A stretch of DNA of 64,000 nt. It comes from Thiobacillus denitrificans DSM 12475 (GTDB taxonomy: Bacteria > Pseudomonadota > Gammaproteobacteria > Burkholderiales > Thiobacillaceae). Below the pieces are notes generated by a model, which saw nothing but the letters and a program-made list of their open reading frames with translations, was not told the DNA's origin and did not search any database. The stretch spans positions 27,322-91,321 of the forward strand of contig NZ_AQWL01000011.1 of the NCBI RefSeq assembly GCF_000376425.1. Direction: 5' to 3'. The translations under genes were made by a program, and so were the position numbers. Below are positions 1 through 64,000 of the stretch, piece by piece. Each line of letters starts with the position of its first letter. Position 1 is the first letter of the stretch.

Positions 1-453
1 TGGGTCGACAACCTGGCGACCTCGCCCTTTCCCGACGACACCAAGGCAATGGAAGCGGTGGCTGCCGGCCAGTGCGACGTCACGCTGGTCAACACCTATT
101 ATTTCGGCCGCCTGATGGAGAAGAGCCCCAATCTGCCGCTGGCGATTTTCTGGCCCAACCAGAATCTGAAAAACAAGGCGGCCGGCGTGCACGTCAACAT
201 CTCCGGTGCCGGGGTCACGCGCCATGCCAAGAACCCGGCCGGCGCGCAGAAACTGATCGAATGGCTGTCGTCCGACAAGGCGCAAAACCTGTTCGCCGAC
301 GTCAACCTGGAATACCCGGTCAATCCGAAAGTGTCGCCCGACAAGACGGTCGCAGCCTGGGGCGGCTTCAAGCAGAACCTGATCAACGTAAAAGAGGCTG
401 GCAGCCTGCAGACCAAGGCCGTAAAATTGATGGATCGCGCCGGCTACAAATAA
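1..453 (+). CDS. fbpA: Ferric-iron ABC transporter substrate-binding protein, C-terminal part
   Basis: The reading frame is open from the first base, so this is the last 150 residues of a gene that begins outside the window. It reads like the C-terminal lobe of periplasmic iron-binding proteins of the FbpA/FutA type. It holds the tandem tyrosines of the iron site (NTYYFGRL, about residues 35-42 of the visible part) and a closing lobe with an ASSDKAQ-like helix (EWLSSDKAQNLFADVN). The family binds Fe(III) in the periplasm and hands it to the FbpB permease. The permease and ATPase genes follow in the same direction, which supports the call. A strong hairpin lies only 36 bases after the stop codon. 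Confidence 0.88.
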   Translation, partial: WVDNLATSPFPDDTKAMEAVAAGQCDVTLVNTYYFGRLMEKSPNLPLAIFWPNQNLKNKAAGVHVNISGAGVTRHAKNPAGAQKLIEWLSSDKAQNLFADVNLEYPVNPKVSPDKTVAAWGGFKQNLINVKEAGSLQTKAVKLMDRAGYK

Positions 454-462
454 GCATCCATC

Positions 463-2139
463 TTGTCTGACACTGTTGCAGTTCCAACAAAAGCGCCCTC
501 AGCGGGCGTTTTTGTTTTGCCTGACGCCCGCCCCCGCATCGGCGGCTGGATGCTGTTCGCCCTGGCGGTCGCCGCGCTGGTGCTGGTGCCGGTGGCGGTC
601 ACCTTCTCCTCGTTCGCCCAGGTCGAGGGCGACATCCTCGCTCACCTGACCGAGTTCGTGCTGCCCGAACTGGTGGGCAACACGCTGTGGCTGGTGCTCG
701 GGGTGGCAGTCGGCGTCGGCGTACTGGGCGTGTCGCTGGCCTGGCTCACGGCGATGTGCGAATTTCCCGGCCGCCGCCTGTTCGACTGGGCGTTGCTGCT
801 GCCGCTGGCACTGCCCGCCTACGTCACTGCCTTCGTCGCGATCGGCCTCTTGGACTTCACCGGCCCGCTGCAGACCTGGCTGCGCGAAGGCTGGGGCCTC
901 ACCGGCCTGCCCGAAATCCGCTCGCGTGGCGGCGTCATCCTGGTGATGTCGCTGGCGCTCTATCCCTATGTTTATCTCATTGCAAAAAATGCCTTCGCCA
1001 CCCAGGGCGCGATCGCGCTGGAAGCGGCGCAGTCGCTCGGACTCTCCCGCACCCAGGGCTTCTTCCGGGTGGCGCTGCCGATGGCGCGGCCGTGGATCGC
1101 CGCCGGGATGATGCTGGCGCTGATGGAAACCCTGGCCGATTTCGGCACCATGGCGATCTTCAACTACGACACCTTCACCACTGCCATCTACAAGGCCTGG
1201 TACAGCCTGTTCTCGCTGCCGGCAGCGGCGCAGCTGGCCTCGATCCTGATCCTGTTCGTGCTGGTCGCGGTGGTGTTCGAGCAGCGCTCGCGCACCCGGA
1301 TGCGCTACGGCACGGTGGGCCGCAGCGCCGCTTCTCGACGTATCAAGCTGTCGCCGGCGCTGGCCGGGCTGGCCCTGCTGTATGCCGGTGCAGTACTGGC
1401 GGTGGCCTTTCTCATTCCGATCACGCAACTGGCACTGTGGACACGCGACGTCATCGCCGACGATCTCGATAGCCGCTACTGGGCATTTGCCTGGCATTCG
1501 GTGCTGCTGGCCGGCATGGGCGCGCTGATGGTGGTGGCCATGGCGTTGCTGCTCGCCTATGCCGGGCGCCAGCGCCCCGGTACGGTGATGATGTGGGTGC
1601 AGCGCCTCGCCACCCTCGGCTATGCCTTCCCCGGCGCGGTGCTGGCGGTGGGCCTGTTCATCCCGGTGGCGGCGCTGGACAACTGGCTGATCGACACCGG
1701 CCGCGCCTGGTTCGGCTTCGACGGCAGCGAAATCCTCAAGGGCACGCTGCTGGTGATGCTGCTGGCCTACCTGGTGCGCTTTCTCGCGGTAGGCTTCGGC
1801 CCCATCGACAGCGGACTGCACCGCATCACCCGCAACGTCGACGAAGCCGCGCGCAACCTGGGCACCGGCGCGGCTGGCCTGCTCACCCGCATCCACCTTC
1901 CCATGTTACGCGCCAGCCTGCTGACCGCCGGAGCGCTGGCCTTCGTCGACATCATGAAGGAAATGCCGATCACCCTGATGACCCGCCCGTTCGGCTGGGA
2001 CACGCTGGCGGTACGGGTATTCGAGATGACCGCGGAAGGCGAATGGGAGCGCGCCGCGCTGCCTTCGCTCGCCATTGTCGTTGCCGGTATCATCCCCATC
2101 ATTCTCATGACCTGGCGCGGAGCGCATTCCCATGGCTGA
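463..2139 (+). CDS. fbpB: Ferric-iron ABC transporter permease, fused double-domain type
   Basis: A 558-residue inner-membrane protein built of two homologous permease halves, the layout of FbpB/SfuB iron permeases. Each half carries an EAA loop that docks to the ATPase: EAAQSLGLSR near residue 187 and EAARNLGTGA near residue 461. About twelve hydrophobic segments are visible. The longest frame starts at a TTG (463), but residues 9-17 would then be encoded by the terminator-like hairpin. A later start, TTG 517 or ATG 549, is therefore just as likely. The 3' end overlaps fbpC by 8 bases, which implies translational coupling. Substrate specificity for iron rests on the flanking fbpA and fbpC. 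Confidence 0.87.
   Translation: MSDTVAVPTKAPSAGVFVLPDARPRIGGWMLFALAVAALVLVPVAVTFSSFAQVEGDILAHLTEFVLPELVGNTLWLVLGVAVGVGVLGVSLAWLTAMCEFPGRRLFDWALLLPLALPAYVTAFVAIGLLDFTGPLQTWLREGWGLTGLPEIRSRGGVILVMSLALYPYVYLIAKNAFATQGAIALEAAQSLGLSRTQGFFRVALPMARPWIAAGMMLALMETLADFGTMAIFNYDTFTTAIYKAWYSLFSLPAAAQLASILILFVLVAVVFEQRSRTRMRYGTVGRSAASRRIKLSPALAGLALLYAGAVLAVAFLIPITQLALWTRDVIADDLDSRYWAFAWHSVLLAGMGALMVVAMALLLAYAGRQRPGTVMMWVQRLATLGYAFPGAVLAVGLFIPVAALDNWLIDTGRAWFGFDGSEILKGTLLVMLLAYLVRFLAVGFGPIDSGLHRITRNVDEAARNLGTGAAGLLTRIHLPMLRASLLTAGALAFVDIMKEMPITLMTRPFGWDTLAVRVFEMTAEGEWERAALPSLAIVVAGIIPIILMTWRGAHSHG
489..513 (+). terminator. Terminator-like hairpin between fbpA and fbpB
   Basis: CGCCC (494-498) pairs with GGGCG (504-508) around a five-base loop. 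It is flanked by an A-run and then TTTTTG, the layout of a bidirectional intrinsic terminator. It lies inside the frame of the longest possible fbpB product, so it probably lowers permease and ATPase transcription relative to the binding protein. Confidence 0.6.
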
Positions 2140-3199
2140 GTTGATCCTCGATTCGGTTTCGCAGTCGTACGCCAAGCGGCAAATCATCGCCGACCTCACC
2201 TTCACCCTGCCGGAAGGCGCGATCGGCTGCCTGCTGGGCCCGTCGGGGTGCGGCAAGACCACGGCGCTGCGCTGCATCTCCGGCTTCGAGCCGATCCAGA
2301 GCGGCGAAATCCGTATCGGTGGCGAAGTCGTCAGCCGCCCCGGCTGGATGCTGGCCGCCGAAAAACGCCGCATCGGCATGGTGTTCCAGGACTACGCGCT
2401 GTTTCCACACCTCAGCGTGGCCGACAACGTCGGCTTCGGCCTGCGCAACGACGCCAGGGCCGCACGCCAGGCGCGTATCGACGAACTGCTCGTATTGGTG
2501 GGACTGTCGGCCCACGCCGATCAGTACCCCCATCAACTATCCGGCGGCCAGCAGCAGCGCGTGGCACTGGCGCGCGCGCTGGCGCCGCGGCCGCGCCTGA
2601 TCCTGATGGACGAGCCGTTCTCCAACCTCGACGTGGAACTGCGCGAACGCCTGTCGCTCGAGGTACGCGACATTCTCAAGCGCGAAGCCACCACCGCGCT
2701 CATCGTGACCCACGACCAGCACGAGGCGTTTGCGCTGGCCGACTGGGTCGGCGTGATGCACCAGGGCCGCATCCAGCAATGGGATACGCCCTACAACCTG
2801 TACCACGAACCGGGCAACCGCTTCGTCGCCGATTTCGTCGGCCAGGGTGCGCTGGTGCCGGGAGAGGTGATCAACGACCATCAGGTGGAGATCGAGCTCG
2901 GCGTACTGGAAGGGCACATCCCGGTCGAATGCGACGCCAGCGGCTGCGAGCACTGCGTGCGCAACTGCCACGTCGACGTACTGCTGCGCCCGGACGACAT
3001 CATCCACGACGACGACAGCCTGCTGCTGGCCGAGGTCGAAAACAAGGCCTTCCGCGGCGCCGATTTCCTCTACACGCTGAAACTGCCGAGCGGCCAGCAC
3101 GCCCTGTCGCTGGTGCCCTCGCACCACAACCATGCCATTGGCGAAAAGATCGGCATCAAGCTGGCGGTCGACCACGTCGTGGCGTTCCGGCGCGAATAA
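2132..3199 (+). CDS. fbpC: Ferric-iron ABC transporter ATP-binding protein
   Basis: A 355-residue ATPase that powers iron import. Visible motifs are Walker [10 protein letters not shown] (36-44), signature LSGGQ (136-140), Walker B LILMDEP (about 158-164) and the H-loop IVTHDQ. A C-terminal regulatory region begins near residue 240. That region holds four closely spaced cysteines (C267, C272, C275, C279; CX4CX2CX3C), which could bind iron or an Fe-S cluster and report iron status. This is an inference. The start ATG lies inside the last codons of fbpB. Length and motif order fit the FbpC/AfuC family. Confidence 0.92.
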
Positions 3200-3210
3200 T
3201 CCTCCAGCCC

Positions 3211-5730
3211 ATGCTGCCCTCTCCGCTGCGCGGCTTGCTGTTCAATGTGGGGCTTGGTTTCACCTCCGCCCTGTTGCTGATGCTGGCGGTGATCGGGCTG
3301 GGGGTCACCCAGATGGAGCATCTGAACGCCGAGCTGGCCAATGTGGTTTCGGTCAACAACGTCAAGACCCGGCTGGCCTCGCGCATGCGCGACTCCATTC
3401 GCGACCGGCAGATGCTGATGCACAACATCGTAATCGCCGTCGATCCCTGGGAAAAGGACGCGCTCTTCATGCAATTCCAGGATTACGGCGAACGCTACGC
3501 CAAGGACCGCGGCCAGTTGGGCACCATGCTCAGCACGCCGGACGAGAAACTGTTGATGGATGAACTCGACGTCCTCACCTCCTTCAACCAGCCGATCATG
3601 TTCAACGTGGTCCAGGCGGCTCTCGACGAGAACAATTACAGCGCCCTCAAGCAGTTGCAGGAGGAGGCCATTCCCCTGCAAAACGAGTTGATGGAATCGC
3701 TCAACAACATGACCAGCCTGCAGCGCGAGGCCAACGAAGCGGCGCTCGGCAAAACCTTCACCGCCTATCAGGCCACCCGCAACCTGATGCTGGTGCTGGG
3801 CATCAGCGCAACCCTGCTGGCGACCCTGGTTGCGGTTCTGGTCAGCCGCCGCATGCTGACGCAGACGCGCCAACTCGAAACTGAAAAGCAGAAATACCAG
3901 ACCCTGTTCGAAACCAACTCTGATGCCGTCGTCATTCTCGACGACAAGGGTTTCACCGACTGCAACCCCGCCACGCTATCGCTGTTCGGCATGGATTCGG
4001 TCGCCACCTTCCTCGGCAAATCCATCTCCCAGCTCGGCACCCCGCTCCAGGCCCATGGCATGAGCGCCCACGATCACGCCATGCAGGCGATCCGCCAGGC
4101 ACGCAGCCAGGGACATGCGGTGATGGACTGGCAGGGGCGGCGCCAGGACGGCTCCGTGTTCTCGGCCGAGATCGCCATGCACGCAATGCAACTGGAAGGC
4201 AGGCCGGTGATCCAGGCGATCATGCGCGACGTGTCCGAACGCCGCGCCGCCGAGGCCGCCAAGGAAGCGGCGCGCGAAGCCGCCCTGCAAATGGCGCATG
4301 CCAAATCGGGGTTCATCGCCAACGTCAGCCATGAAATCCGCACCCCCATGCACGGCATCCTGGGGATGAGCGGATTGCTGCTGAAAACCCCGCTCGACGG
4401 ACAGCAGCGCGAATACGTGGCAACCCTGAAAAGCTCGGCGGAAGGCCTGCTTACCATCATCAACGACATCCTCGACTTTTCCAAAATCGAGGCCGGCAAA
4501 CTGGACATCGAGCAGGTCGCCTTCTCGCCGGCAACGCTGGCGCAGGGCGTAGCCACGCTGTTCCAGGCGCGCGCACTGGAAAAGAACCTGCACCTGAAGC
4601 TGACCCTGCCCGAAGCGCTGCCCGCCGCCCTGCTGGGCGACCCTACGCGTATCCGCCAGATCCTGCTCAACCTAGTCGACAACGCCATCAAGTTCACGCA
4701 CCAGGGCGAAGTCGAGTTGCGCGCGGAATTCGAGACGGTGGAAGGAGCAGTCAATTGTCTGTTCACCGTCCGGGACAGCGGCATCGGCATGAACGCCGAA
4801 ACGCAGGCGCGCCTATTCCAGGCCTTTTCACAAGCCGACTCGTCGACCACGCGACGTTACGGCGGCACCGGCCTGGGGCTCGCTGTCAGCAGCCAGCTCG
4901 CTGAATTGATGGGTGGACAGCTCACAGTCGAGAGCGAGCCCGGTAAGGGCAGCCGCTTCAGTTTGGCGCTGCGCCTGCCGACAACGACGCTGCCGCTGGT
5001 TGAGCTGCCGACGCAGGCCGCCATCCGGCTGCAGGGGCGCATCCTGGCTGTGGAAGACCATCCGGTGAACCAGAAAATGCTGGCGCACCAGCTACGCGAA
5101 ATGGGTCTGCAATATGCCATTGCGGCCAGCGGAACGCAGGCACTGGACATGCTGGAGAAGGAGCGGTTCGATCTGGTGCTGATGGACTGGCAAATGCCGG
5201 AAATGGACGGGCTGGACGCCACCCGGCAGATCCGCCGGCTGCCGACCGACGTCCGCCATATCCCCGTCATCGCGCTGACCGCCAATGCCAACACCGATTT
5301 CCGCGAAGTCTGCCTCGCGGCCGGGGCGAACGATTATATGAGCAAGCCCTATACCGAGGCTGCGCTGGCGGCATTGCTGAAGCAATGGCTGCCGCAGGCC
5401 AGACCTGCCGCCCCCCCCGTTCCGCTGCTCGACCTGCCCGCCCTGCACGCACGTTACCCAGGCAATCCGGAACTGGTGAACGATCTGGCCACGGTCTTCG
5501 CCAGCACCACCGAAGCCAGCCTGGCGGCGCTGAAGCGCGCGATCGGGCAGGGCCATATCGAAGCATGCCGCAAGGAAGCCCATGCCCTGAAAGGCGCTGC
5601 AGCCAGCGTGATGGCCACGGCCATCCAGCAAGGTGCCGCCCGTATCGAAAGCAGCGTGCAAAGGGGCGACTTCACCGCCGCCGCCACCGAACTGGCGGCG
5701 CTGGAAAACACCTTTCGCAGCCATGCCTGA
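3211..5730 (+). CDS. Hybrid sensor histidine kinase (TM sensor, PAS, HisKA, HATPase, REC, HPt)
   Basis: An 839-residue membrane kinase starting 11 bases after fbpC. The order is a transmembrane segment (about 13-33), a helical extracytoplasmic sensor resembling 4HB domains, a second membrane segment (about 190-210), a PAS domain (about 220-345) and HisKA with NVSHEIRTP (phosphoacceptor His374). These are followed by an HATPase with DNAIKF, DSGIGM and GGTGLGL boxes, a receiver domain (phosphoacceptor Asp659 in [11 protein letters not shown]) and a C-terminal HPt domain (His791 in EAHALKG). It therefore carries a complete phosphorelay except for the output regulator, which is not nearby. The frame stays open upstream through fbpC in another frame; ATG 3211 is chosen because the membrane sensor begins there. 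Adjacency to fbpC suggests co-transcription, possibly sensing iron. Confidence 0.93.
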
Positions 5731-5795
5731 CCGCGCATTGACGCGCGCGCTGCAGCGTGCGTAGGATGAGAAGGTCACAGTCCAGGAGACACGCC

Positions 5796-6521
5796 ATGCT
5801 GCGCATCCTTTCATTCCCATTCGTTCTCGCCTGGCTTTGCAGCCTGCCGGCGTTCGCTGCCGAGCCGCCCGCTCCCCCAGTCGACCGCAATCCGCAGGGT
5901 GCGCCAGCGCAGGGCTGGATCGGTGTAGAACCGACGCCCTACGGCCCGATGCTGATCCAGCAGGCATCACCGCCACCTTATCGGGACTACCAGATGAATC
6001 GCATTCTGACGCCCGAGGAAAAGAAACGCTGGCGGCAGACGATGATGCCCATGATGGCCAACATGGCGCAGATGGATCCGCGTGAAACGATGAACTATTT
6101 CACCGTCAAGTACAAAGCCAAACCGGGCGTGTCGTTCGATGAAGTGGTCGAATCGATGATGCTGCGCGCCAACCAGGTGAATCTGAAACACGTCGGCAGC
6201 AATTTGATGTGGAAGGATTTCCAGACCGTCCTGGGAGACAACAACGCGCCACGCGTCGAAGTGTTCAGTTTCTGCGACATCGCGATTGGCCGCGAACTGC
6301 TGAAGATCATCCCGGAAATGGTGGTTTTTCTTCCCTGTCGCATCGCGGTGATGGAAGACGCCGACAAAAACATCTGGGTGATGATGATGGACTGGGATGT
6401 GACCGCGCTGCAGCTGGTAGGCAACCAGAAGGGCATCCCTGAGGAACTGCGCAAAGATGCCATCACGATCCGCGAAAAGATGGAAAACGTGATGCGCGCC
6501 GGCGCCAATGGCGAACTCTGA
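5796..6521 (+). CDS. Secreted DUF302-domain protein
   Basis: A 241-residue protein with a signal peptide (hydrophobic FPFVLAWLCSLPAFAAE) and a mature region that matches the DUF302 pattern. Its core runs from TVKYKAKPGVSFDEVVESM to the MMMDWDVTALQL region, with a phenylalanine/cysteine-containing strand VEVFSFCDIAIGR. The DUF302 fold is small, its biochemical role is unsettled, and it is frequent in sulfur-oxidising bacteria. ATG 5796 is preferred over an upstream ATG at 5757 because AGGAGA sits just before it and the signal peptide then starts correctly. The N-terminal 60 residues after the signal are proline-rich and outside DUF302. The end overlaps the next frame by 14 bases. Confidence 0.75.
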   Translation: MLRILSFPFVLAWLCSLPAFAAEPPAPPVDRNPQGAPAQGWIGVEPTPYGPMLIQQASPPPYRDYQMNRILTPEEKKRWRQTMMPMMANMAQMDPRETMNYFTVKYKAKPGVSFDEVVESMMLRANQVNLKHVGSNLMWKDFQTVLGDNNAPRVEVFSFCDIAIGRELLKIIPEMVVFLPCRIAVMEDADKNIWVMMMDWDVTALQLVGNQKGIPEELRKDAITIREKMENVMRAGANGEL

Positions 6522-7596
6522 GTTTTCAATTCGCCGAATGCGGTCGCCTGCTCCGAACCCCATGCCGCTGCCCTGCCATCCGTTCGTCTCCGCTGCGCCG
6601 CTGCAACAAGGTTTTGCCGACGGACTGGCCGCGATGCTGGAAAAGCATTCAGGACTGGGCGCCTACATCCTCGTGCTGGCCAATGCCGCCTACGACCCGA
6701 AGCTGTGGGCGCAGCTCTCGCCGGCACTGTCGGCACGGCATGCCGAACTCGCCACCGCACTCACGGACACGCTCCGGAACGGCCAGGCGCTCACCGAACC
6801 GGATGATGACGTGCAGGTCTTTCTCAAGCTCCTCGCCATCGGCTTCGATCATCTGAGGGCCATGGAAAGCCGCCATGCCGGGCCATGGGCGCTGCTCTTC
6901 AACCCCATCCGTGCGCTGCGCCCGCCGCGCAGCAGCGGAATGAAGTTTGAAAGCCTGCTGTGTCCCTTCGACACCTCCGGTTTCCATTTCAACAAACCGT
7001 TTCTCGCCAAGGAAGTTTTCTGGGAGGGCGAACTTGCCGGCAAACCGGCGCGCCTGCTGTACAACAAATTCCCTTTCGCCCGTCTGCACGGCTTGCTGGT
7101 GCCGGAGCCCTTGCGCCAGGCGCCGCAATATCTCACACCGGAACTGCACGGCTGGGCCTGGGACGTCTGTGCGCAGTCCAGCGTGCCCGGCCTGTGCCTC
7201 GGCTACAACAGCACCGGCGCCGGCGCGTCGGTCAACCACCTGCATTTCCAGAGCTTCGTGCAAACAACTCCGCTGCCGATACAGGATGCCTGTTTTTCCC
7301 ACAATGGCGGTGTCAAGCCCTATCCGCTGCCCTGCCGGTGTTTCACCGATGCCGAGCACGCATGGATTCATCTCGACGAATTGCATCAACGCAACCTCCC
7401 CTACAACCTCATCTACAGCAAGGGGGGGCTTCACCTCGTTGCACGCGTACCGCAGGACAGCAGCACTCTCAGTCCGCAAAACCGCGGCTATGGCTGGAGC
7501 GAAATGGCTGGCGCCGTCACCCTGTTCAGCCGGGAGGCGTTTGAAGGCTTGAATGCGGCGGCGTTTGAGGCGGAACTGGCGAGCTTTGCACCCTGA
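6508..7596 (+). CDS. HIT/galactose-1-P uridylyltransferase-like phosphorylase
   Basis: A 362-residue cytosolic protein with the histidine motif of the HIT/GalT superfamily (SVNHLHFQSF, around residue 240). An N-terminal half contains FNKPFLAKEVFW and LLYNKFPFARLHGLLVP, a strand-turn pattern seen in GDP-hexose phosphorylases and DUF4922-like relatives. Such enzymes use a covalent His-nucleotide intermediate to transfer or release a nucleotidyl group. The actual substrate cannot be told from sequence. The chosen start overlaps the DUF302 gene by 14 bases and has no convincing ribosome site. ATG 6538 or 6562 are alternatives that would drop only low-complexity residues. Confidence 0.6.
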   Translation: MANSEFSIRRMRSPAPNPMPLPCHPFVSAAPLQQGFADGLAAMLEKHSGLGAYILVLANAAYDPKLWAQLSPALSARHAELATALTDTLRNGQALTEPDDDVQVFLKLLAIGFDHLRAMESRHAGPWALLFNPIRALRPPRSSGMKFESLLCPFDTSGFHFNKPFLAKEVFWEGELAGKPARLLYNKFPFARLHGLLVPEPLRQAPQYLTPELHGWAWDVCAQSSVPGLCLGYNSTGAGASVNHLHFQSFVQTTPLPIQDACFSHNGGVKPYPLPCRCFTDAEHAWIHLDELHQRNLPYNLIYSKGGLHLVARVPQDSSTLSPQNRGYGWSEMAGAVTLFSREAFEGLNAAAFEAELASFAP

Positions 7597-8235
7597 AAGG
7601 GGGCGATGTGTCCTTATTATCACCGGGCCCAAACGGACCATAACCCACACATCGCCGTGTCAAGATCCCACCGATAAGCTCCTCCGGCCCTACCTGAGGA
7701 GAAACGGCCATGCGCGAAAGAATGCATGCCCTGACGCTGATGCGCGCGCTGAGCGCAGCTTTCCCTTCGGCTACCTCAGCCATCAGCATTGCAGGTGCCA
7801 ATGGTCCATTTGCCTCCCTTCCTGCAGTGGCCACCTCCATTACGGGCGCAGACGGTCCGCTTGCACCTGCCGCTGACTACGCCCTGCCCTACCGTGCCGC
7901 TGGCATTTTGATTTATCCGCGATCGATCTTGGTGCCGGCATCACGCTCCGCTTCGATTCGCAGATGCAGCGCGTGAAGCTGCTTTCGCTGGGCACCATCA
8001 TGATCGCCGGCGTGATCGATACCACTGGAATCAACCTTGCACGGGAAGCGCCAGGGCAAGGTCTTATCTCGGGTTCGATCTCGACGGACACCTTTTCGCT
8101 TATGGCGCCTCCGACGGGGGCGATCACGTGCGTGCAGTAAAAGCGTATTTATACGTATTACAGCCCTCACTCGGATGCCTTATAAAAACCGCTCGCAGCG
8201 TATTTTTTTGCGATAACCCTCAAAGGAGACAAGAC
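7597..8235 (+). other. Stretch of 639 bases without a confident gene; possible decayed gene
   Basis: An ATG at 7710 has a reasonable ribosome site (GAGGAG) and opens an 88-codon frame rich in Ala/Ser/Pro with no family I recognise. A different frame, 7877-8140, has more protein-like composition (LGAGITLRFDSQM, then VIDTTGINLA) and ends in TAA at 8138, but has no start codon after the in-frame stop at 7874. Together they may be a frameshifted small gene. Otherwise nothing is seen here. Confidence 0.3.
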
Positions 8236-8454
8236 ATGCCGTTTATCAATATCAAGATTATCGAAGGGGTTTTTACCGACGCGCAGAAGCAGGAAATCAT
8301 CAAAAAAATGACGGATACCATGGTCTCGATCGAAGGCGAGAACATGCGGGGGGTGACCTGGACGGTAATCGAGGAAGTTAAGAGCGGAGACTGGGGTATC
8401 GGTGGAAAAGGATTGACGTCTGAGGACGTCAAATCGCTGGCTGCGGGTAAATAG
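8236..8454 (+). CDS. 4-oxalocrotonate tautomerase family protein
   Basis: A 72-residue protein beginning Met-Pro-Phe-Ile-Asn. After Met removal the N-terminal proline would be the catalytic base of the tautomerase superfamily. The helix with TDAQKQEIIKKMTDTM and the following VTWTVIEEV strand fit the 4-OT beta-alpha-beta fold, which assembles as a hexamer. It starts 7 bases after AAGGAGAC, an excellent ribosome site. It stands alone with no aromatic-degradation genes nearby, so the substrate is unknown. Length is slightly above the usual 60-70 residues. Confidence 0.85.
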   Translation: MPFINIKIIEGVFTDAQKQEIIKKMTDTMVSIEGENMRGVTWTVIEEVKSGDWGIGGKGLTSEDVKSLAAGK

Positions 8455-8621
8455 TGTTTCCCGCCGCAGACAGATAGGCTTCCCGGGCAACGAGCCAAAG
8501 TCTCTCGACAGGCAACGCAAACGCTCTATCGATAGGTAACTCGAACCAGTAGAAAATTTGAGTGATTACCCTTAGGCTTGCGAAACTCGTGCCCGGGGCC
8601 GGCCTCTGCAAAGAACCTCGC

Positions 8622-8649
8622 ACCAACCATGTCACCTGGCATGGTTGGT
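8622..8649. terminator. Perfect 10-bp inverted repeat between convergent genes
   Basis: ACCAACCATG (8622-8631) and CATGGTTGGT (8640-8649) are exact complements around an 8-base loop. The hairpin sits between the tautomerase gene and the end of the phosphodiesterase-like gene, which converge. A bidirectional transcription stop is likely, although no T-run follows on either side. Confidence 0.4.
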
Positions 8650-8680
8650 ACTGCGGAAAGTCCGGCTACGCGCATCTTCC

Positions 8681-9445
8681 CTATAAGACAATTACCTGTC
8701 CTTGCTGCAAAGCCTCCAGCCCCCAATTTGGCGCAGCGATGCGCAATTCATCCATGATCGCCGACTCGTTGCCGGGTTTCAGATGCGTGATCCAAACTTC
8801 TGGACGGACGCTGAGCATGTGCAGTTCCGCTGCCAGCGAATCCGGCCAGTGATGTTTCGACACCTTGGCGATCTCGACCAGTTCGTTTTCGAATGAGGTT
8901 TCGATGATGAGATGGCGCAAGTCGGGGATGGCGTTGAGCGCGGCGACGAAGGCGTCGCTGTGGGTCGTGTCGCCACTGAATGCCAGGCTGCCCGCTGTCG
9001 TCGCTACATGCAAGCCGCATGCCGGCACCACGTGATTGGCCGGCAATGGCCGGAACCTCCGTCCTTTCAGGGTGAACGCTTCGCCCGGTCCGAGCGGTTC
9101 GAAGCGCAGCCACGGTGCCTCCTCGCTCGGTATCTTGCGAAAATCGGGCCACAGCTGCCAATTGAACAAGTGGATAGACAGCACGTCCAGCACCTCGGGT
9201 AGCGCATGCACCGTCACCGGCGTACTGCGCAGGTCGCCGACGCTGTCGAGCAGCAGCGGCAGGCCCAGCACATGATCGAGGTGGGCATGGGTGAGGAACA
9301 CGTGGTCGATCTTCAGCAGCTGTTCGAAGTCGAGCGTAGTGAGGCCGCTGCCGGCGTCGATCAACACGTCGTCGTCGACCAGCAGGCTGGTGGTGTGGCG
9401 TCCGCTGCCGATGCCGCCGCTGCAGCCCAATACGGTGAGTTTCAT
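8681..9445 (-). CDS. Metallo-beta-lactamase-fold phosphodiesterase, cyclic-nucleotide PDE class II-like
   Basis: A 254-residue protein with the MBL-fold metal motif THAHLDHVLG (HXHXDH), a downstream GDTTHSD aspartate ligand and a late ITHLKPGNE histidine. The opening LTVLGCSGGIGSGRHTTSLLVDDDVLIDAG and the overall length resemble class II 3',5'-cyclic-nucleotide phosphodiesterases (the yeast PDE1/CpdP group) more than RNase Z, though RNase Z-like or other hydrolases remain possible. The start ATG at 9445 lies 17 bases after the nucleotide-cyclase stop on the same strand. It is the last gene of the SH3-M48-cyclase operon, so it may break down what the cyclase makes. Confidence 0.75.
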   Translation of the reverse strand: MKLTVLGCSGGIGSGRHTTSLLVDDDVLIDAGSGLTTLDFEQLLKIDHVFLTHAHLDHVLGLPLLLDSVGDLRSTPVTVHALPEVLDVLSIHLFNWQLWPDFRKIPSEEAPWLRFEPLGPGEAFTLKGRRFRPLPANHVVPACGLHVATTAGSLAFSGDTTHSDAFVAALNAIPDLRHLIIETSFENELVEIAKVSKHHWPDSLAAELHMLSVRPEVWITHLKPGNESAIMDELRIAAPNWGLEALQQGQVIVL

Positions 9446-9462
9446 CGCTGTTTTTATCGTGG

Positions 9463-11679
9463 CTATTTGGTTGTGTAGACGAACACGCCGTCCCAGTCGG
9501 CGGGCGGCGGCGTTTCGCGGAAATGCGCGATGCGTTCGAGATAGATATCGTACAGCGTGCGTGGCGTGCGGGCATTGAGCGCGGTGAGCGCCGATTCGGC
9601 CGCAACCCAATCCTGTGACTGATAGCGCGCGAAGGCAAGCTCGAAATCGGCGGCGCCCTGACGCACCGACTCGTCAAGGCTGGCCTTCCCGCCCAGCGGT
9701 TCGTATATCGCCACCGGAGTTTCCTTGCCCTTGACGCGCACGTCGTCGATCTTCATGAAGACATGATCCGGATCGGCCTCGACCGTCGTCTGCGTGACCA
9801 GGATGCCGACGCCGTATTGCTTGGTGATGCCTTCGAGGCGCGAGCCGAGGTTCACCGCGTCGCCCATCACTGTGTAGGCCATGCGGAATTCGGAGCCCAT
9901 GTTGCCGACGCTCATGCGCCCGCTGTTGACGCCGACGCCGATCTTCACCTCGGGCCAGCCGCGCGCGGCGAACTCCCGATTCAGTTGGGGCAGCGCAGCC
10001 TGCATGTCGAGCGCGGTCTGCACCGCGCGGGAAGCGTGGTCACTCAGATCGACCGGCGCGTTCCAGAACGCCATGATGGCGTCGCCGATGTACTTGTCGA
10101 TGGTGCCGCGCTGCTGCTGCACGATGCGTGTCATGGTCGACAGGTAGGCGTTGAGCACTTCGGCGAGTTCGGCCGGCGGCAGCTTTTCGGAGAAATTGGT
10201 GAAGCCGCGGATGTCGGAAAACAGCACGCTCATGTCGCGCGACTGTCCTTCCATCGTGTAATGCGCGGGGTTCTGGCTCATTTCGGCCGCCAGCTCGGGC
10301 GGCACATACTGGCCGAACAGTTTGGTGATCTGGCGCTTGCTGCGGGTGGCGGCAAAAAAACCGTAGGCGGTGTTGAGCGCATACAGGCCGAGCAGCGTCA
10401 GCATCGGCGCCGCCATCGGCACCACCATGAAGCGCGACCACGCTGCGCCATAGGCGGCCAGCAGCAATGCCAGCAACGCAATACTGGCTGCCAGCCCGAT
10501 GGCCGGCCCGAACCGTAGCAGCACTGCCGTCAGCAAGGCACCCAGCAGCAGCACGGCGATCAGCCGCGCGTCGTCCGCCCACGGCGGGGTGGCGCGGGTG
10601 GTGCCGTCGAGCATGCCGGTGATCAGGTGGGCATGGATCTCGACTCCCGGGAAGGCGTTGGAAAATGGCGTCACACGCAGGTCGGCCAGTCCCGGCGCGG
10701 TCGAGCCCAGCAGCACGATGCGGTTTTCCAGCTGCTCCGGCGGCGCCTTGCCGTCCAGCACCCGGGCCACTGAAATGTAGGGGAAAGGCGAACCGGAACG
10801 GTACGGCACATGCACACTGCCGTCCGCACTGAGCGGGACGCGAAGGCCGCCCACCTCCACCCACGGCGCAACGTACTGCCGCCCCAGCAAGGTCTGCCGA
10901 TCGACGCCGGCATGAACCGGCTCGCCGCCGAACGCCACCCGCAGGGTAGCGGCCGACAGCGCCAGGTAGTAGCCTGCGCCATACGGGCTGACCAGATTCA
11001 TCTGGCGCGCCGTGCCATCCTCGTCGGCCCGCATGTTGAAAAATCCCGCGCCCTGGGCCGCATTCTGGAAAACCGCCAGGTTCGCGCCGTAACCCGTCGG
11101 CGGCGGCATACCCGGCCGCAGCGGCGCGAACGCCGCGGCAGGCAGGGAGGGCGGCGGCAACACGCCGCTTTTGGCGTTGCCGTAGCCCTGCGGAATGAAG
11201 TAATAGCCCAGCGACAGCGGGCGTTCGGCGAGCATCTGCGCGAAGCGGGCGTCGTAATCGAGACGCGGCGCAAGCCGTTCGAGCGCCGCCCGGAAATCGC
11301 GGCTGCCCGCCAGATCGCGTTGCGCCAGTTGTTGAAGGGTGGCGAGCCCCGAGCTCGTGTCCGGCTCGGCAAACACCACGTCGAAGCCGACCGCCGCCAC
11401 GCCATAGCGGTCGAACAGCTGCCCGACCAGCGCGCTCATGGTGTCGCGGCTCCACGGCCAGCGGCCGAGGCTTTTCAGGCTGGCCTCGTCGATGTCGAGG
11501 ATGGCGATGCGGTCGTCCGCCCCGGTTGGCGCGGTGCGCTTCAGCCAGGCGTCATACAGCCAGGCCTCGGCGCGCTGCATCGGCGCGATGTGGATCAGTC
11601 CCGCGACATGCGCCGCTATCAGCAGGACAAACAGTGCAGACAGCCCGGCCTGCACCAGCCTGGATAAAACGCGCTTCAC
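9463..11679 (-). CDS. CHASE2-domain adenylate/guanylate cyclase
   Basis: A 738-residue membrane cyclase. It has an N-terminal anchor (about 10-33), a long periplasmic CHASE2 sensor (about 35-330; DRIAILDIDEASL, GRWPWSRDTM), three membrane segments (about 345-430) and a cytoplasmic class III cyclase domain (about 475-660). The cyclase metal aspartates are in LFSDIRGFTNFSE and GDAIMAFWNAP, and the dimer/transition-state region is VGNMGSEFRMAYTVMGDAVNLGSRLE. Whether it makes cAMP or cGMP is not settled by what I can read. It starts with GTG, and that GTGA overlaps the stop of the M48 peptidase gene, so translation is coupled. A C-terminal extension of about 70 residues may be TPR-like. Confidence 0.93.
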   Translation of the reverse strand: MKRVLSRLVQAGLSALFVLLIAAHVAGLIHIAPMQRAEAWLYDAWLKRTAPTGADDRIAILDIDEASLKSLGRWPWSRDTMSALVGQLFDRYGVAAVGFDVVFAEPDTSSGLATLQQLAQRDLAGSRDFRAALERLAPRLDYDARFAQMLAERPLSLGYYFIPQGYGNAKSGVLPPPSLPAAAFAPLRPGMPPPTGYGANLAVFQNAAQGAGFFNMRADEDGTARQMNLVSPYGAGYYLALSAATLRVAFGGEPVHAGVDRQTLLGRQYVAPWVEVGGLRVPLSADGSVHVPYRSGSPFPYISVARVLDGKAPPEQLENRIVLLGSTAPGLADLRVTPFSNAFPGVEIHAHLITGMLDGTTRATPPWADDARLIAVLLLGALLTAVLLRFGPAIGLAASIALLALLLAAYGAAWSRFMVVPMAAPMLTLLGLYALNTAYGFFAATRSKRQITKLFGQYVPPELAAEMSQNPAHYTMEGQSRDMSVLFSDIRGFTNFSEKLPPAELAEVLNAYLSTMTRIVQQQRGTIDKYIGDAIMAFWNAPVDLSDHASRAVQTALDMQAALPQLNREFAARGWPEVKIGVGVNSGRMSVGNMGSEFRMAYTVMGDAVNLGSRLEGITKQYGVGILVTQTTVEADPDHVFMKIDDVRVKGKETPVAIYEPLGGKASLDESVRQGAADFELAFARYQSQDWVAAESALTALNARTPRTLYDIYLERIAHFRETPPPADWDGVFVYTTK

Positions 11680-12629
11680 CGAATGCGGTAGAAACGGTCG
11701 GCCAGTTCCTTGCCGCGAACGGCATCGAAACGCCCATCCACGGCTTCACCCAGCGCAGCGAGCCGCTCAGCCGGATGCGGATGGGTTTTGTAGAGCAGGC
11801 TGGTGCGGTTGTCCTTGGCAGGCAGCCCTGCCATGTCCTGCAGCACTTCTGGCAGGCCCCACGGGGTATAGCCCGCGCGTGCGGCATAGACGACGCCGAT
11901 GCGATCAGCCTCGAATTCGGCATTCTTGTCGAGCCCGCGCGCCATGATTTCGGCGCCGTTGCCGATCAGGTTCTGCACCGCCTGATCGCTGCCCTTCGCC
12001 TTGCTGCTGGCGGCCTGCCCCAGCGCACCGATCAGGCTGGATTGTTTCAGTACCTTGAGATGATGCTTCTGGCTGACATGGGCGATTTCATGTCCCAGCA
12101 CGCCGGCCAGCTCGGCCTCGTTGGTGAGGCGCCGGTACAGGCCCTTCGTCACGAACACATAGCCGCCGGGCGCGGCGAAGGCGTTGATGTCTTCGGTGTC
12201 GAGCACGCCGAAGTGCCAGGCAATGTCCTTGCGCCCGCTCTGCAGCGCCACCCAGTTGCCCACCAGGTTGACGTAGCGTTGCAGTTTGTCGTCTCGCACC
12301 AGCGGCACCGCGCCCAGCAGGTTGCCCGAAATCTGCTTGCCGATGCGCATTTCCTCTTCGGGAGAGTAATCGCCGAACAGGGCAAACCCCAACTGGCGGG
12401 CATCGATTTTCTGCTTGGCCGGAGGCGGGGGGGCGGCGGCGTCTTGTGCCGTTGCGGGAGCCTGAGTTGGGGACGGCGCCGGCTGCTGCGCAGGCGCCGG
12501 CTGGCTTTGCTTGTCCTTGTTCAATTCCTGCTTGATGCGCTCTTCCAGCAATTTTCCCAGATCGAGACCGGCGGACATCCCGCTGAAAGAAGCCAGCGAA
12601 ACCGCCAATACCATCAATTTGATTTTCAT
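11676..12629 (-). CDS. Periplasmic M48-family metallopeptidase (BepA/LoiP-like)
   Basis: A 317-residue exported peptidase. A signal sequence (MKIKLMVLAVSLASFSGM) is followed by a Gln/Pro/Ala-rich linker (about 40-75) and an M48 domain with the zinc motif HEIAH (His180, Glu181, His184) and a downstream NAEFEADRIG glutamate ligand. M48 periplasmic members degrade or check misfolded outer-membrane proteins. The ATG at 12629 is preferred over a GTG 15 bases upstream because GGGAGAA precedes it. The TGATG overlap with the upstream SH3 gene and the GTGA overlap with the downstream cyclase mark a tightly coupled operon. No TPR repeats follow the peptidase domain, unlike full-length BepA. Confidence 0.88.
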   Translation of the reverse strand: MKIKLMVLAVSLASFSGMSAGLDLGKLLEERIKQELNKDKQSQPAPAQQPAPSPTQAPATAQDAAAPPPPAKQKIDARQLGFALFGDYSPEEEMRIGKQISGNLLGAVPLVRDDKLQRYVNLVGNWVALQSGRKDIAWHFGVLDTEDINAFAAPGGYVFVTKGLYRRLTNEAELAGVLGHEIAHVSQKHHLKVLKQSSLIGALGQAASSKAKGSDQAVQNLIGNGAEIMARGLDKNAEFEADRIGVVYAARAGYTPWGLPEVLQDMAGLPAKDNRTSLLYKTHPHPAERLAALGEAVDGRFDAVRGKELADRFYRIR

Positions 12630-13159
12630 CAGTTGTTCTCCCACGGTGACGACGCCTGTTGGGGTCTGGGCTCGGGTAAGCCCGGCACATTGACCGCCGC
12701 CAGGCCGGACTGGCCGGCAAAACTTCTGGCCTGTGCGGTCGTCGCCGCCCAGTTGTCCAGCCGCGCCAGTTCGTCGCCATTGAACTTGGCCTGCTTCAAC
12801 TCTTCGTCATTCAGGCCGCGCAAGCCGGCCACCGCGACCACGCGGCTGGGATCTGACTTGGTGGTGGCGGCGCCCACCACGTCGCCCAGCCCCGCGCCGC
12901 CGATCCCGCCGGCACCGGCACGCACCGACAGCAGGCGGATCCAGCCGGTGGTTTTGCCCGAGCTCACGCGCAGCCAGCCGCCCTGCTTGGCGAGGATGTT
13001 GACGCTGGCGCCCTTGGCCGCGCTGCCCGTCACCGTGGAGGTGGCGCTGGGTTGACTGTAGAGCTTGTCGTTGCGCAAGACCGTGCCGGACGCAGCCCAG
13101 GCGGATGCGGCGCTCACGCACAGCGTCAATGCCGTTAGCGGAATCAGGAAATTTTTCAT
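12629..13159 (-). CDS. Secreted bacterial SH3-domain protein
   Basis: A 176-residue protein with a signal peptide (MKNFLIPLTALTLCVSAASAWAA). A single bacterial SH3 domain (about 25-80) carries the typical pattern of variable-loop Ala-Lys-Gly-Ala-Ser and GWLRVSSGKTTGWI. Such domains usually bind peptidoglycan or proteins in the periplasm. The C-terminal half (after a Gly/Ala-rich hinge near residue 85) contains VAVAGLRGLNDEELKQAKFN, which recurs in families annotated only as SH3-containing. It opens the four-gene minus-strand operon and has GGAGA upstream. Confidence 0.85.
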   Translation of the reverse strand: MKNFLIPLTALTLCVSAASAWAASGTVLRNDKLYSQPSATSTVTGSAAKGASVNILAKQGGWLRVSSGKTTGWIRLLSVRAGAGGIGGAGLGDVVGAATTKSDPSRVVAVAGLRGLNDEELKQAKFNGDELARLDNWAATTAQARSFAGQSGLAAVNVPGLPEPRPQQASSPWENN

Positions 13160-13242
13160 GGTGTGTCTTCTCCGTCTGAGGCAAAACTGTATGGCCTGCC
13201 ACCCGATGGCGCAAGCGCCTTTGATGACGTTATGATGCCGCG

Positions 13243-14037
13243 ATGAGTTTTCTTGCGGCTTCCATCGAATCGCTCGGCGCCAAAGTCGCCGGCTGGTTCA
13301 CCGTCGGTTACGGCATGTTCGCCTTCCTGGCCAAGGCCGCTCTGCTGCTGCTGGACCGCACCACCTGGAACCGCGCCACCTTCGACGTGGTGGTGAAGCA
13401 GGTCTACTTTACCGCGGTGCAGATTCTGCATGTTTTTCTCGGCTACGCGCTGGTCATTTCGTGGCTGATCATCACCATCATCCTGTCGACTGCACGCGAC
13501 TTCGGCCTCACCGAATTTGCCAGCGAAATGACCATCCGCGTGCTGGTGCTGGAACTGCTGCCCTTCCTCACTGCACTCTTCATCGCACTGCGATCCGGCA
13601 GCGCCATCAACACGGAAGTCGCGCTGATGCAGGTCAATAACGAATTGGATGCGTTGGCACATTGCAAGGTTCCGCCGATGCAGTTCGAGTTCCTGCCACG
13701 GCTGATCGGCGGCGTCATCTCAGTCGTCACCCTGGCAAGCCTCGCCGGCCTGCTCGCGCTGCTGATGGGCTACCTCGCGATTTACGGTACGAACGCAGCG
13801 GGTTTTGCGCCATTCACCCAGACCATCGCCAAGATTTTCGACTTCAAGATCATGGCCGGACTGCTCGTCAAATGTGCGCTGTTCGGACTGGCCGTCACCC
13901 TGATCCCGGTCACCGCCGGCCTGGAAACACCGAAAAAGCTCTTCATGGTTCCGGTCTCCGTATTGCGCGGCATGATGCGGGTGTTCTTCGCCATCGTGGC
14001 GATCGAGGTGGTGTCATTAGCGCTCAAATACGTCTGA
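13243..14037 (+). CDS. mlaE: MlaE-family lipid ABC transporter permease
   Basis: A 264-residue inner-membrane protein with about five to six hydrophobic segments and the MlaE features: an amphipathic N-terminus, the VKQVYFTAVQIL segment, and RSGSAINTEVALMQVNNELDAL, the cytoplasmic coupling helix with the conserved Glu-Ala-Leu pattern. MlaE permeases move phospholipids or other hydrophobic molecules between the inner membrane and MlaD rings. It diverges from the SH3-M48-cyclase operon, with 83 bases between the starts. The three following genes overlap it or one another by about 4 bases and form its operon. Confidence 0.88.
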   Translation: MSFLAASIESLGAKVAGWFTVGYGMFAFLAKAALLLLDRTTWNRATFDVVVKQVYFTAVQILHVFLGYALVISWLIITIILSTARDFGLTEFASEMTIRVLVLELLPFLTALFIALRSGSAINTEVALMQVNNELDALAHCKVPPMQFEFLPRLIGGVISVVTLASLAGLLALLMGYLAIYGTNAAGFAPFTQTIAKIFDFKIMAGLLVKCALFGLAVTLIPVTAGLETPKKLFMVPVSVLRGMMRVFFAIVAIEVVSLALKYV

Positions 14038-14486
14038 TCCCGTTTGCCGACCGTACCGCACTGCTGGCAGCGACCGCCGCCCTGCCCGACGACGTGGCGC
14101 GCGTTGCGCCCGATCTGCCGCTGCGTGCCAACCTGTCTGCGCTCGACAACATCGCGCTGATCCCGCTTTATCAACGCCATTACAGCGCAGCGGAATCGAA
14201 CCGTCAGGCACAGCAATTTCTGGAACAGCTCGGCCATGCCGACATCGCACTGCTGCGTGATCCCGACATGACGGCGGCGCAGCGCTTCATCGCCAAGCTG
14301 GCGCGTGCGCTCATCCTCAGGCGTCCCCGCCTGGTCATCGACCACCCCGGCGCCATGCTTTACGATGTGCCCTACCCGAGTTTCATCCGGCAACTGGCGG
14401 CGCAGGAAGAGATAGCCGGCACCTGGGAAATTTACGACTTCAGCTGGAACCAGACTCTATACAACCAGGCACTTCATCCGGAATGA
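14034..14486 (+). CDS. ABC ATPase-like protein lacking Walker A
   Basis: About 130-150 residues in the place where the MlaF ATPase belongs. The readable part matches the helical subdomain and the end of an ABC ATPase. LRANLSALDNIALIP corresponds to the stretch after the Q-loop, DPDMTAAQRFIAKLARALILRRPRLVIDHPG to the signature and Walker B. The signature is degenerate (MTAAQ instead of LSGGQ), the catalytic Glu after Walker B is His, and there is no P-loop upstream, because that DNA encodes MlaE in another frame. The start is uncertain: CTG 14034 would give a CTGA overlap with mlaE like the ATGA overlaps downstream, and GTG 14094 is the first conventional start. It cannot hydrolyse ATP by the usual mechanism. 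Confidence 0.6.
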   Translation: MIPFADRTALLAATAALPDDVARVAPDLPLRANLSALDNIALIPLYQRHYSAAESNRQAQQFLEQLGHADIALLRDPDMTAAQRFIAKLARALILRRPRLVIDHPGAMLYDVPYPSFIRQLAAQEEIAGTWEIYDFSWNQTLYNQALHPE

Positions 14487-15430
14487 ACAAACTGCATTTC
14501 AAAGTGGGATTGTTTGCTGCGGCATCGCTGCTGCTGGCAGGCGCCTTCATCGTTTACCTGCTGCATGCGCGCGGATTTTTCGAAGACACCTTCCACCTGC
14601 AACTGGCGGCATCGAGTGCCGACGGCGTCGCTCCCGGCGTGCCCATCGTGTTTTCCGGCATCGAAATCGGCCGCGTCACCACGCTGGGGCTGAACGACGC
14701 CGGCGGCATCGTCATCCATGCCGAATTCCTCGGCCGCAACGCCAAATGGCTGAAGCAGAACAGTACCTTCACGCTGGACAAACCTCTCGTCGGCGGCGCC
14801 AGGATCCGCGTTGACTCGCCCGACCTCGACGCGCCCGCCCTGCCCGACAATTCCACCATGCTGCTGCTCACTTCCGACATCAGCAAGGAGATTCCGCTGC
14901 TGGTCGAGCGGGTCAAGGCGATTCTGGCCAACGTCGAGCATCTCACCCGCAAGGATGGCGAAATCAACGCCACGCTGGCCAACGTGAAGACCGTAACCGG
15001 ACGCATGACCGGCGAATACGGCGTGCTCGAAGGCGTGCTCGGCAGCCCCGAAAAAGCCCGCGCCGTCACCGATTCGCTCGACAAGACCCGCGCCCTCATC
15101 GGCAAGCTCGACAGCCTGGCCCTGAAAGTGGACGGCATGGCCGGCAAAACCGACCGATGGCTGTTTGCACCCGACGGCGTGGCCGAGCAGACGCGCGAAT
15201 CACTGGCCCAGGTGCGGCTGATGCTGGACGATGCACAATCCAGCCTGAAGAAAGCCGACGCCCTGATGACGAACGCGGTGGCGATTTCCGCCGACGTCAA
15301 GGGCGGCACGCAGGATATCGCCAGGCTGCGTGCCGAGATCGACGATGCGGTGCGCAAGGCCAACGCGCTGGTCAACGAGATCAACAAGAAGTGGCCGTTT
15401 GCGCGGGATCCCGAGGTGAAACTGCCATGA
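14483..15430 (+). CDS. mlaD: MlaD/MCE-domain lipid transport protein
   Basis: A 315-residue protein anchored by one N-terminal membrane segment (about 8-27). A single MCE domain follows (about 35-115; GVAPGVPIVFSGIEIGRV is the diagnostic strand-turn). Then comes a long, largely helical C-terminal region (about 130-305) with heptad-like spacing. MCE proteins form hexameric rings that carry lipids across the periplasm, and long helical tails can form a needle-like channel as in PqiB/LetB-type proteins. The ATG overlaps the preceding TGA (ATGA), and its own TGA overlaps the next ATG the same way. Confidence 0.88.
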   Translation: MNKLHFKVGLFAAASLLLAGAFIVYLLHARGFFEDTFHLQLAASSADGVAPGVPIVFSGIEIGRVTTLGLNDAGGIVIHAEFLGRNAKWLKQNSTFTLDKPLVGGARIRVDSPDLDAPALPDNSTMLLLTSDISKEIPLLVERVKAILANVEHLTRKDGEINATLANVKTVTGRMTGEYGVLEGVLGSPEKARAVTDSLDKTRALIGKLDSLALKVDGMAGKTDRWLFAPDGVAEQTRESLAQVRLMLDDAQSSLKKADALMTNAVAISADVKGGTQDIARLRAEIDDAVRKANALVNEINKKWPFARDPEVKLP

Positions 15431-16104
15431 AGACCCTCCTGCTTGCACTCGTCAGCCTGCTTGCGCTCGCTGCCTGCGGCAGCGGCGGCCCGCCGCCGCC
15501 GGACTGGAAAACCGATGCAGCCGACCTGATCGGACGCTATCAGAGGCACGCGCTGATGGGCGAAAACAGTCTGGCCGAGCGCTATTTCCAGCAGGCCGTC
15601 GCCGCCACCGGTGGTGCCGGCCGCGTCGCCGAGACGGCGCGCCTGTGGCTGGTGCGCTGCGCCACCCGCCGCGCCATGCTGATCGACGATGCCTGCAGCG
15701 AGTATGCCGAGCTGGCGCCACTCGAACCCAACGCCGCCGATCAGGTTTACTACCATTTCGTCACCCTGCGCTGGGAAGCCGTCGCAACGGCCCAGTTGCC
15801 CCGCCAGCACCGCGATCTGGTGAACGCAGCGGCCGGCAAGCGGCACGAGGTGCTCGGCAGAATCGAGGATCCGCTGGCGCGCCTGCTCGATGCCAGCCTG
15901 CTGGTGATGCGCAGGGAAGCCGATGCCGCCACGCTGGCGCTGGCTACGGAAACCGCTTCCGCCCAGGGCTGGCGGCAGCCCCTGCTGACCTATCTGAAGC
16001 TGCAGGAAAAACAGGCCGTGGCCCAGGGCAACGCCGCTGAACAGGCCCGGCTTGCCAGACGCATCCAGCTGGTCGAGCAGAGCTTCGCGCCCGGCGACAA
16101 GTAA
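15427..16104 (+). CDS. Outer-membrane-type lipoprotein of the Mla-like operon
   Basis: A 225-residue lipoprotein with signal sequence and lipobox LAAC (Cys17), then a Gly/Pro-rich tether and an all-helical body containing ENSLAERYFQQAVAATGG. It may be a TPR-like repeat fold. No named family is recognised. Residue 18 is Gly, so no Asp inner-membrane retention signal is present and sorting to the outer membrane is expected. The ATGA overlap with mlaD makes it a component or accessory of the lipid transporter, comparable by position to PqiC-type lipoproteins, though the fold looks different. Confidence 0.65.
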   Translation: MKTLLLALVSLLALAACGSGGPPPPDWKTDAADLIGRYQRHALMGENSLAERYFQQAVAATGGAGRVAETARLWLVRCATRRAMLIDDACSEYAELAPLEPNAADQVYYHFVTLRWEAVATAQLPRQHRDLVNAAAGKRHEVLGRIEDPLARLLDASLLVMRREADAATLALATETASAQGWRQPLLTYLKLQEKQAVAQGNAAEQARLARRIQLVEQSFAPGDK

Positions 16105-16347
16105 AGTCCGCCTTCAAACGCGGGCCACCATGACATGCCTTGGCGACATTCTTACGCCGCATTTTAAGTGCTGGTGGGCTGCGCCTGGTTTCCCGGCGAC
16201 CGAGTGGCTTCCACTGCCCCGCCTGCGGGCTGGCAGGCCGCATTGACAAGCCTGCACGGCATGATTAACGTGCAGCCTCGGAGAGTTTCCTCTTCGTATA
16301 TACAAATAAGTTGTAACCCAACATTCAATCAATAAGGAGGAGGTACC

Positions 16348-16857
16348 ATGAAATACACGCCAATCGCACTGGCCGCCCTGGCAGTATTCGCCACCGCTGC
16401 GCACGCTGCACCCGCCATGATGTCCACCGACTGGACCGCGCAGGCCTGCGACGCCTGGAACAAGGATGCTGCCCTGACCGGCGGCCTGGGCGACAAGTGG
16501 ATCAAGAACGACAAGGAACGCGGCTACAAGATCATTCACCTGTATCGCACCGACTGCGGCGAGGCAACCCAGACGGAACTGAAGATCGTCCACAAGGACG
16601 GCAAAGCCATGTGCGTCTACGGCGGCGCGGTACAGAACGCCAAGATGGATTACGCAGTCGACTACACCATGCACGCCACCACCGAGCGCTGGAATGAAAT
16701 GGGGGCGGGCGAATACGGCCCGATGAAAGCGATGATGTTCGGCCGCCTCAAGTTCACCGGCCCGAAAATGGAAGCCATGGGCGTGATGGGACCGTTCGAG
16801 GCCTTCCTGCGCCTGCCGGGCAAAATCCCCGGCGACCAGGCCTGCCCTGCCAAGTAA
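16348..16857 (+). CDS. Secreted SCP2-like (sterol-carrier fold) protein
   Basis: A 169-residue protein with a clear signal peptide (IALAALAVFATAAHAAP) and an excellent ribosome site (AAGGAGGAGG). The mature part ends with a gene pattern typical of SCP2-type lipid-binding domains (FGRLKFTGPKMEAM, then GPFEAFLRLPGKI), preceded by strands containing LKIVHKDGKAMCVYGG. Four cysteines in the mature region could form disulfides. Position just after the Mla-type operon fits a lipid-related role, but it has its own upstream gap of 243 bases and its own terminator, so it is probably transcribed separately. Confidence 0.7.
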   Translation: MKYTPIALAALAVFATAAHAAPAMMSTDWTAQACDAWNKDAALTGGLGDKWIKNDKERGYKIIHLYRTDCGEATQTELKIVHKDGKAMCVYGGAVQNAKMDYAVDYTMHATTERWNEMGAGEYGPMKAMMFGRLKFTGPKMEAMGVMGPFEAFLRLPGKIPGDQACPAK

Positions 16858-16874
16858 GCTCGCCGCACTACAAG

Positions 16875-16903
16875 AAAGCCGGGGGATTTTCCCGGCTTTT
16901 TTT
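16875..16903 (+). terminator. Intrinsic terminator after the SCP2-like gene
   Basis: AAAGCCGGG (16875-16883) pairs with CCCGGCTTT (16891-16899), followed by a run of seven T. This is a textbook rho-independent terminator. Confidence 0.9.
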
Positions 16904-16974
16904 ACGTCGGTACAACAGGAGGTGGTGCCAGGCGCATGACCGGGAACCGGTTCGGCAGGATCCCTGGCCGTTCG

Positions 16975-17472
16975 CTAATCCGAGGCGGCCGTATTCACCA
17001 GCTTGGTGAGAAGCGAGACCAGTCGGTGGTTCTCGGCGCCCGTCAATGACCGGCGCATCCAGTCGCCTATAACCGTATGCAGTTCAGACATTGCCTTCTC
17101 CAGAACGGGCATCGCCTGAGCGGTAAGCGCAACGGGCTTGACGCGACGATCGGCGTGCTGCATCGAGCGGGTGACCAGGCCCCGTGTTTCCAGTTGCCGC
17201 AATACCTTGGTCAGCCCGCCGGAGGTGATCAACACCGCGCGTTGAATCTCCGACGGCGTCAGCGCATGGGGCGGCGGGGTGCGGCGCAGACTGGCCAGCA
17301 CATCGAACTCAGCCGGGCTCAAGCCGTTGGCAGCCATGACCCTGGTCGCGCGGGAATGTTGTGCCGTGTAGGCCTGCGTAAGGACGAGCCCTAATGGCAG
17401 CATCTGTGCATCGTAGGATTCGGGCCAGTGCTGACGGTGCATATCAAGGGGATTGGCGATTCTGTCGGCCAT
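16975..17472 (-). CDS. MarR-family transcriptional regulator
   Basis: A 165-residue winged-helix regulator. The DNA-binding region (about 55-115) shows LSPAEFDVLASLRRTPPPHALTPSEIQRAVLITSGGLTKVLRQLETRGLV with the recognition helix at SGGLTKVLRQLE and the wing at HADRRVKPVALT. MarR proteins repress efflux or degradation genes and release DNA on binding small phenolic or lipophilic ligands. It is divergent from the RND efflux operon, with a perfect inverted repeat between the starts, so autoregulation and control of the pump are likely. Confidence 0.88.
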   Translation of the reverse strand: MADRIANPLDMHRQHWPESYDAQMLPLGLVLTQAYTAQHSRATRVMAANGLSPAEFDVLASLRRTPPPHALTPSEIQRAVLITSGGLTKVLRQLETRGLVTRSMQHADRRVKPVALTAQAMPVLEKAMSELHTVIGDWMRRSLTGAENHRLVSLLTKLVNTAASD

Positions 17473-17510
17473 GTCGGGGGCGCTTGTTCATGGAACGGTA
17501 ATGCAGTTAA

Positions 17511-17526
17511 TTATCTTGCTAGATAA
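17511..17526. promoter_or_regulatory. Candidate MarR operator
   Basis: TTATCT (17511-17516) and AGATAA (17521-17526) form a perfect inverted repeat with a 4-base spacer. It sits in an AT-rich stretch between the divergent MarR and RND-adaptor genes. Size and placement fit a MarR dimer site. Confidence 0.6.
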
Positions 17527-17724
17527 ATAATTATGCAATATGCTTTACCGCTTGAAGCGGCTCTCAATACCAGTGACCATACAGACACCAGATACACCGT
17601 TTTGCCACCCTGCTTCAAGCCCTGCAGCACAAATAGACTCTATCCTGCCCAACGCCCACCAAGGCCAAGACCGATGATTACCCATCCCGAGCCCGCCCTC
17701 ACCCCCCGCCAACAAGGATTGTCC

Positions 17725-18882
17725 ATGACCAAGCCGGGCCTCATGCTGCTGAGTGCCTTATTGCTCACTGCCTGTGGCGGTAAAACGGAACCCGGTGCGG
17801 CTCCCGGTGCCACAGTCCCTGCCGTGACGGTGGTGACGGTGCAGACCGAATCGGTGCCGGTGACAGCCGAACTGCCCGGACGCACGTCGCCTTACCTGGT
17901 GGCCGAATTGCGGCCGCAGGTGAGCGGCATCGTCAAGCAGCGCCTGTTCAAGGAGGGCAGCGATGTCAAGGCGGGCCAGGTGCTGTACCGGATTGATCCG
18001 GCAACGTATCAGGCAGCCTACGACAGCGCCCGTGCCAATCTGGCCCGGGCCGAGGCGAATCTGGAGGTGGCGCGTCTGAAAGCCGGCCGCTACGCCGAAC
18101 TGGTGAAGATCGAGGCCGTGAGCGCCCAGGCCAACGACGACGCGCAGGCCGCACAGAAACAGGCGCAAGCCGAAGTCGGCGCGGCGAAAGCAGCGCTCGA
18201 CAAGGCGCGCGTCGATCTCGATTTCACCCGCGTTACGTCGCCCATCGCGGGCCGCATCGGGCGCTCGACGGTGACCGCGGGCGCGCTGGTCACCGCGAAC
18301 CAGGCTGCGGCACTCGCCACCGTACAGCAACTCGATCCCATCTATGTCGATCTGACACAGTCCAGCACCGAACTGCTGGGACTGAAACGCAACCTCGATT
18401 CCGGCAAGCTGCAGCGCGCAGCGAGCAACACGGTGCCGGTAAAACTTGTGCTTGAAGACGGCAGCCTCTACGGCGCCGAAGGCAAGCTGGCATTCTCGGA
18501 AGTGACGGTCGACCAGGCCACCGGCAGCGTGACGCTGCGCGCGGTGTTCCCCAATCCCAAGGGCGAGCTGTTGCCCGGCATGTACGTGCGCGCGCGGCTG
18601 ACACAGGGCGTGAACCGCGATGCGGTGCTGGTGCCGCACGCGGCAGTCAGCCGCACGCCGCGCGGCGAGGCGCAGGTGATGGTGGTGAACGGCGAGGCCA
18701 AGGTCGAGGCGCGCAGCGTCAAGGCGGAGCAGTCGGTCGGCGACAAATGGGTGGTGACCGGGGGCCTGGCCGCCGGCGACCGCGTCATCGTCGAAGGCTT
18801 GCAGAAGGTGAAACCGGGCGCACCGGTGCAGGCACAGGAAGCCGCCGCTGCAGCGGCGCCCGCAGCGCCCGCGGCGAAGTGA
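17725..18882 (+). CDS. RND efflux periplasmic adaptor (AcrA/MexA type)
   Basis: A 385-residue lipoprotein (lipobox LTAC) that bridges the RND pump and the outer-membrane channel. It has the membrane-fusion pattern: biotinyl-lipoyl half (VSGIVKQRLFKEGSDVKAGQVLYRIDP), an alpha-hairpin coiled coil (about 95-165), the second lipoyl half (VTSPIAGRIGRSTVTAGALV), a beta-barrel (DPIYVDLTQSS) and an MP domain. The ATG at 17725 is chosen because AAGGA precedes it and the lipoprotein signal starts there. A longer frame to 17533 adds 64 Pro-rich residues with no signal character. The C-terminus ends in an Ala-rich tail. Confidence 0.92.
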   Translation: MTKPGLMLLSALLLTACGGKTEPGAAPGATVPAVTVVTVQTESVPVTAELPGRTSPYLVAELRPQVSGIVKQRLFKEGSDVKAGQVLYRIDPATYQAAYDSARANLARAEANLEVARLKAGRYAELVKIEAVSAQANDDAQAAQKQAQAEVGAAKAALDKARVDLDFTRVTSPIAGRIGRSTVTAGALVTANQAAALATVQQLDPIYVDLTQSSTELLGLKRNLDSGKLQRAASNTVPVKLVLEDGSLYGAEGKLAFSEVTVDQATGSVTLRAVFPNPKGELLPGMYVRARLTQGVNRDAVLVPHAAVSRTPRGEAQVMVVNGEAKVEARSVKAEQSVGDKWVVTGGLAAGDRVIVEGLQKVKPGAPVQAQEAAAAAAPAAPAAK

Positions 18883-18893
18883 GGTAACGGACC

Positions 18894-21800
18894 ATGGCCC
18901 GCTTTTTCATCGACCGGCCCATCTTCGCGTGGGTCATCGCCATCGTCATCATGCTCGCCGGCGGGCTGTCCATCCTGACGCTGCCGGTATCGCAGTACCC
19001 GGCCATCGCGCCACCCACCGTCGCCATCAACGCCTTCTATCCCGGCGCCTCGGCGAAGACGGTGGAAGACTCCGTTACCCAGATCATCGAGCAGAAGATG
19101 ACCGGCCTCGACAACCTGCTCTACATGAGCTCGTCGTCCGACTCCTATGGCCGCGCCACGACCACGCTGACCTTCGACGCCGGCACCGACCCCGACATCG
19201 CCCAGGTGCAGGTGCAGAACAAGCTGCAGATCGGTTTGCCGCTGCTGCCGCTGGCGGTGCAGCAGCAGGGTGTGCAGGTGGCGAAATCGACGCGCAACTT
19301 CCTTATGGTGCTCGGTTTCGTCGCCAAGGATGGCAGCCTGAGCCGGGAAGATCTCGCCGACTTCCTCACCGCCACGGTGCAGGATCCGCTGTCGCGGGTG
19401 ACCGGCGTCGGCGAGGTGCAGGTGTTCGGCGCCCAGTACGCCATGCGCATCTGGCTCGACCCGGCCAAATTGACCAATTTCAAGCTTACACCCGGCGACG
19501 TGGAAGCCGCGCTGCGGGCGCAGAATGCTCAGGTCTCGGCCGGCCAGCTCGGCGGCACGCCGGCGGTCAAGGGCCAGGGCTTCACGGCCTCGGTCACGGC
19601 GCAGAGCCGGCTGCAGACGGCGGAGCAGTTCGAGCAGATCCTGCTGCGCAGTTCGGCGCAGGGGGGCGAGGTGCGTCTCAAGGACGTCGCCCGCGTCCAG
19701 ATCGGCGCCGAGAACTACGGCATCGTCGGCCGCTTCAACGGCCAGCCCGCCTCCGGCATCGGCATCAAGCTCGCCGCCGGCGCCAACGCACTCGAAACGG
19801 CGGATGCAGTGCGCGCCAAGGTCGAGCAGATGAAGCCCTACTTCCCCGCCGGCATCGAGGTCGTGGTGCCCTACGACACCACGCCCTTCGTCAAACTCTC
19901 CATCATGGGCGTAGTGCAGACGCTGGCCGAAGCGATTCTGCTGGTATTCCTGGTGATGTATCTGTTCCTGCAGAATTTCCGCGCCACCATCATTCCGACC
20001 ATCGCGGTGCCGGTGGTGCTGCTCGGCACCTTCGGCGTGATGGCGGCGTTCGGCTTCTCGATCAACACCCTGACCATGTTCGGCCTGGTGCTGGCCATCG
20101 GCCTGCTGGTCGACGACGCTATCGTGGTGGTCGAGAACGTCGAGCGCGTGATGAGCGAGGAAGGCCTGTCGCCGAAGGAGGCGACCAAGAAGTCGATGCG
20201 CCAGATCACCGGCGCGCTGGTCGGCATCGGGCTGGTGCTGTCGGCCGTGTTCATTCCGATGGCCTTCTTCGGCGGCTCGACCGGCGTCATCTACCGCCAG
20301 TTTTCGATCACCATCGCGGCAGCGATGGGGCTATCGGTCCTGGTGGCGATCGTGTTCACGCCGGCGCTGTGCGCAACGATGCTGAAGCCGATCGAAAAGG
20401 GCCATGAACACGGCGAGGGGGGCTGGTTCTCCGGCTTCTTCCACTGGTTCAACGGCATGTTCACCCGCAACACCGAGCGCTACGAATCGGCGGTCGGCAA
20501 GATCCTGCAGCGCAGCGTCCGTTTCCTGGCGATCTATGCCGCGATCATCGGCGTGCTGGCGCTGCTGTTCCTGCGCATGCCGACCTCCTTCCTGCCGGAG
20601 GAGGACCAGGGCGTGATGTTCACCCAGATCATGCTGCCGGCCGGTGCGACCCAGGAACGCACCGTCGAGGTGTTGAAGAAAGTCGAGCATCATTTCCTCG
20701 TCAACGAGAAAGACAACGTGAGGTCGATCTTCACCGCTGCCGGCTTCAGCTTCGGCGGCAGCGGCCAGAACATGGGCCTCGGCTTCGTCGGCATGAAAGA
20801 CTGGGACGAACGCCAAGAACCGGGGCAGGACGTGAAGTCGGTCGCCGGCCGCGCGATGGCTGCGTTCTCGCAAATCCGCGAGGCAATGGTGTTCGCCTTC
20901 GTGCCACCGGCGGTGATCGAACTCGGCACCGCGAGCGGCTTCAACGTGCAGCTACAGGATCGCGCCGGCCTCGGCCACGACGCGCTGATCGCGGCGCGCA
21001 ACCAGTTCCTCGGCATGGCCGCGCAGGACACGCGCCTGGTGGGCGTGCGTCCGAACGGCCAGGACGATGTCGCCGAGTACCAGCTCGACATCGACCATGC
21101 GAAAGCCGGAGCGCTCGGCGTCTCGGTCGCCGACATCAACGACACCCTCGCCACCGCCTGGGGCGGCACTTACGTCAACGACTTCATCGACCGCGGCCGC
21201 ATCAAGAAGGTGTATCTACAGGCCGACGCCGAGGCGCGCATGAAGCCGGAGGATCTGGCCAAATGGTACGTGCGCAACAAGCAGGGCGACATGGTGCCGC
21301 TGTCGGCGTTCACGACCGCGCACTGGGCCTACGGCTCGCCGCGGCTGGAGCGCTACAACGGCCAGCCGTCGGTCGAGTTGCAAGGCCAGGCCGCGCCCGG
21401 CCTGTCGTCGGGCGAGGCGATGGCGGTCGTCGAGGAACTCATCGCCAAGCTGCCGCCCGGCATCGGCTACGAATGGACCGGCACCTCGTTCGAGGAGCGG
21501 CGCAGCGGCTCGCAGGCACCGGCGCTATATGCGCTGTCGCTGCTGGTGGTGTTCCTGTGCCTGGCGGCACTCTATGAAAGCTGGTCGGTGCCGTTCGCCG
21601 TGATGCTGGTGGTGCCGCTCGGCGTGCTCGGCGCGCTGCTCGCTGCGACCGGGCGCGGCCTGTCGAACGACGTCTATTTCCAGGTCGGCCTGCTGGCTAC
21701 CATCGGCCTGTCGTCGAAAAACGCCATCCTGATCGTGGAATTCGCCAAGGCGCAGATGGAACAGGAAGGCAAGGATCTGATCACGGCAACACTGGAGGCG

Positions 21801-22058
21801 GTACGCATGCGGCTGCGCCCGATCCTGATGACCTCGCTCGCTTTCGGTCTCGGCGTGCTGCCTCTGGCGATCGCCACCGGCGCCGGCTCGGGCAGCCAGA
21901 ACGCGATCGGTACCGGGGTGCTCGGCGGCACCATCGCCGGCACCCTGCTCGGTCTCTTCTTCATCCCGCTGTTCTACGTGGTGATCAAGCGGATATTCAA
22001 GGGCAAGCCGCAGGCGGCAGACGCCGCCCCTGCTGCCGCCGCGCAGGAGGCCGAATGA
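18894..22058 (+). CDS. RND multidrug efflux pump, HAE1 family (AcrB/MexB type)
   Basis: A 1054-residue proton-driven exporter. The start [24 protein letters not shown] is typical of HAE1 pumps. The transmembrane proton-relay motif [21 protein letters not shown] (two adjacent Asp in TM4) and a second-half [13 protein letters not shown] with the conserved lysine are present. Two large periplasmic loops and twelve membrane segments fit full length. The specificity cannot be read off, but HAE1 members export hydrophobic drugs, detergents and dyes. The gene lies 11 bases after the adaptor and overlaps the channel gene by 4 bases. Confidence 0.95.
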
Positions 22059-23458
22059 TGTTCCCGTTACGCACTCTGACCGTCGCTCTCGTCGCCACCC
22101 TGGCGAGCGCCTGCAGCCTGATCCCGGATTACCAGCGCCCAGCGGCGCCAGTACCGGCAAGCTTCCCCGGCGCAACGCAGGCTGCTGCGGCAACACCGGC
22201 GGCCGACACCATCGCCTGGCGCGATTACTTCGCCGATACCCGACTGCGTGAGGTGATCGCGCTGGCGCTGACCAACAACCGCGATCTGCGGGTCGCCGCG
22301 CTCAATATCGAGAAGGCGCGCGCACAATACCGCATCCAGCGCGCCGACCTGTTCCCTGCGATCGGCGCCAACGGCAGCCAGACCGCACAGCGCCTACCGG
22401 GCGATCTGACGTCTAGTGGCGAGGCCGACGTCACCCGCCAGTACAGTGCCACGATAGGCTTTGCTGCCTACGAACTGGATTTCTTCGGCCGCATCCGCAG
22501 CCTCAACGCGCAGGCGCTGGAACTTTACCTCGGCACCGAGGAAGCGCGCCGCAGCGCGCAGATCAGTCTAGTGGCGGAAGTCGCCAACGCCTGGCTGATC
22601 CTCGCTGCCGACCGCGAGCGCCAGGCGCTGGCGCGCAGCACCTATGAAACGCGGCAGAAATCCTACGATCTGATCCGCCGCAGTTTCGAAGCCGGCGCGG
22701 TCTCGGCGCTCGACCTGCACCAGTCGCAGACGCTGCTGGAAAGCGCCCGTGCCGACGTTGCGCGTTACCGCACCTTCGTCGCGCAGGACGAGAACGCGCT
22801 CACACTCGTCGCTGGCGCCCCGGTGCCCGCCGAGCTGCTGCCCGGCACGCTCACCGGCAGCGTCAGCGCGGTGGCTGAATTGCCGGCCGGCATCCCTTCC
22901 GACGTGCTCGCCCGACGCCCCGATATCCTGCAGGCCGAACGTGCGTTGCGCGCAGCCAATGCCAGCATCGGTGCCGCACGCGCGGCCTTCTTCCCGAGCA
23001 TCAGCCTGACCGCTGCCGCCGGTACCGCCAGCAGTACGCTCGGCGGCTTGTTTGACGGCGGATCCGGCACCTGGAGCTTCATGCCGCAGATCCGCATCCC
23101 GATTTTCGAGGCCGGCCGCTTGCAGGCGAGCCTCGACGTGACCGAGGTGCAACGCGACATCAACGTGGCGCAGTACGAGAAAGCCATCCAGAGCGCGTTC
23201 CGCGAAGTGGCCGACGCGCTGGCGGAACGCACCACGCTTGCCGAGCGGGTCGACGCGCGGCGGCGCCTGGTCGAGGCCACCCGGGCGAGTTTCCGCCTGT
23301 CGGAGGCACGTTACCGGGGCGGGGTGGACAGCTACCTCGGCCTGCTCGACGCCCAGCGCACGCTCTATCTCGCCGAGCAGGAACTGATCGCCGTGCGGTT
23401 GCTCGATGCCTCCAATCGCGTGACACTGTACAAGGCGCTGGGCGGCGGCTGGCGGTGA
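22055..23458 (+). CDS. RND outer-membrane efflux channel (NodT/OprM family)
   Basis: A 467-residue outer-membrane lipoprotein (signal with lipobox-like LASAC, Cys20) in two homologous halves as in TolC/OprM channels. Characteristic stretches are [38 protein letters not shown] and [40 protein letters not shown] in shorter motif form. It completes the tripartite pump. ATGATG at the start overlaps the TGA of the RND gene. Confidence 0.93.
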
Positions 23459-23576
23459 GCGCCACGCTCCGCTAGTATCGTTTTGAGCGCCGGTGGTTCC
23501 TGCCGGCGCGATCCGTGCGTGCTCACCGCCATGAATGCAACCGCAGCATCCCGTCCTGTGCCGAATGGAGCTCGAC

Positions 23577-24389
23577 ATGAAACGACTGCCTACCTGCTTT
23601 CTGTCCCACGGCGGCGGCCCATGGCCGTATCTCACCGGTGAGTTCCGCGCGCACTATCGCCTGCTCGAAGCGTCGCTGCAGGCGTTTGCGCGGGAACTCG
23701 GCGCCAAGCCCCGCGCGGTTCTGATGGTGTCTGGCCACTGGGAGGCGAATGAATTCACTGTGATGGCGAGCCCGCGCCCGCCCATGGTCTACGACTACTA
23801 CGGTTTTCCGGAGCACACCTACCATGTCCGCTACGATGCGCCCGGCTCGCCCGAACTGGCTGGCAGCGTGAAGAATCTGCTCGAAGCGGCAGGGCTCGGA
23901 GCCCGGCTCGATGCAAACCGCGGCTTCGATCACGGCTGTTTCACCCCGATGGCCGTGATGTATCCGGAAGCCGACGTCCCCATCGTGCAACTATCGCTGA
24001 AGACCGGCTACGACCCGCAAACCCATCTTGCTGCGGGCCGGGCGCTCGCGCCCCTGCGCGACGAAGGCATATTGATCGTCGGCAGCGGTTTGAGCTATCA
24101 CAATCTGCGGGAGTTCGGCGAGCAGGCCAAGACGGCATCGGAGGCATTCGATGAATGGCTGCAGGAGACCCTCGTGCGCACGCCGCCGGGACAGCGTTCG
24201 CAACGCCTGCTGCAATGGGAACACGCGCCATCGGCCCGGCGCGCCCATCCGCAGGCAGACCACCTGATCCCGCTGATGGTGGCAGTCGGCGCAGCCGAAG
24301 ACGAAGCGGCCGCCTGCATTTACCACGAGCAGGGCTTCTTCGGTGGCGTGACGGCATCGAGCTTCCGCTTCGGCCAGACGGCGGAATGA
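23577..24389 (+). CDS. LigB-superfamily extradiol dioxygenase (DOPA 4,5-dioxygenase-like)
   Basis: A 270-residue class III extradiol dioxygenase family member. Metal-ligand histidines are seen in FLSHGGGPW, VSGHWEA and FDHGCFTPM; a further GSGLSYHNLR motif marks the DODA/YgiD branch. Family members cleave catechol-type rings with Fe(II) or bind Zn; the substrate here is unknown. ATG 23577 is chosen over the upstream in-frame ATGs because TGGAG precedes it and the conserved region starts at once. It stands alone after the efflux operon; a common theme of aromatic compound handling is possible but unproven. Confidence 0.82.
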   Translation: MKRLPTCFLSHGGGPWPYLTGEFRAHYRLLEASLQAFARELGAKPRAVLMVSGHWEANEFTVMASPRPPMVYDYYGFPEHTYHVRYDAPGSPELAGSVKNLLEAAGLGARLDANRGFDHGCFTPMAVMYPEADVPIVQLSLKTGYDPQTHLAAGRALAPLRDEGILIVGSGLSYHNLREFGEQAKTASEAFDEWLQETLVRTPPGQRSQRLLQWEHAPSARRAHPQADHLIPLMVAVGAAEDEAAACIYHEQGFFGGVTASSFRFGQTAE

Positions 24390-24505
24390 CGGCGCGTTAG
24401 CCGATACCCGCTACTGCTCGAAGATAAACGCGCAATAAAGCACCTCCGGCCCGGCCCGGCCCGGCCGGAAATCCTGGGCGATCGCTCCCGCCTCGTCCTG
24501 TCGCC

Positions 24506-24991
24506 TCAATGCATCGTGCCCGCGGCCGCGTCGAGCGGGCGGCCATTACGGATTTCCTCCGGCGTGGCATCGCGGATGTCCATCACATTCACCAGGCAGG
24601 TCACGCTCTGCCCGGCCAGCGAGGGATTGCCATCCAGCCTGAGTTTGCCATCCTCGATCGACGTGACGTAAAAAACCTTGGTCTCGCCCGACCCGTTTTC
24701 AAACATGACTTCGGCCCCAACCCGGCGGAATTGCGGCGGCACATTGTCAAGTTCCTCGACGAAAACCAGGCTCTCGTCGCGCAACCCGTACCCCTCCTCG
24801 GGCGCCAGCGTGATCTCGACCCGGTCGCCCACCTTGCGGCCCGTTACCGCCGATTCGATCGCCGGCAAAATACCGCTGTTGGCACCGTGCACAAAGCCGA
24901 CCGGAATGTCGTGCTGCTCGACGACCATGCCGCGCGCATCGAGTATTGAATAGGTGATATATACGAGTTTGTTGTGTGTCACGGTAACCAT
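24506..24991 (-). CDS. SlyD-like FKBP peptidyl-prolyl isomerase
   Basis: A 161-residue cytosolic protein. It has the SlyD arrangement of an FKBP half (VYITYSILDARG, then HGANSGILPAIESAVTG) with an inserted IF domain (VGDRVEITLAPEEGYGLRDESLVFVEELDNVPPQFRRVGAEVMFEN) split here only for description. There is no His/Cys-rich C-terminal tail, so nickel delivery as in E. coli SlyD is unlikely. The start is ATG 24991; the longer upstream frame lacks family similarity and overlaps the pgi start region on the other strand. Confidence 0.87.
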   Translation of the reverse strand: MVTVTHNKLVYITYSILDARGMVVEQHDIPVGFVHGANSGILPAIESAVTGRKVGDRVEITLAPEEGYGLRDESLVFVEELDNVPPQFRRVGAEVMFENGSGETKVFYVTSIEDGKLRLDGNPSLAGQSVTCLVNVMDIRDATPEEIRNGRPLDAAAGTMH

Positions 24992-25100
24992 GCTGTCCCA
25001 TCCCGAACCGTCAAAGAAAGCGCTGCGCCCTGGCCTCGCTGGCGTCTGTGCTGCCTGCTGCTTATGATACCTTCGAAGCCTGCCCCACACACCGCCAGCC

Positions 25101-26753
25101 ATGAAACCACTCAAACACCTGCCCGCCTGGAAAACGCTGGAACAGCACTTCAAGGACATGCGCGCATTCGACATGCGCAACGCATTCCGCGAAGACGCCC
25201 ATCGCTTCGAACGCCTGTCGCTACGCTGCGGCAACCTGCTGCTCGACTATTCGAAGAACCGCGTCACGACGGATACGATGCAGCATCTGATGCAACTGGC
25301 GCGCGAGTCCGATCTGGAGGGCATGCGCAATGCCATGTTCAGTGGCGAGCGTATCAACTTCACCGAGCGGCGCGCGGTGCTGCATACCGCCCTGCGTGCG
25401 CCGGTGCGCCCGCCGCTGGTAGTGGAAGGGATGGATGTCGAGCGTGAAGTCGCAGCCGTGCTCAACCGCATGCAGCGCTTCGTCGAATCGGTCCACAACG
25501 GCGGCTGGCGCGGCCATACCGGCAAGCCGATCCGCGACGTGGTGAACATCGGCATCGGCGGCTCCGACCTGGGGCCGGCGATGGTGTGCCACGCGCTCGA
25601 TCATTACGCGGTGGAAAGCGTGCGGGTGCATTTCGTCTCCAACCTCGACCCCGCGCATCTGGCCAGCACGCTCGCGCAGATCGACCCCGAGACCACCCTG
25701 TTCATCGTCGCCTCGAAAACCTTCACCACGCTGGAAACGCTGGCCAACGCCAATTCGGCCAAGGCCTGGCTGCTGGCTGCGCTGCGTACCCCCGCCGCGG
25801 TGGCACGGCATTTCGTGGCGCTGTCGACCAACGTGCAGGCAGTCGAGGCTTTCGGCATCGACCCGGACAACATGTTCATCTTCTGGGACTGGGTGGGGGG
25901 ACGCTATTCGCTGTGGTCGGCAATCGGCTTGTCGATAGCGCTGCAGATCGGCTGGGGCAATTTCCAGGCGCTGCTTGCCGGCGCCCACGCAATGGACATC
26001 CATTTCAGGGAGGCGCCGCTGGAAGCCAACATGCCGGTCATCCTCGGCATGCTCGGCATCTGGTACGCCAACTTCTGGGGCACCGACACCTACGGCATCT
26101 TCCCCTACGACCAGCGCCTGCGTCTGCTGGTGCCGTTCCTGCAGCAGCTCGACATGGAGTCGAATGGCAAGAACGTCAACCGTGCCAACAAGCGGGTCAA
26201 CTACAACACCGGCCCCATCGTGTGGGGCGCCCCCGGCACCAACGGCCAGCACGCGTTCTTCGAGCTGGTGCACCAGGGCACGCGGCTGATTCCGACCGAC
26301 TTTCTGGCAGCCGCGGTCAACCCCACGCCGCTGGCCGACCAGCACGAATGGCTGCTGGCCAACTGCCTGGCGCAGACCGAGGCGCTGCTGAAAGGCAAGT
26401 CGCGCGCGGTGATCGAGGCCGAGCTGATCGCCCAGGGCATGAGCCGCGAGGCCGCGCGCGCGCTGGCGCCGCACAAGGTGTTCCCCGGCAACCGCCCGAG
26501 CAATACGCTCCTCTACCAGAAACTCGACCCGCACACGCTGGGCATGCTGCTCGCGCTCTACGAACACAAGATTTTCGTACAGGGCGTGATCTGGCAGATC
26601 AACAGCTTCGATCAGTGGGGCGTCGAACTCGGCAAGCAGCTGGCGCCGCCGATCCGCGCCGCGCTCAGCTCCGTCAGGGTCATCGGCGAGCACGACGGCT
26701 CCACCCTCGGGTTGATCACCGACATCCGCCGGCGGCGCGGCCTCAGTACCTGA
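25101..26753 (+). CDS. pgi: Glucose-6-phosphate isomerase
   Basis: A 550-residue enzyme of the classic PGI family that interconverts glucose-6-phosphate and fructose-6-phosphate. Diagnostic segments are NIGIGGSDLGP (sugar-phosphate loop), FIVASKTFTTLETLAN, WDWVGGRYSLWSAIGL and the C-terminal SFDQWGVELGKQLA signature with the catalytic lysine. The catalytic glutamate region NMPVILGMLGIWY is intact. Full length. It converges with the DUF4139 gene, their last 11 bases overlapping. Confidence 0.97.
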   Translation: MKPLKHLPAWKTLEQHFKDMRAFDMRNAFREDAHRFERLSLRCGNLLLDYSKNRVTTDTMQHLMQLARESDLEGMRNAMFSGERINFTERRAVLHTALRAPVRPPLVVEGMDVEREVAAVLNRMQRFVESVHNGGWRGHTGKPIRDVVNIGIGGSDLGPAMVCHALDHYAVESVRVHFVSNLDPAHLASTLAQIDPETTLFIVASKTFTTLETLANANSAKAWLLAALRTPAAVARHFVALSTNVQAVEAFGIDPDNMFIFWDWVGGRYSLWSAIGLSIALQIGWGNFQALLAGAHAMDIHFREAPLEANMPVILGMLGIWYANFWGTDTYGIFPYDQRLRLLVPFLQQLDMESNGKNVNRANKRVNYNTGPIVWGAPGTNGQHAFFELVHQGTRLIPTDFLAAAVNPTPLADQHEWLLANCLAQTEALLKGKSRAVIEAELIAQGMSREAARALAPHKVFPGNRPSNTLLYQKLDPHTLGMLLALYEHKIFVQGVIWQINSFDQWGVELGKQLAPPIRAALSSVRVIGEHDGSTLGLITDIRRRRGLST

Positions 26754-28185
26754 CGCGCACGCGGTAGTTGAGCGTCGCCCTGCCCTCGGCCGGCACCCGC
26801 ACCCGCCATTCGGCAGTGCCGGCAGCCACCTTGGTGTGCGGCTGCGATTCGGAGAGCATCGTCCAGTCGCCCGGCATCGGCTCGCGCACTGTAACGGTGA
26901 CCGCTTCCGGCTTGGCATTCTTCAGCACGATCTCGTAGGCCGACTCGAACACGTAGTTGGTGCGGTCGGTGCCGGCGAGCTTCCTGAAGTCGGTCTGTTT
27001 CCTGTCGGCGGTGACGTCGAAGGCGTCGCCCAGCTTGAGGCGTACGATCTCGTTCTTCGGTGTGTGGTCGATGCGATCCTCGCCGACAAACTGCGCGTTG
27101 CCCTGGCTGTCCTTCTTGTAAACCCGGACGATTCCCCGGGGCAGCGGCACGCCCATACCTTCGCCCTTGTTGTCGAATTCGACGAACACGCCCACCTTGA
27201 TTTTCTGTCCCAGTTCGCCGTGCTGGCCCGAGTAGTAATAAGCCGCGCCTTCGAGCAGGAATGTCTTCTGCAGCGGCACCCGGCCGGCCGACATCAGCGC
27301 CACCTGCTTGGTCTGGTTTTCCGCCAGCGTGGTGGGACGTTGCAGCGTATAGAGGTGATATTCGAACAGGGATTCCTGCTGCATCTCGGCAGCGTCGGCC
27401 GTTTTCGCCGCCATCGCCATTGTCGCGCGCGGCACCGGCTGGGCGTCACGCACCCGGTTGAGATCGCCCGCCACCAGTTGCAGCCTGGCGTTGGGATAGG
27501 CTGCGCCGCTCTGGTTGGTCAGCGTCACCCAGCCGTTGAGATCCATCCGGTCGTCAGCGGCATTGAGCTCGGCGACATAATCGGCCCGCCACGACAGCCC
27601 GCCGGTCAGATAGGACAATTCCAGATCCTGTACGCCCGCCGACGGGTTGAGCAGCGAAATGACGAGTGTGGGCTTGTCGCGCAAGGTATCGGGCACACCC
27701 GCAAACGCCAGCCGCCCCGGCACGCCGGTTTCGATACGGTCGGCGAACTTGAGCACGACGCCGCCGTTGGTCGCCAGCACGCTCGCCGTTTCGCGGGTTT
27801 CCGTGCCGCTGGTGGGGTGGGTGCGGATAACGCCAACCTCGCGTCCGACGTATTTTTCGAGCAGCTTTTGCGGCGTCAGCAAATCGAAATCGAAGTTCTG
27901 CTCCAGCAGGCGGAATCCGGCGGGGCTCGACACATTGCGCAGTTGAGCCGTCTCCGGGCGCATCTGCGCCGAGACTTCGCGCCACGCCAGCCGGTTGAAG
28001 TCGCGCCCGAGCCTGACCCGCCGCGCATCCTTAATCAAAGCCAGATTGTCGTTGTAGATGGTGACCGCGACGCCCTGCTGATCGGCTGCCGTACTGCCGA
28101 TCTCATCGCCCGGCGCGCCCCAGCCTGGCTGAGAAGTGGCGAGCAGCCCGGCCATCATCACATGCAGCAGCAGCTTCTTCGTCAT
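26743..28185 (-). CDS. Secreted DUF4139-domain protein
   Basis: A 480-residue exported protein (signal LLLHVMMAGLLATSQPGWGAP). The body matches the DUF4139 family: an N-terminal VTIYNDNLALIKDARRV strand, LTGGLSWRADYVAELN in the middle and a C-terminal YVFESAYEIVLKNAKPEAVTVTVREPMPGDW region. The family's role is not established; members are predicted to be beta-rich periplasmic or surface proteins. AAGGAGG precedes ATG 28185, which decides the start over an in-frame ATG 126 bases upstream. It is divergent from the HDOD gene, with about 100 bases between them. Confidence 0.85.
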   Translation of the reverse strand: MTKKLLLHVMMAGLLATSQPGWGAPGDEIGSTAADQQGVAVTIYNDNLALIKDARRVRLGRDFNRLAWREVSAQMRPETAQLRNVSSPAGFRLLEQNFDFDLLTPQKLLEKYVGREVGVIRTHPTSGTETRETASVLATNGGVVLKFADRIETGVPGRLAFAGVPDTLRDKPTLVISLLNPSAGVQDLELSYLTGGLSWRADYVAELNAADDRMDLNGWVTLTNQSGAAYPNARLQLVAGDLNRVRDAQPVPRATMAMAAKTADAAEMQQESLFEYHLYTLQRPTTLAENQTKQVALMSAGRVPLQKTFLLEGAAYYYSGQHGELGQKIKVGVFVEFDNKGEGMGVPLPRGIVRVYKKDSQGNAQFVGEDRIDHTPKNEIVRLKLGDAFDVTADRKQTDFRKLAGTDRTNYVFESAYEIVLKNAKPEAVTVTVREPMPGDWTMLSESQPHTKVAAGTAEWRVRVPAEGRATLNYRVRVRY

Positions 28186-28286
28186 GTCGCCTCCTTCATG
28201 TCTTGCGGCAACCGGCATGATGCCCGATACACGCGAAAAATGGTTCGCAGCGCTAGAATGACCGGACACACTTTGCACCGACAGCC

Positions 28287-29579
28287 ATGAGCGTAGACGA
28301 CTTCCATTCATCCCGCATCGTCGGCGGCGGCATCAATACCCGCGAATCCGATCAGCCCGTGGCGGTGACGCAAATGCTGGGCATCGCCAGCAGCAGCCCG
28401 GTTCGCGAGGAAGCCCTGCGGGAGCGTTTCCTGTCGTTCGATCCCCTGTTCGATGCCGCTTCCAGCCTGGTCGCCCACCAGCTGGTGCTGCGCGGACGCA
28501 CTGCGGGTGCCGATGCGCCGCCCGAACTCCGGCAAATGGACGAGGACATGTTGCTGACCGGCCTGTATTCGCTGACGCAGGACGGCCTGACCAGTGAATT
28601 GCCCCTGCTGGTGCGGATCAGCGCCGACGTGCTGTTCAGCGACATCCCGCAGCAACTCGATCACCGCCAGCTGATCTGGTGCGTAAGCCTTGATAACGAA
28701 CAGCATTTGGCGCGCGCCCTCGCCCTGCAGGACGCCGGACTGACGTTCTGCCCCAGCCTCGACCGCAACCACGCGATGGTGCAGGACAGCGCTTCCGCCT
28801 GGCGCTATCTGGCCTGCCGCGCCGACGATATTCCACCCGCGGTGTCTGCGCGCCTGATCGTGGAAGGGGTACGGCACACCCATTCCCAGGCACGCTGGCC
28901 TGCAAACGCCTGGTTCAAAGGCAGCCTGTTTTCGGGCGACACCCAGCCTGCCGCCCATACCCACGAGCAGGCCGTACAACTCGACTTGCTGGCGATCGCG
29001 CTGCGTCATTCGCTCGATACGCTGATCCAGTTTTTCCGGCTGAACCCGGACATGGCGCCACGTCTGCTCGCGATCGCCAATTCGCCGGTCGGTGGTCTGA
29101 GCCGCCCCGCCGAATCGGCCGCTCATGCACTGGTCATGCTGGGCCCCCAGCGCGCCGCCCGCGTGGCGATACTGCTGGCCCTGACCGGCAGGCAGCCTGG
29201 CGAAGCCACGCGCAACTATGCCGTGACCGCGCTCACGCGCGCACTCTTCATGGGCAAAGTCACGCGTCTGGGCGCGCCGGCCGAGAGCGCTGCCGCCGCA
29301 TTCGAGATCGGCCTGCTGTCGGCCGCCCCCCATGCGCTGTCGCTATCGCTAGAGGCGCTGATCCGCAAGCTGGGGCTGGCGGCGACCAGCGTGCGGGCCT
29401 TGAGCGCACACCCCTCCCCCGAAGGCGCCATGCTGCAACTGGCGCACGCCTGTGAAAACAACGATGCCGGGATACTGGCCCACTATGCGCAGCAGCTGGA
29501 TATCCCGTTGCATCAGATTTCGGTGGCCTACCTGGATGCCCTGATCGCGGCCTCGGCGCTCGACACAGCATTGCATTGA
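28287..29579 (+). CDS. HDOD-domain signalling protein with degenerate EAL-like N-terminus
   Basis: A 430-residue protein whose layout matches the YuxH/CdgJ type. The N-terminal half (about 40-220) keeps EAL-fold landmarks such as FDAASSLVAHQLVLRG but lacks the Glu-Ala-Leu catalytic signature. The C-terminal half is an HDOD domain (about 230-400; LLAIANSPVGGLSRPAESAAHALVMLGPQRAARVAILLAL in shorter motif form). Such proteins are regulatory and do not hydrolyse c-di-GMP. The first 30 residues are unlike the family and may be a targeting or linker region. It is single-gene in layout. Confidence 0.75.
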   Translation: MSVDDFHSSRIVGGGINTRESDQPVAVTQMLGIASSSPVREEALRERFLSFDPLFDAASSLVAHQLVLRGRTAGADAPPELRQMDEDMLLTGLYSLTQDGLTSELPLLVRISADVLFSDIPQQLDHRQLIWCVSLDNEQHLARALALQDAGLTFCPSLDRNHAMVQDSASAWRYLACRADDIPPAVSARLIVEGVRHTHSQARWPANAWFKGSLFSGDTQPAAHTHEQAVQLDLLAIALRHSLDTLIQFFRLNPDMAPRLLAIANSPVGGLSRPAESAAHALVMLGPQRAARVAILLALTGRQPGEATRNYAVTALTRALFMGKVTRLGAPAESAAAAFEIGLLSAAPHALSLSLEALIRKLGLAATSVRALSAHPSPEGAMLQLAHACENNDAGILAHYAQQLDIPLHQISVAYLDALIAASALDTALH

Positions 29580-29619
29580 AGCAGCGTAAAATGGCGATTT
29601 TTGTCCGCACGCCTGTTCC

Positions 29620-30396
29620 ATGCACCCCACCCTGGTTTTCGACATTGAAACGATCCCCGACCTTGCCGGATTCGCCGCGGCCAACGGCCTGATCGAAGCG
29701 GCCCTCCCGCACGCCGAACTCGCCGAACTGGCACTGCTGAACCGTCGCCAGAAAACCGGCGGCGACTTCATGCCGCACCACCTGCACCGCATCGTCGCCA
29801 TTTCCTGCGTGCTGAGGAGCGGCGACCAGCTCCGCGTGTGGTCGCTCGGCGAGCCCGACAGCAGCGAGGCCGAACTGATCCAGCGCTTCTACGACGGCAT
29901 CGAGCGCTACACCCCGCAGCTGGTGTCGTGGAACGGCGGCGGCTTCGACCTGCCGGTGCTGCACTATCGCAGCCTGATCCATGGCGTGACGGCGGCACGC
30001 TACTGGGACTGGGGCGACGACGACAAGGATTTCAAGTGGAATAACTATCTGGGCCGCTACCACACCCGCCATCTGGATTTGATGGACGTGCTGGCGATGT
30101 ACCAGCCGCGCGCCAACGCGCCGCTCGACCAGATGGCCAAGTTGTGCGGCTTTCCCGGCAAGCTCGGAATGGACGGCTCGAAAGTGCTGGACGCCTTTCA
30201 GCAAGGGGAAATCGAGGCCATCCGCAATTACTGCGAAACCGACGTGATGAACACCTGGCTGGTCTATCTGCGCTTCCAGAAAATACGCGGCACGCTCTCC
30301 GAGTCGGCCTACGCCGCCGAGATCGAACGTGCGCGCAGCACCGTGCAAGCCCATTCTGCCCCGCACTGGCAGGAATTCCTGGCAGCCTGGGCATGA
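29620..30396 (+). CDS. Predicted 3'-5' exonuclease, PolB-like DEDD family
   Basis: A 258-residue nuclease of the RNase H-like fold. DEDD-type acidic residues are at VFDIETIPD (exo I), [15 protein letters not shown] (exo II) and [17 protein letters not shown] (exo III). The same architecture occurs in the proofreading domain of PolB, but no polymerase is attached. The stop overlaps the rlmD start (ATGA), so the two are co-translated, a common pairing in betaproteobacteria. Confidence 0.88.
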
Positions 30397-31691
30397 ACCC
30401 CATCGTCGACATTCTCTCTCTCGATCACGAAGGCCATGGCGTGGCGCGCATCGACGGCAAGGTCACCTTCGTCGACGGCGCCCTGGCGGGCGAACGCGCG
30501 GAAATCTCAGTCTATCGCAAGCATGCCAAATACAATTCGGCCAACGCGGTCGCCATCCTCAGCGCCAGCGCCCAGCGCGCCGAGCCGCGCTGCCGCTATT
30601 TCGGCCGTTGCGGCGGCTGTTCGATGCAGCATCTGGAGGCCAGCGCCCAGGTTGCTGCCAAGCAGCGCGTGCTGGAAGAAAGCCTCGCCCGCATCGGCAA
30701 AGTCCGCCCCGACGTCATCCTGCCCGCCCTGCATGGCCCCAGTTGGGGCTATCGCCACCGCGCCCGGCTATCGTCGCGCCTGGTCGACAAGAAAGGCGGG
30801 GTGCTGGTCGGCTTCCACGAAAAACGTTCCAGCTTCATTGCCGACATGGCGAGCTGCGAGATCCTCACTCCCGATGTCTCGGCGCTGATCCAGCCGCTGC
30901 GCGAGTTGATCGTGCAGCTGTCGAACGCCGACCGCACCCCGCAGATCGAGGTTGCGGTCGGCGAACACGTCACCGTGCTGGTGTTCCGCCTGCTTGAGCC
31001 ATGGAATGACGAGGACGCCGCCAAAGTGCGCAGTTTCGCCGAACGCCACCGCGTGCAGGTGTGGGAGCAGAAAAAAGGCCCCGATACCGCGCGCCCGTTC
31101 TGGCCGGACATTGCGCCCGAACTCAGCTACACCCTGCCAGAGTTCGGTCTCGTCATGCCTTTCAGGCCGACCGAATTCACCCAGGTCAACACCGCCATCA
31201 ACCGCGCCCTGGTCGGCCGCGCCCTGCGCCTGCTGCAGCCCCGCGCCGGCGAGCGCATCGCTGACCTGTTCTGCGGCCTGGGCAATTTCACCCTGCCGAT
31301 CGCCCGCAGCGGCGCCGAGGTGCTCGGCATCGAGGGCAGTGCCGACCTGGTTGCCCGCGCGCGTGAAAACGCCCTGCGCAACCACCTGCCCAATGCCCGC
31401 TTCGCGGTCGACAACCTGTTCGAGATGACGCCGGAAAAATTCGCCGCCCTTGGACATTTCGACAAATTGCTGATCGATCCACCGCGTTCCGGTGCCATCG
31501 AGGTCGTCAAATCCCTGCCCGACAGCGGTGGGCCGCAACGCATCGTCTATGTCTCGTGCGATCCCGCCACGCTGGCGCGCGACGCCGAGGTGCTGGTGCA
31601 CCTCAAGGGCTACCGGATCGAAGCGGCAGGCGTCGCCAACATGTTCCCGCACACCGCGCACGTGGAGTCGATAGCGCTTTTCCAGCGCTAA
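30393..31691 (+). CDS. rlmD: 23S rRNA (uracil-1939-C5)-methyltransferase
   Basis: A 432-residue SAM-dependent RNA methyltransferase. An N-terminal TRAM domain (about 5-55) is followed by a [4Fe-4S] cysteine cluster [15 protein letters not shown] and a Rossmann core with [14 protein letters not shown] (SAM) and [11 protein letters not shown] (catalytic Cys of m5U enzymes). DPPRSGA is the second family motif. Length fits RlmD. The start ATG overlaps the exonuclease TGA; the frame stays open upstream but that part has no similarity. Confidence 0.93.
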
Positions 31692-31729
31692 TCCATTAAA
31701 CTCACGCGCTTAACTCATTATCGAAAAAC

Positions 31730-32959
31730 ATGGCACTCATCGTACAAAAATACGGCGGCAGCTCGGTCGCCAATGTCGAACGCATCCGCGCAGTGGCCGA
31801 ACGCGTGGCCAAATTCAAGATGCTCGGTCATCAGGTGGTGGTGGTGCTCTCGGCCATGTCGGGCGAGACCAATCGGCTGATTGCGCTGGCCAAACAGATC
31901 CAGTCCACCCCCGACCCGCGCGAGCTGGACGTGATGGTATCCACCGGCGAACAGGTCACCATCGCCCTGCTGGCGATGGCGCTGAAAGACCTGGGCCTGA
32001 AAGCGAAAAGCTACACCGGCGCACAGGTGCGCATCCTCACCGACAATGCCTTCACCAAGGCGCGCATTCTGTCGATCGACGAATCCAGAATGCGCGCCGA
32101 CCTGGACTCCGGCCACGTGGTCGTGGTCGCCGGCTTCCAGGGAGTCGACGAACAGGGCAACACCACCACGCTGGGGCGCGGCGGCTCCGATACCACCGGC
32201 GTGGCGCTGGCAGCCGCGCTCAAGGCCGACGAATGCCAGATCTACACCGATGTCGATGGCGTCTACACCACCGATCCGCGCATCGTGCCCGAGGCACGCC
32301 GGCTGAAGACCATCACCTTCGAGGAAATGCTGGAAATGGCGAGCCTCGGCTCCAAGGTGCTGCAGATCCGCTCGGTCGAGTTTGCCGGCAAATACAAGGT
32401 CAAACTGCGGGTGCTGTCCAGCTTTCAGGACGAAGGCGACGGCACCCTCATCACATTCGAGGAAGACGACAACATGGAACAGGCCATCATCTCCGGCATT
32501 GCATTCAACCGCGACGAAGCCAAGATCACCGTGGTCGGCGTGCCCGATCATCCCGGCATCGCCTACCAGATCCTCGGCCCGGTGGCCGATGCCAACATCG
32601 ACGTCGACATGATCGTGCAGAACGTGGGGCACACCAATACCACCGACTTCACCTTCACCGTACACCGCAACGACTTCGCCAAGGCGATGGATATCGTCAA
32701 GGTGACCGCGGCCAGCATTGGCGCGCGCGAGGTCACCGGTGACGACAAGATCGCCAAAATCTCCATCGTCGGCGTCGGCATGCGCTCGCACGTCGGCATT
32801 GCCCGCAAGATGTTCGAGACCCTGTCGGTCGAAAACATCAACCTGCAGATGATCTCCACATCCGAGATCAAAATCTCCGTCGTGGTCGAAGACAAATACA
32901 TGGAACTTGCCGTGCGCGCACTGCACCAGGCGTTCGAGCTGGATAAAGCCACGGCCTGA
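31730..32959 (+). CDS. lysC: Aspartate kinase with two ACT domains
   Basis: A 409-residue enzyme that phosphorylates aspartate, the first step to lysine, threonine and methionine. KYGGSSVANVERI opens the kinase core; RGGSDTTGVALAAAL, TDVDGVYTTDPRI and SLGSKVLQIRSVEFA are family signatures. Two C-terminal ACT domains (about 265-335 and 345-405) give amino-acid feedback, as in beta/actinobacterial LysC. It is followed directly by the tRNA-Ser gene. Confidence 0.96.
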   Translation: MALIVQKYGGSSVANVERIRAVAERVAKFKMLGHQVVVVLSAMSGETNRLIALAKQIQSTPDPRELDVMVSTGEQVTIALLAMALKDLGLKAKSYTGAQVRILTDNAFTKARILSIDESRMRADLDSGHVVVVAGFQGVDEQGNTTTLGRGGSDTTGVALAAALKADECQIYTDVDGVYTTDPRIVPEARRLKTITFEEMLEMASLGSKVLQIRSVEFAGKYKVKLRVLSSFQDEGDGTLITFEEDDNMEQAIISGIAFNRDEAKITVVGVPDHPGIAYQILGPVADANIDVDMIVQNVGHTNTTDFTFTVHRNDFAKAMDIVKVTAASIGAREVTGDDKIAKISIVGVGMRSHVGIARKMFETLSVENINLQMISTSEIKISVVVEDKYMELAVRALHQAFELDKATA

Positions 32960-33002
32960 GGTGGCGTTTGCCCGCGCATTCCGCTACAATGCGCGGCGGT
33001 TC

Positions 33003-33096
33003 GGAGACGTGGCCGAGTGGTTGAAGGTACTCCCCTGCTAAGGGAGCATGCGGGCTTAAACCTGCATCGAGGGTTCGAATCCCTCCGTCTCCGCCA
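33003..33096 (+). tRNA. tRNA-Ser(GCT)
   Basis: The acceptor stem GGAGACG/CGTCTCC closes a cloverleaf with a long variable arm (GCATGCGGG...CCTGCATC) as in class II serine tRNAs. The anticodon loop CTGCTAA gives anticodon GCT. GGTTCGAATCC is the T-arm and CCA is encoded. The integrase gene begins 128 bases downstream, so the 3' end of this tRNA is the presumed attachment site of the island. Confidence 0.96.
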
Positions 33097-33223
33097 AAAC
33101 CCCATATCAGCAAGACTCAAAAAGCCTCACCCGCCCATGTAACTCAAGGGTTTCACAAAAAAGCTTGACTCACACCGCCTCATCCATAACCATCAAATCT
33201 CAGTCCGATTGATGGGAAAATAG

Positions 33224-34519
33224 ATGGGCAGGAAAACCGTAGCACCCCTTAGCGTCAAAGAAGTCATCAAGAAGGCGAAGACCCCCGGCTTTCATGCCGT
33301 TGGTGGCACGGCTGGCCTGTACCTTAAAGTCACCGACGAAGGCGCGCGGTCATGGCTGCTGCGCTACAGCTTTAACGGCAAGCGGCGCGACATGGGGCTT
33401 GGGTCTTTCGACGATGTGACCCTTGAAGCCGCCCGAACCAAGGCGCAAGAATGGCGCGGGAAGGCCAAGACAGGGATAGACCCCATCGCAGCGCGCCGCC
33501 AGACAGCCGCCACCGACAAAGCAGACGCCGCCAAGGGCACCACCTTTGCCGAGTGCGCACAGGCCTTCATCTCAATGAAGGGCACCGAATGGAAGAACCT
33601 CAAGCATCGCCAGCAATGGGAAAACACCCTCACCACCTACGCCTACCCATCAATCGGGGCGCTTCCGGTGGGTCAGGTTGATACAGACAAGGTCTTGGCT
33701 GTGCTGACTCAGCCAGTCAAGGTTTTGGGCGCGCATTACCCGCTGTGGAACGCGAAGACCGAGACCGCCACACGCCTGCGTGGACGCATCGAGAATATTC
33801 TCGACTGGGCAGCCGCGAAGCCGCGTGAGTACCGCAGTGGTGACAATCCTGCGCGATGGGCTGGCCATCTTGAGAACTCACTGCCAGACCCCAATAGAAT
33901 CAGGACTGTGAAGAATCATGCCGCCCTGCCCCATAAAGAGCTTGGGCTGTTCATGACGCGGCTGGTCAAGATTGATGGAATGGGGTCTCGGGCGCTGGAA
34001 TTCGCCATCCTGACCGCCGCCCGATCTGGTGAGGTGCGCGGCGCGACATGGTCTGAGATCGACTTTGATGCTGCCGTCTGGACTGTGCCGGCCAAACGCA
34101 TGAAGGGTGGAATAGAGCATCGTGTCCCACTGTCCGGACGGGCAATCCAGCTACTCATGAGGACACCCCGCTACGAGGGCACAGACCTGATTTTCCCCGG
34201 AATGTTAAATCAGCCGTTGTCAGATATGAGCCTAACAGCCGTTCTCCGTCGCATGGCCGACAAGGGCTTGGTTTCTGCCGGCCTGACTGTTCACGGCTTC
34301 CGTTCGACGTTTCGGACATGGGTTTCCGATACCGAGCGATCCGGTGACGCAGCGGAACGTGCGCTCGCCCACAAGCCCCCGACCAAGCTTGCGCAGGCAT
34401 ACGACAGGACGGACATGTTCGAGCCGCGCCGCAAGTTGATGAACGAGTGGGCGAATTTTTGCGACTTGGCGGTTCTTGAGGCCGCAAGGACAAGCCCACC
34501 AGTCTGGACACCGCCGTAA
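33224..34519 (+). CDS. P4-type tyrosine integrase
   Basis: A 431-residue phage/island integrase. An N-terminal DUF4102 arm-binding domain (about 5-90; LYLKVTDEGARSWLLRY) is followed by a core-binding region and a catalytic domain with Arg in TAARSGEVRGATW, His-X-X-Arg in HGFRSTFR and Tyr in AQAYDRTDM. It lies just after tRNA-Ser and points away from it, the normal arrangement for an integrated genomic island. The last dozen residues are atypical (TSPPVWTPP), and the minus strand of that same DNA reads as an ISL3 transposase. The natural C-terminus may therefore have been replaced at an insertion junction. Confidence 0.92.
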   Translation: MGRKTVAPLSVKEVIKKAKTPGFHAVGGTAGLYLKVTDEGARSWLLRYSFNGKRRDMGLGSFDDVTLEAARTKAQEWRGKAKTGIDPIAARRQTAATDKADAAKGTTFAECAQAFISMKGTEWKNLKHRQQWENTLTTYAYPSIGALPVGQVDTDKVLAVLTQPVKVLGAHYPLWNAKTETATRLRGRIENILDWAAAKPREYRSGDNPARWAGHLENSLPDPNRIRTVKNHAALPHKELGLFMTRLVKIDGMGSRALEFAILTAARSGEVRGATWSEIDFDAAVWTVPAKRMKGGIEHRVPLSGRAIQLLMRTPRYEGTDLIFPGMLNQPLSDMSLTAVLRRMADKGLVSAGLTVHGFRSTFRTWVSDTERSGDAAERALAHKPPTKLAQAYDRTDMFEPRRKLMNEWANFCDLAVLEAARTSPPVWTPP

Positions 34520-34700
34520 AAGCCATTTCCCGGCACATCATCATGATCAGCGCTTCGAAGAACAAGGTAAATCCACTGAGCCGGCCCACCCAATCCGGTT
34601 CGACCTGACGAATGCTGCCATCGGACAAGCGCATTCGCGTAACCACGCGCTGCTGCGCAGACCGAAGGGCTGGCGTCTGCCTGATGATGCTTTCATGGGC
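34500..34700 (-). pseudogene. ISL3-family transposase remnant
   Basis: The minus strand carries an uninterrupted stretch of about 65 codons that reads like the centre of ISL3 transposases. It includes RMRLSDGSIRQVEPDW, then GRLSGFTLFFEALIMM and MCREMAFTAVSRLVG. No start or stop of a full gene is present; the fragment meets the integrase 3' end on one side and the 82-bp repeat on the other. The family call is from recall of motif order only. Confidence 0.5.
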
Positions 34701-34760
34701 AATGGCGGCTTACTGATCATAAAGCTGCCGGTGGAGAGAATCTGATGTCGGCCCGCTTCT
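34679..34760 (+). repeat. 82-bp inverted repeat, left copy
   Basis: This segment reappears as its reverse complement at 57149-57230 with a single C/T difference near position 34690. The pair encloses about 22 kb containing the IS91 element and the copper cluster. Confidence 0.95.
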
Positions 34761-35119
34761 GTTAAGGGTTGTACGATGCCTGCCCTCACCCGCAGGCCTG
34801 ACAGTACGCGAGCGAGCCAGGCGGGCAGGCGTCGGACAAGCCTCGAGGGAGGAAACCGCGGGATGCACCGATGGCGGCTGGGGAGCCTACCGGTCTATGG
34901 GGATTTGAAGGGTTGCACTCGAGCTGGACGTGGCGATGAGGCGGATCAACTTCTGCTGGGCAGCTGTTCGATATCGCCACCCGGAGCGGATACGCTCAAT
35001 GATCCGGGATGGTCTCAGGCACCAAACCCCATTATTCCAGCGCAGGGCAAAGCCGTCCGCTATCGGCACTGGACACTGAAGAGCCGACGGTTGGCTGATG
35101 CATCGGGAAGCGGTCACGC
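34761..35119. other. Stretch of 359 bases without a gene, next to the IS91 transposase
   Basis: No credible coding frame is seen on either strand. It lies downstream of the Y2 transposase stop and probably includes that end of the IS91-type element. The exact boundary is not visible. Confidence 0.5.
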
Positions 35120-36316
35120 TCATGGCGCACCTCGAAACGGTGGTGGTGCACGGATCGGTTGCCCGCGCATCAGAACCTCAACCACGATCATCGCTGCCCC
35201 ACAGTCCGGACAGACAAAGGTCGGCTGAGCAACGTTGGGGGCTGCATCCGTACCCGGGGAATCGGCGTCAGCGTTGGCTACGACGTGAAGCAATTCACGA
35301 ACCTTCGCCAGGTGATCCCTCCGTCCGCTATTGGCAAGCAGCCCATAGTGGCGGATGCGGTGGAAGCCCCCAGGCAGCACATGCAGCAGGAAGCGCCGCA
35401 TGAACTCGTCGGCGCTGAGCGTCATGCTCTTGTAGCGCGTCCTGCCCTTGGCCCGGTAATCCTTCCAGCGGAAGCTGACGCCGCGCTCGTCGAGGGCGAT
35501 CAATCGGCTGTTGGAGATCGCCACCCGATGGGTATAGCGCGACAGATATGCCAGCACCGCCGCCGGCCCGGCAAACGGGCGCTTGGCGTAGACCACCCAC
35601 TCACATTTCCGCAACGGTTGCAGCCAGTCGGCGAAGACCGTCGCGTCGGCGAGTTGCGCGTAGTCACCGAAGAACTGCAATTGACCGCTGCGATACGCCG
35701 TCTCGAGCGCTTCGAGGAAGCGGCGACGAAACAACCGCGACAGCACCCGCACCGGCAGGAAGAAGCCCGGCTTGCATGAGACCCAGCGCGTGCCGTTGGG
35801 CGACAGCCCGCCGCCGGGGACGATGCCATGCACGTGGGGATGGTGCGTTAGCGCCGATCCCCACGTGTGCAGCACCAGGGTCACGCCGATGTGCGCGCCC
35901 AGATGCTTCGGGTCGGCGGCAATGGTGCGCAGGGTCTCGGCGGCGACCTCGAACAGCAGTGCATAGATCACCGCCTTGTTGGTGTAGGCGATGGCACTGA
36001 TCGGGGCCGGCAGGGTGAACACCACGTGGTAATAGTCCACCGGCAGCAGATCGGCCTGGCGGGCTTCGAGCCAACGCCGTGCGGCGGTTCCCTGGCATTT
36101 CGGGCAATGCCGGTTACGGCAGGAATTGTAGGCGATCTCGGTGTGCTCGCAGGCGTTGCAGTGCAGCACATGTCCCCCCAGCGCCGCGCTGCGGCACTGT
36201 TCGATGGCCGACATGACCTTGAGCTGACCCCGGCTCAGGTGGCCACACTCAGCTTGCCGCCAGGCTGGCCCGTGGACACGGAAGATATCCGCGACCTCCA
36301 GGGCGCAACGTCCCAT
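35120..36316 (-). CDS. IS91-family Y2 (HUH) transposase
   Basis: A 398-residue rolling-circle transposase. The N-terminal zinc finger (HCNACEHTEIAYNSCRNRHCPKC core cysteines) is followed by the HUH nuclease motif THHPHVHGIVPGG and, near residue 250, the tyrosine helix LAYLSRYTHRVAIS. The C-terminal CPDCGAAM is a further zinc ribbon. The enzyme nicks one strand and moves single-stranded DNA from origin to terminus. It appears intact, so the element may still be active. Confidence 0.9.
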   Translation of the reverse strand: MGRCALEVADIFRVHGPAWRQAECGHLSRGQLKVMSAIEQCRSAALGGHVLHCNACEHTEIAYNSCRNRHCPKCQGTAARRWLEARQADLLPVDYYHVVFTLPAPISAIAYTNKAVIYALLFEVAAETLRTIAADPKHLGAHIGVTLVLHTWGSALTHHPHVHGIVPGGGLSPNGTRWVSCKPGFFLPVRVLSRLFRRRFLEALETAYRSGQLQFFGDYAQLADATVFADWLQPLRKCEWVVYAKRPFAGPAAVLAYLSRYTHRVAISNSRLIALDERGVSFRWKDYRAKGRTRYKSMTLSADEFMRRFLLHVLPGGFHRIRHYGLLANSGRRDHLAKVRELLHVVANADADSPGTDAAPNVAQPTFVCPDCGAAMIVVEVLMRGQPIRAPPPFRGAP

Positions 36317-36325
36317 GGCCGCGAC

Positions 36326-37201
36326 CTATGCGGGGTGCAGGGTCTCGATGGGACTGACCACCTCGCGCAGGATGTCGGTGGCGACCTGAGCATACAGTGC
36401 GGTGGTCTCGAGCTTCTTGTGTCCGAGCAGAACCTGGATCACCCGGATATCCACCTTGGCTTCCAGCAGGTGGGTGGCGAAGCTGTGACGCAGCGTATGC
36501 ATGGAGACGCGCTTGTCGATGCCCGCTGCGTCTGCTGCGGCATGGATGGCCCGGTTGAGCTGACGGGTGCTGAGCGGGTCGATCGGATCGAGGCCCGGAA
36601 ACAGCCAGCCGCCATCGAGCATCCTGCCCTGGGCACGCGCGACCCGCCACCAGCTGCGCAGGCGCTTGAGCAGCACCGGCGAGAGCATAGCGTAGCGATC
36701 CTTGCCACCCTTGCCCTGTTCAATGCGCAGCGTCATGCGCTGGCTGTCGATGTCGCCAATCTTCAGCGCCACCACCTCGCTAGCGCGCAGTCCTGCGCCG
36801 TAGGCGACCGAGAGCGCCGTCTGATGCTTGAGGTTGCCGGCCGCAGCGATCAGGCGCGCCACCTCCTCACGGCTCAATACCACCGGCAGCGTGTGCGGGA
36901 CATGCACCGGCTGCATCTTGGCCGTCAGCTCGGGATGATCGGCGGTAACGTCGAAGAAGAACTTCAGCCCGGTGATGGCCGCATTGAGCGAGACCGGCGA
37001 GATGCCGTGATCGACCAGATACAACTGGTAGTTGCGCAGATCCTCCACGCTGGCGGTGTCGGGCGGCCGGTGCAGATAGCCGGCGAACTGCCGTACGGCG
37101 CGCAGATAGTGGCTCTGTGTCTTGGGGGAGAGCTTGCGCATCCGCATGTCGTCGATCATGCGTTGCCGCAGCGGACTGATGGTTTGAGGGGAAGGTTTCA
37201 T
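36326..37201 (-). CDS. IS91-associated tyrosine recombinase
   Basis: A 291-residue XerC/D-like recombinase. A SAM-like core-binding domain (about 20-100; MRKLSPKTQSHYLRAVRQFAGYL) precedes a catalytic domain with GAGLRASEVVALKIGDID (Arg), HTLRHSFATHLLE (His-X-X-Arg), LLGHKKLETTALYAQV (His and Tyr). The ATG 37201 follows AGGAG. Such recombinases accompany many IS91-type transposases; their contribution to transposition is not well defined. Confidence 0.88.
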   Translation of the reverse strand: MKPSPQTISPLRQRMIDDMRMRKLSPKTQSHYLRAVRQFAGYLHRPPDTASVEDLRNYQLYLVDHGISPVSLNAAITGLKFFFDVTADHPELTAKMQPVHVPHTLPVVLSREEVARLIAAAGNLKHQTALSVAYGAGLRASEVVALKIGDIDSQRMTLRIEQGKGGKDRYAMLSPVLLKRLRSWWRVARAQGRMLDGGWLFPGLDPIDPLSTRQLNRAIHAAADAAGIDKRVSMHTLRHSFATHLLEAKVDIRVIQVLLGHKKLETTALYAQVATDILREVVSPIETLHPA

Positions 37202-37567
37202 GGCTCGGCTCCTGTCGAAGTACGAGGCGGATTGCCTCATTCCTCAACATAGAAACCGGGGCCTTGGTCTCAACTACCTACCGGCCCCGAGTCGGAGCGC
37301 CTACCGCGCGAGCGGTTTAGTCCCCTCGGCCTAAGCGGTCCCTGGGGATCTAAACCCACGACTTCTGCTATGGATTCGTTACCAGCCATTGGACTGCCGG
37401 GGAACGCGAACGGCCGCTTTCTATCTCCGCGTCCGCGTGCTATTGCTCTTCCCAGTGTGTCCATCAAACGTGGGGAAGGTCAATCTGAGAGGTCGGGCGT
37501 TTTGTTTTACGGTGCCCAAAACTATTGCATTTCATTGTCCTGCGGGGTGTCCACAGGACAACGATGC
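37202..37567. other. Stretch of 366 bases without a confident gene between IS91 end and copper cluster
   Basis: It holds the putative subterminal hairpin at 37257-37289. Short plus-strand frames from 37370 onward have no recognisable family. I see no promoter or RNA that I can name. Confidence 0.4.
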
Positions 37568-37861
37568 TTATAGGTCGTTCAGGATGGTACCGTAAGCATC
37601 CCCCTTACCTTTCTCGGATTTATGGGTATCACCAGGCTGGTGCGGAGTGTGAGGACCCTTGTCCAACAGGACCGAGCCGTAAGTATCACCACTGCCCTTG
37701 GCGGCTGCGTGCATGTCACCCGGTTGGTGCGGAAAATGGCTGTCATGCATATTGAGAATGCTGTCCTTCAGATCAGGGTTGCCGTCCATGTCATGTGCGA
37801 ATACGGGGGAGAATACGACAACCAGAGCAACAGAGCTGATAAAAGAGTGAATGCGTTTCAT
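37568..37861 (-). CDS. Small secreted protein with two His-containing 24-residue repeats
   Basis: A 97-residue protein with a signal peptide (SSVALVVVFSPVFAHD). The mature part contains two near-identical repeats: PHQPGDMH followed by KGSGDTYGSVLLD, and PHQPGDTH followed by KGKGDAYGTILND. His, Asp and Met are enriched, which fits periplasmic metal binding. No family is recognised. A candidate CopR site lies 93 bases upstream of its start, so copper induction is likely. It is convergent neither with copRS nor co-transcribed with it; a hairpin at 38138-38157 separates them. Confidence 0.7.
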   Translation of the reverse strand: MKRIHSFISSVALVVVFSPVFAHDMDGNPDLKDSILNMHDSHFPHQPGDMHAAAKGSGDTYGSVLLDKGPHTPHQPGDTHKSEKGKGDAYGTILNDL

Positions 37862-38215
37862 GATCGATTCCTATTGAAATTGAGATAAACATCACCGCTT
37901 GTGATGTTGGAGCCAGTATGGTTTGGCAACTTCAACGGGAACCTGATGCAGGGATTACAAATGCGTCATCCGTAATGAGTAGCATGTTTTTGTGCATGCC
38001 TTCCACTGCGGGATTAATTCTCCTGGCTTGACTGTCATCGGCTCGATGGATGGGCCACCTCTATTTGCACCTTGTGTTCCCTCGTTGCAAGGAGCGCGCA
38101 GTGAGGCTGTTATGACGGTTATCTTCACTGTAGAACTGGGCTGCCCCGGGGCAGCCCACTCGTAGACCTTGAGTATTTACCGAACACGGGGCAGTCCAAA
38201 ACTGTTATTTGGACC
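37862..38215. other. Intergenic stretch of 354 bases with CopR site and hairpin
   Basis: It contains a candidate CopR site (37954-37969) upstream of the small His-repeat gene, and a perfect 20-base palindrome GGGCTGCCCCGGGGCAGCCC at 38138-38157 just beyond the copS stop. The latter probably ends the copRS transcript. Nothing else is seen. Confidence 0.6.
37954..37969. promoter_or_regulatory. Candidate CopR box 1
   Basis: ATTACA-AATG-CGTCAT; read from the other strand it is ATGACG-N4-TGTAAT, identical in half-sites and spacing to the site at 44277. It lies upstream of the small His-repeat protein gene. Confidence 0.65.
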
Positions 38216-39610
38216 TCATTCCATTAACGTAGGTAATGTGATTTGAAACCGCGTCATTTCGTTGCTGGACGTTACGGAAATTGATCCGCCATGTGCACTC
38301 ACGATGGATTTGACAATTGCAAGGCCTAAGCCTGCGCCATCCCCTTTGCGTTGACGTGATGGGTCAACGCGGTAGAAGCGATCGAACAGTCTTGGAAGAT
38401 GTTGTTCCGGAATTTTCATGCCGGGATTCTCGACGGATAAGGTGGCTTTATCCATGTGGCTTTCCAGAAACACCCGCACGGTTTGACCGGGCGGCGTGTG
38501 CCGTATGGCGTTCGATATGAGGTTGCTGAGCGCACGTCGCAACATTAGCCGGTCGCCGGATACGACAGCTGACCCTGCTTTAGCAAGTGAAACAGCGCGT
38601 TCTTCTGCCCAAGCCTCGAAATAATCGAATAAGTCTTGTGCTTCACTGGCCAGGTTTACCTTTTCCATCCCCGGTTTGATAAGGTGATTGTCGGTCTGGG
38701 CCAGATAGAGCATATCGCTAACCATCTGGGCCATGCGTTCATATTCTTCCAAACTGGAGTACAGAGTTTCCTTGTACTCGTCCTTGTTGCGTGCACTGGA
38801 AAGGGCTACCTGGGTTTGGGTCATCAGATTGGAAATGGGGGTGCGCAACTCGTGTGCGATGTTGGACGAAAAATCGGACAGCCGCCGGAACGAATCATCC
38901 AGCCGGGCCAACATGGCATTAAAAGCAGTCGCAAGAGGCTTAAGTTCGGGAGGCAAGCCTGAAGTCGGTAGGCGGTCCGACAGATGTTCGGCGGACATGC
39001 CACCCACCATGTAAGTGACCTGGCGCAAGGGGGAAAGGCCCCATCGAGTAGCAATCCATCCCAGGCAGGCTGTGGCGAAAGCAGCCAGCGCGATGGCAAT
39101 GGCCAGAACTGATCGGAAGTTGCTTATGAAGCGCTCATGATGCTGGATGTCCTGCGCCACGACCACGGTGTAGGGCTTGTCACTGCCAGTGTTAATTGTC
39201 ATGGCCATGCTCCGGTAGCCTCTCCCGGCCTGCGTCCATTCCTGCAAGGTGCCTGGTGTGCAGCCTGATGATAGGGTTTGGCAGGCTTGCAGCAATGTGC
39301 GCGGGAAATCTGCACCCGGTGTAGCGAACCAGGTATCCCCTGCTGTATCCGTCACTACCACTGCAAGACCCGGGTGACCGACCAGGGCGTCATCAAGTTG
39401 CTGTGGCAGAAGGTCCAGCTTCTGCTGGCTATAGGCATGCTTGAACAAATTCTGAATGAGTTCCAGCTTGCCATTGAGTTCGTGTCGATCTTCTTCCTTG
39501 AAATGGGTCTCCACCACTTGCGTCAGGAAAAATCCCGTCGTCAGCAATACCAGGGAAGCAGCCACCGCGAAAAGCAGGCTGATCCGGGTGGTCAGTGAGA
39601 AAGTTTTCAA
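38216..39610 (-). CDS. copS: Heavy-metal sensor histidine kinase CopS/CusS
   Basis: A 464-residue inner-membrane kinase. Two membrane segments (about 10-30 and 165-187) bracket a periplasmic copper-sensing loop; HAMP (about 190-240), HisKA with [13 protein letters not shown] (His253) and an HATPase with [37 protein letters not shown] follow. It matches the CusS/IrlS heavy-metal branch. The gene starts at TTG 39610, its TTGA overlapping the copR stop, so the pair is translated together. Confidence 0.93.
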
Positions 39611-40299
39611 GTTGCGGTGCCTTCCTGGGTGGACTCCAGCACGTAGCCCATCCCCCGCACGGTGTGGATGAGTTTGATCTCATGATCATTATCGATCTTG
39701 AGCCGCAATCTGCGTACCGCGACATCGATGACATTGGTATCGGAATCGAAATTCATGTCCCAGACCTGGGAGGCGATCAGACTGCGCGGCAGGACTTCGC
39801 CCTGTCGGCGCAGGAATAATTCCAGAAGGGCAAATTCCTTGGCCGTGAGTTCGATCTTGTGGCCCGCACGCATCGCGCGTCGCCGCAGCAGATCCAGTTC
39901 CAGATCGGCAGCCTTGAGCACGGTTGATTCCAGGCTGGCATGTCCCCGGCGAACCAGGCTGCGTACCCGGGCCAGCAGTTCGGCGAAAGCAAAGGGCTTC
40001 ACCAAATAGTCGTCGGCCCCCATCTCCAGGCCCTTGACCCGGTCTTCCACCTGGTCGCGCGCCGTCAGAAACAGCACCGGCATGTCGATTCCGGCCCGGC
40101 GCACGCCTTCCAGAACCTGCCAACCATTAAGCCCCGGCAACATTACATCCAGAATTATCAGGTCGTAGTGGCCTGCCTTCGCGAGTTCCAGTCCCTCCCA
40201 CCCATCACGGGCCAGGTCCGTAACGAAACCGGCCTCGGTGAGGCCTTGCTTCAGGTAATCGCCCGTCTTGGGCTCGTCTTCGACGATCAGGATTTTCAT
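39607..40299 (-). CDS. copR: Copper-responsive response regulator CopR/CusR
   Basis: A 230-residue OmpR-family regulator. The receiver has [10 protein letters not shown], Asp51 in [10 protein letters not shown] and Lys in LVKPFAF. The winged-helix output (about 130-225) shows [25 protein letters not shown] and [18 protein letters not shown], typical of the CusR/CopR/IrlR branch. ATG 40299 starts the receiver directly; longer upstream frames are spurious. It is divergent from copA with a symmetric ATTACA-N4-TGTAAT site in the shared promoter region, which is the likely binding site. Confidence 0.94.
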
Positions 40300-40359
40300 G
40301 GTGGGAGCGTCAGGGTGGATGCAAGCATCCTGCCACAGCTTGCGCTCAGCGTGGTGCGC

Positions 40360-40375
40360 ATTACAGATTTGTAAT
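40360..40375. promoter_or_regulatory. Candidate CopR box 2 (perfect inverted repeat)
   Basis: ATTACA (40360-40365) and TGTAAT (40370-40375) with a 4-base spacer, placed between copR and copA starts. It would allow control of both divergent operons. Confidence 0.75.
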
Positions 40376-40557
40376 CCATTTGTCAGTTTGATGTTGGGTG
40401 CGCGATTGCAAGATACGGGCATTGCTGATGTGGCCAGAGTTCTGCTGGCCAAGAGCGAGACCTCACTTAATAAAACCGGCCTTAAACGCTGACTCGATAG
40501 GCTAGACCTGTCCCTAGCCGAAGCTAAACGTCTTTTCAGATTGGAGTGCAGTCCCAC

Positions 40558-42360
40558 ATGAAACCTTTTTCCTCACATGCTTTGTCGGTTCCGAATTTTC
40601 CGCGTCGTCGATTTGTTCAAGGCCTGGCGGCGGGTGGCGTACTGCTTGGCCTGTCGACGGTCGCCAAACCGGGCTGGGCGAGTGCCGCTGAGCGGGCCGG
40701 CAGCAGCGCACCGGTGCTCACCGGCACCGAGTTCGATCTGGTCGTCGCCGAATCGCCGGTCAATTTCACCGGCAACGCGCGCATGGCCACCACCATCAAT
40801 GGCTCGATACCGGCGCCCACGTTGCGCATGCGGGAGGGCGATACGGTCACGATACGCGTCACCAACAAGTTGCGCGTGCCCACGTCCGTTCACTGGCACG
40901 GCATCATCCTGCCTTACCAGATGGACGGTGTGCCGGGGATCAGTTACAAGGGCATCGCCCCGGGAGAAACCTTCACCTACCGTTTCAAGGTGGGGCAAAG
41001 CGGCACCTATTGGTACCACTCGCATTCCGGCTTTCAGGAACAGACCGGCATGTACGGCGCCATCGTCATTGAACCGGCAGCTGGCGAGCGGCTCCGCGTT
41101 GACCGTGACTATGTGGTGCAGTTATCCGACTGGACCGACGAAGACCCGATGCGGGTGTTTGCCAAGCTCAAGATGCAGAGCGACTACTACAACTTCAACG
41201 AGCCTACCGCGCCAGATTTCTTCCGTGATGTCTCGCGCAACGGCTTCAGGGCTGCACTCGACAACCGCAAGATGTGGAACGAAATGCGCATGAGCCCCAC
41301 CGATCTGGCGGACATTTCGGCCTACACCTACACTTATCTCATGAACGGCAACGCACCGGACGGTAACTGGACCGGACTGTTCCGGCCGGGTGAGCGCGTG
41401 CGCTTGCGCTTTGTCAGCAGCGGCACCCAGAGCTTTTTCGATGTGCGCATCCCGGGCTTGAAAATGTCGGTGGTGCAAACCGACGGACAGGATGTCGAGC
41501 CGGTGACGGTGGACGAATTCCGCTGCGGACCGGGTGAAACCTATGACGTGATCGTGGAACCCAGGGACGACGCCTACACGATTTTTGCCCAGTCCATGGA
41601 TCGCACCGGATACGCCCGCGGCACGCTGGCCGTGCGCGAAGGAATCTCCGCACCCGTGCCGGTACTCGACAAGGTTGAGTGGCTGAGCATGGCTGACATG
41701 ATGGGTGCGATGGGGGGCGGCATGGGTGACATGGGTGGCATGAACCACGGCGGCATGGCCATGGACCACAGCCAGCACGCCATGCCAGGCATGAATATGG
41801 ACGGCGGCATGGGTGGCGGCGGCCTGAGCAAGGCGAGCAGCCAGGTACGCCATGCAAAAACCGAATATGGTCCCAGCACCGACATGCGGGTGGATATGCC
41901 ACGCATGAATCTGGATGACCCCGGCATCGGCCTGCGCAACAACGGCCGGCGTGTCCTGACGCTGGCCGATCTGCACACCATCGGCGGTCCACTCGATGCC
42001 CGTGGCGCAGAGCGTGAAATCGAATTGCACCTGACCGGCAACATGGAGCGCTATACCTGGTCGCTCGACGGCCTTGAATTCGGGAAATCTACGCCCGTGC
42101 ATTTCCGCCAGGGTGAGCGGCTGCGCGTCATTCTTCATAACGACACCATGATGACCCACCCCATGCACCTGCATGGCATGTGGAGCGAACTGGAAAACCC
42201 GGACGGCGGTTTCCAGGCACGCCGCCACACCATCCCCGTGCAGCCCGCGCAACGGATCAGTTTCCTCGTCAATGCCGATGCGCCCGGACGCTGGGCCTGG
42301 CATTGCCACCTGCTCTATCACATGGATGCGGGCATGTTCCGCGAAGTGGTGGTGGCGTAA
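40558..42360 (+). CDS. copA: CopA-type periplasmic multicopper oxidase
   Basis: A 600-residue copper oxidase that detoxifies Cu(I) in the periplasm. A Tat signal ([12 protein letters not shown]) precedes three cupredoxin domains. Copper ligands are in [25 protein letters not shown] and [16 protein letters not shown] Met/His-rich insert (about residues 385-425) with repeated MGGM and MDHS motifs fits a copper-binding loop. The start at ATG 40558 places GGAG 12 bases upstream and puts the twin arginines correctly. Confidence 0.95.
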
Positions 42361-42390
42361 GCGATGCAGATGAATCAGAGGAAATCAAAA

Positions 42391-43404
42391 ATGAAACCAC
42401 GTATGAATTTGCTGGCCGTGTCGCTCGCCGCATTGATTGTTTCGCCGGCATGGGCGCAAACCGAAGCCATGGATCATGGCGCGATGCCCGGGATGAACGT
42501 CGACTCCATGGGCCAGGATGCAATGCCCGGCATGGACCACAGCAAGATGAACCACGCTGCCATGCCGGACGCCACCACCGCACAACCTGGCATGAACTCC
42601 GACATGTCGGGATCGATGGATGGCATGCAGGGCATGGATCATGGCGAGATGAACATGCAGGGTGGTCCGGCTCCGGCGGATGCGCGTGATCCCCATGCCT
42701 ATTCGGGTGGATACACGCTCGAATCGGGTCCCTATTCACGCCCCGGACCACGAGAACTGCGCCTGGCCGACGAACACAATTTCGGTGGGTTGCTGATCGA
42801 CCGACTCGAGTGGACTCATGCCAACGGGGGCGGCAACGCCTCGGCTTATGAAATGCAGGGCTGGTTCGGCCGCGATTACGACCGACTGGTTGTCAAGGCC
42901 GAAGGCGATGTGGCCAAGGGAAAACTGGAGGAGGCGCGAACCGAATTGCTGTGGGGACATGCCATTGCCACGTTCTGGGACACCCAGCTGGGCGTGCGCT
43001 ACGACAGCGGCGCCGGGCCTGATCGCAGCTGGCTGGCGTTAGGGGTTCAAGGCCTCGCACCGTACTGGTTCGAGGTCGATGCGGCCGCCTATGTGGGCGA
43101 CGCGGGGCGAACTGCGCTGAGGCTGGGGGCGGAATACGAATTGCTGATCACGCAAAAGCTGATTTTGCAGCCACGCATTGAGCTCAATGCGTACGGTAAA
43201 AGCGATGCGGCGCGAGGTATCGGATCCGGGCTGTCGGAAGCGCAGGCAGGCTTGCGTCTGCGTTATGAGTTCACGCGCCAGTTTGCCCCGTATATCGGCA
43301 TCGAGCGGGCCAGCAAGTTGGGCCAGACGGCCGATCTGGCTCGGACAGATGGCGAGAAGACTGGCGAGACACGCTGGGTTGCCGGCGTGCGTTTCTGGTT
43401 CTGA
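42391..43404 (+). CDS. copB: CopB copper-resistance outer-membrane protein
   Basis: A 337-residue outer-membrane protein of the CopB family. Signal peptide (LLAVSLAALIVSPAWAQ), then a Met/His/Asp-rich segment (about 20-95) with several MDHG/MPGM motifs, then a beta-barrel domain (about 110-337) ending in the Phe of VAGVRFWF, the outer-membrane insertion signal. It acts with CopA to sequester copper. AGAGGA sits before ATG 42391; two earlier ATGs lack a site. A hairpin terminator follows. Confidence 0.94.
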   Translation: MKPRMNLLAVSLAALIVSPAWAQTEAMDHGAMPGMNVDSMGQDAMPGMDHSKMNHAAMPDATTAQPGMNSDMSGSMDGMQGMDHGEMNMQGGPAPADARDPHAYSGGYTLESGPYSRPGPRELRLADEHNFGGLLIDRLEWTHANGGGNASAYEMQGWFGRDYDRLVVKAEGDVAKGKLEEARTELLWGHAIATFWDTQLGVRYDSGAGPDRSWLALGVQGLAPYWFEVDAAAYVGDAGRTALRLGAEYELLITQKLILQPRIELNAYGKSDAARGIGSGLSEAQAGLRLRYEFTRQFAPYIGIERASKLGQTADLARTDGEKTGETRWVAGVRFWF

Positions 43405-43430
43405 TCGACTGCCCAGGCAAGCGAAACAAG

Positions 43431-43461
43431 AAGGGGATGGGCACAAGCTGCCATCCCCTTT
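43431..43461 (+). terminator. Intrinsic terminator after copB
   Basis: AAGGGGATGG (43431-43440) pairs with CCATCCCCTT (43451-43460) and is followed by a short T-run. It probably ends the copAB transcript. Confidence 0.75.
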
Positions 43462-43540
43462 CGACATTCAGACAGACCAATTCACCCGCCGATGAATCGA
43501 TTTTTTGGCAGTTTTTTTGTAGTCACCAAGGATAGAACGG

Positions 43541-44176
43541 ATGAAACATTTTTTGATGGGGGTTCTGACCACGTTGGTCATTGGCGTAGGGGTTGGCGTA
43601 GTAGCCGTTTATTCCGGCATGGTCAACGTGTCGGCGGACACCCCGCACAGTCCACTGGTCTTTCGCCTGATCGAGACAGCACGCGAACACGCCATCGACC
43701 GTAATACGCGAGATCTGACGGCGCCAGCCAACTTGTCTGACGCAGAACGGGTGCGCCGAGGGGCGGGCAATTACGCCGCCATGTGTGTGGGGTGCCATCT
43801 CGCACCCGGCAAGACGGACTCGGAAATTCGAATGGGCTTGTATCCGCAACCCCCTGACCTGGCCCAACCGGATGAAGTGGCAGTCGATGAGGCCGCGCGT
43901 CAATTTTGGGTCATCAAGCACGGCATCAAGGCCTCAGGCATGCCCGCCTGGTCCAAGGGTGGAATCGAGGATGAGGCCATCTGGGACCTGGTGGCCTTTC
44001 TGCAGCAGATGCCCGCACTTTCGCCCGCACAGTACCTCGAACTGGTCGAGGCCAGTGAAGGCCATTCGCATGGTGGCATTGCGGGTCATGGGGACATGCG
44101 TGGCAAGGAAGGCGAAGGTGAGCCGTCCACAGTCAAGCCAGGCGGTCATGATAATTCTGATGGCCACACTCACTGA
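43541..44176 (+). CDS. Membrane-anchored c-type cytochrome
   Basis: A 211-residue monoheme cytochrome. One N-terminal membrane segment (about 5-25) likely remains as an anchor. The heme motif is CVGCH (about residue 82-86), with an axial Met probably in ASGMPAWSK. The C-terminal 35 residues are His/Gly/Glu-rich (HSHGGIAGHGDM, DGHTH), suggesting metal binding. Homologous proteins are common in copper clusters. It stands between the copB terminator and the DUF411 operon. Confidence 0.85.
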   Translation: MKHFLMGVLTTLVIGVGVGVVAVYSGMVNVSADTPHSPLVFRLIETAREHAIDRNTRDLTAPANLSDAERVRRGAGNYAAMCVGCHLAPGKTDSEIRMGLYPQPPDLAQPDEVAVDEAARQFWVIKHGIKASGMPAWSKGGIEDEAIWDLVAFLQQMPALSPAQYLELVEASEGHSHGGIAGHGDMRGKEGEGEPSTVKPGGHDNSDGHTH

Positions 44177-44276
44177 GGGGGCTCCAGTGAGAATGCGCGC
44201 CTTCCAGCCCCTCGTCATGGGGTTCTCCCGTCGCATACGCGACCGTTTTGACACGGGATGCCATCAAACCGCGTAG

Positions 44277-44292
44277 ATGACGAAATTGTAAT
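44277..44292. promoter_or_regulatory. Candidate CopR box 3
   Basis: ATGACG-AAAT-TGTAAT, same half-sites and 4-base spacing as box 1, located 68 bases before the DUF411 gene that opens a long plus-strand gene run. Confidence 0.65.
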
Positions 44293-44359
44293 CTTCTCGT
44301 CAGCTTGCCGTGGGGTGGCATGGGCCAAACTGGATCCAACCTGAAACAAGGAGCCACGC

Positions 44360-44803
44360 GTGAAAATTGCCATCCTGAGAGCCCTGCTTGTCGCCGTTGT
44401 TTCCCCGGCCGTATGGGCCGCGCCCGATACGCCAGTCGTTGATGTCTACAAAAGCCCGACTTGCGGCTGCTGCAGTAAATGGGTCGACCACCTCAAGGCC
44501 AATGGATTCACGGTTAGAAGCCATAACACCAACGATGTGGTGGCACATAAATCCCGCCTGGGTGTTCCATTCGGCTATGGCTCTTGTCATACCGCACAAG
44601 TCGGCAGTTATCTGGTCGAAGGCCATGTCCCTGCCAAAGAAATCAAACGTCTGCTCAAGGAAAAGTCCAGTGCCCGTGGCCTGGCAGTGCCGGGCATGGT
44701 GGCAGGATCGCCCGGCATGGAAACAGACGAGCGCAAGGATGCTTATGACGTTTTTCTCGTGAACAAGGATGGGTCCACAAAGACCTACGCCCATTATTTA
44801 TAA
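44360..44803 (+). CDS. DUF411 copper-associated protein (CopG-like)
   Basis: A 147-residue exported protein. Signal peptide (LRALLVAVVSPAVWAAP), then a thioredoxin-like start KSPTCGCCSKWVDHLKANGF, where the CGCC motif is the metal/redox site, and a second Cys/His pair GSCHTAQVGSYLVEGHVPA that is diagnostic for DUF411. Members occur in copper and silver resistance loci; their function is not settled. It lies behind CopR box 3 and is followed 9 bases later by the CusF-like gene. Confidence 0.88.
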   Translation: MKIAILRALLVAVVSPAVWAAPDTPVVDVYKSPTCGCCSKWVDHLKANGFTVRSHNTNDVVAHKSRLGVPFGYGSCHTAQVGSYLVEGHVPAKEIKRLLKEKSSARGLAVPGMVAGSPGMETDERKDAYDVFLVNKDGSTKTYAHYL

Positions 44804-44812
44804 GGAATGAAT

Positions 44813-45187
44813 ATGAAACCGATGTTAACCACTTTCGCACTTGGCATGAGCCTGACATTTGGTATGCCGGCTTGGGCTGAGACTCAGCCTATGGACCATA
44901 GTCACGGTGGAGCAGCAAACCATACCGCCATGCCCGCCATGCCCGCCATGTCCGGTATGAACGCCACGTTCAGCGAAGGGCTGGTAAAAAAGGTGGACAA
45001 GGATCAGGGCAAGATCACGCTCAAACATGGCCCGTTGGAAAACTTGGGTATGCCGGGCATGACCATGGTGTTTCGTGTGCAGGACGCCGGCATGCTTGAT
45101 CAGGTTAAGCCGGGTGACAAGGTTCGTTTTCTTGCTGATCGGGCTAATGGCTCGTTGATTGTGACCAAGCTCGAAACCGGGCTCTAA
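44813..45187 (+). CDS. CusF-like periplasmic copper-binding protein
   Basis: A 124-residue protein: signal peptide (FALGMSLTFGMPAWAE), a short His/Met-rich linker (HSHGG, AMPAMPAMSGM), then a CusF/OB-fold domain. The domain has LKHGPLENLGMPGMTMVFRV, where His and two Met match the CusF copper ligands, but the Trp that caps copper in E. coli CusF is replaced by Leu-Gly. It probably chaperones Cu(I). ATG 44813 is preferred because AAGGA is 6 bases before it. No CusCBA pump is in the window. Confidence 0.85.
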   Translation: MKPMLTTFALGMSLTFGMPAWAETQPMDHSHGGAANHTAMPAMPAMSGMNATFSEGLVKKVDKDQGKITLKHGPLENLGMPGMTMVFRVQDAGMLDQVKPGDKVRFLADRANGSLIVTKLETGL

Positions 45188-45217
45188 GCCGAGTTTTCCT
45201 GACACAGGAGGATGACG

Positions 45218-45673
45218 ATGAAACCTGTCTTGAACGTATTGCTGGCACTCACCATGGTCGTGTCAACTGCCGCACTGGCCGGACAGACAGGCCGGCTGCC
45301 CATGCCCCCGAACTTCACCGGGCAGGAGGCGCCAGAGGTGATATTGCGTGCCTATCCGCTTGGTGACGTCACGAAACAGGCTGCATTCAGCCACCACGGC
45401 AAAGCGGTCCGCACCTTGACGTTGCCCAACGGCAAGGAAGGTTGGGTGTACGAGGGAGGAGGCAAACAAGCCCAAACCTATCAGTCCCCCACCAAGGGAA
45501 AACAGACGGTATACGAAACGGGTCCGGGAAATGGTGTGCGTACTTTCACCCTGGTGTTCGATGACAAAGGTGTGGTCATCGATGTGCTTTACAACGAGCA
45601 AGGTCGACACGATGGCCTCACAGCATTGCAAACGCAGCGCAAGGACCGCGGTGAGGGTGCGGATAAGCATTGA
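45218..45673 (+). CDS. Secreted protein of unknown function in the copper cluster
   Basis: A 151-residue protein with signal peptide (VLLALTMVVSTAALAGQ). The mature part has ILRAYPLGDVTKQAAFSHHGKAVRTL and YETGPGNGVRTFTLVFDDKGVVIDVLYNEQG, the second resembling strand patterns of small SmpA/OmlA-like folds, a weak similarity. There are no cysteines. AGGAGG before ATG 45218 sets the start. It follows the CusF-like gene by 30 bases. Confidence 0.6.
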   Translation: MKPVLNVLLALTMVVSTAALAGQTGRLPMPPNFTGQEAPEVILRAYPLGDVTKQAAFSHHGKAVRTLTLPNGKEGWVYEGGGKQAQTYQSPTKGKQTVYETGPGNGVRTFTLVFDDKGVVIDVLYNEQGRHDGLTALQTQRKDRGEGADKH

Positions 45674-45826
45674 CATGGCTGCGGGATAAGCGCGCCGAAC
45701 ACGGCGGTCAGCACGTTTCTGTGGGGCTGACCAAGTGGGTTGGGTGGCGATGCGCACTGATACGCATCTACAGCATTACGAAGATTTCCTGTTGTTGAGT
45801 TTTGTTGAAAAAAATGAGGTGTTCAT

Positions 45827-46054
45827 ATGAACGTCAAGATCATTGCAACCAAAGGTTGTAGTCATTGCACGGGGTTGCAGCATGAACTCAAAGATATGGG
45901 GATTCCATTCGAGGTGTTGCTTGTTGAGGAACATCCCGACGTAATCAAGCGGCATGACATACGTCACTCGCCGAATATCCTGGTGAATGATGAAGTTGTT
46001 TTTCGAGGACAGCCTACCCCGCTTGAATTGCGGGAATTTTTCAGCATGAGCTGA
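45827..46054 (+). CDS. Glutaredoxin-like small thiol protein
   Basis: A 75-residue cytosolic protein with the thioredoxin fold start VKIIATKGCSHCTGLQHELKDMGI, redox motif CSHC, a cis-Pro candidate in RHSPNILVND and a C-terminal helix. The length is that of a minimal glutaredoxin or NrdH-type protein. No signal peptide, so it would act in the cytosol. The stop is 27 bases before the porin start. Confidence 0.8.
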   Translation: MNVKIIATKGCSHCTGLQHELKDMGIPFEVLLVEEHPDVIKRHDIRHSPNILVNDEVVFRGQPTPLELREFFSMS

Positions 46055-46081
46055 ATGAAAACCGACAAAGGAACCGTTGCC

Positions 46082-47302
46082 ATGAAATACAGGATAAGCA
46101 GTTCCCGTCATTGTCTTGTCATGGTCATGTTGAGTCTGGCCGCAGCCAGTAGCAATGTCTACGCAGAGAGCGACTATCAGGCTTTGCAAAACGAAGTGCA
46201 GGCGCTCAGACAGGAGTTGTCCGAATTGCGCGCCTTGGTGAAGCAGCAAAGTGCCTCACAGGAAGACGTGAAAAGTCTGAGGCAGGAAGTGAAGGCAACG
46301 TCCCGGGCACAATCTGAGGCAACCAACGCTGATTCGGTGGCGCATATTGCCGGTTATGCAGCCGTAGGGTTAACCGACCGCAGCCAGAGCGGCGGCAGCG
46401 CGTTCAGTGTTGCAAGCTTCAATCCCATTTTCCACTTTCTGTACAAGGACATTGCCCTGGCAGAGGCAGAACTTGAGATTGCGGCAGCGCCTGACGGGAC
46501 AACCGAAACCAAGCTTGAATACGCATCCATCGACATTTTCCTGAATGACAACACCACGCTTGTTGCGGGCAAGATTTTGAGTCCCCTTGGCTACTTCAGA
46601 CAAAACCTGCACCCGGCCTGGGTCAACAAATTCCCTTCCATCACTCCCGGGTTCGGCGAGGGCCAGGCTGCGCCCTCGAGTGAGGTTGGCCTGGGGGTGC
46701 GTGGTGGATACCCATTGGGCGAGGGCAAGAAGCTGAAGTACGCGCTCTATGTGGGCAATGGACCTGAGCTGGAGGTTGACGGAAGTGAAATTCATGGCAT
46801 TGAAAGCGATGGCTACACGCGTGACGTTGATCACCGCAAGGTGGTTGGCGGACGCATAGGGCTTGTTCCGTTGCCCAGGCTTGAATTGGGTATTTCTGCC
46901 GCTGACGGAGGTGTGGGTCTGGAAGGTGAGCCGGACCGCAGTTACCGGGTTTTGGGTACGGATGTCGGCTACCAGTGGAAGCAACTTGATCTGCGTGCGG
47001 AATACATCAGCCAGCGAGTCGGTGATCTGGCAACCAGCGTGGCGCCGGATGGCGGTACGTGGAAGGCGTGGTACGGCCAGGCGTCCTACAAATTTCTTCC
47101 AACGAAATGGGAAGGGGTACTGCGCTACGGCAAGTACATTTCGCCGCACGCTGATCAGCGACAGGAGCAATGGGCCGTTGGCGTGAACTACCTGTGGGGC
47201 CCCAGCGTGATGGCAAAGCTCGGCTATGAATTCAATCAAGGCCTTGCGGGTGAGAACACCGATGCCAACCGTTGGTTGTTGCAGTTCGCTTACGGTTTTT
47301 GA
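46082..47302 (+). CDS. Outer-membrane porin-like protein with N-terminal coiled coil
   Basis: A 406-residue protein. Signal peptide (VMVMLSLAAASSNVYAE), a coiled coil (about 25-75; LQNEVQALRQELSELRALVKQ) that probably forms a trimeric or periplasmic stalk, and a beta-barrel (about 90-406) of alternating amphipathic strands ending in LLQFAYGF with a terminal Phe. This design resembles phosphate-selective-porin-like or DcaP-like proteins. ATG 46082 follows AAAGGAACC; a start 27 bases earlier would spoil the signal peptide. It precedes three cytochrome genes. Confidence 0.75.
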   Translation: MKYRISSSRHCLVMVMLSLAAASSNVYAESDYQALQNEVQALRQELSELRALVKQQSASQEDVKSLRQEVKATSRAQSEATNADSVAHIAGYAAVGLTDRSQSGGSAFSVASFNPIFHFLYKDIALAEAELEIAAAPDGTTETKLEYASIDIFLNDNTTLVAGKILSPLGYFRQNLHPAWVNKFPSITPGFGEGQAAPSSEVGLGVRGGYPLGEGKKLKYALYVGNGPELEVDGSEIHGIESDGYTRDVDHRKVVGGRIGLVPLPRLELGISAADGGVGLEGEPDRSYRVLGTDVGYQWKQLDLRAEYISQRVGDLATSVAPDGGTWKAWYGQASYKFLPTKWEGVLRYGKYISPHADQRQEQWAVGVNYLWGPSVMAKLGYEFNQGLAGENTDANRWLLQFAYGF

Positions 47303-47314
47303 GGAGGAATGGCC

Positions 47315-47611
47315 ATGTTGAATAACTCATTCCACTGGGCAGCTTCGCTCGTCTCGGCTGTGCTTCTATCGATGGCGATGGCAGGCGTCTCCCATGCAGA
47401 ACCCTCGGCTTCAGTCCAGGACGACCCGGGGCACTTTGCGCGCGGCGCCCAGGCGTGGGCAAACAACTGTGCAAGTTGCCATAACTTGCGACCCGCAAAA
47501 GATCTCCGCGATGACCAGTGGCGTGTTGTAGTGGCCCACATGCGGGTACGGGCTGACCTGACCGGCCAGGAAGCGCGCGACGTGCTCAAGTTCCTTCAGG
47601 AGAGCAACTGA
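47315..47611 (+). CDS. Small monoheme cytochrome c (1 of 3)
   Basis: A 98-residue exported protein (signal SLVSAVLLSMAMAGVSHAE) with heme motif CASCH in ANNCASCHNLRPAKDL and axial Met candidate in VVAHMRVRADL. AGGAGG is 7 bases before ATG 47315, which is preferred over ATG 47309. The TGA overlaps the next ATG by one base, so translation is coupled. Confidence 0.88.
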   Translation: MLNNSFHWAASLVSAVLLSMAMAGVSHAEPSASVQDDPGHFARGAQAWANNCASCHNLRPAKDLRDDQWRVVVAHMRVRADLTGQEARDVLKFLQESN

Positions 47612-47958
47612 TGCGCGGTGCACGTTTAACCATGCTGTCTGCGATGGGCCTAGCGTATGCCAGCCTTTCGATTGCGGCGGGCGACCCCGGACGCGGCGCA
47701 ATGGTCTTCAATGGTACGTGCATTGCCTGTCACGGCAGCGATGGCTTCGGCAGTCTCCCCGGCGTTCCGGATCTGACCGGGCGAACGGGATTGCTGTCAC
47801 AAGACGACGCTGTCTTGCTCAAGCGGATGACAGAAGGATTTCAGTCGCCCGGCTCCCCAATGGCCATGCCGCCAAGGGGTGGCGATCCCGCATTGACTGA
47901 CGCAGATTTGAAAGCTGTTCTGAGGTACATGCGCAAGGAATTCAAAAATGCGCCCTAA
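47611..47958 (+). CDS. Small monoheme cytochrome c (2 of 3)
   Basis: A 115-residue exported cytochrome with heme motif CIACH (GTCIACHGSDGFGSLPG) and axial Met in SPMAMPPRGGDPALTD. The fold pattern is that of class I cytochromes, c553/c5-like. CAGGAGAG before the start is the ribosome site. Very short signal (MRGARLTMLSAMGLAYASLSIAAG). Confidence 0.9.
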   Translation: MRGARLTMLSAMGLAYASLSIAAGDPGRGAMVFNGTCIACHGSDGFGSLPGVPDLTGRTGLLSQDDAVLLKRMTEGFQSPGSPMAMPPRGGDPALTDADLKAVLRYMRKEFKNAP

Positions 47959-47989
47959 AGCCACGAATTCACAGAAGGAGAGAAACCCA

Positions 47990-48397
47990 ATGCATCGCGC
48001 CAAGGTGTTTGTTCTGAGCAATTGTTCACACCGGTATTGGCTGCTGGTTCCGTTGCTCATCCTGGCCAGCCTGACGGTTCACGCGGCAGGCTTTCCCCAG
48101 CCGAGCCCTGGTTTGATGCCGAACCCGGCAAAAGGAAAAGTTCTTTATAGCCAGAACTGTGCATCGTGTCATGGCGCCGACCTGAAAGGCAGCGACAAGG
48201 GCCCGCCATTCCTGCACCGGATATATGAGCCCTCTCATCATGCGGATCTGGCTTTCCAACTGGCGGTGAAAAATGGGTCGCGTGCACACCATTGGCAATT
48301 CGGGGATATGAAACCTGTCCCTGGCCTGAGCCCGAACGATGTCGCGCATGTGACTGCCTATGTCCGGTCTGAGCAGCACAAGGTCGGCATTAATTAA
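47990..48397 (+). CDS. Small monoheme cytochrome c (3 of 3)
   Basis: A 135-residue exported cytochrome, signal LLVPLLILASLTVHAAG, heme motif CASCH (YSQNCASCHGADLKG) and an axial Met candidate in FGDMKPVPGLSPNDV. A long insert with several His (PSHHADLAF, RAHHWQFGDM) distinguishes it from the two preceding cytochromes. AAGGAGAG precedes ATG 47990; the frame is open upstream through the previous gene but unrelated. Confidence 0.9.
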   Translation: MHRAKVFVLSNCSHRYWLLVPLLILASLTVHAAGFPQPSPGLMPNPAKGKVLYSQNCASCHGADLKGSDKGPPFLHRIYEPSHHADLAFQLAVKNGSRAHHWQFGDMKPVPGLSPNDVAHVTAYVRSEQHKVGIN

Positions 48398-48423
48398 GCC
48401 GATTTCTTAAGGAGAGAACCAAA

Positions 48424-49410
48424 ATGCGTCACATTAATCAGTTCGTGTTGGGAATGGTCTGGCTAGGCAGCGGAACACTTGCAGCCGCTGCGCCGACAGC
48501 ATATATCCCCCTGGGGTCTGGCAACGCCGTGATTGCCGTGGATACGGCGACCGGAAAGATCACGAAACGCTACCCCGGGGTGGACAATCCGCACGGCCTG
48601 GTTGCGACACCGGATGGCGAATACCTGATCGCAGGGAGTCTCAAGGAAACCCCTGTTCCAGAAGGTGCCCCTGCGGACACCCCCAACAGCAAGTTGTATG
48701 TCATTCATCCCGAACATGGTCACGTGATGGCGGAAATTCCGGTTTCCGGATGGACCCATCATGAAGCCATTACCCCGGATGGGAAATTTGTGATTTCCAC
48801 GCATCCGACCCGGGGCGGCATCAGTGTTGTCGACTTTGTCGCCAACAAGGTGTTCAAAACCATCAAAACCGGACCGGCACCCAATTACACGGTGATTACG
48901 AAAGACGGGAAGCGTGCTTACGTGAGCAATAGTGGCAACGGCACCCTCAGCGAAATCGATCTCACCAAGTGGGAAGTGACCCGTTCACTTGAGGCCGGGC
49001 CCTCGCCCGAGCATCTGGTTTTTTCTCCGGATGAAAAAATCCTATACGTGGCGAATGACCGGGCTGGAACGGTTTCCGTCGTGCCCATCAAGGAAGGCAA
49101 AGTCGAAACGACCTACAAAATTGGCAAACGTCTGCACGGACTAGACATCGGCGACGATGGAAAAACACTTTTCGTCAGCAGTCGTTCAGACGACAAGCTG
49201 GTAGCGCTGGACACCACAACCGGATCGCAGCGCACGTTGACGCTATCCCCCGAGCCTTATCACCTCGACAGGATTCCCGGTACCGGGAAAGTGTATGTCT
49301 CAAGCAGCAAGTCCCCAATCATCTGGATCATCGATCAGAAGACTTTTACCGTCACCGGCACGATTCAACTCCCTGCAGGAGAAGGTCATCAGACCGCAGT
49401 GGTTCCATAA
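48424..49410 (+). CDS. Secreted YVTN-type beta-propeller protein
   Basis: A 328-residue exported protein with signal VLGMVWLGSGTLAAAAP and about seven blades of the YVTN/lactonase-like type. Blade signatures are AVDTATGKITKRYPGVDNPHG, TKDGKRAYVSNSGNGTLSEID and SPDEKILYVANDRAGTVSVV. Several His (WTHHEAITPDG, HPTRGG, YHLDRIPG) line up as in NirF or cytochrome-linked propellers that handle heme or metal. It lies 26 bases after the third cytochrome and is probably the last gene of that unit. Confidence 0.82.
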   Translation: MRHINQFVLGMVWLGSGTLAAAAPTAYIPLGSGNAVIAVDTATGKITKRYPGVDNPHGLVATPDGEYLIAGSLKETPVPEGAPADTPNSKLYVIHPEHGHVMAEIPVSGWTHHEAITPDGKFVISTHPTRGGISVVDFVANKVFKTIKTGPAPNYTVITKDGKRAYVSNSGNGTLSEIDLTKWEVTRSLEAGPSPEHLVFSPDEKILYVANDRAGTVSVVPIKEGKVETTYKIGKRLHGLDIGDDGKTLFVSSRSDDKLVALDTTTGSQRTLTLSPEPYHLDRIPGTGKVYVSSSKSPIIWIIDQKTFTVTGTIQLPAGEGHQTAVVP

Positions 49411-49644
49411 ATATTCGATGGCATACACGGCAGTGTAGTGAATGCCTACGGAATTCATGTGAATGGGAACAAGAATGGCTCGATTACGAATTGAATTTCA
49501 GTGCGATGAGTGAATCGACGTGGCACTGGCTAAGTGTTTGGTGGTCCCCGGAAAGATTTGATGACGAGTCTTTTCAAGATCCGCTAAGAAGTAGCTCCCT
49601 CAGGAGCGTAGGTTGATCGTTTACATAAACTGAAAGGAAGAAAC
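49411..49644. other. Intergenic stretch of 234 bases before the Met-rich gene
   Basis: A Trp-rich frame without a proper start runs to the TGA near 49615 (STWHWLSVWWSPERF is readable); an ATG at 49506 would give a 36-residue peptide. I do not call it a gene. No hairpin is obvious. Confidence 0.3.
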
Positions 49645-50052
49645 ATGAAACAGCATTTAACTACATCCGCGTTGTTGTCCTCCCTGTTTGCAGCCGGCAT
49701 CTTCGCTTTGGCGCTTCCAGTCAACGCCCAACAAATGGGTCCAGGAATGGCCGGTAACAAGATGGGCAATAGCATGCCAGGACCGGGTGCACAGCAAATG
49801 TCCGGTTTGCAGCACGATATGTCTACTCAGATGATGGGTATGGCCGGACAAATGGGCAATGGCAACCTGAGTGCTGCACAGCAGAAGCTGATGAGCGAGC
49901 GCCTGCGCACGATGGGAACCATGATGGGCGACATGTCCGGCATGATGGGACAGGGCATGATGATGGATGCCAATACCCAGAACCGCATGAATCAGATGCG
50001 TACGCAGATGGACGGAATGATGCACGGTGGTGGATCGCCCATGATGAAGTGA
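49645..50052 (+). CDS. Secreted methionine-rich protein
   Basis: A 135-residue protein: signal peptide (LFAAGIFALALPVNAQQ), then about 110 residues with more than a quarter methionine (MMGMAGQMGNG, MMGDMSGMMGQGMMMD). There is a short helical middle (SAAQQKLMSERLRTMG). Met-rich periplasmic proteins bind Cu(I) with low affinity and are common in copper loci, so buffering is the probable role. No His or Cys clusters. AAAGGAAG gives the start. Confidence 0.78.
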   Translation: MKQHLTTSALLSSLFAAGIFALALPVNAQQMGPGMAGNKMGNSMPGPGAQQMSGLQHDMSTQMMGMAGQMGNGNLSAAQQKLMSERLRTMGTMMGDMSGMMGQGMMMDANTQNRMNQMRTQMDGMMHGGGSPMMK

Positions 50053-50061
50053 TGGGTGTAG

Positions 50062-50092
50062 GCCCGGCGACATCATCGGATGTCTGCCGGGT
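50062..50092 (+). terminator. Hairpin after the Met-rich gene
   Basis: GCCCGGC (50062-50068) and GCCGGGT (50086-50092) form the outer stem, with ACAT/ATGT extending it inward. No clear T-run follows, so termination is likely but not certain. Confidence 0.45.
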
Positions 50093-50268
50093 CTAAGTAG
50101 GTTAGGACAAATATTTTGTGTGATGGCCCTTATCCCTGCATCACGGCTGATTGACGTTACTTCATATGCTCAGCCCCTATTGCCATTCGTATTCGAAGCA
50201 GGAATGCATCGTCTTTCTTTCAAGAAGGAAAGGTGTCCAACAAGTGGTTGTTATCCAGGAGAGAAAAG

Positions 50269-50514
50269 ATGATGGGTGATTATGGGATGACGGGGGGCTT
50301 TGGTGGAGGATTCGGCGGAATTTTCATGATCCTGTGGTGGGTGCTGATCATTGTGGGCATTGTCATGCTGGTGAAATGGTTGGCCACGTCGAACAGTGTA
50401 GGTGGACGCAGAAACGAAGACAGCAAAGCGCTGGACATCCTCAAGGAACGCTATGCGCACGGCGAGATAGACGAACAGGAGTATCAGAAGCGGAAAAACG
50501 ATTTGACACAGTAG
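50269..50514 (+). CDS. SHOCT-domain small membrane protein
   Basis: An 81-residue protein with a Gly/Phe-rich start (GGFGGGFGG), one membrane segment (about 18-38; IFMILWWVLIIVGIVMLVKWL) and a C-terminal SHOCT domain (about 52-80; ALDILKERYAHGEIDEQEYQKRKNDL). SHOCT proteins are frequent next to copper P-type ATPases; their job is unknown. CAGGAGAG precedes ATG 50269, which removes 12 upstream residues. Confidence 0.85.
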   Translation: MMGDYGMTGGFGGGFGGIFMILWWVLIIVGIVMLVKWLATSNSVGGRRNEDSKALDILKERYAHGEIDEQEYQKRKNDLTQ

Positions 50515-50515
50515 C

Positions 50516-50725
50516 TTGGCGGTTAAGAACCTCGTGGTTGTCACAGGCATTCTGGTCTTTGGCTCCGGATCCAGTTCGATGGGCTGTGGACCGTGGCACG
50601 ACTGGGGTCGTATGGGTGGTTGGAGCGATGATTCCCGAGTGCAAAACTGCCACAACCTGGAGCACGAAGACATGGTGATGATGCACAATTTCCTGATCAA
50701 GACGTTAGTCGGAATTGAAAAATGA
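50516..50725 (+). CDS. Possible small secreted protein
   Basis: A 69-residue frame from TTG 50516 with a hydrophobic start (NLVVVTGILVFGSGSSSMGCG) that could be a lipoprotein signal with Cys24, then a Trp/Asp/His-rich part. Its TGA overlaps the next gene's ATG (ATGA), which argues that it is real. No family is recognised and the start codon is weak. Confidence 0.4.
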   Translation: MAVKNLVVVTGILVFGSGSSSMGCGPWHDWGRMGGWSDDSRVQNCHNLEHEDMVMMHNFLIKTLVGIEK

Positions 50726-51105
50726 GTGAGTCTCAAGTTAAAACAGAAAAGGGGCCGTTCGACGTCGATCGAACCATTCCAGTGCTTCCTGTCGCTGCGG
50801 ATTCACTCGAGGAAGCCATTCGCAAGATGACCTCTCTTGAGCCAGTCATTTATGCCCATGCAGACTCGCACGGCCAACTCCGCATCAGGTATGACGCTTC
50901 CAGCATCGGGATTCGCGGCATCGAACGGCTTCTCAACGAGTCGGGAATCGGGCGCGCATCCAGCGCATGGTGGCGATTCAAGTCGGCGTGGTACCGCTTT
51001 CTTGATGACAACGCCCGAACCAACGCCCACTCCAGTGGAGGCACGTGTTGCAACCGGGCACCTACGCTGTGGAGCGGCGGCCGTAACGTGGACCGGAAGG
51101 ATTGA
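50722..51105 (+). CDS. HMA-fold-like protein without metal cysteines
   Basis: A 127-residue protein. The centre (about 22-75; ADSLEEAIRKMTSLEPVIYAHA and RIRYDASSIGIRGIERLLNESGI in short pieces) has the beta-alpha-beta spacing of heavy-metal-associated domains, but the CXXC that binds metal is missing. The tail is Trp/Arg-rich, then HSSGGTCCNRAP. The equivalent region occurs in the downstream YHS protein (ILVDALGGMMGIKHIEV). Its role may be regulatory or structural; this is inference. Confidence 0.55.
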   Translation: MSESQVKTEKGPFDVDRTIPVLPVAADSLEEAIRKMTSLEPVIYAHADSHGQLRIRYDASSIGIRGIERLLNESGIGRASSAWWRFKSAWYRFLDDNARTNAHSSGGTCCNRAPTLWSGGRNVDRKD

Positions 51106-51237
51106 GCCATGCCTGTAGTTAAAGCCAATGCGACCGATACTAAAGTTTTCATGGCCTGCGGCGCGGCTATCGCGCACGATACACTCCAAGGGCGGCAAGC
51201 CTGACAGCCAAAATCACTCAGGATTTCGGAGGCAGTG

Positions 51238-51720
51238 ATGAATGACAGCACAACAGATCCAGTATGCGGGATGCAAGTCAGTTCGGATTCTTTTGCTATG
51301 GAGTATCTGGAGATGCATTACGCCTTTTGTTCCCAGCAATGCCAGGATCGTTTCAAGGCGAACCCGCATCTTTATGTTGGCGTGCCAGGTCAGATGGCAC
51401 CCAAGCACAAGGGAATGGAAATTTTGAAGCAACGGCGTTTCCGCCTTGAACAACCAATGTCCGATACAGACGCGTCCATTCTTGTTGACGCGTTGGGCGG
51501 CATGATGGGCATCAAGCATATAGAGGTTGCTGGCGACATCGTATCCATAACCTATGACCTGTTGCAGGCGACCGCAGAACAGATTGAAGCGCGCATGGGT
51601 CAGATTGGTTTACGTCTTGGAACAGGGTGGTCGGCGCGGTTGCAACGCGGTTTTGTCCATTATTTGGAAGAGATTGAAGTAGGTAACTTGGAAGTCAAAC
51701 CGCATTCAGGGCATCACTAA
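51238..51720 (+). CDS. YHS-domain protein with HMA-like C-terminus
   Basis: A 160-residue cytosolic protein. The YHS domain (about 5-45) has DPVCGMQV and FCSQQCQDRFKANP, the metal-binding pattern also seen at the N-terminus of the CopA ATPase downstream. Residues 80-125 form an HMA-like segment without CXXC (GIKHIEVAGDIVSITYDLLQAT). The end is His-rich (HSGHH). It probably delivers or senses copper in the cytosol. GGAGG before ATG 51238 sets the start. Confidence 0.72.
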   Translation: MNDSTTDPVCGMQVSSDSFAMEYLEMHYAFCSQQCQDRFKANPHLYVGVPGQMAPKHKGMEILKQRRFRLEQPMSDTDASILVDALGGMMGIKHIEVAGDIVSITYDLLQATAEQIEARMGQIGLRLGTGWSARLQRGFVHYLEEIEVGNLEVKPHSGHH

Positions 51721-51764
51721 ATAGTGGGTGCGTGACGTTTAATACCTGCGGTAAGGAGACGGCC

Positions 51765-52112
51765 ATGTGTCACCTGATCTTGATGTTGCCCGTGTTGGCG
51801 TTAATCGTTTTTTGGTTATGGCCAGTCTCGATTGCAGCGCCACTCTACGCCGTTGTCTTTCTCGCGTCCGGGATCATGTATTTCTTTCTGATGCGCGCGA
51901 TACGCCTGCCAGTTCAGACCGGAGTGGAAGACTTGTTGCAAAGTATGGGAAAGGTGATCGATGCCAAACAGGGTGTTGTTCACATCCAGATGCATAGTGA
52001 AATCTGGAATGCCCGTTCGCATGACGAGCTGCACCCTGGCGATACGGTCCGGATCACTGGCGTGGACGGGTTGAGTCTTGATGTTGAGAAGTCCACTTTA
52101 GAGCGCGATTAA
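51765..52112 (+). CDS. Small NfeD-like membrane protein
   Basis: A 115-residue protein with two membrane segments (about 2-22 and 25-45) and a C-terminal OB-like domain (GKVIDAKQGVVHIQMHSEIWNARSHDELHPGDTVRITGVDGLSLDVE in parts), the layout of NfeD short forms. NfeD proteins partner with stomatin-type scaffolds, none of which is nearby. AAGGAGA before ATG 51765 makes this start better than ATG 51732. Confidence 0.7.
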   Translation: MCHLILMLPVLALIVFWLWPVSIAAPLYAVVFLASGIMYFFLMRAIRLPVQTGVEDLLQSMGKVIDAKQGVVHIQMHSEIWNARSHDELHPGDTVRITGVDGLSLDVEKSTLERD

Positions 52113-52228
52113 ATGGCCCATGGCGTCGTACGTGACGGATGGAATGAACAGGATGACGCGCCACCGCATCGCAGATGTGGGCCTATGGCCACGCCGGAAC
52201 GCTTTCATTGTTTGAAAAGAGGTACGCG

Positions 52229-52903
52229 GTGGCATTAACAAAGGCCCAGATCATTGACCTCTATCGGGTACGCGCCGCGTGGTATGACTTCTCGGCGAAT
52301 CTGTATTACCTGATCGGTTTCCGCGAAGCTCGGTATCGCAAGGAGGCTGTGGCTGCGCTCGGGTTGAAAACCGGCGATACGGTTGTGGAAATTGGCTGTG
52401 GTACCGGGCTTAATTTTGGCTATTTGAGGGCTGCGGTGGGCGGGGCAGGAAAGGTTGTAGGTGTAGACCTGACCGATGCCATGCTGGCGCAAGCCGGACA
52501 GCGTATTGCACGTGAAGGGTGGAGCAACGTCATGCTGGTGCAGCGCGATGCTGCCGCCTATGAGTTTCCGGCCGAAGTGCAGGGTGTGCTATCGACCTTT
52601 GCATTGACCCTGGTCCCGGAATATGAACGGGTGGTCGAAAATGCCGCCGATGCGCTTGCAATGGGCGGACGGCTGGTGATTCTGGATTTTCGCCAACCGG
52701 AAAACTGGCCACTGTGGTTGGTCCGGTTGGGGGTATTCGTCACCCGACCCTTTGGCGTATCGCTGGATTTGACCGACAGAAAGCCTTGGTTGGTCATGCA
52801 GAAGCATTTTTCGCGTGTGACCACAACGCTTCATTTTGGTGGGTCTGTATACATCGCGGTCGGGGAAGGCAGAGAACCTGGCAACAAGCGAGGGCGGCGA
52901 TGA
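52229..52903 (+). CDS. Class I SAM-dependent methyltransferase
   Basis: About 224 residues. The SAM site is VVEIGCGTGLNFGYL (about 48-62) with the acidic VVGVDLTDAM strand following; motif post II is LSTFALTLVPEY. The pattern resembles UbiE/PmtA phospholipid-type methyltransferases, with RYRKEAVAALGL and a late YIAVGEG strand. GTG 52229 with AGAGG just before it is favoured; ATG 52175 would add 18 residues. Its place between copper genes suggests a role in membrane lipids under metal stress, which is speculative. Confidence 0.78.
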   Translation: MALTKAQIIDLYRVRAAWYDFSANLYYLIGFREARYRKEAVAALGLKTGDTVVEIGCGTGLNFGYLRAAVGGAGKVVGVDLTDAMLAQAGQRIAREGWSNVMLVQRDAAAYEFPAEVQGVLSTFALTLVPEYERVVENAADALAMGGRLVILDFRQPENWPLWLVRLGVFVTRPFGVSLDLTDRKPWLVMQKHFSRVTTTLHFGGSVYIAVGEGREPGNKRGRR

Positions 52904-53009
52904 AATGTGCATCCTGGTCTCCGTTGGTAGCTGCTGATTCTGACGCTGATAGGGTATCCGCTGACAAGGTTTAATCCGCCCCTGATTAATGCGTCATGGA
53001 GGAATCAAG

Positions 53010-55475
53010 ATGAACCACACAAGACATATGAATGAGAACCACGGCATGCCGGACGATAAGCCGCAAGCCGTACACGACCCGGTTTGCGGCATGACCGTCG
53101 AGCCGGATGCGAGCACGGCACACGCCGAACACGCAGGTATGCAATATTATTTTTGCTCTCAAGGCTGCTGCGACAAGTTTGTTGCCGAGCCCACCCGCTA
53201 CGCGGGCGTCCAAACAGGCGAGCCTCAGCCGGCGGTAGTTAAAGACAACAAAACGATTTACACCTGCCCGATGCATCCCGAGGTGAAACAGCCAGGCCCA
53301 GGTGCCTGCCCCAAATGCGGCATGGCGCTGGAGCCGATGGGGGTTCCCGCAGCCGCCTCGAAAACCGAATACACCTGCCCCATGCATCCGGAAGTGGTGC
53401 AGGATCATCCCGGTAATTGCCCCAAGTGCGGCATGACGCTGGAGCCACGCACCGTAGCGGTGGAAGAGGACGATGCCGAACTGCACGACATGACCCGGCG
53501 CTTCTGGTTCAGCACCGTGCTCGCCATCCCTGTTTTGATCAGCGCCATGGGATCGGAGTTCTGGCCGGATCTGTTTGCCGAATTCATCAGCCCGCGCAAC
53601 CGCCAGTGGCTGGAAATGCTGCTTGCAACGCCAGTAGTGTTATGGGGCGGCTGGCCTTTCTTCGTGCGTGGTTGGCGGTCTCTGCTCACATGGAACCTCA
53701 ACATGTTCACGCTCATCGGTCTGGGGGTGTCGGTGGCCTGGGGCTACAGCATGGTCGCCGCATTCATGCCGGGAATATTCCCGCCTGCGGTATTCAACGA
53801 GATGGGGGTGGTGCCGGTTTACTTCGAAGCTGCAGCGGTGATCACTGCCCTGGTATTGCTGGGCCAGGTGCTGGAGTTGGGCGCCCGCAGCCAGACCAAC
53901 ACCGCCATCAAGTTGTTGCTGGGGCTGGCGCCCAAGACGGCACGCATTGTTCGTGACGACGGCCGCGAGGAAGATATCCCGCTCGATCAGGTTCAGCCCG
54001 GCGACACATTGCGGATTCGTCCTGGCGAAAAAATCCCGGTGGATGGCACTGTCATTGAAGGCTTGAGCCATGTGGATGAGTCCATGGTCACCGGCGAACC
54101 GGTTCCGGTAAAAAAAGACGCTGACGCAAAAGTCATCGGCGCGACGGTGAACGGTACCGGCAGCCTGTTGATGAAAGCCGAGAAGGTGGGTAGCGAAACC
54201 CTGCTGGCGCAGATCGTTCATATGGTGGCGGAAGCGCAGCGCTCCCGCGCACCGATCCAGAAACTGGCGGATGTCGTCTCCGGTTATTTCGTCCCGGTGG
54301 TGGTTATCGTCGCGCTGATTACATTTGGCGTGTGGGGTCTGTGGGGACCGGAGCCACGTTTGGCCCATGCAGTGATCAATGCCGTTGCCGTGCTCATCAT
54401 CGCGTGCCCCTGCGCGCTGGGGCTGGCCACGCCGATTTCCATCATGGTGGGTACCGGGCGCGGTGCCATGATGGGGGTGCTGTTCAAGAATGCCGAAGCG
54501 CTGGAAGTGATGCGCAAGGTGGATACGCTGGTGGTGGACAAAACCGGCACCCTCACCGAAGGCCATCCTGAACTGGTGAGCGTCACTCCGGCAACGGGTT
54601 TCGATGAAGCAGAGATCGTGCGTCTGGCCGCCAGTCTTGAACGCTCCAGCGAACATCCGCTGGCTGCTGCCATCGTGCGTGGTGCGGAGAAACGCGGTGT
54701 GGAATTGGAGTCGGCAGAGGACTTCCAGTCAGTCACCGGTAAAGGCGTGACAGGTGTGGTGGCGGGGCGCCAGATTGCGCTGGGCAATATCAAACTGCTT
54801 CAGGATCAGGGCATCGACGTCGGCGACCTGCCGGCGCAAGCCGATGCGCTGCGCGCAGAAGGACAGACCGTGATGCTGCTAGGCGTCGATGGCCGTGCCG
54901 CAGGACTCATTGGCGTGGCCGACCCGATCAAATCGACCACGGAAGAAGCGATCCGCCTGCTGCACGAAGAAGGCATCGAGATCGTCATGCTCACGGGTGA
55001 CAGCCGCAAGACAGCCGAGGCCGTCGCAGCAAAACTGGGCATTGACCGGGTTCAGGCCGAGGTGCTGCCCGACCAGAAAGCAGCGGTGATCAAACAACTC
55101 CAGTCTGAGGGCCGCATCGTCGCCATGGCTGGAGATGGCATCAATGATGCCCCGGCCTTGGCCCAAGCACAGGTTGGCATCGCCATGGGCACCGGCACCG
55201 ACGTGGCGATGGAAAGCGCAGGGGTAACCCTGGTCAAGGGCGACCTGCGCGGCATCGTGCGCGCTCGCAAGCTCTCGCGCGCCACCATGAGCAACATCCG
55301 GCAGAACCTGTTTTTTGCATTTATCTATAACGCACTGGGTGTGCCGGTGGCCGCCGGGGTCTTGTATCCCTTCTTCGGCCTGCTGCTTTCACCCATGATC
55401 GCGGCGGCGGCCATGAGCTTCAGCTCGGTGTCGGTGATCACCAATGCCCTGAGGCTGCGGCGTGTTGGGCTGTAA
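53010..55475 (+). CDS. copA: Copper-exporting P1B-type ATPase with YHS and two CPMHPE domains
   Basis: An 821-residue copper pump. The usual CXXC HMA domains are absent. Instead the N-terminus has a YHS domain (DPVCGM at 23-28, [10 protein letters not shown]) and two YTCPMHPE heavy-metal-binding domains (about 77-105 and 118-146). The membrane Cys-Pro-Cys is C466-P467-C468; the phosphorylated Asp is D510 in DKTGT; TGES-like is TGEP; HP is [10 protein letters not shown]; hinge is [10 protein letters not shown]. It moves Cu(I) out of the cytosol. GGAGGAA before ATG 53010 sets the start. The same name copA is used for the oxidase at 40.6 kb, which is a different protein. Confidence 0.95.
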
Positions 55476-55547
55476 ACAGAAGCTGAACAGCAGCAATGCG
55501 AAGCGCCTGCAGCAGTTAACAGCCAAAAATAAATGGGGGAGACATGC

Positions 55548-56879
55548 GTGAATCAAGGAAAAGATCGAACATCGAACTATAAGGAAAATAGCCTGACGCT
55601 CGTTGGGGCAGTCGCGCTGGGTACGGGCGTGATGATTGGTGCGGGCATTTTCGCCTTGACCGGACAGATGGCTGAAATGGCCGGCGCACTCTTTCCCTTT
55701 GCCTTTCTTTCTGCTGCGGTGGTTGTTGCCTTTAGTGCGTACTCCTATGTGAAGTTGTCTAACGCCTATCCTTCTGCTGGCGGGATTGCGATGTATCTCA
55801 ACAAGGCTTATGGCAAAACATTGCCGACGGCCTTTTTTTCTTTGTTGATGTATTTTTCCATGGTGATCGCCCAAAGTTTTCTGGCACGAACATTTGGGGC
55901 TTACACACTCCAGCTGTTTGATGTGAGTGATACGGGCCTGTGGATTCCCATTCTCGGAGTCGCGCTGATCGTAATTGCCTTTCTTCTGAATCTTTCAGGA
56001 AACCGCATCATAGAAGTGGTTGCATCAGCATTAGGTGTGGTGAAGATCGGTGGGATCATCCTGTTCGGTTTGGTGGGAATCGTGGTCGCCGACAGCACCG
56101 ACGTGACCTTCACTGTTTGGAAGTCGGATGCGGGCGTTGTAGGATTTATCGGTGCAACGGCACTAGGTATTCTGGCCTTTAAAGGCTTTACAACGATTAC
56201 CAACAGCGGTTCAGAGTTGAGAAATCCACATCGGAATGTTGGATTGGCCATCATTATTTCAATTGCATTGTGTGTTGTGATTTATTCGCTGGTTGGATGG
56301 GTTGTGTCGAGCAATCTGTCTCTTGAGGAAATCATCAAAACCCGCAATTACTCTTTGGCAGCTGCGGCAAGGCCGGTGACTGGTGATCTGGGCCTGTGGT
56401 TTACTGTGGCCCTGGCCATGATTGCCACGGCAGGTGGAATCATTGCCAGTATCTTCGCAGTGTCCCGTATGCTGGCCATGCTGACCGAGATGAAACTGAT
56501 ACCGCATAGTCACTTGGGCATGCCTGGCAGCATTCGTCAGCACACGCTGGTTTACACCGTAGTGTTGGGCTTGATGCTTACGGCTTTTTTTGACATTACC
56601 CGTATTGCTGCACTGGGCATTGTTTTTTACCTGATCATGGATCTGGCAGTCCATTGGGGTGTGCTTCGCCATTTACGCGAAGCGGTAAAAGCGCAGGCCG
56701 GCATTCTGGTGACTGCGATTATTCTTGATTTGGTGGTGTTAGCCGGATTTGTTTGGATCAAGCTGAAAACAGACTCGTTGGTGCTTGTTGTGGCAGGAAC
56801 GGTAATGTTGATTATCCTGCTGACGGAATTTCTCTTTTTAAGGAGAAATCCGATTGAGCCGGGCGAGCATGATCACTGA
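55548..56879 (+). CDS. APC-superfamily amino-acid/amine permease
   Basis: About 443 residues with some twelve membrane segments. The start region GAVALGTGVMIGAGIFALTGQMAEM is the broken-helix TM1 of APC transporters; ATALGILAFKGFTTITNSGSELRNPHRNVG marks TM6 and the following loop. The substrate cannot be read off. GTG 55548 has GGGGGAG at the right distance; ATG 55533 overlaps that site. Codon use is visibly less GC-rich than in the first 30 kb, in line with horizontal origin. It closes the copper island before the IS remnants. Confidence 0.85.
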   Translation: MNQGKDRTSNYKENSLTLVGAVALGTGVMIGAGIFALTGQMAEMAGALFPFAFLSAAVVVAFSAYSYVKLSNAYPSAGGIAMYLNKAYGKTLPTAFFSLLMYFSMVIAQSFLARTFGAYTLQLFDVSDTGLWIPILGVALIVIAFLLNLSGNRIIEVVASALGVVKIGGIILFGLVGIVVADSTDVTFTVWKSDAGVVGFIGATALGILAFKGFTTITNSGSELRNPHRNVGLAIIISIALCVVIYSLVGWVVSSNLSLEEIIKTRNYSLAAAARPVTGDLGLWFTVALAMIATAGGIIASIFAVSRMLAMLTEMKLIPHSHLGMPGSIRQHTLVYTVVLGLMLTAFFDITRIAALGIVFYLIMDLAVHWGVLRHLREAVKAQAGILVTAIILDLVVLAGFVWIKLKTDSLVLVVAGTVMLIILLTEFLFLRRNPIEPGEHDH

Positions 56880-56935
56880 TAATATTTTCTAAAATGGGAG
56901 CGTTGCCTCGACCTGTTAATGTCGAGCGTGCGGAT

Positions 56936-57067
56936 TCATCCGGTGGATGCAACAGATTGACTGAATCGTTCAGCGGGTATTTCGAAGTTTAGTGTTTTCC
57001 TTGGGCGCTCATTTAATTTCCTCACCACGGCATTCAGCTTGGCTTGGGAGTGTGCCGAAAGGTCGGT
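56936..57067 (-). pseudogene. IS30-family transposase, C-terminal remnant
   Basis: The minus strand encodes TDLSAHSQAKLNAV, then VRKLNERPRKTLNFEIPAE and RFSQSVAST followed by a stop at 56936-56938. LNxRPRKTL is the hallmark of the IS30 C-terminus. Only about 43 codons remain; the rest of the gene is missing, and no terminal repeat is visible. Confidence 0.82.
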
Positions 57068-57148
57068 TGGCGTACTGATCCGGGACCGACCGGTCAGAAG
57101 CTCAAAGCGGACTTATTTCCCTTGTTGTGCGTAAGACCGCTTCGGCCG

Positions 57149-57230
57149 AGAAGCGGGCCGACATCAGATTCTCTCCACCGGCAGCTTTATGATCAGTAAG
57201 CCGCCATTGCCCATGAAAACATCATCAGGC
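57149..57230 (-). repeat. 82-bp inverted repeat, right copy
   Basis: Reverse complement of 34679-34760 with one difference. On the far side of both copies the sequences diverge sharply, so the repeat has well-defined edges. It lies next to the IS30 remnant. Confidence 0.95.
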
Positions 57231-57255
57231 ACCCAAGTACATGGTATCTCCCTTA

Positions 57256-57283
57256 CCGGCTCAATAAGCCGGGATATTTTTTT
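57256..57283 (+). terminator. Intrinsic terminator at island edge
   Basis: CCGGCT (57256-57261) and AGCCGG (57267-57272) enclose CAATA and are followed by a run of seven T. Confidence 0.75.
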
Positions 57284-57650
57284 GTGCGCAGATCTTCTAA
57301 CGCTTTGTCGGTCAATCCAGGCGGGTGGGCGTTCGGGGTACCACCGTCGGACTTACGGGCGTTGCCCCGCCTCGTGCCGAGTCGCGACCATACGGCTTTG
57401 ATCCCTGACGCCTCCGGCCCTCCGGGCCTGCGCGCTTCGCTTGCCATGTGGGTAGCGGAGTGTGTGGGAGAGGCGGCCTTGCTGTTCCCTTCAACGTACC
57501 ACGCCGTTCTCGCCGTCAAGGGCTGCGCGCCCTGCCCTTTGGTTGATTGCTTGCGTCCATGCGGCCGTCTGCGACCCCTGACTGCTGCGCTGCGTCGTGT
57601 TGCGCCGGTTCCGGGCAATTCCGCCCGATTCGGACTGGAGCACGATCATG
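57284..57650 (+). other. GC-rich leader of about 365 bases before radC
   Basis: No gene with a family or ribosome site is seen. A long frame crosses it but has the Arg/Pro-rich composition of non-coding GC-rich DNA. Similar long leaders precede the next two genes. Confidence 0.5.
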
Positions 57651-58154
57651 ATGCAACTTTCTCTTTCTATCGATTCTTCCCTTCTCGTTCGCGATGTCGC
57701 GGGCGACTACCGTCCGGCCAATGCCGACGAGGTGTTGCAGGCTGCGCGGCGTGTTCTCGCAAGACAGATGCGCGGCTGCGAAGCGCTGACCTCGCCGCAG
57801 GTGGTGCGCGACTTTCTACGGGTCAAGCTGGGGGCGCTGGAGCACGAGGTGTTCGCCGTCATCCATCTGGACGCACAGAACCGGGTCATCGACTACGTCG
57901 AGATGTTTCGCGGCACGGTGAGCCAGACATCGGTGTATCCACGCGAGGTGGTCAAGGAGGCGTTGGCCAGGAACAGCGCTGCGCTGCTGCTGGTGCATAA
58001 CCATCCGTCTGGCGTGGCGGAACCCTCGCGCGCCGACGAGCTGCTGACGCAGACGCTGAAATCGGCGCTGGCGCTGGTGGACGTGCGGGTACTGGATCAC
58101 CTGATCGTCGCCGGTAGCGCCATCCTGAGTTTTGCCGAACGCGGGCTGTTGTAG
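57651..58154 (+). CDS. radC: RadC/JAB-domain protein of mobile-element type
   Basis: A 167-residue protein consisting of a RadC MPN/JAB domain. The metal motif is LLVHNHPSGVAEPSRAD (His-X-His, later Asp), with EVFAVIHLDAQNRVIDY and SVYPREVVKEALARNSAALL before it. The N-terminal helix-hairpin-helix half of chromosomal RadC is missing, as in most plasmid, ICE and phage copies. TGGAG stands before two adjacent ATGs (57648, 57651). Its function is unproven; it is commonly found next to anti-restriction and DUF932 genes. A strong terminator follows. Confidence 0.92.
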   Translation: MQLSLSIDSSLLVRDVAGDYRPANADEVLQAARRVLARQMRGCEALTSPQVVRDFLRVKLGALEHEVFAVIHLDAQNRVIDYVEMFRGTVSQTSVYPREVVKEALARNSAALLLVHNHPSGVAEPSRADELLTQTLKSALALVDVRVLDHLIVAGSAILSFAERGLL

Positions 58155-58159
58155 CCCGA

Positions 58160-58181
58160 GGGGGCATCGCCCCCTTTTTTT
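58160..58181 (+). terminator. Intrinsic terminator after radC
   Basis: GGGGGC (58160-58165), loop ATC, GCCCCC (58169-58174), then seven T. Confidence 0.92.
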
Positions 58182-58724
58182 GCTGTGTCCCTGATTTCGT
58201 GAAGACGGTGCGCGCTACGCTTGCCTCCAGGGGGCGGCTGACGCCCACCCCGCCGCGCAGGCTTGGCGCCCCACAAGACCGCCGAACAGGCGGCGCCTGA
58301 TCGGCCAGCACTCGGTGTCGATTGCGCGCTACGCGCAGTGTTCATTTTCAGCAGGCGTGCCTGCGGCACGCAGCAGCGCTCGCCGCGCGGCGTGGGTACG
58401 TCGCTCATCTGGTCGCAGGCCGGTCATCCGTCTTTCCCTCTCCTTCATCACTGATCCCGCGACCGTAGCCAGCGGTGCCTGTCCGTCAAGGCGCGCAGGG
58501 CCGTGTCCTCGCCTGCGGCTGCGGGCCGCACCCCCTGCGCTTTCTTCCTTGACCGCCAGCCCCTCGCCGGCCCGGTTGTTCGCGGGCGATGAACTCAGGA
58601 AAGACGGCGGCAACGGCGACCAGCCCAGGTCACTGCGCCGAATCCACCGAAGCCAACACCGGGCTCCGAATCTTGGAATCCGGTCAGCTTTGAAACCACA
58701 GCTTATAACCACAGGAGAAATACC
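58182..58724 (+). other. GC-rich leader of about 540 bases before the DUF932 gene
   Basis: No recognisable gene on either strand. CAGGAGA close to the end is the ribosome site of the next gene. The stretch may act as a structured or regulatory leader. Confidence 0.45.
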
Positions 58725-59552
58725 ATGCAACTCAGTTCCCGTTTCGCCAACGCTACGCCCTTCTTACGCGCCGACCATCCGTTATCGGATGATCAGATTC
58801 GCAGCGTGGCCCCTTCCATCTTCGCGGAGGAAAAGCACCAGAGCCGATCCGACCGCTATACCTATATCCCGACCGGCGAGGTATTGGGTGCCCTGCGCAA
58901 GGAAGGCTTCCAGCCATTCATGGTATGCCAGACGCGTGTGCGCGATAGCGGCAAGCGCGAACACACCAAGCACATGCTGCGATTGCGCCACGCAGCGCAG
59001 ATCAACGACGCAGAGGCCAACGAAATCATTTTGCTGAACTCGCACGACGGCACCAGCAGCTATCAGATGCTGGCGGGAATGTTCCGTTTCGTTTGCAGCA
59101 ATGGGCTGGTGTGCGGCGACACCGTGGCCGACCTGCGCATCCCGCACAAGGGCGATGTGATCGGCCAGGTGATCGAAGGCGCCTACGATGTGCTGGACGG
59201 GTTCGATCTGGTGCGGGAACGTCGGGAAGATATGGCCGCCATCACGCTCAAGCATGGCGAATCAGAGGCATTTGCTCGCGCCGCGCTGTCGCTGAAATAC
59301 GATGACCCAATCAAGCCTGCGCCCATCACGGAAACACAACTGCTGCGGCCTCGACGCCGGGATGACGACCGGCCCGACCTGTGGAGCACGTTCAACCTCG
59401 TGCAGGAGAATCTGGTGCAGGGTGGACTGACCGCACGCACGGCCAATGGACGCAGGAACCGCACCCGCGCCATCCAGGGCATAGACCAGAACGTCAAGGT
59501 CAACCGGGCGCTGTGGATACTGGCCGAAGAGATGAAGCGGCTCAAGAACTGA
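58725..59552 (+). CDS. DUF932 plasmid/phage-related protein
   Basis: A 275-residue protein of the DUF932 (DUF945-type) family of plasmids and integrative elements. Typical stretches are RYTYIPTGEVLGALRKEGF, MLRLRHAAQIN, ANEIILLNSHDGTSSYQMLAGMFRFVCSNGLV in parts. The family's role is unknown; homologues sit in ICE and plasmid backbones, often near RadC. CAGGAGA is placed 7 bases before the ATG. A GC-rich hairpin follows. Confidence 0.9.
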   Translation: MQLSSRFANATPFLRADHPLSDDQIRSVAPSIFAEEKHQSRSDRYTYIPTGEVLGALRKEGFQPFMVCQTRVRDSGKREHTKHMLRLRHAAQINDAEANEIILLNSHDGTSSYQMLAGMFRFVCSNGLVCGDTVADLRIPHKGDVIGQVIEGAYDVLDGFDLVRERREDMAAITLKHGESEAFARAALSLKYDDPIKPAPITETQLLRPRRRDDDRPDLWSTFNLVQENLVQGGLTARTANGRRNRTRAIQGIDQNVKVNRALWILAEEMKRLKN

Positions 59553-59557
59553 CATGC

Positions 59558-59577
59558 GAGGGGGCTTTGCCCCCCTC
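59558..59577 (+). terminator. Hairpin after the DUF932 gene
   Basis: GAGGGGG (59558-59564) pairs with CCCCCTC around CTTTG. The T-run is only ATTT, so the stop may be partial. Confidence 0.5.
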
Positions 59578-59579
59578 AT

Positions 59580-59747
59580 TTGCCAGCGCCAGAGTACGCA
59601 ACACGTCGGTCCAAGCCCAAGAAGAAAGCGCTGACCAGCGAAGCGGAACGGCTGGCGGTGGGCACGAACTGGCTGCCGTTGATGCTGCGCGCGGTGGAGC
59701 CGGAAGCACAGGAAGAAGTTGCCCCGGTCGCTGATTCGGACAGATAA
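59580..59747 (+). pseudogene. Short 55-codon fragment, possibly the tail of a partition-like protein
   Basis: A frame from TTG 59580 to TAA 59745 reads RRSKPKKKALTSEAERLAV, then GTNWLPLMLRAVEPEAQEEV. The Lys-rich linker and WLP motif recall ParB-like C-termini on mobile elements, but the similarity is from memory and the N-terminal domain is absent. It could also be a real small gene. Confidence 0.35.
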
Positions 59748-60397
59748 GCGGGCAGCCCGTCAAGTTGCCCGCAGGGACTATTTTTGGCGCGTCGCGCGCG
59801 GCAAGTGTGCCGCGCGCGTTTTAACAGCCAACGACCTATCCTTCCTCCAATGCGAGCCCAGCCGAAGGCTGGGCGGCGAGTATGACAAACTTTGCTGCGC
59901 CGGTTGTGCAGTAGCACGCTGCCCCCAATGCTGGCGGACAGGTCGCCATGAACGATGGCAGCTCACGACAGGCCGTCCACCCTGCCCTTCCGCAGCCACG
60001 CTACGAACGATCAAACCTGCGTCAATGCACAAGGGGGCGTTCATCCCGGGTGATTCGGACTGACCCTGACTGCGATGGGGTGCGTACCGGAGACGCTTCT
60101 GTGCGGAGATGCAAGAGCCATGATGCCTTTCGGATGGAGTCGCACCCAACGGCGGCCTTGGCTTGTCGTGAATCCTGGCGAGGCAGCGGCTACGCCTCGG
60201 GCTTCATGGCTGCAACCGTCCGGCCCAACAAATTTCCCCGGCACTACGTGCCTTCCTCGCGAAACAAATTTCTTGTTCCTCCCGGTCCTCCACGCTGTTG
60301 CGGCCGCTGCGCGATGCAGCCCGCCCGACCCTCACCCATCGGATCACCGACAAGGCCGCGATGGGCGCGACCTTGCACCACCAAAAGGAGATTCATA
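59748..60397 (+). other. Leader of about 650 bases before the DUF736 gene
   Basis: No gene is supported. AAAAGGAG at 60383-60390 is the ribosome site of the next gene. The stretch resembles the leaders at 57284 and 58182 in GC richness. Confidence 0.45.
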
Positions 60398-60703
60398 ATG
60401 GCAAACATTGGCACCTTCACCGCACAGAACGACAGCTTCATCGGCACGGTTCGTACCCTGACGCTCAACGTCAAGGTCAAATTCGTCCCGAACACCGGGG
60501 AGAGCGAGAACGCTCCCAACTACCGCATCGTCGCCGGCAACTTCGAGATCGGCGCGGCGTGGAAGAAAGTCAGCAAGGCGGAACGGCCTTACCTGTCGGC
60601 AACCCTGGATGATCCGTCGTTCCCGGCGACCATCTACGCCCGTCTGGTCGAGGGCGAGGATGGCGTGCACAACCTGATCTGGTCGCGCAGCAAGGGCGAT
60701 TGA
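60398..60703 (+). CDS. DUF736 small protein
   Basis: A 101-residue protein of the DUF736 family, starting MANIGTFTAQNDSFIGTVRTL and ending with DDPSFPATIYARLVEGEDG and WSRSKGD, all family landmarks. DUF736 genes are part of plasmid and ICE backbones in proteobacteria; function unknown. AAAAGGAG gives a firm start. A terminator follows. Confidence 0.93.
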   Translation: MANIGTFTAQNDSFIGTVRTLTLNVKVKFVPNTGESENAPNYRIVAGNFEIGAAWKKVSKAERPYLSATLDDPSFPATIYARLVEGEDGVHNLIWSRSKGD

Positions 60704-60716
60704 TCATCGCCCTCGG

Positions 60717-60743
60717 CGCCCCGCCTATGCGGCGGGGCGTTTT
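60717..60743 (+). terminator. Intrinsic terminator after the DUF736 gene
   Basis: CGCCCCGCC (60717-60725) and GGCGGGGCG (60731-60739) enclose TATGC and are followed by TTTT. Confidence 0.9.
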
Positions 60744-60936
60744 CTGCGAAGGCTTTGATTCACAGGCAGCCGCCGTCAAGGTGGTGATCTTCCGATCTCG
60801 ATATGCAAACGGTGCAAGCCGGAACGATTGCATGCATGCGCCTGACTGGAGCGCACTCTAACTTCCAGGATTAACCACATGGACCTTGTCTTTATGATTC
60901 AATGACTCTGTTCATGACAACCCCGGCGGACCTTCC

Positions 60937-61281
60937 TTGAATACTGATACACCCGAATCCAGTCGCAAGGCATTGATCGATGCTCTGCTTCTCAAGCTCC
61001 CTGGCGTCAGTGCAAGAAAAATCAGCGGCCTTGATGCCTACTTCGTCAGCGACAAGATGTTCGCCTGCATCAGCGGTGGCGGCATCGGACTGCGCCTGCC
61101 CGCCGCCACCGCGACCGAACTGCAGTTCTCAAGGGGCGACGTCGTCCCGTTTCAGCCCGGCGGCATGGCTAGCACCAGGGAATGGGTACAAATCGACCGC
61201 GCCGATGCGGCTGAGTACGAGAAGGATCTCGAGCTGTTTCAGACCTCGCTCGAGTTTGTGAAAGGCGCCCGAACCCGCTAG
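60937..61281 (+). CDS. TfoX N-terminal-domain-like protein
   Basis: A 114-residue frame beginning at TTG 60937. Its body resembles the TfoX-N fold: ALLLKLPGVSARKISGLDAYFVSDKMFACISGGGIGLRLPA in parts, with a C-terminal helix DAAEYEKDLELFQTSLEFVK. Small TfoX-N proteins occur alone in many bacteria without a known link to competence. The start is not well supported, as no strong ribosome site is visible. Confidence 0.6.
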   Translation: MNTDTPESSRKALIDALLLKLPGVSARKISGLDAYFVSDKMFACISGGGIGLRLPAATATELQFSRGDVVPFQPGGMASTREWVQIDRADAAEYEKDLELFQTSLEFVKGARTR

Positions 61282-61926
61282 GTCGGCAGCGTCATTTGAC
61301 AGTCGTTTATCGGCCAGGAAGTGAGGCCGCCAAGGGGATCGCCGCGACCGTCCGGCCATCAGCCACAGTAAACGCACAAGCTTGTGCTACACAGTTCATT
61401 CTTCTTGGTTCGGGCATCCTGGCTTTGGTTTTACTCGCACGGAGATCGTCGGTCGATTGCCTTGAGTAACCTGTATAGGGAGTAAATATGCGAAGAGCGG
61501 CAATACTGGTTCTGGGCCTGACCCGTAAAGACAACTGGCTGGCAACGGGCCAGTTTGGTGTTGGGCATTTTTAGGACGAAGAGACGGTCGTGAAAAGTTA
61601 CACCGGCGCTATTGAGCGGCCGGTCCGCCCTGGCGGATTCAACCGATCGACGCAACGGATTGGTTAAATCCGCCTCATCTAACCGGCCGTTCAAGTGTCA
61701 GTAACGCCGAATGTCAGTATGACGTCCTGAATCCGTCATTCGATATGGCGGAGCGGCAACCGAAAGACGAGTATGCCCCGCCTCCGGTAATCCCTGCTAG
61801 AGTTCATCAAATGGACTTGTCACTGATATCGTTGCCTGAGACACATGCGTATAGATCATGGTCTTCTGCAAGCTTCGATGGTCAAGCAAAAGTTGTATTG
61901 TACGGATAGGCGTCAGAAGACCAGCC
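61282..61926. other. Stretch of 645 bases without a confident gene
   Basis: A 28-codon frame at 61488-61574 has AGGGAG before it, but I cannot support it as a gene. The region is richer in A and T than the leaders upstream, and no RNA gene or repeat stands out. Confidence 0.35.
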
Positions 61927-62592
61927 ATGCCACTCTCTACATCTCAGGTCCACCAACTCAGCACTGCGATCGCTGGCTACGCCTTTCCGTCTGCCTACTT
62001 CGACTACGTCGCAAATATTCCTGTGGTCGGTCTCACGATGCCGCAGGTGGAGTCGCGTATTCGGAGCGATCTAATCTCGGGCGCCCCTTCTCTGACCAAG
62101 GATGGCCTTTCGAACGTGCTGTATTGGGGCTTCGCCCAAATGGGGGGACTTGCTTCCGTTCGGGTTGACCGCTTTCGCACGCAGATAAGTCAGCCTCAGC
62201 TTCAGGCGGCTTCCCAGCTTCTCAGTGGCACGCCACGACCAGCGCTCCACGCCATCGCGAGCCTTAGGCTACCTCAGTTCTCCGGAGTCTCCTTTGTCAG
62301 TAAGGTTCGCATGTTCCTCGATCCAACACGCTCCGCCACGCTTGATCAACAGATCATGAAGATCCACGGGGTTCGGGCCACCACTGTCTTGGCCGCTGTG
62401 CGCCGCTCCAAGACAAGCATTCCCGTATCTGCGGCCAACTCAGCCGCCTATGAAGCGTGGTGCGACCGGTTGGACTATATTCGATCAACATATCTGCCGG
62501 CATTTCGCGTAGTCGATATCGAACGGGGTCTGTTCCATCTAATTCAGGCGGGTCACGTCAATAGTGCTGCTGATTTGCTTGCTGACGCCTAA
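61927..62592 (+). CDS. Unrecognised protein, possibly HhH DNA-glycosylase-like
   Basis: A 221-residue cytosolic protein. The middle (about 85-135) reads LLSGTPRPALHAIASLRLPQFSGVSFVSKVRMFLDPTRSATLDQQI in pieces, and the order helix, SGVSFVSK, then FLDP and LDQQI resembles a helix-hairpin-helix region of OGG-fold glycosylases. That is a weak, remembered similarity. The rest is mostly helical with no membrane segment. ATG 61927 is chosen; a start 69 bases upstream is possible. Base composition differs from both the backbone and the copper island. It may be cargo of the element that ends in the downstream recombinase. Confidence 0.5.
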   Translation: MPLSTSQVHQLSTAIAGYAFPSAYFDYVANIPVVGLTMPQVESRIRSDLISGAPSLTKDGLSNVLYWGFAQMGGLASVRVDRFRTQISQPQLQAASQLLSGTPRPALHAIASLRLPQFSGVSFVSKVRMFLDPTRSATLDQQIMKIHGVRATTVLAAVRRSKTSIPVSAANSAAYEAWCDRLDYIRSTYLPAFRVVDIERGLFHLIQAGHVNSAADLLADA

Positions 62593-62759
62593 TATTGCGG
62601 TCAAGGCGCTCCCTTTGATCGCTGGGACGCACCGCAAGCAGCGCGCCCCTTACCATAATCGTTTGGCCTCGCAAGCACCCCTCCGGCTCCAGCCGGTTCG
62701 GTTATCGCTAAGTTGACAATTTGCGGCGACCGAGAGTGTGTATAGATAAGGAGAGAACC

Positions 62760-63482
62760 ATGAGTCTGCTGAAGGACATTTACGACATCATTGCCTCCGA
62801 GAAAGCGGCCAAGATGCTGCTCGACAAGAAGATCACCGAGTTTCTGAAAGGCGGCCTCTTCAAAAAGGAGCCAACTCGGCAGGAGAGAAAGACGAAGCTG
62901 AAACCGCTCATCGATCAAATGACCAACCCTAATTTCTCTTCGGAGTTCAGCTCTCAACTCGCTTTCCTTGGCGCCCTAACAGGAATGATCGTCGAGTGCA
63001 CGTACACCGCCGCAAGAGGTTGTATTGTCGAGAAGCTGTACCTCCCTGACCATGCACTTTACTTCCCTAGTACCGCGGGCGATCCGTCGTTGGGTCGTTA
63101 CGCCATTGAGAAGGGAAAAGAACAACTCTATGCGCTGAAGAACGAAGACAAAACCGACTATATTTTCTACGCCATTCACTTGCCGGTTGGTGGAGAGATT
63201 GAAGCTGCTGATATTGCCAAAGTGCTAGCTGATATCGCCGAGTCAAATCCAATAAAAGGCGAACGCCAAGCGCTGCTTGATTGGTTAGAAAATAGTGGAA
63301 TCAAGGCTACTGCAGTGGTCGGTATTGGTCAGCATGTCGATACAAATGCGTTTCGCTATGTCCCGACCCAACGCTCAATATTCGGACAGTCCGAGCAACT
63401 TCCGTTGAACTTCTCCGACAAGGCGACAATGAATGTTTTGCAGAAGACGCTCACGGACCTATTGTCTGCGTCTGTCATTTGA
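62760..63482 (+). CDS. Unrecognised 240-residue protein
   Basis: A cytosolic protein opening with a Lys-rich helical part (MSLLKDIYDIIASEKAAKML, then KKEPTRQERKTKLKPL). A compact alpha/beta region follows with ECTYTAARGCIVEKLYLPDHALY and a late IGQHVDTNAFRYVPTQRSIFG. No family is recognised. AAGGAGAG stands 4 bases before ATG 62760, an excellent ribosome site, and codon use is coherent, so it is a real gene. It lies 167 bases after the previous unrecognised gene in the same direction; the two may act together. Confidence 0.65.
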   Translation: MSLLKDIYDIIASEKAAKMLLDKKITEFLKGGLFKKEPTRQERKTKLKPLIDQMTNPNFSSEFSSQLAFLGALTGMIVECTYTAARGCIVEKLYLPDHALYFPSTAGDPSLGRYAIEKGKEQLYALKNEDKTDYIFYAIHLPVGGEIEAADIAKVLADIAESNPIKGERQALLDWLENSGIKATAVVGIGQHVDTNAFRYVPTQRSIFGQSEQLPLNFSDKATMNVLQKTLTDLLSASVI

Positions 63483-63685
63483 TCGGCGCACCCTGTCGCC
63501 ACTCATGCGAGGCCTAACGTTGAACGTCGCTATGACTACTTAGGGCATTGAATTAGAAGACGTAGGGCGATCAGCCACGGCCGACGGGTCTTGCGACTAC
63601 AGCAGACGGGGGCAATCGAAAGGCCGTTGTCGCATTTGGCCGAGGATGAGACGGTTGACGCCCCTGCCATGGCAGGCAGGTTGTC

Positions 63686-63812
63686 GGCCTTATGTAAAAC
63701 TTTACATAAGGCCGATTATGCAAAGTCGTTGATTATGGAAAGTAGCGAGTCGGAACGCACGCCAATAGCTGATTGGCAGCGGCAGGCGCGAATTCCGTCC
63801 TTCACATAATCA
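63686..63812. repeat. 28-bp palindrome and repeated TTATGnnAAG motifs beside the recombinase
   Basis: GGCCTTATGTAAA (63686-63698) and TTTACATAAGGCC (63701-63713) are perfect inverted arms with a 2-base centre. ATTATGCAAAGT (63715-63726) and ATTATGGAAAGT (63732-63743) repeat the half-site 17 bases apart, and a further copy (reverse, TTCACATAAT) is at 63801-63810, next to the recombinase stop. This looks like an array of recombinase binding sites at an element end. Confidence 0.7.
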
Positions 63813-64000
63813 CAGGGTCTTTAGGAAGTCGATCAGCGAGTCGGGTGCACGATAGCGCTGCACCTTGACCTCTGGCGCTTGAAGGCGTGCCAAGGCACGG
63901 TCCTTCATGGTCAGGTCGGCCTCGACGTAGTGGTGGGTTGTTAGCGGGCTTTCATGCCCGAGCCAGAGCGCGATTACGCTGATATCGACGCCGGCCTGCA
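63810..64000 (-). CDS. Tyrosine recombinase, C-terminal part
   Basis: The minus strand is open from the window edge to a TGA at 63810-63812 and encodes the last 63 residues of a tyrosine recombinase: QAGVDISVIALWLGHESPLTTHHYVEAD contains the His box LGHES and the catalytic Tyr in HHYVEAD. The tail LIDFLKTL ends the protein. The rest lies outside the window. The form is that of transposon or element recombinases. Confidence 0.88.
   Translation of the reverse strand, partial: QAGVDISVIALWLGHESPLTTHHYVEADLTMKDRALARLQAPEVKVQRYRAPDSLIDFLKTL

Follow-up and report, generated by a model that had tools for sequence, protein, structure and literature searches.

A run of six genes in Thiobacillus denitrificans DSM 12475, encoding a glutaredoxin-like protein, a porin, three c-type cytochromes and an exported propeller, belongs to a recurring, copper-linked set. 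Tentatively, and with something short of even confidence, we favor the reading that the propeller binds copper and trades electrons with c-type cytochromes as part of the handling of periplasmic copper, where it might oxidize Cu(I). The run lies within a stretch of 64,000 nucleotides, which we call the window; positions are counted from its first letter.

All six genes are located head to tail on the forward strand, which confirms the earlier note's claim of such a set in a copper island. The glutaredoxin-like gene (45827..46054) comes first, followed by the outer-membrane porin (46082..47302, in an open reading frame at 46055-47302) and by three exported monoheme cytochromes, cyt1 (47309..47611, motif CASCH), cyt2 (47611..47958, CIACH) and cyt3 (47990..48397, CASCH, in an open reading frame at 47948-48397); the propeller (48424..49410) closes the run. 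Down the run the gaps are 0 bases (27 if the porin begins at the later site), 6 bases, a 1-base overlap, 31 bases and 26 bases. For the porin, the start at 46082 is better than that at 46055, as AAAGGA can be seen by eye to precede it. The true start of cyt3 is probably 47990, which we prefer because in a homologue (L032) the stretch separating the two possible starts is interrupted by a stop. In Pfam, cyt1 and cyt3 match Cytochrom_C (25.1 bits against a cut-off of 21.3, and 46.6 bits, respectively) and cyt2 matches Cytochrome_CBB3 (40.7 bits); cyt3 also has five extra histidines that are invariant in an alignment of 9 rows, in the pattern GPPxxHxxYxxxHHxD...HHWxxGxM. A promoter and terminator scan of the run, the yield of which was no better than that of shuffled sequence, placed one terminator-like site where the glutaredoxin gene ends and none on the forward strand between the porin and the propeller. 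The ten gaps that we scanned hold inverted repeats, one of which, at 45749-45768 ahead of the glutaredoxin gene, has arms of 6 bases; a shared regulatory box was rejected, there being no 15-mer common to any of these gaps.

The copper setting of the run is evident in the window itself. On the reverse strand are a CusS-like sensor kinase (38216..39610; CusS sensor domain PF21085, 104.1 bits) and a response regulator (39607..40557; Response_reg and Trans_reg_C). The forward strand carries open reading frames that we named by eye as a CopA/PcoA-like multicopper oxidase (40546..42360) and a CopB-like outer-membrane protein (42364..43404), then a further exported cytochrome c with the motif CVGCH (43541..44176; Cytochrome_CBB3, 49.5 bits), a DUF411 protein (44360..44803; PF04214, 87.7 bits) and a CusF-like copper-binding protein (44807..45187; PF11604, 95.5 bits). 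Beyond the run, on the same strand, lies a copper P-type ATPase with a YHS-like N-terminus (52989..55475), also named by eye.

The propeller was found again at 24 genome loci and in 23 plasmid records, and is spread on islands and plasmids over the Alpha-, Beta- and Gammaproteobacteria. Its carriers include Ruegeria pomeroyi DSS-3 (SPO_RS21680), a strain in common laboratory use, and one Gallionellales bacterium, and plasmids bearing copper genes in Ruegeria, Hoeflea, Roseibium, Halomonas and others. Copper genes lie near the propeller at 21 of the 24 genome loci and near the porin at 15 of 19, compared with none of 20 control stretches, which were drawn from five genomes only; as the window's own proteins served as probes, distant copper genes go unnoticed equally at the tested loci and in the control stretches. 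Of the 24 propeller loci, 18 have a match to the window's P-type ATPase nearby, 11 a match to its multicopper oxidase and 8 a match to its CopB-like protein. These counts bear out the notion of a recurring unit linked to copper. Since sub-blocks of the gene order recur in other genera and the 20 control stretches have no copper neighbors, the gene set is not due to chance. The order of all six genes was seen in close relatives only.

The unit is modular as well: a pair of porin and di-heme cytochrome and a pair of propeller and cytochrome also occur separately. The porin is carried by 20 of 185 genomes of the class, our own included. It is adjacent to cyt1 in 18 of the 19 other porin genomes, a pairing known from other genera, and at seven loci cyt1 is fused to cyt2 as a di-heme protein. 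The propeller has c-type cytochromes as neighbors at 16 of 24 loci (the 400 control placements for this count all fall within the same 20 control stretches), and at many homologous loci cyt2 lies directly 5' of it. The glutaredoxin-like gene turns up near the propeller or a CopA ATPase at other loci.

The propeller is a protein of 328 residues, for which AlphaFold gives a confident seven-bladed model (AF2 pLDDT 93.9, pTM 0.88). It matches Pfam Lactonase (PF10282) at 51.3 bits against a gathering score of 21.7, an assignment to a fold family rather than to a function. The earlier note had remarked on its several histidines, and across about 60 homologues eight of them prove invariant: H57, H112, H113, H127, H197, H238, H280 and H322. 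Seven of the eight occupy one equivalent position in six blades, with one blade supplying two consecutive histidines. This spacing over the blades is the pattern of the copper-cluster site of N2O reductase, in the order of the lactonase-type NosZ. The histidines would meet in the central channel, and the propeller looks built to hold copper. The motif HPxHGHxM was ruled out as a general copper site, as divergent members lack it. In a phylogenetic tree the propeller family forms one clade (100/99). We use the tree for this family unity only, because the placement of the lactonase-type NosZ (L-NosZ) as a sister branch is weak (91/73, with a long branch) and because 13 of the 34 rows used as controls, which group on a separate branch, seem to be opposite-strand or chance reading frames.

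The fold of the propeller matches both NosZ and thiocyanate dehydrogenase, and these two enzymes must be considered in turn. There is a close likeness to L-NosZ, the clade III N2O reductase (NF052460): both are propellers with histidines in the order H, HH, xY, H, H, H, H (a by-eye comparison with L035; the automatic alignment put just 5 of the 7 on it), all 26 aligned members of our family match the L-NosZ model, with E-values up to 1e-5, and the two may be sister branches. However, our propeller scores 69.5 bits against a family cut-off of 700, and its partners are cytochromes and copper genes. Clades I and II differ in several ways: by sequence order, their consecutive HH falls one histidine-bearing blade later, nothing conserved in the propeller can be seen by eye to correspond to their lysine near CuZ, and the scores for TIGR04244/04246 are 12.6 and 16.5 bits against 625. 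Unlike N2O reductases of any clade, the propeller has no C-terminal CuA cupredoxin domain, the protein ending at its last blade. Of 21 carrier genomes, our own among them, 9 have NosD (TIGR04247) and 12 do not; five of the 21 were taken from the search for the porin. Given the missing CuA domain and the 12 carriers without NosD, as well as the family score, we conclude that the propeller is not an N2O reductase, and that it probably has no canonical CuZ.

With thiocyanate dehydrogenase the propeller shares seven blades, a copper site in the channel (a predicted one in ours), a cytochrome c partner and adjoining copper genes, a comparison at the level of fold, partner and setting. The chains of that enzyme are longer (464-471 residues) and Tat-exported, whereas ours shows no twin arginine (RR) among its 35 N-terminal residues. 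It could be that the propeller is a copper enzyme related to thiocyanate dehydrogenase or NosZ, acting on a small molecule (a sulfur, nitrogen or cyanide species) and placed in islands by its need for copper. We judge this unlikely: its conserved neighbors are copper genes, it also sits on the copper-gene plasmids of Ruegeria, Hoeflea and the other carriers listed above, and no thiocyanate, cyanate or sulfur-oxidation enzyme is named among the listed annotations of nine plasmid stretches.

A propeller with a ring of histidines might also bind copper and hand it on without any redox step, as a periplasmic chaperone or sponge resembling the zinc metallochaperone propeller AztD. The set of several histidines and the CusF-like protein and pumps in the setting would suit such a role, and 10 of the 26 members weakly match the AztD model. 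Yet the score of our propeller against that model is 24.4 bits versus a cut-off of 400, the setting is one of copper and cytochromes, and the strong linkage to c-type cytochromes, together with the cytochrome maturation genes that accompany the propeller on two plasmids, favors redox work. We consider the chaperone reading quite unlikely.

It is less probable still that the genes are cargo of one copper island, travelling together without a joint function. The run does sit on a low-GC stretch adjoining integrase genes, and its modules do come apart: the propeller is absent from 8 of 19 porin genomes, and of the 15 genomes that were selected solely for the propeller, no more than 2 (G389 and G394) carry the porin. 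(The rate of 7 porin carriers in 20 propeller genomes is an unfair one, as five of the 20 were chosen as porin carriers.) Against this, the porin and propeller occur together in 11 of 184 genomes of the class, compared with about 1.8 expected. The Fisher test takes no account of phylogeny and omits the genome of the window itself, and the two scans are taken to cover the same 185 genomes from their equal counts and shared genome labels. They co-occur even where they lie far apart in the genome (G472); moreover, the genes overlap or are separated by short gaps, and cyt1 and cyt2 can be fused.

The earlier note had also proposed a periplasmic electron path to or from the outer membrane. The porin has weak, below-cut-off Pfam matches to Porin_4 and Porin_O_P, and a homologue (L071) clears the Porin_O_P cut-off. 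Its AF2 model, with five sequences, is of low confidence (pLDDT 53.9, pTM 0.56) and consists of helices followed by 15-17 strands; because the model is poor, its fold matches, which include DcaP, OprO/P and ordinary solute porins, serve as hints only. Like DcaP and OprO/P, the porin has an N-terminal coiled coil and then a barrel; unlike them, it is a stable neighbor of a di-heme type cytochrome, often in copper islands. The Mtr/Pio conduits consist of a large barrel with a multiheme cytochrome, MtrB being larger than the porin here, and in Cyc2, a fused cytochrome-porin, the CXXCH lies inside the porin polypeptide. Our porin reading frame, of about 400 residues, has no CXXCH, and the cytochromes of the run carry one apiece, with no multiheme cytochrome among them. 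Since the frame lacks CXXCH, is of this length and has 15-17 strands in the low-confidence model, the protein is more probably a small pore for solutes than a heme conduit of the MtrB type, and a conduit for electrons that reaches or crosses the outer membrane is not supported. An Mtr- or Cyc2-like conduit that would serve copper or iron outside the cell and have the propeller at its periplasmic end was therefore dropped as the leading idea and now seems very improbable, despite the porin-cyt1 adjacency, the cyt1-cyt2 fusions and the propeller of the Gallionellales bacterium. The suggestion that the genes make a heme-linked cofactor likewise found no support.

We return to the propeller as a possible redox partner of the cytochromes. 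On this reading the exported propeller would bind several copper ions in the periplasm through its histidine ring, at one end of the central channel, much as copper is held by histidines in the CuZ of N2O reductase and in thiocyanate dehydrogenase, whose channel site holds three coppers. Having no CuA domain, it would exchange electrons with cyt3 and with the cyt1/cyt2 pair, which in many bacteria is one di-heme protein. Given its place in copper-resistance islands, its likeliest task would be the redox handling of periplasmic copper: it may take these electrons from Cu(I) and pass them to the cytochromes, so that periplasmic copper would be oxidized through the respiratory chain, and not solely by an O2-using multicopper oxidase. 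The porin would offer solutes a path through the outer membrane. The glutaredoxin-like protein would be an accessory; it has 75 residues, the motif GCSHC and a thioredoxin/glutaredoxin fold, looks cytosolic, and matches PF13192 (Thioredoxin_3; 38.5 bits against 24.8) and PF00462 (Glutaredoxin; 24.6 against 22.9). The multicopper oxidases CueO and PcoA/CopA, which have a cupredoxin fold and use O2, serve to make periplasmic Cu(I) less toxic. The proposed job is thus alike, the means (a propeller with cytochromes) are different, and the window encodes such an oxidase as well. A bolder version holds that, after N2O reductase and thiocyanate dehydrogenase, the propeller is a third kind of copper enzyme with this fold, compact, exported and CuA-less, with a copper cluster in its eight-histidine site, acting as a Cu(I):cytochrome c oxidoreductase with porin and di-heme partners and so linking the detoxification of copper to respiration; we regard this as doubtful.

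The earlier note's view that the system is undescribed is consistent with the open-licence literature: among the matches listed, no description of the unit was found in the portions seen, including those of PMC11573801, PMC9456337, PMC5328954, PMC6504805 and PMC13122619. The portion seen of a survey of copper proteins in Betaproteobacteria (PMC6769254) contains no propeller-, porin-, YncE-, YVTN- or lactonase- words except the nos_propeller domain. If our reading is true, copper resistance in many bacteria has an uncharacterized redox branch tied to c-type cytochromes, which might allow Cu(I) to be oxidized when oxygen is scarce. The propeller would then be akin in its design to N2O reductase, as a small protein that does not depend on NosD, and would be useful for asking how propeller copper sites are assembled and how CuZ-like sites evolved.

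The six genes named in the earlier note are all present on the forward strand: a glutaredoxin-like gene (45827-46054), a porin (46082-47302), three cytochromes, denoted cyt1 (47309-47611), cyt2 (47611-47958) and cyt3 (47990-48397), and an exported, seven-bladed propeller with eight invariant histidines (48424-49410). They are separated by gaps of 0 to 31 bases, with one overlap of 1 base. According to Pfam, the first product has a thioredoxin/glutaredoxin fold, cyt1, cyt2 and cyt3 are c-type cytochromes, and the propeller is of the lactonase/YVTN type. The start of cyt3 is probably 47990 rather than 47948, because a stop separates the two candidate starts in the homologous locus L032. Besides CXXCH, the relatives of cyt3 share the histidines of GPPxxHxxYxxxHHxD...HHWxxGxM in all nine alignment rows.

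The run sits inside a copper island with a CusS-like kinase and a regulator, DUF411 and CusF-like proteins (Pfam), and neighboring ORFs named by eye as multicopper oxidase, CopB and copper ATPase. GC content falls from about 0.64 over the window's first 30 kb to 0.52-0.60 at 38 to 58 kb. Two integrase genes (33224-34519, forward; 36326-37240, reverse) lie shortly before the island, and beyond it lie DUF932 and DUF736 genes (58725-59552 and 59948-60703), which are typical of plasmids or integrative elements. A 153-residue exported-looking protein (45212-45673), without a Pfam or NCBIfam match at E up to 0.1, is conserved and adjoins the glutaredoxin gene in related copper islands.

Relatives of the propeller occur at 24 loci in one scan of genome contigs, at 50-91% identity, and in 23 plasmid records, by name nearly all from Alphaproteobacteria. 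With evenly drawn samples and a limit of E 1e-40, the propeller is found, counting the window's own genome, in 13/101 genomes of the family, 18/185 of the class and 4/299 of the phylum; its distribution is patchy, not universal. One locus holds a second, diverged copy (L019:10136-11122, reverse), 54% identical to the window's. Two other propellers, at L131 and L133, with four histidines each at the channel columns, are possibly other metal propellers.

A tblastn search (E up to 1e-4) with copper proteins of the window, namely ATPase, oxidase, CopB, CusF and DUF411, finds a match at 21 of the 24 propeller loci (all except L017, L030 and L033) and at 15 of 19 porin loci (all except L071, L079, L081 and L083), compared with none of 20 control stretches, 17 kb each, from five genomes. 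At E up to 1e-20, the corresponding counts are 18/24, 12/19 and 0/20. Annotations were compared on nine plasmid stretches from the 23 records: eight include a P-type ATPase for copper or heavy metals or a copper-binding protein, and the Martelella stretch includes neither. An exported CXXCH ORF lies on the same strand within 2 kb of the propeller at 16/24 loci, versus 0/400 placements in control stretches. On two plasmids, genes for cytochrome c maturation are close to the propeller (CcmF, DsbE, CcmH-type and CcmI at L166:6001-11350; CcmF, DsbE and CcmH-type at L165:5935-12981), perhaps as a copper-tolerant spare set.

The earlier note had treated the gene order as that of one unit. Sub-blocks of it recur elsewhere; the full six-gene order was seen only in close relatives (L011, which looks like one contig with L045/L088, and L032, cut at the porin). 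The order porin-cyt1-cyt2-propeller is found in L016, L018, L024 and L026, the porin frame being broken in the last. The porin is present in 20/185 class genomes, and cyt1 adjoins it in 18 of the 19 others besides our own; the remaining locus, L084, stops at the porin. In seven loci (L024, L066, L071, L072, L074, L076 and L080) cyt1 and cyt2 are fused into one di-haem protein of about 200 residues (239 as called in L066), which suggests that they form one functional unit. At L071:7716-9593, L072, L074, L076 and L080 the porin and the fused cytochrome stand with no propeller nearby, a conserved pair that deserves separate study. Eleven of the 19 other porin genomes have the propeller, five on the porin's own stretch and others elsewhere (e.g. 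G472). Excluding our own genome, the class sample contains 11 genomes with both genes, 8 with the porin only, 6 with the propeller only and 159 with neither (Fisher p 5e-9, ignoring phylogeny). Of 15 genomes chosen solely as propeller carriers, 12 belong to the window's family; only two of the 15 have the porin.

The possibility that the propeller is an N2O reductase is rejected: unlike that enzyme it has no CuA domain, it scores far below the family cut-offs of NosZ and of the lactonase-type (clade III) L-NosZ, and NosD is absent in 12 of 21 carrier genomes. For seven of these 12, the listed completeness is 98% or more and the listed contamination 3% or less. For the same reasons, a canonical CuZ site built by NosDFY is unlikely in the propeller. 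The window's genome does have, outside the window, a nosZ-like gene with a 657-residue frame (in the region G000:C3:59905-64840) and a nosD gene. By analogy with thiocyanate dehydrogenase, direct loading of the propeller's putative copper site is likelier than assembly by NosDFY. According to published accounts of that enzyme, a His-rich cytochrome c can accept electrons from a propeller copper site, and genes of this kind are found together with copper genes (PMC9456337, PMC5328954, PMC6504805).

The earlier note's reading, a periplasmic electron path to or from the outer membrane, was right in kind as regards copper and electrons, but a conduit through the outer membrane is unsupported. The porin probably serves as an ordinary pore for solutes. 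The window's porin has weak porin matches in Pfam, one homologue scores above the Porin_O_P cut-off, and the structure model is of poor quality.

As to substrate, the propeller family accompanies copper genes even on plasmids of such bacteria as Ruegeria and Roseibium, and we therefore favor, with modest confidence, a role in which copper itself is handled by redox chemistry, rather than one that acts on a sulfur or nitrogen compound. Under such handling of copper, electrons would pass from Cu(I) to the propeller's cytochromes, a direction we prefer, again with modest confidence, to the reverse. We regard the protein as a propeller whose multi-copper site is probable and whose genetic setting is new.
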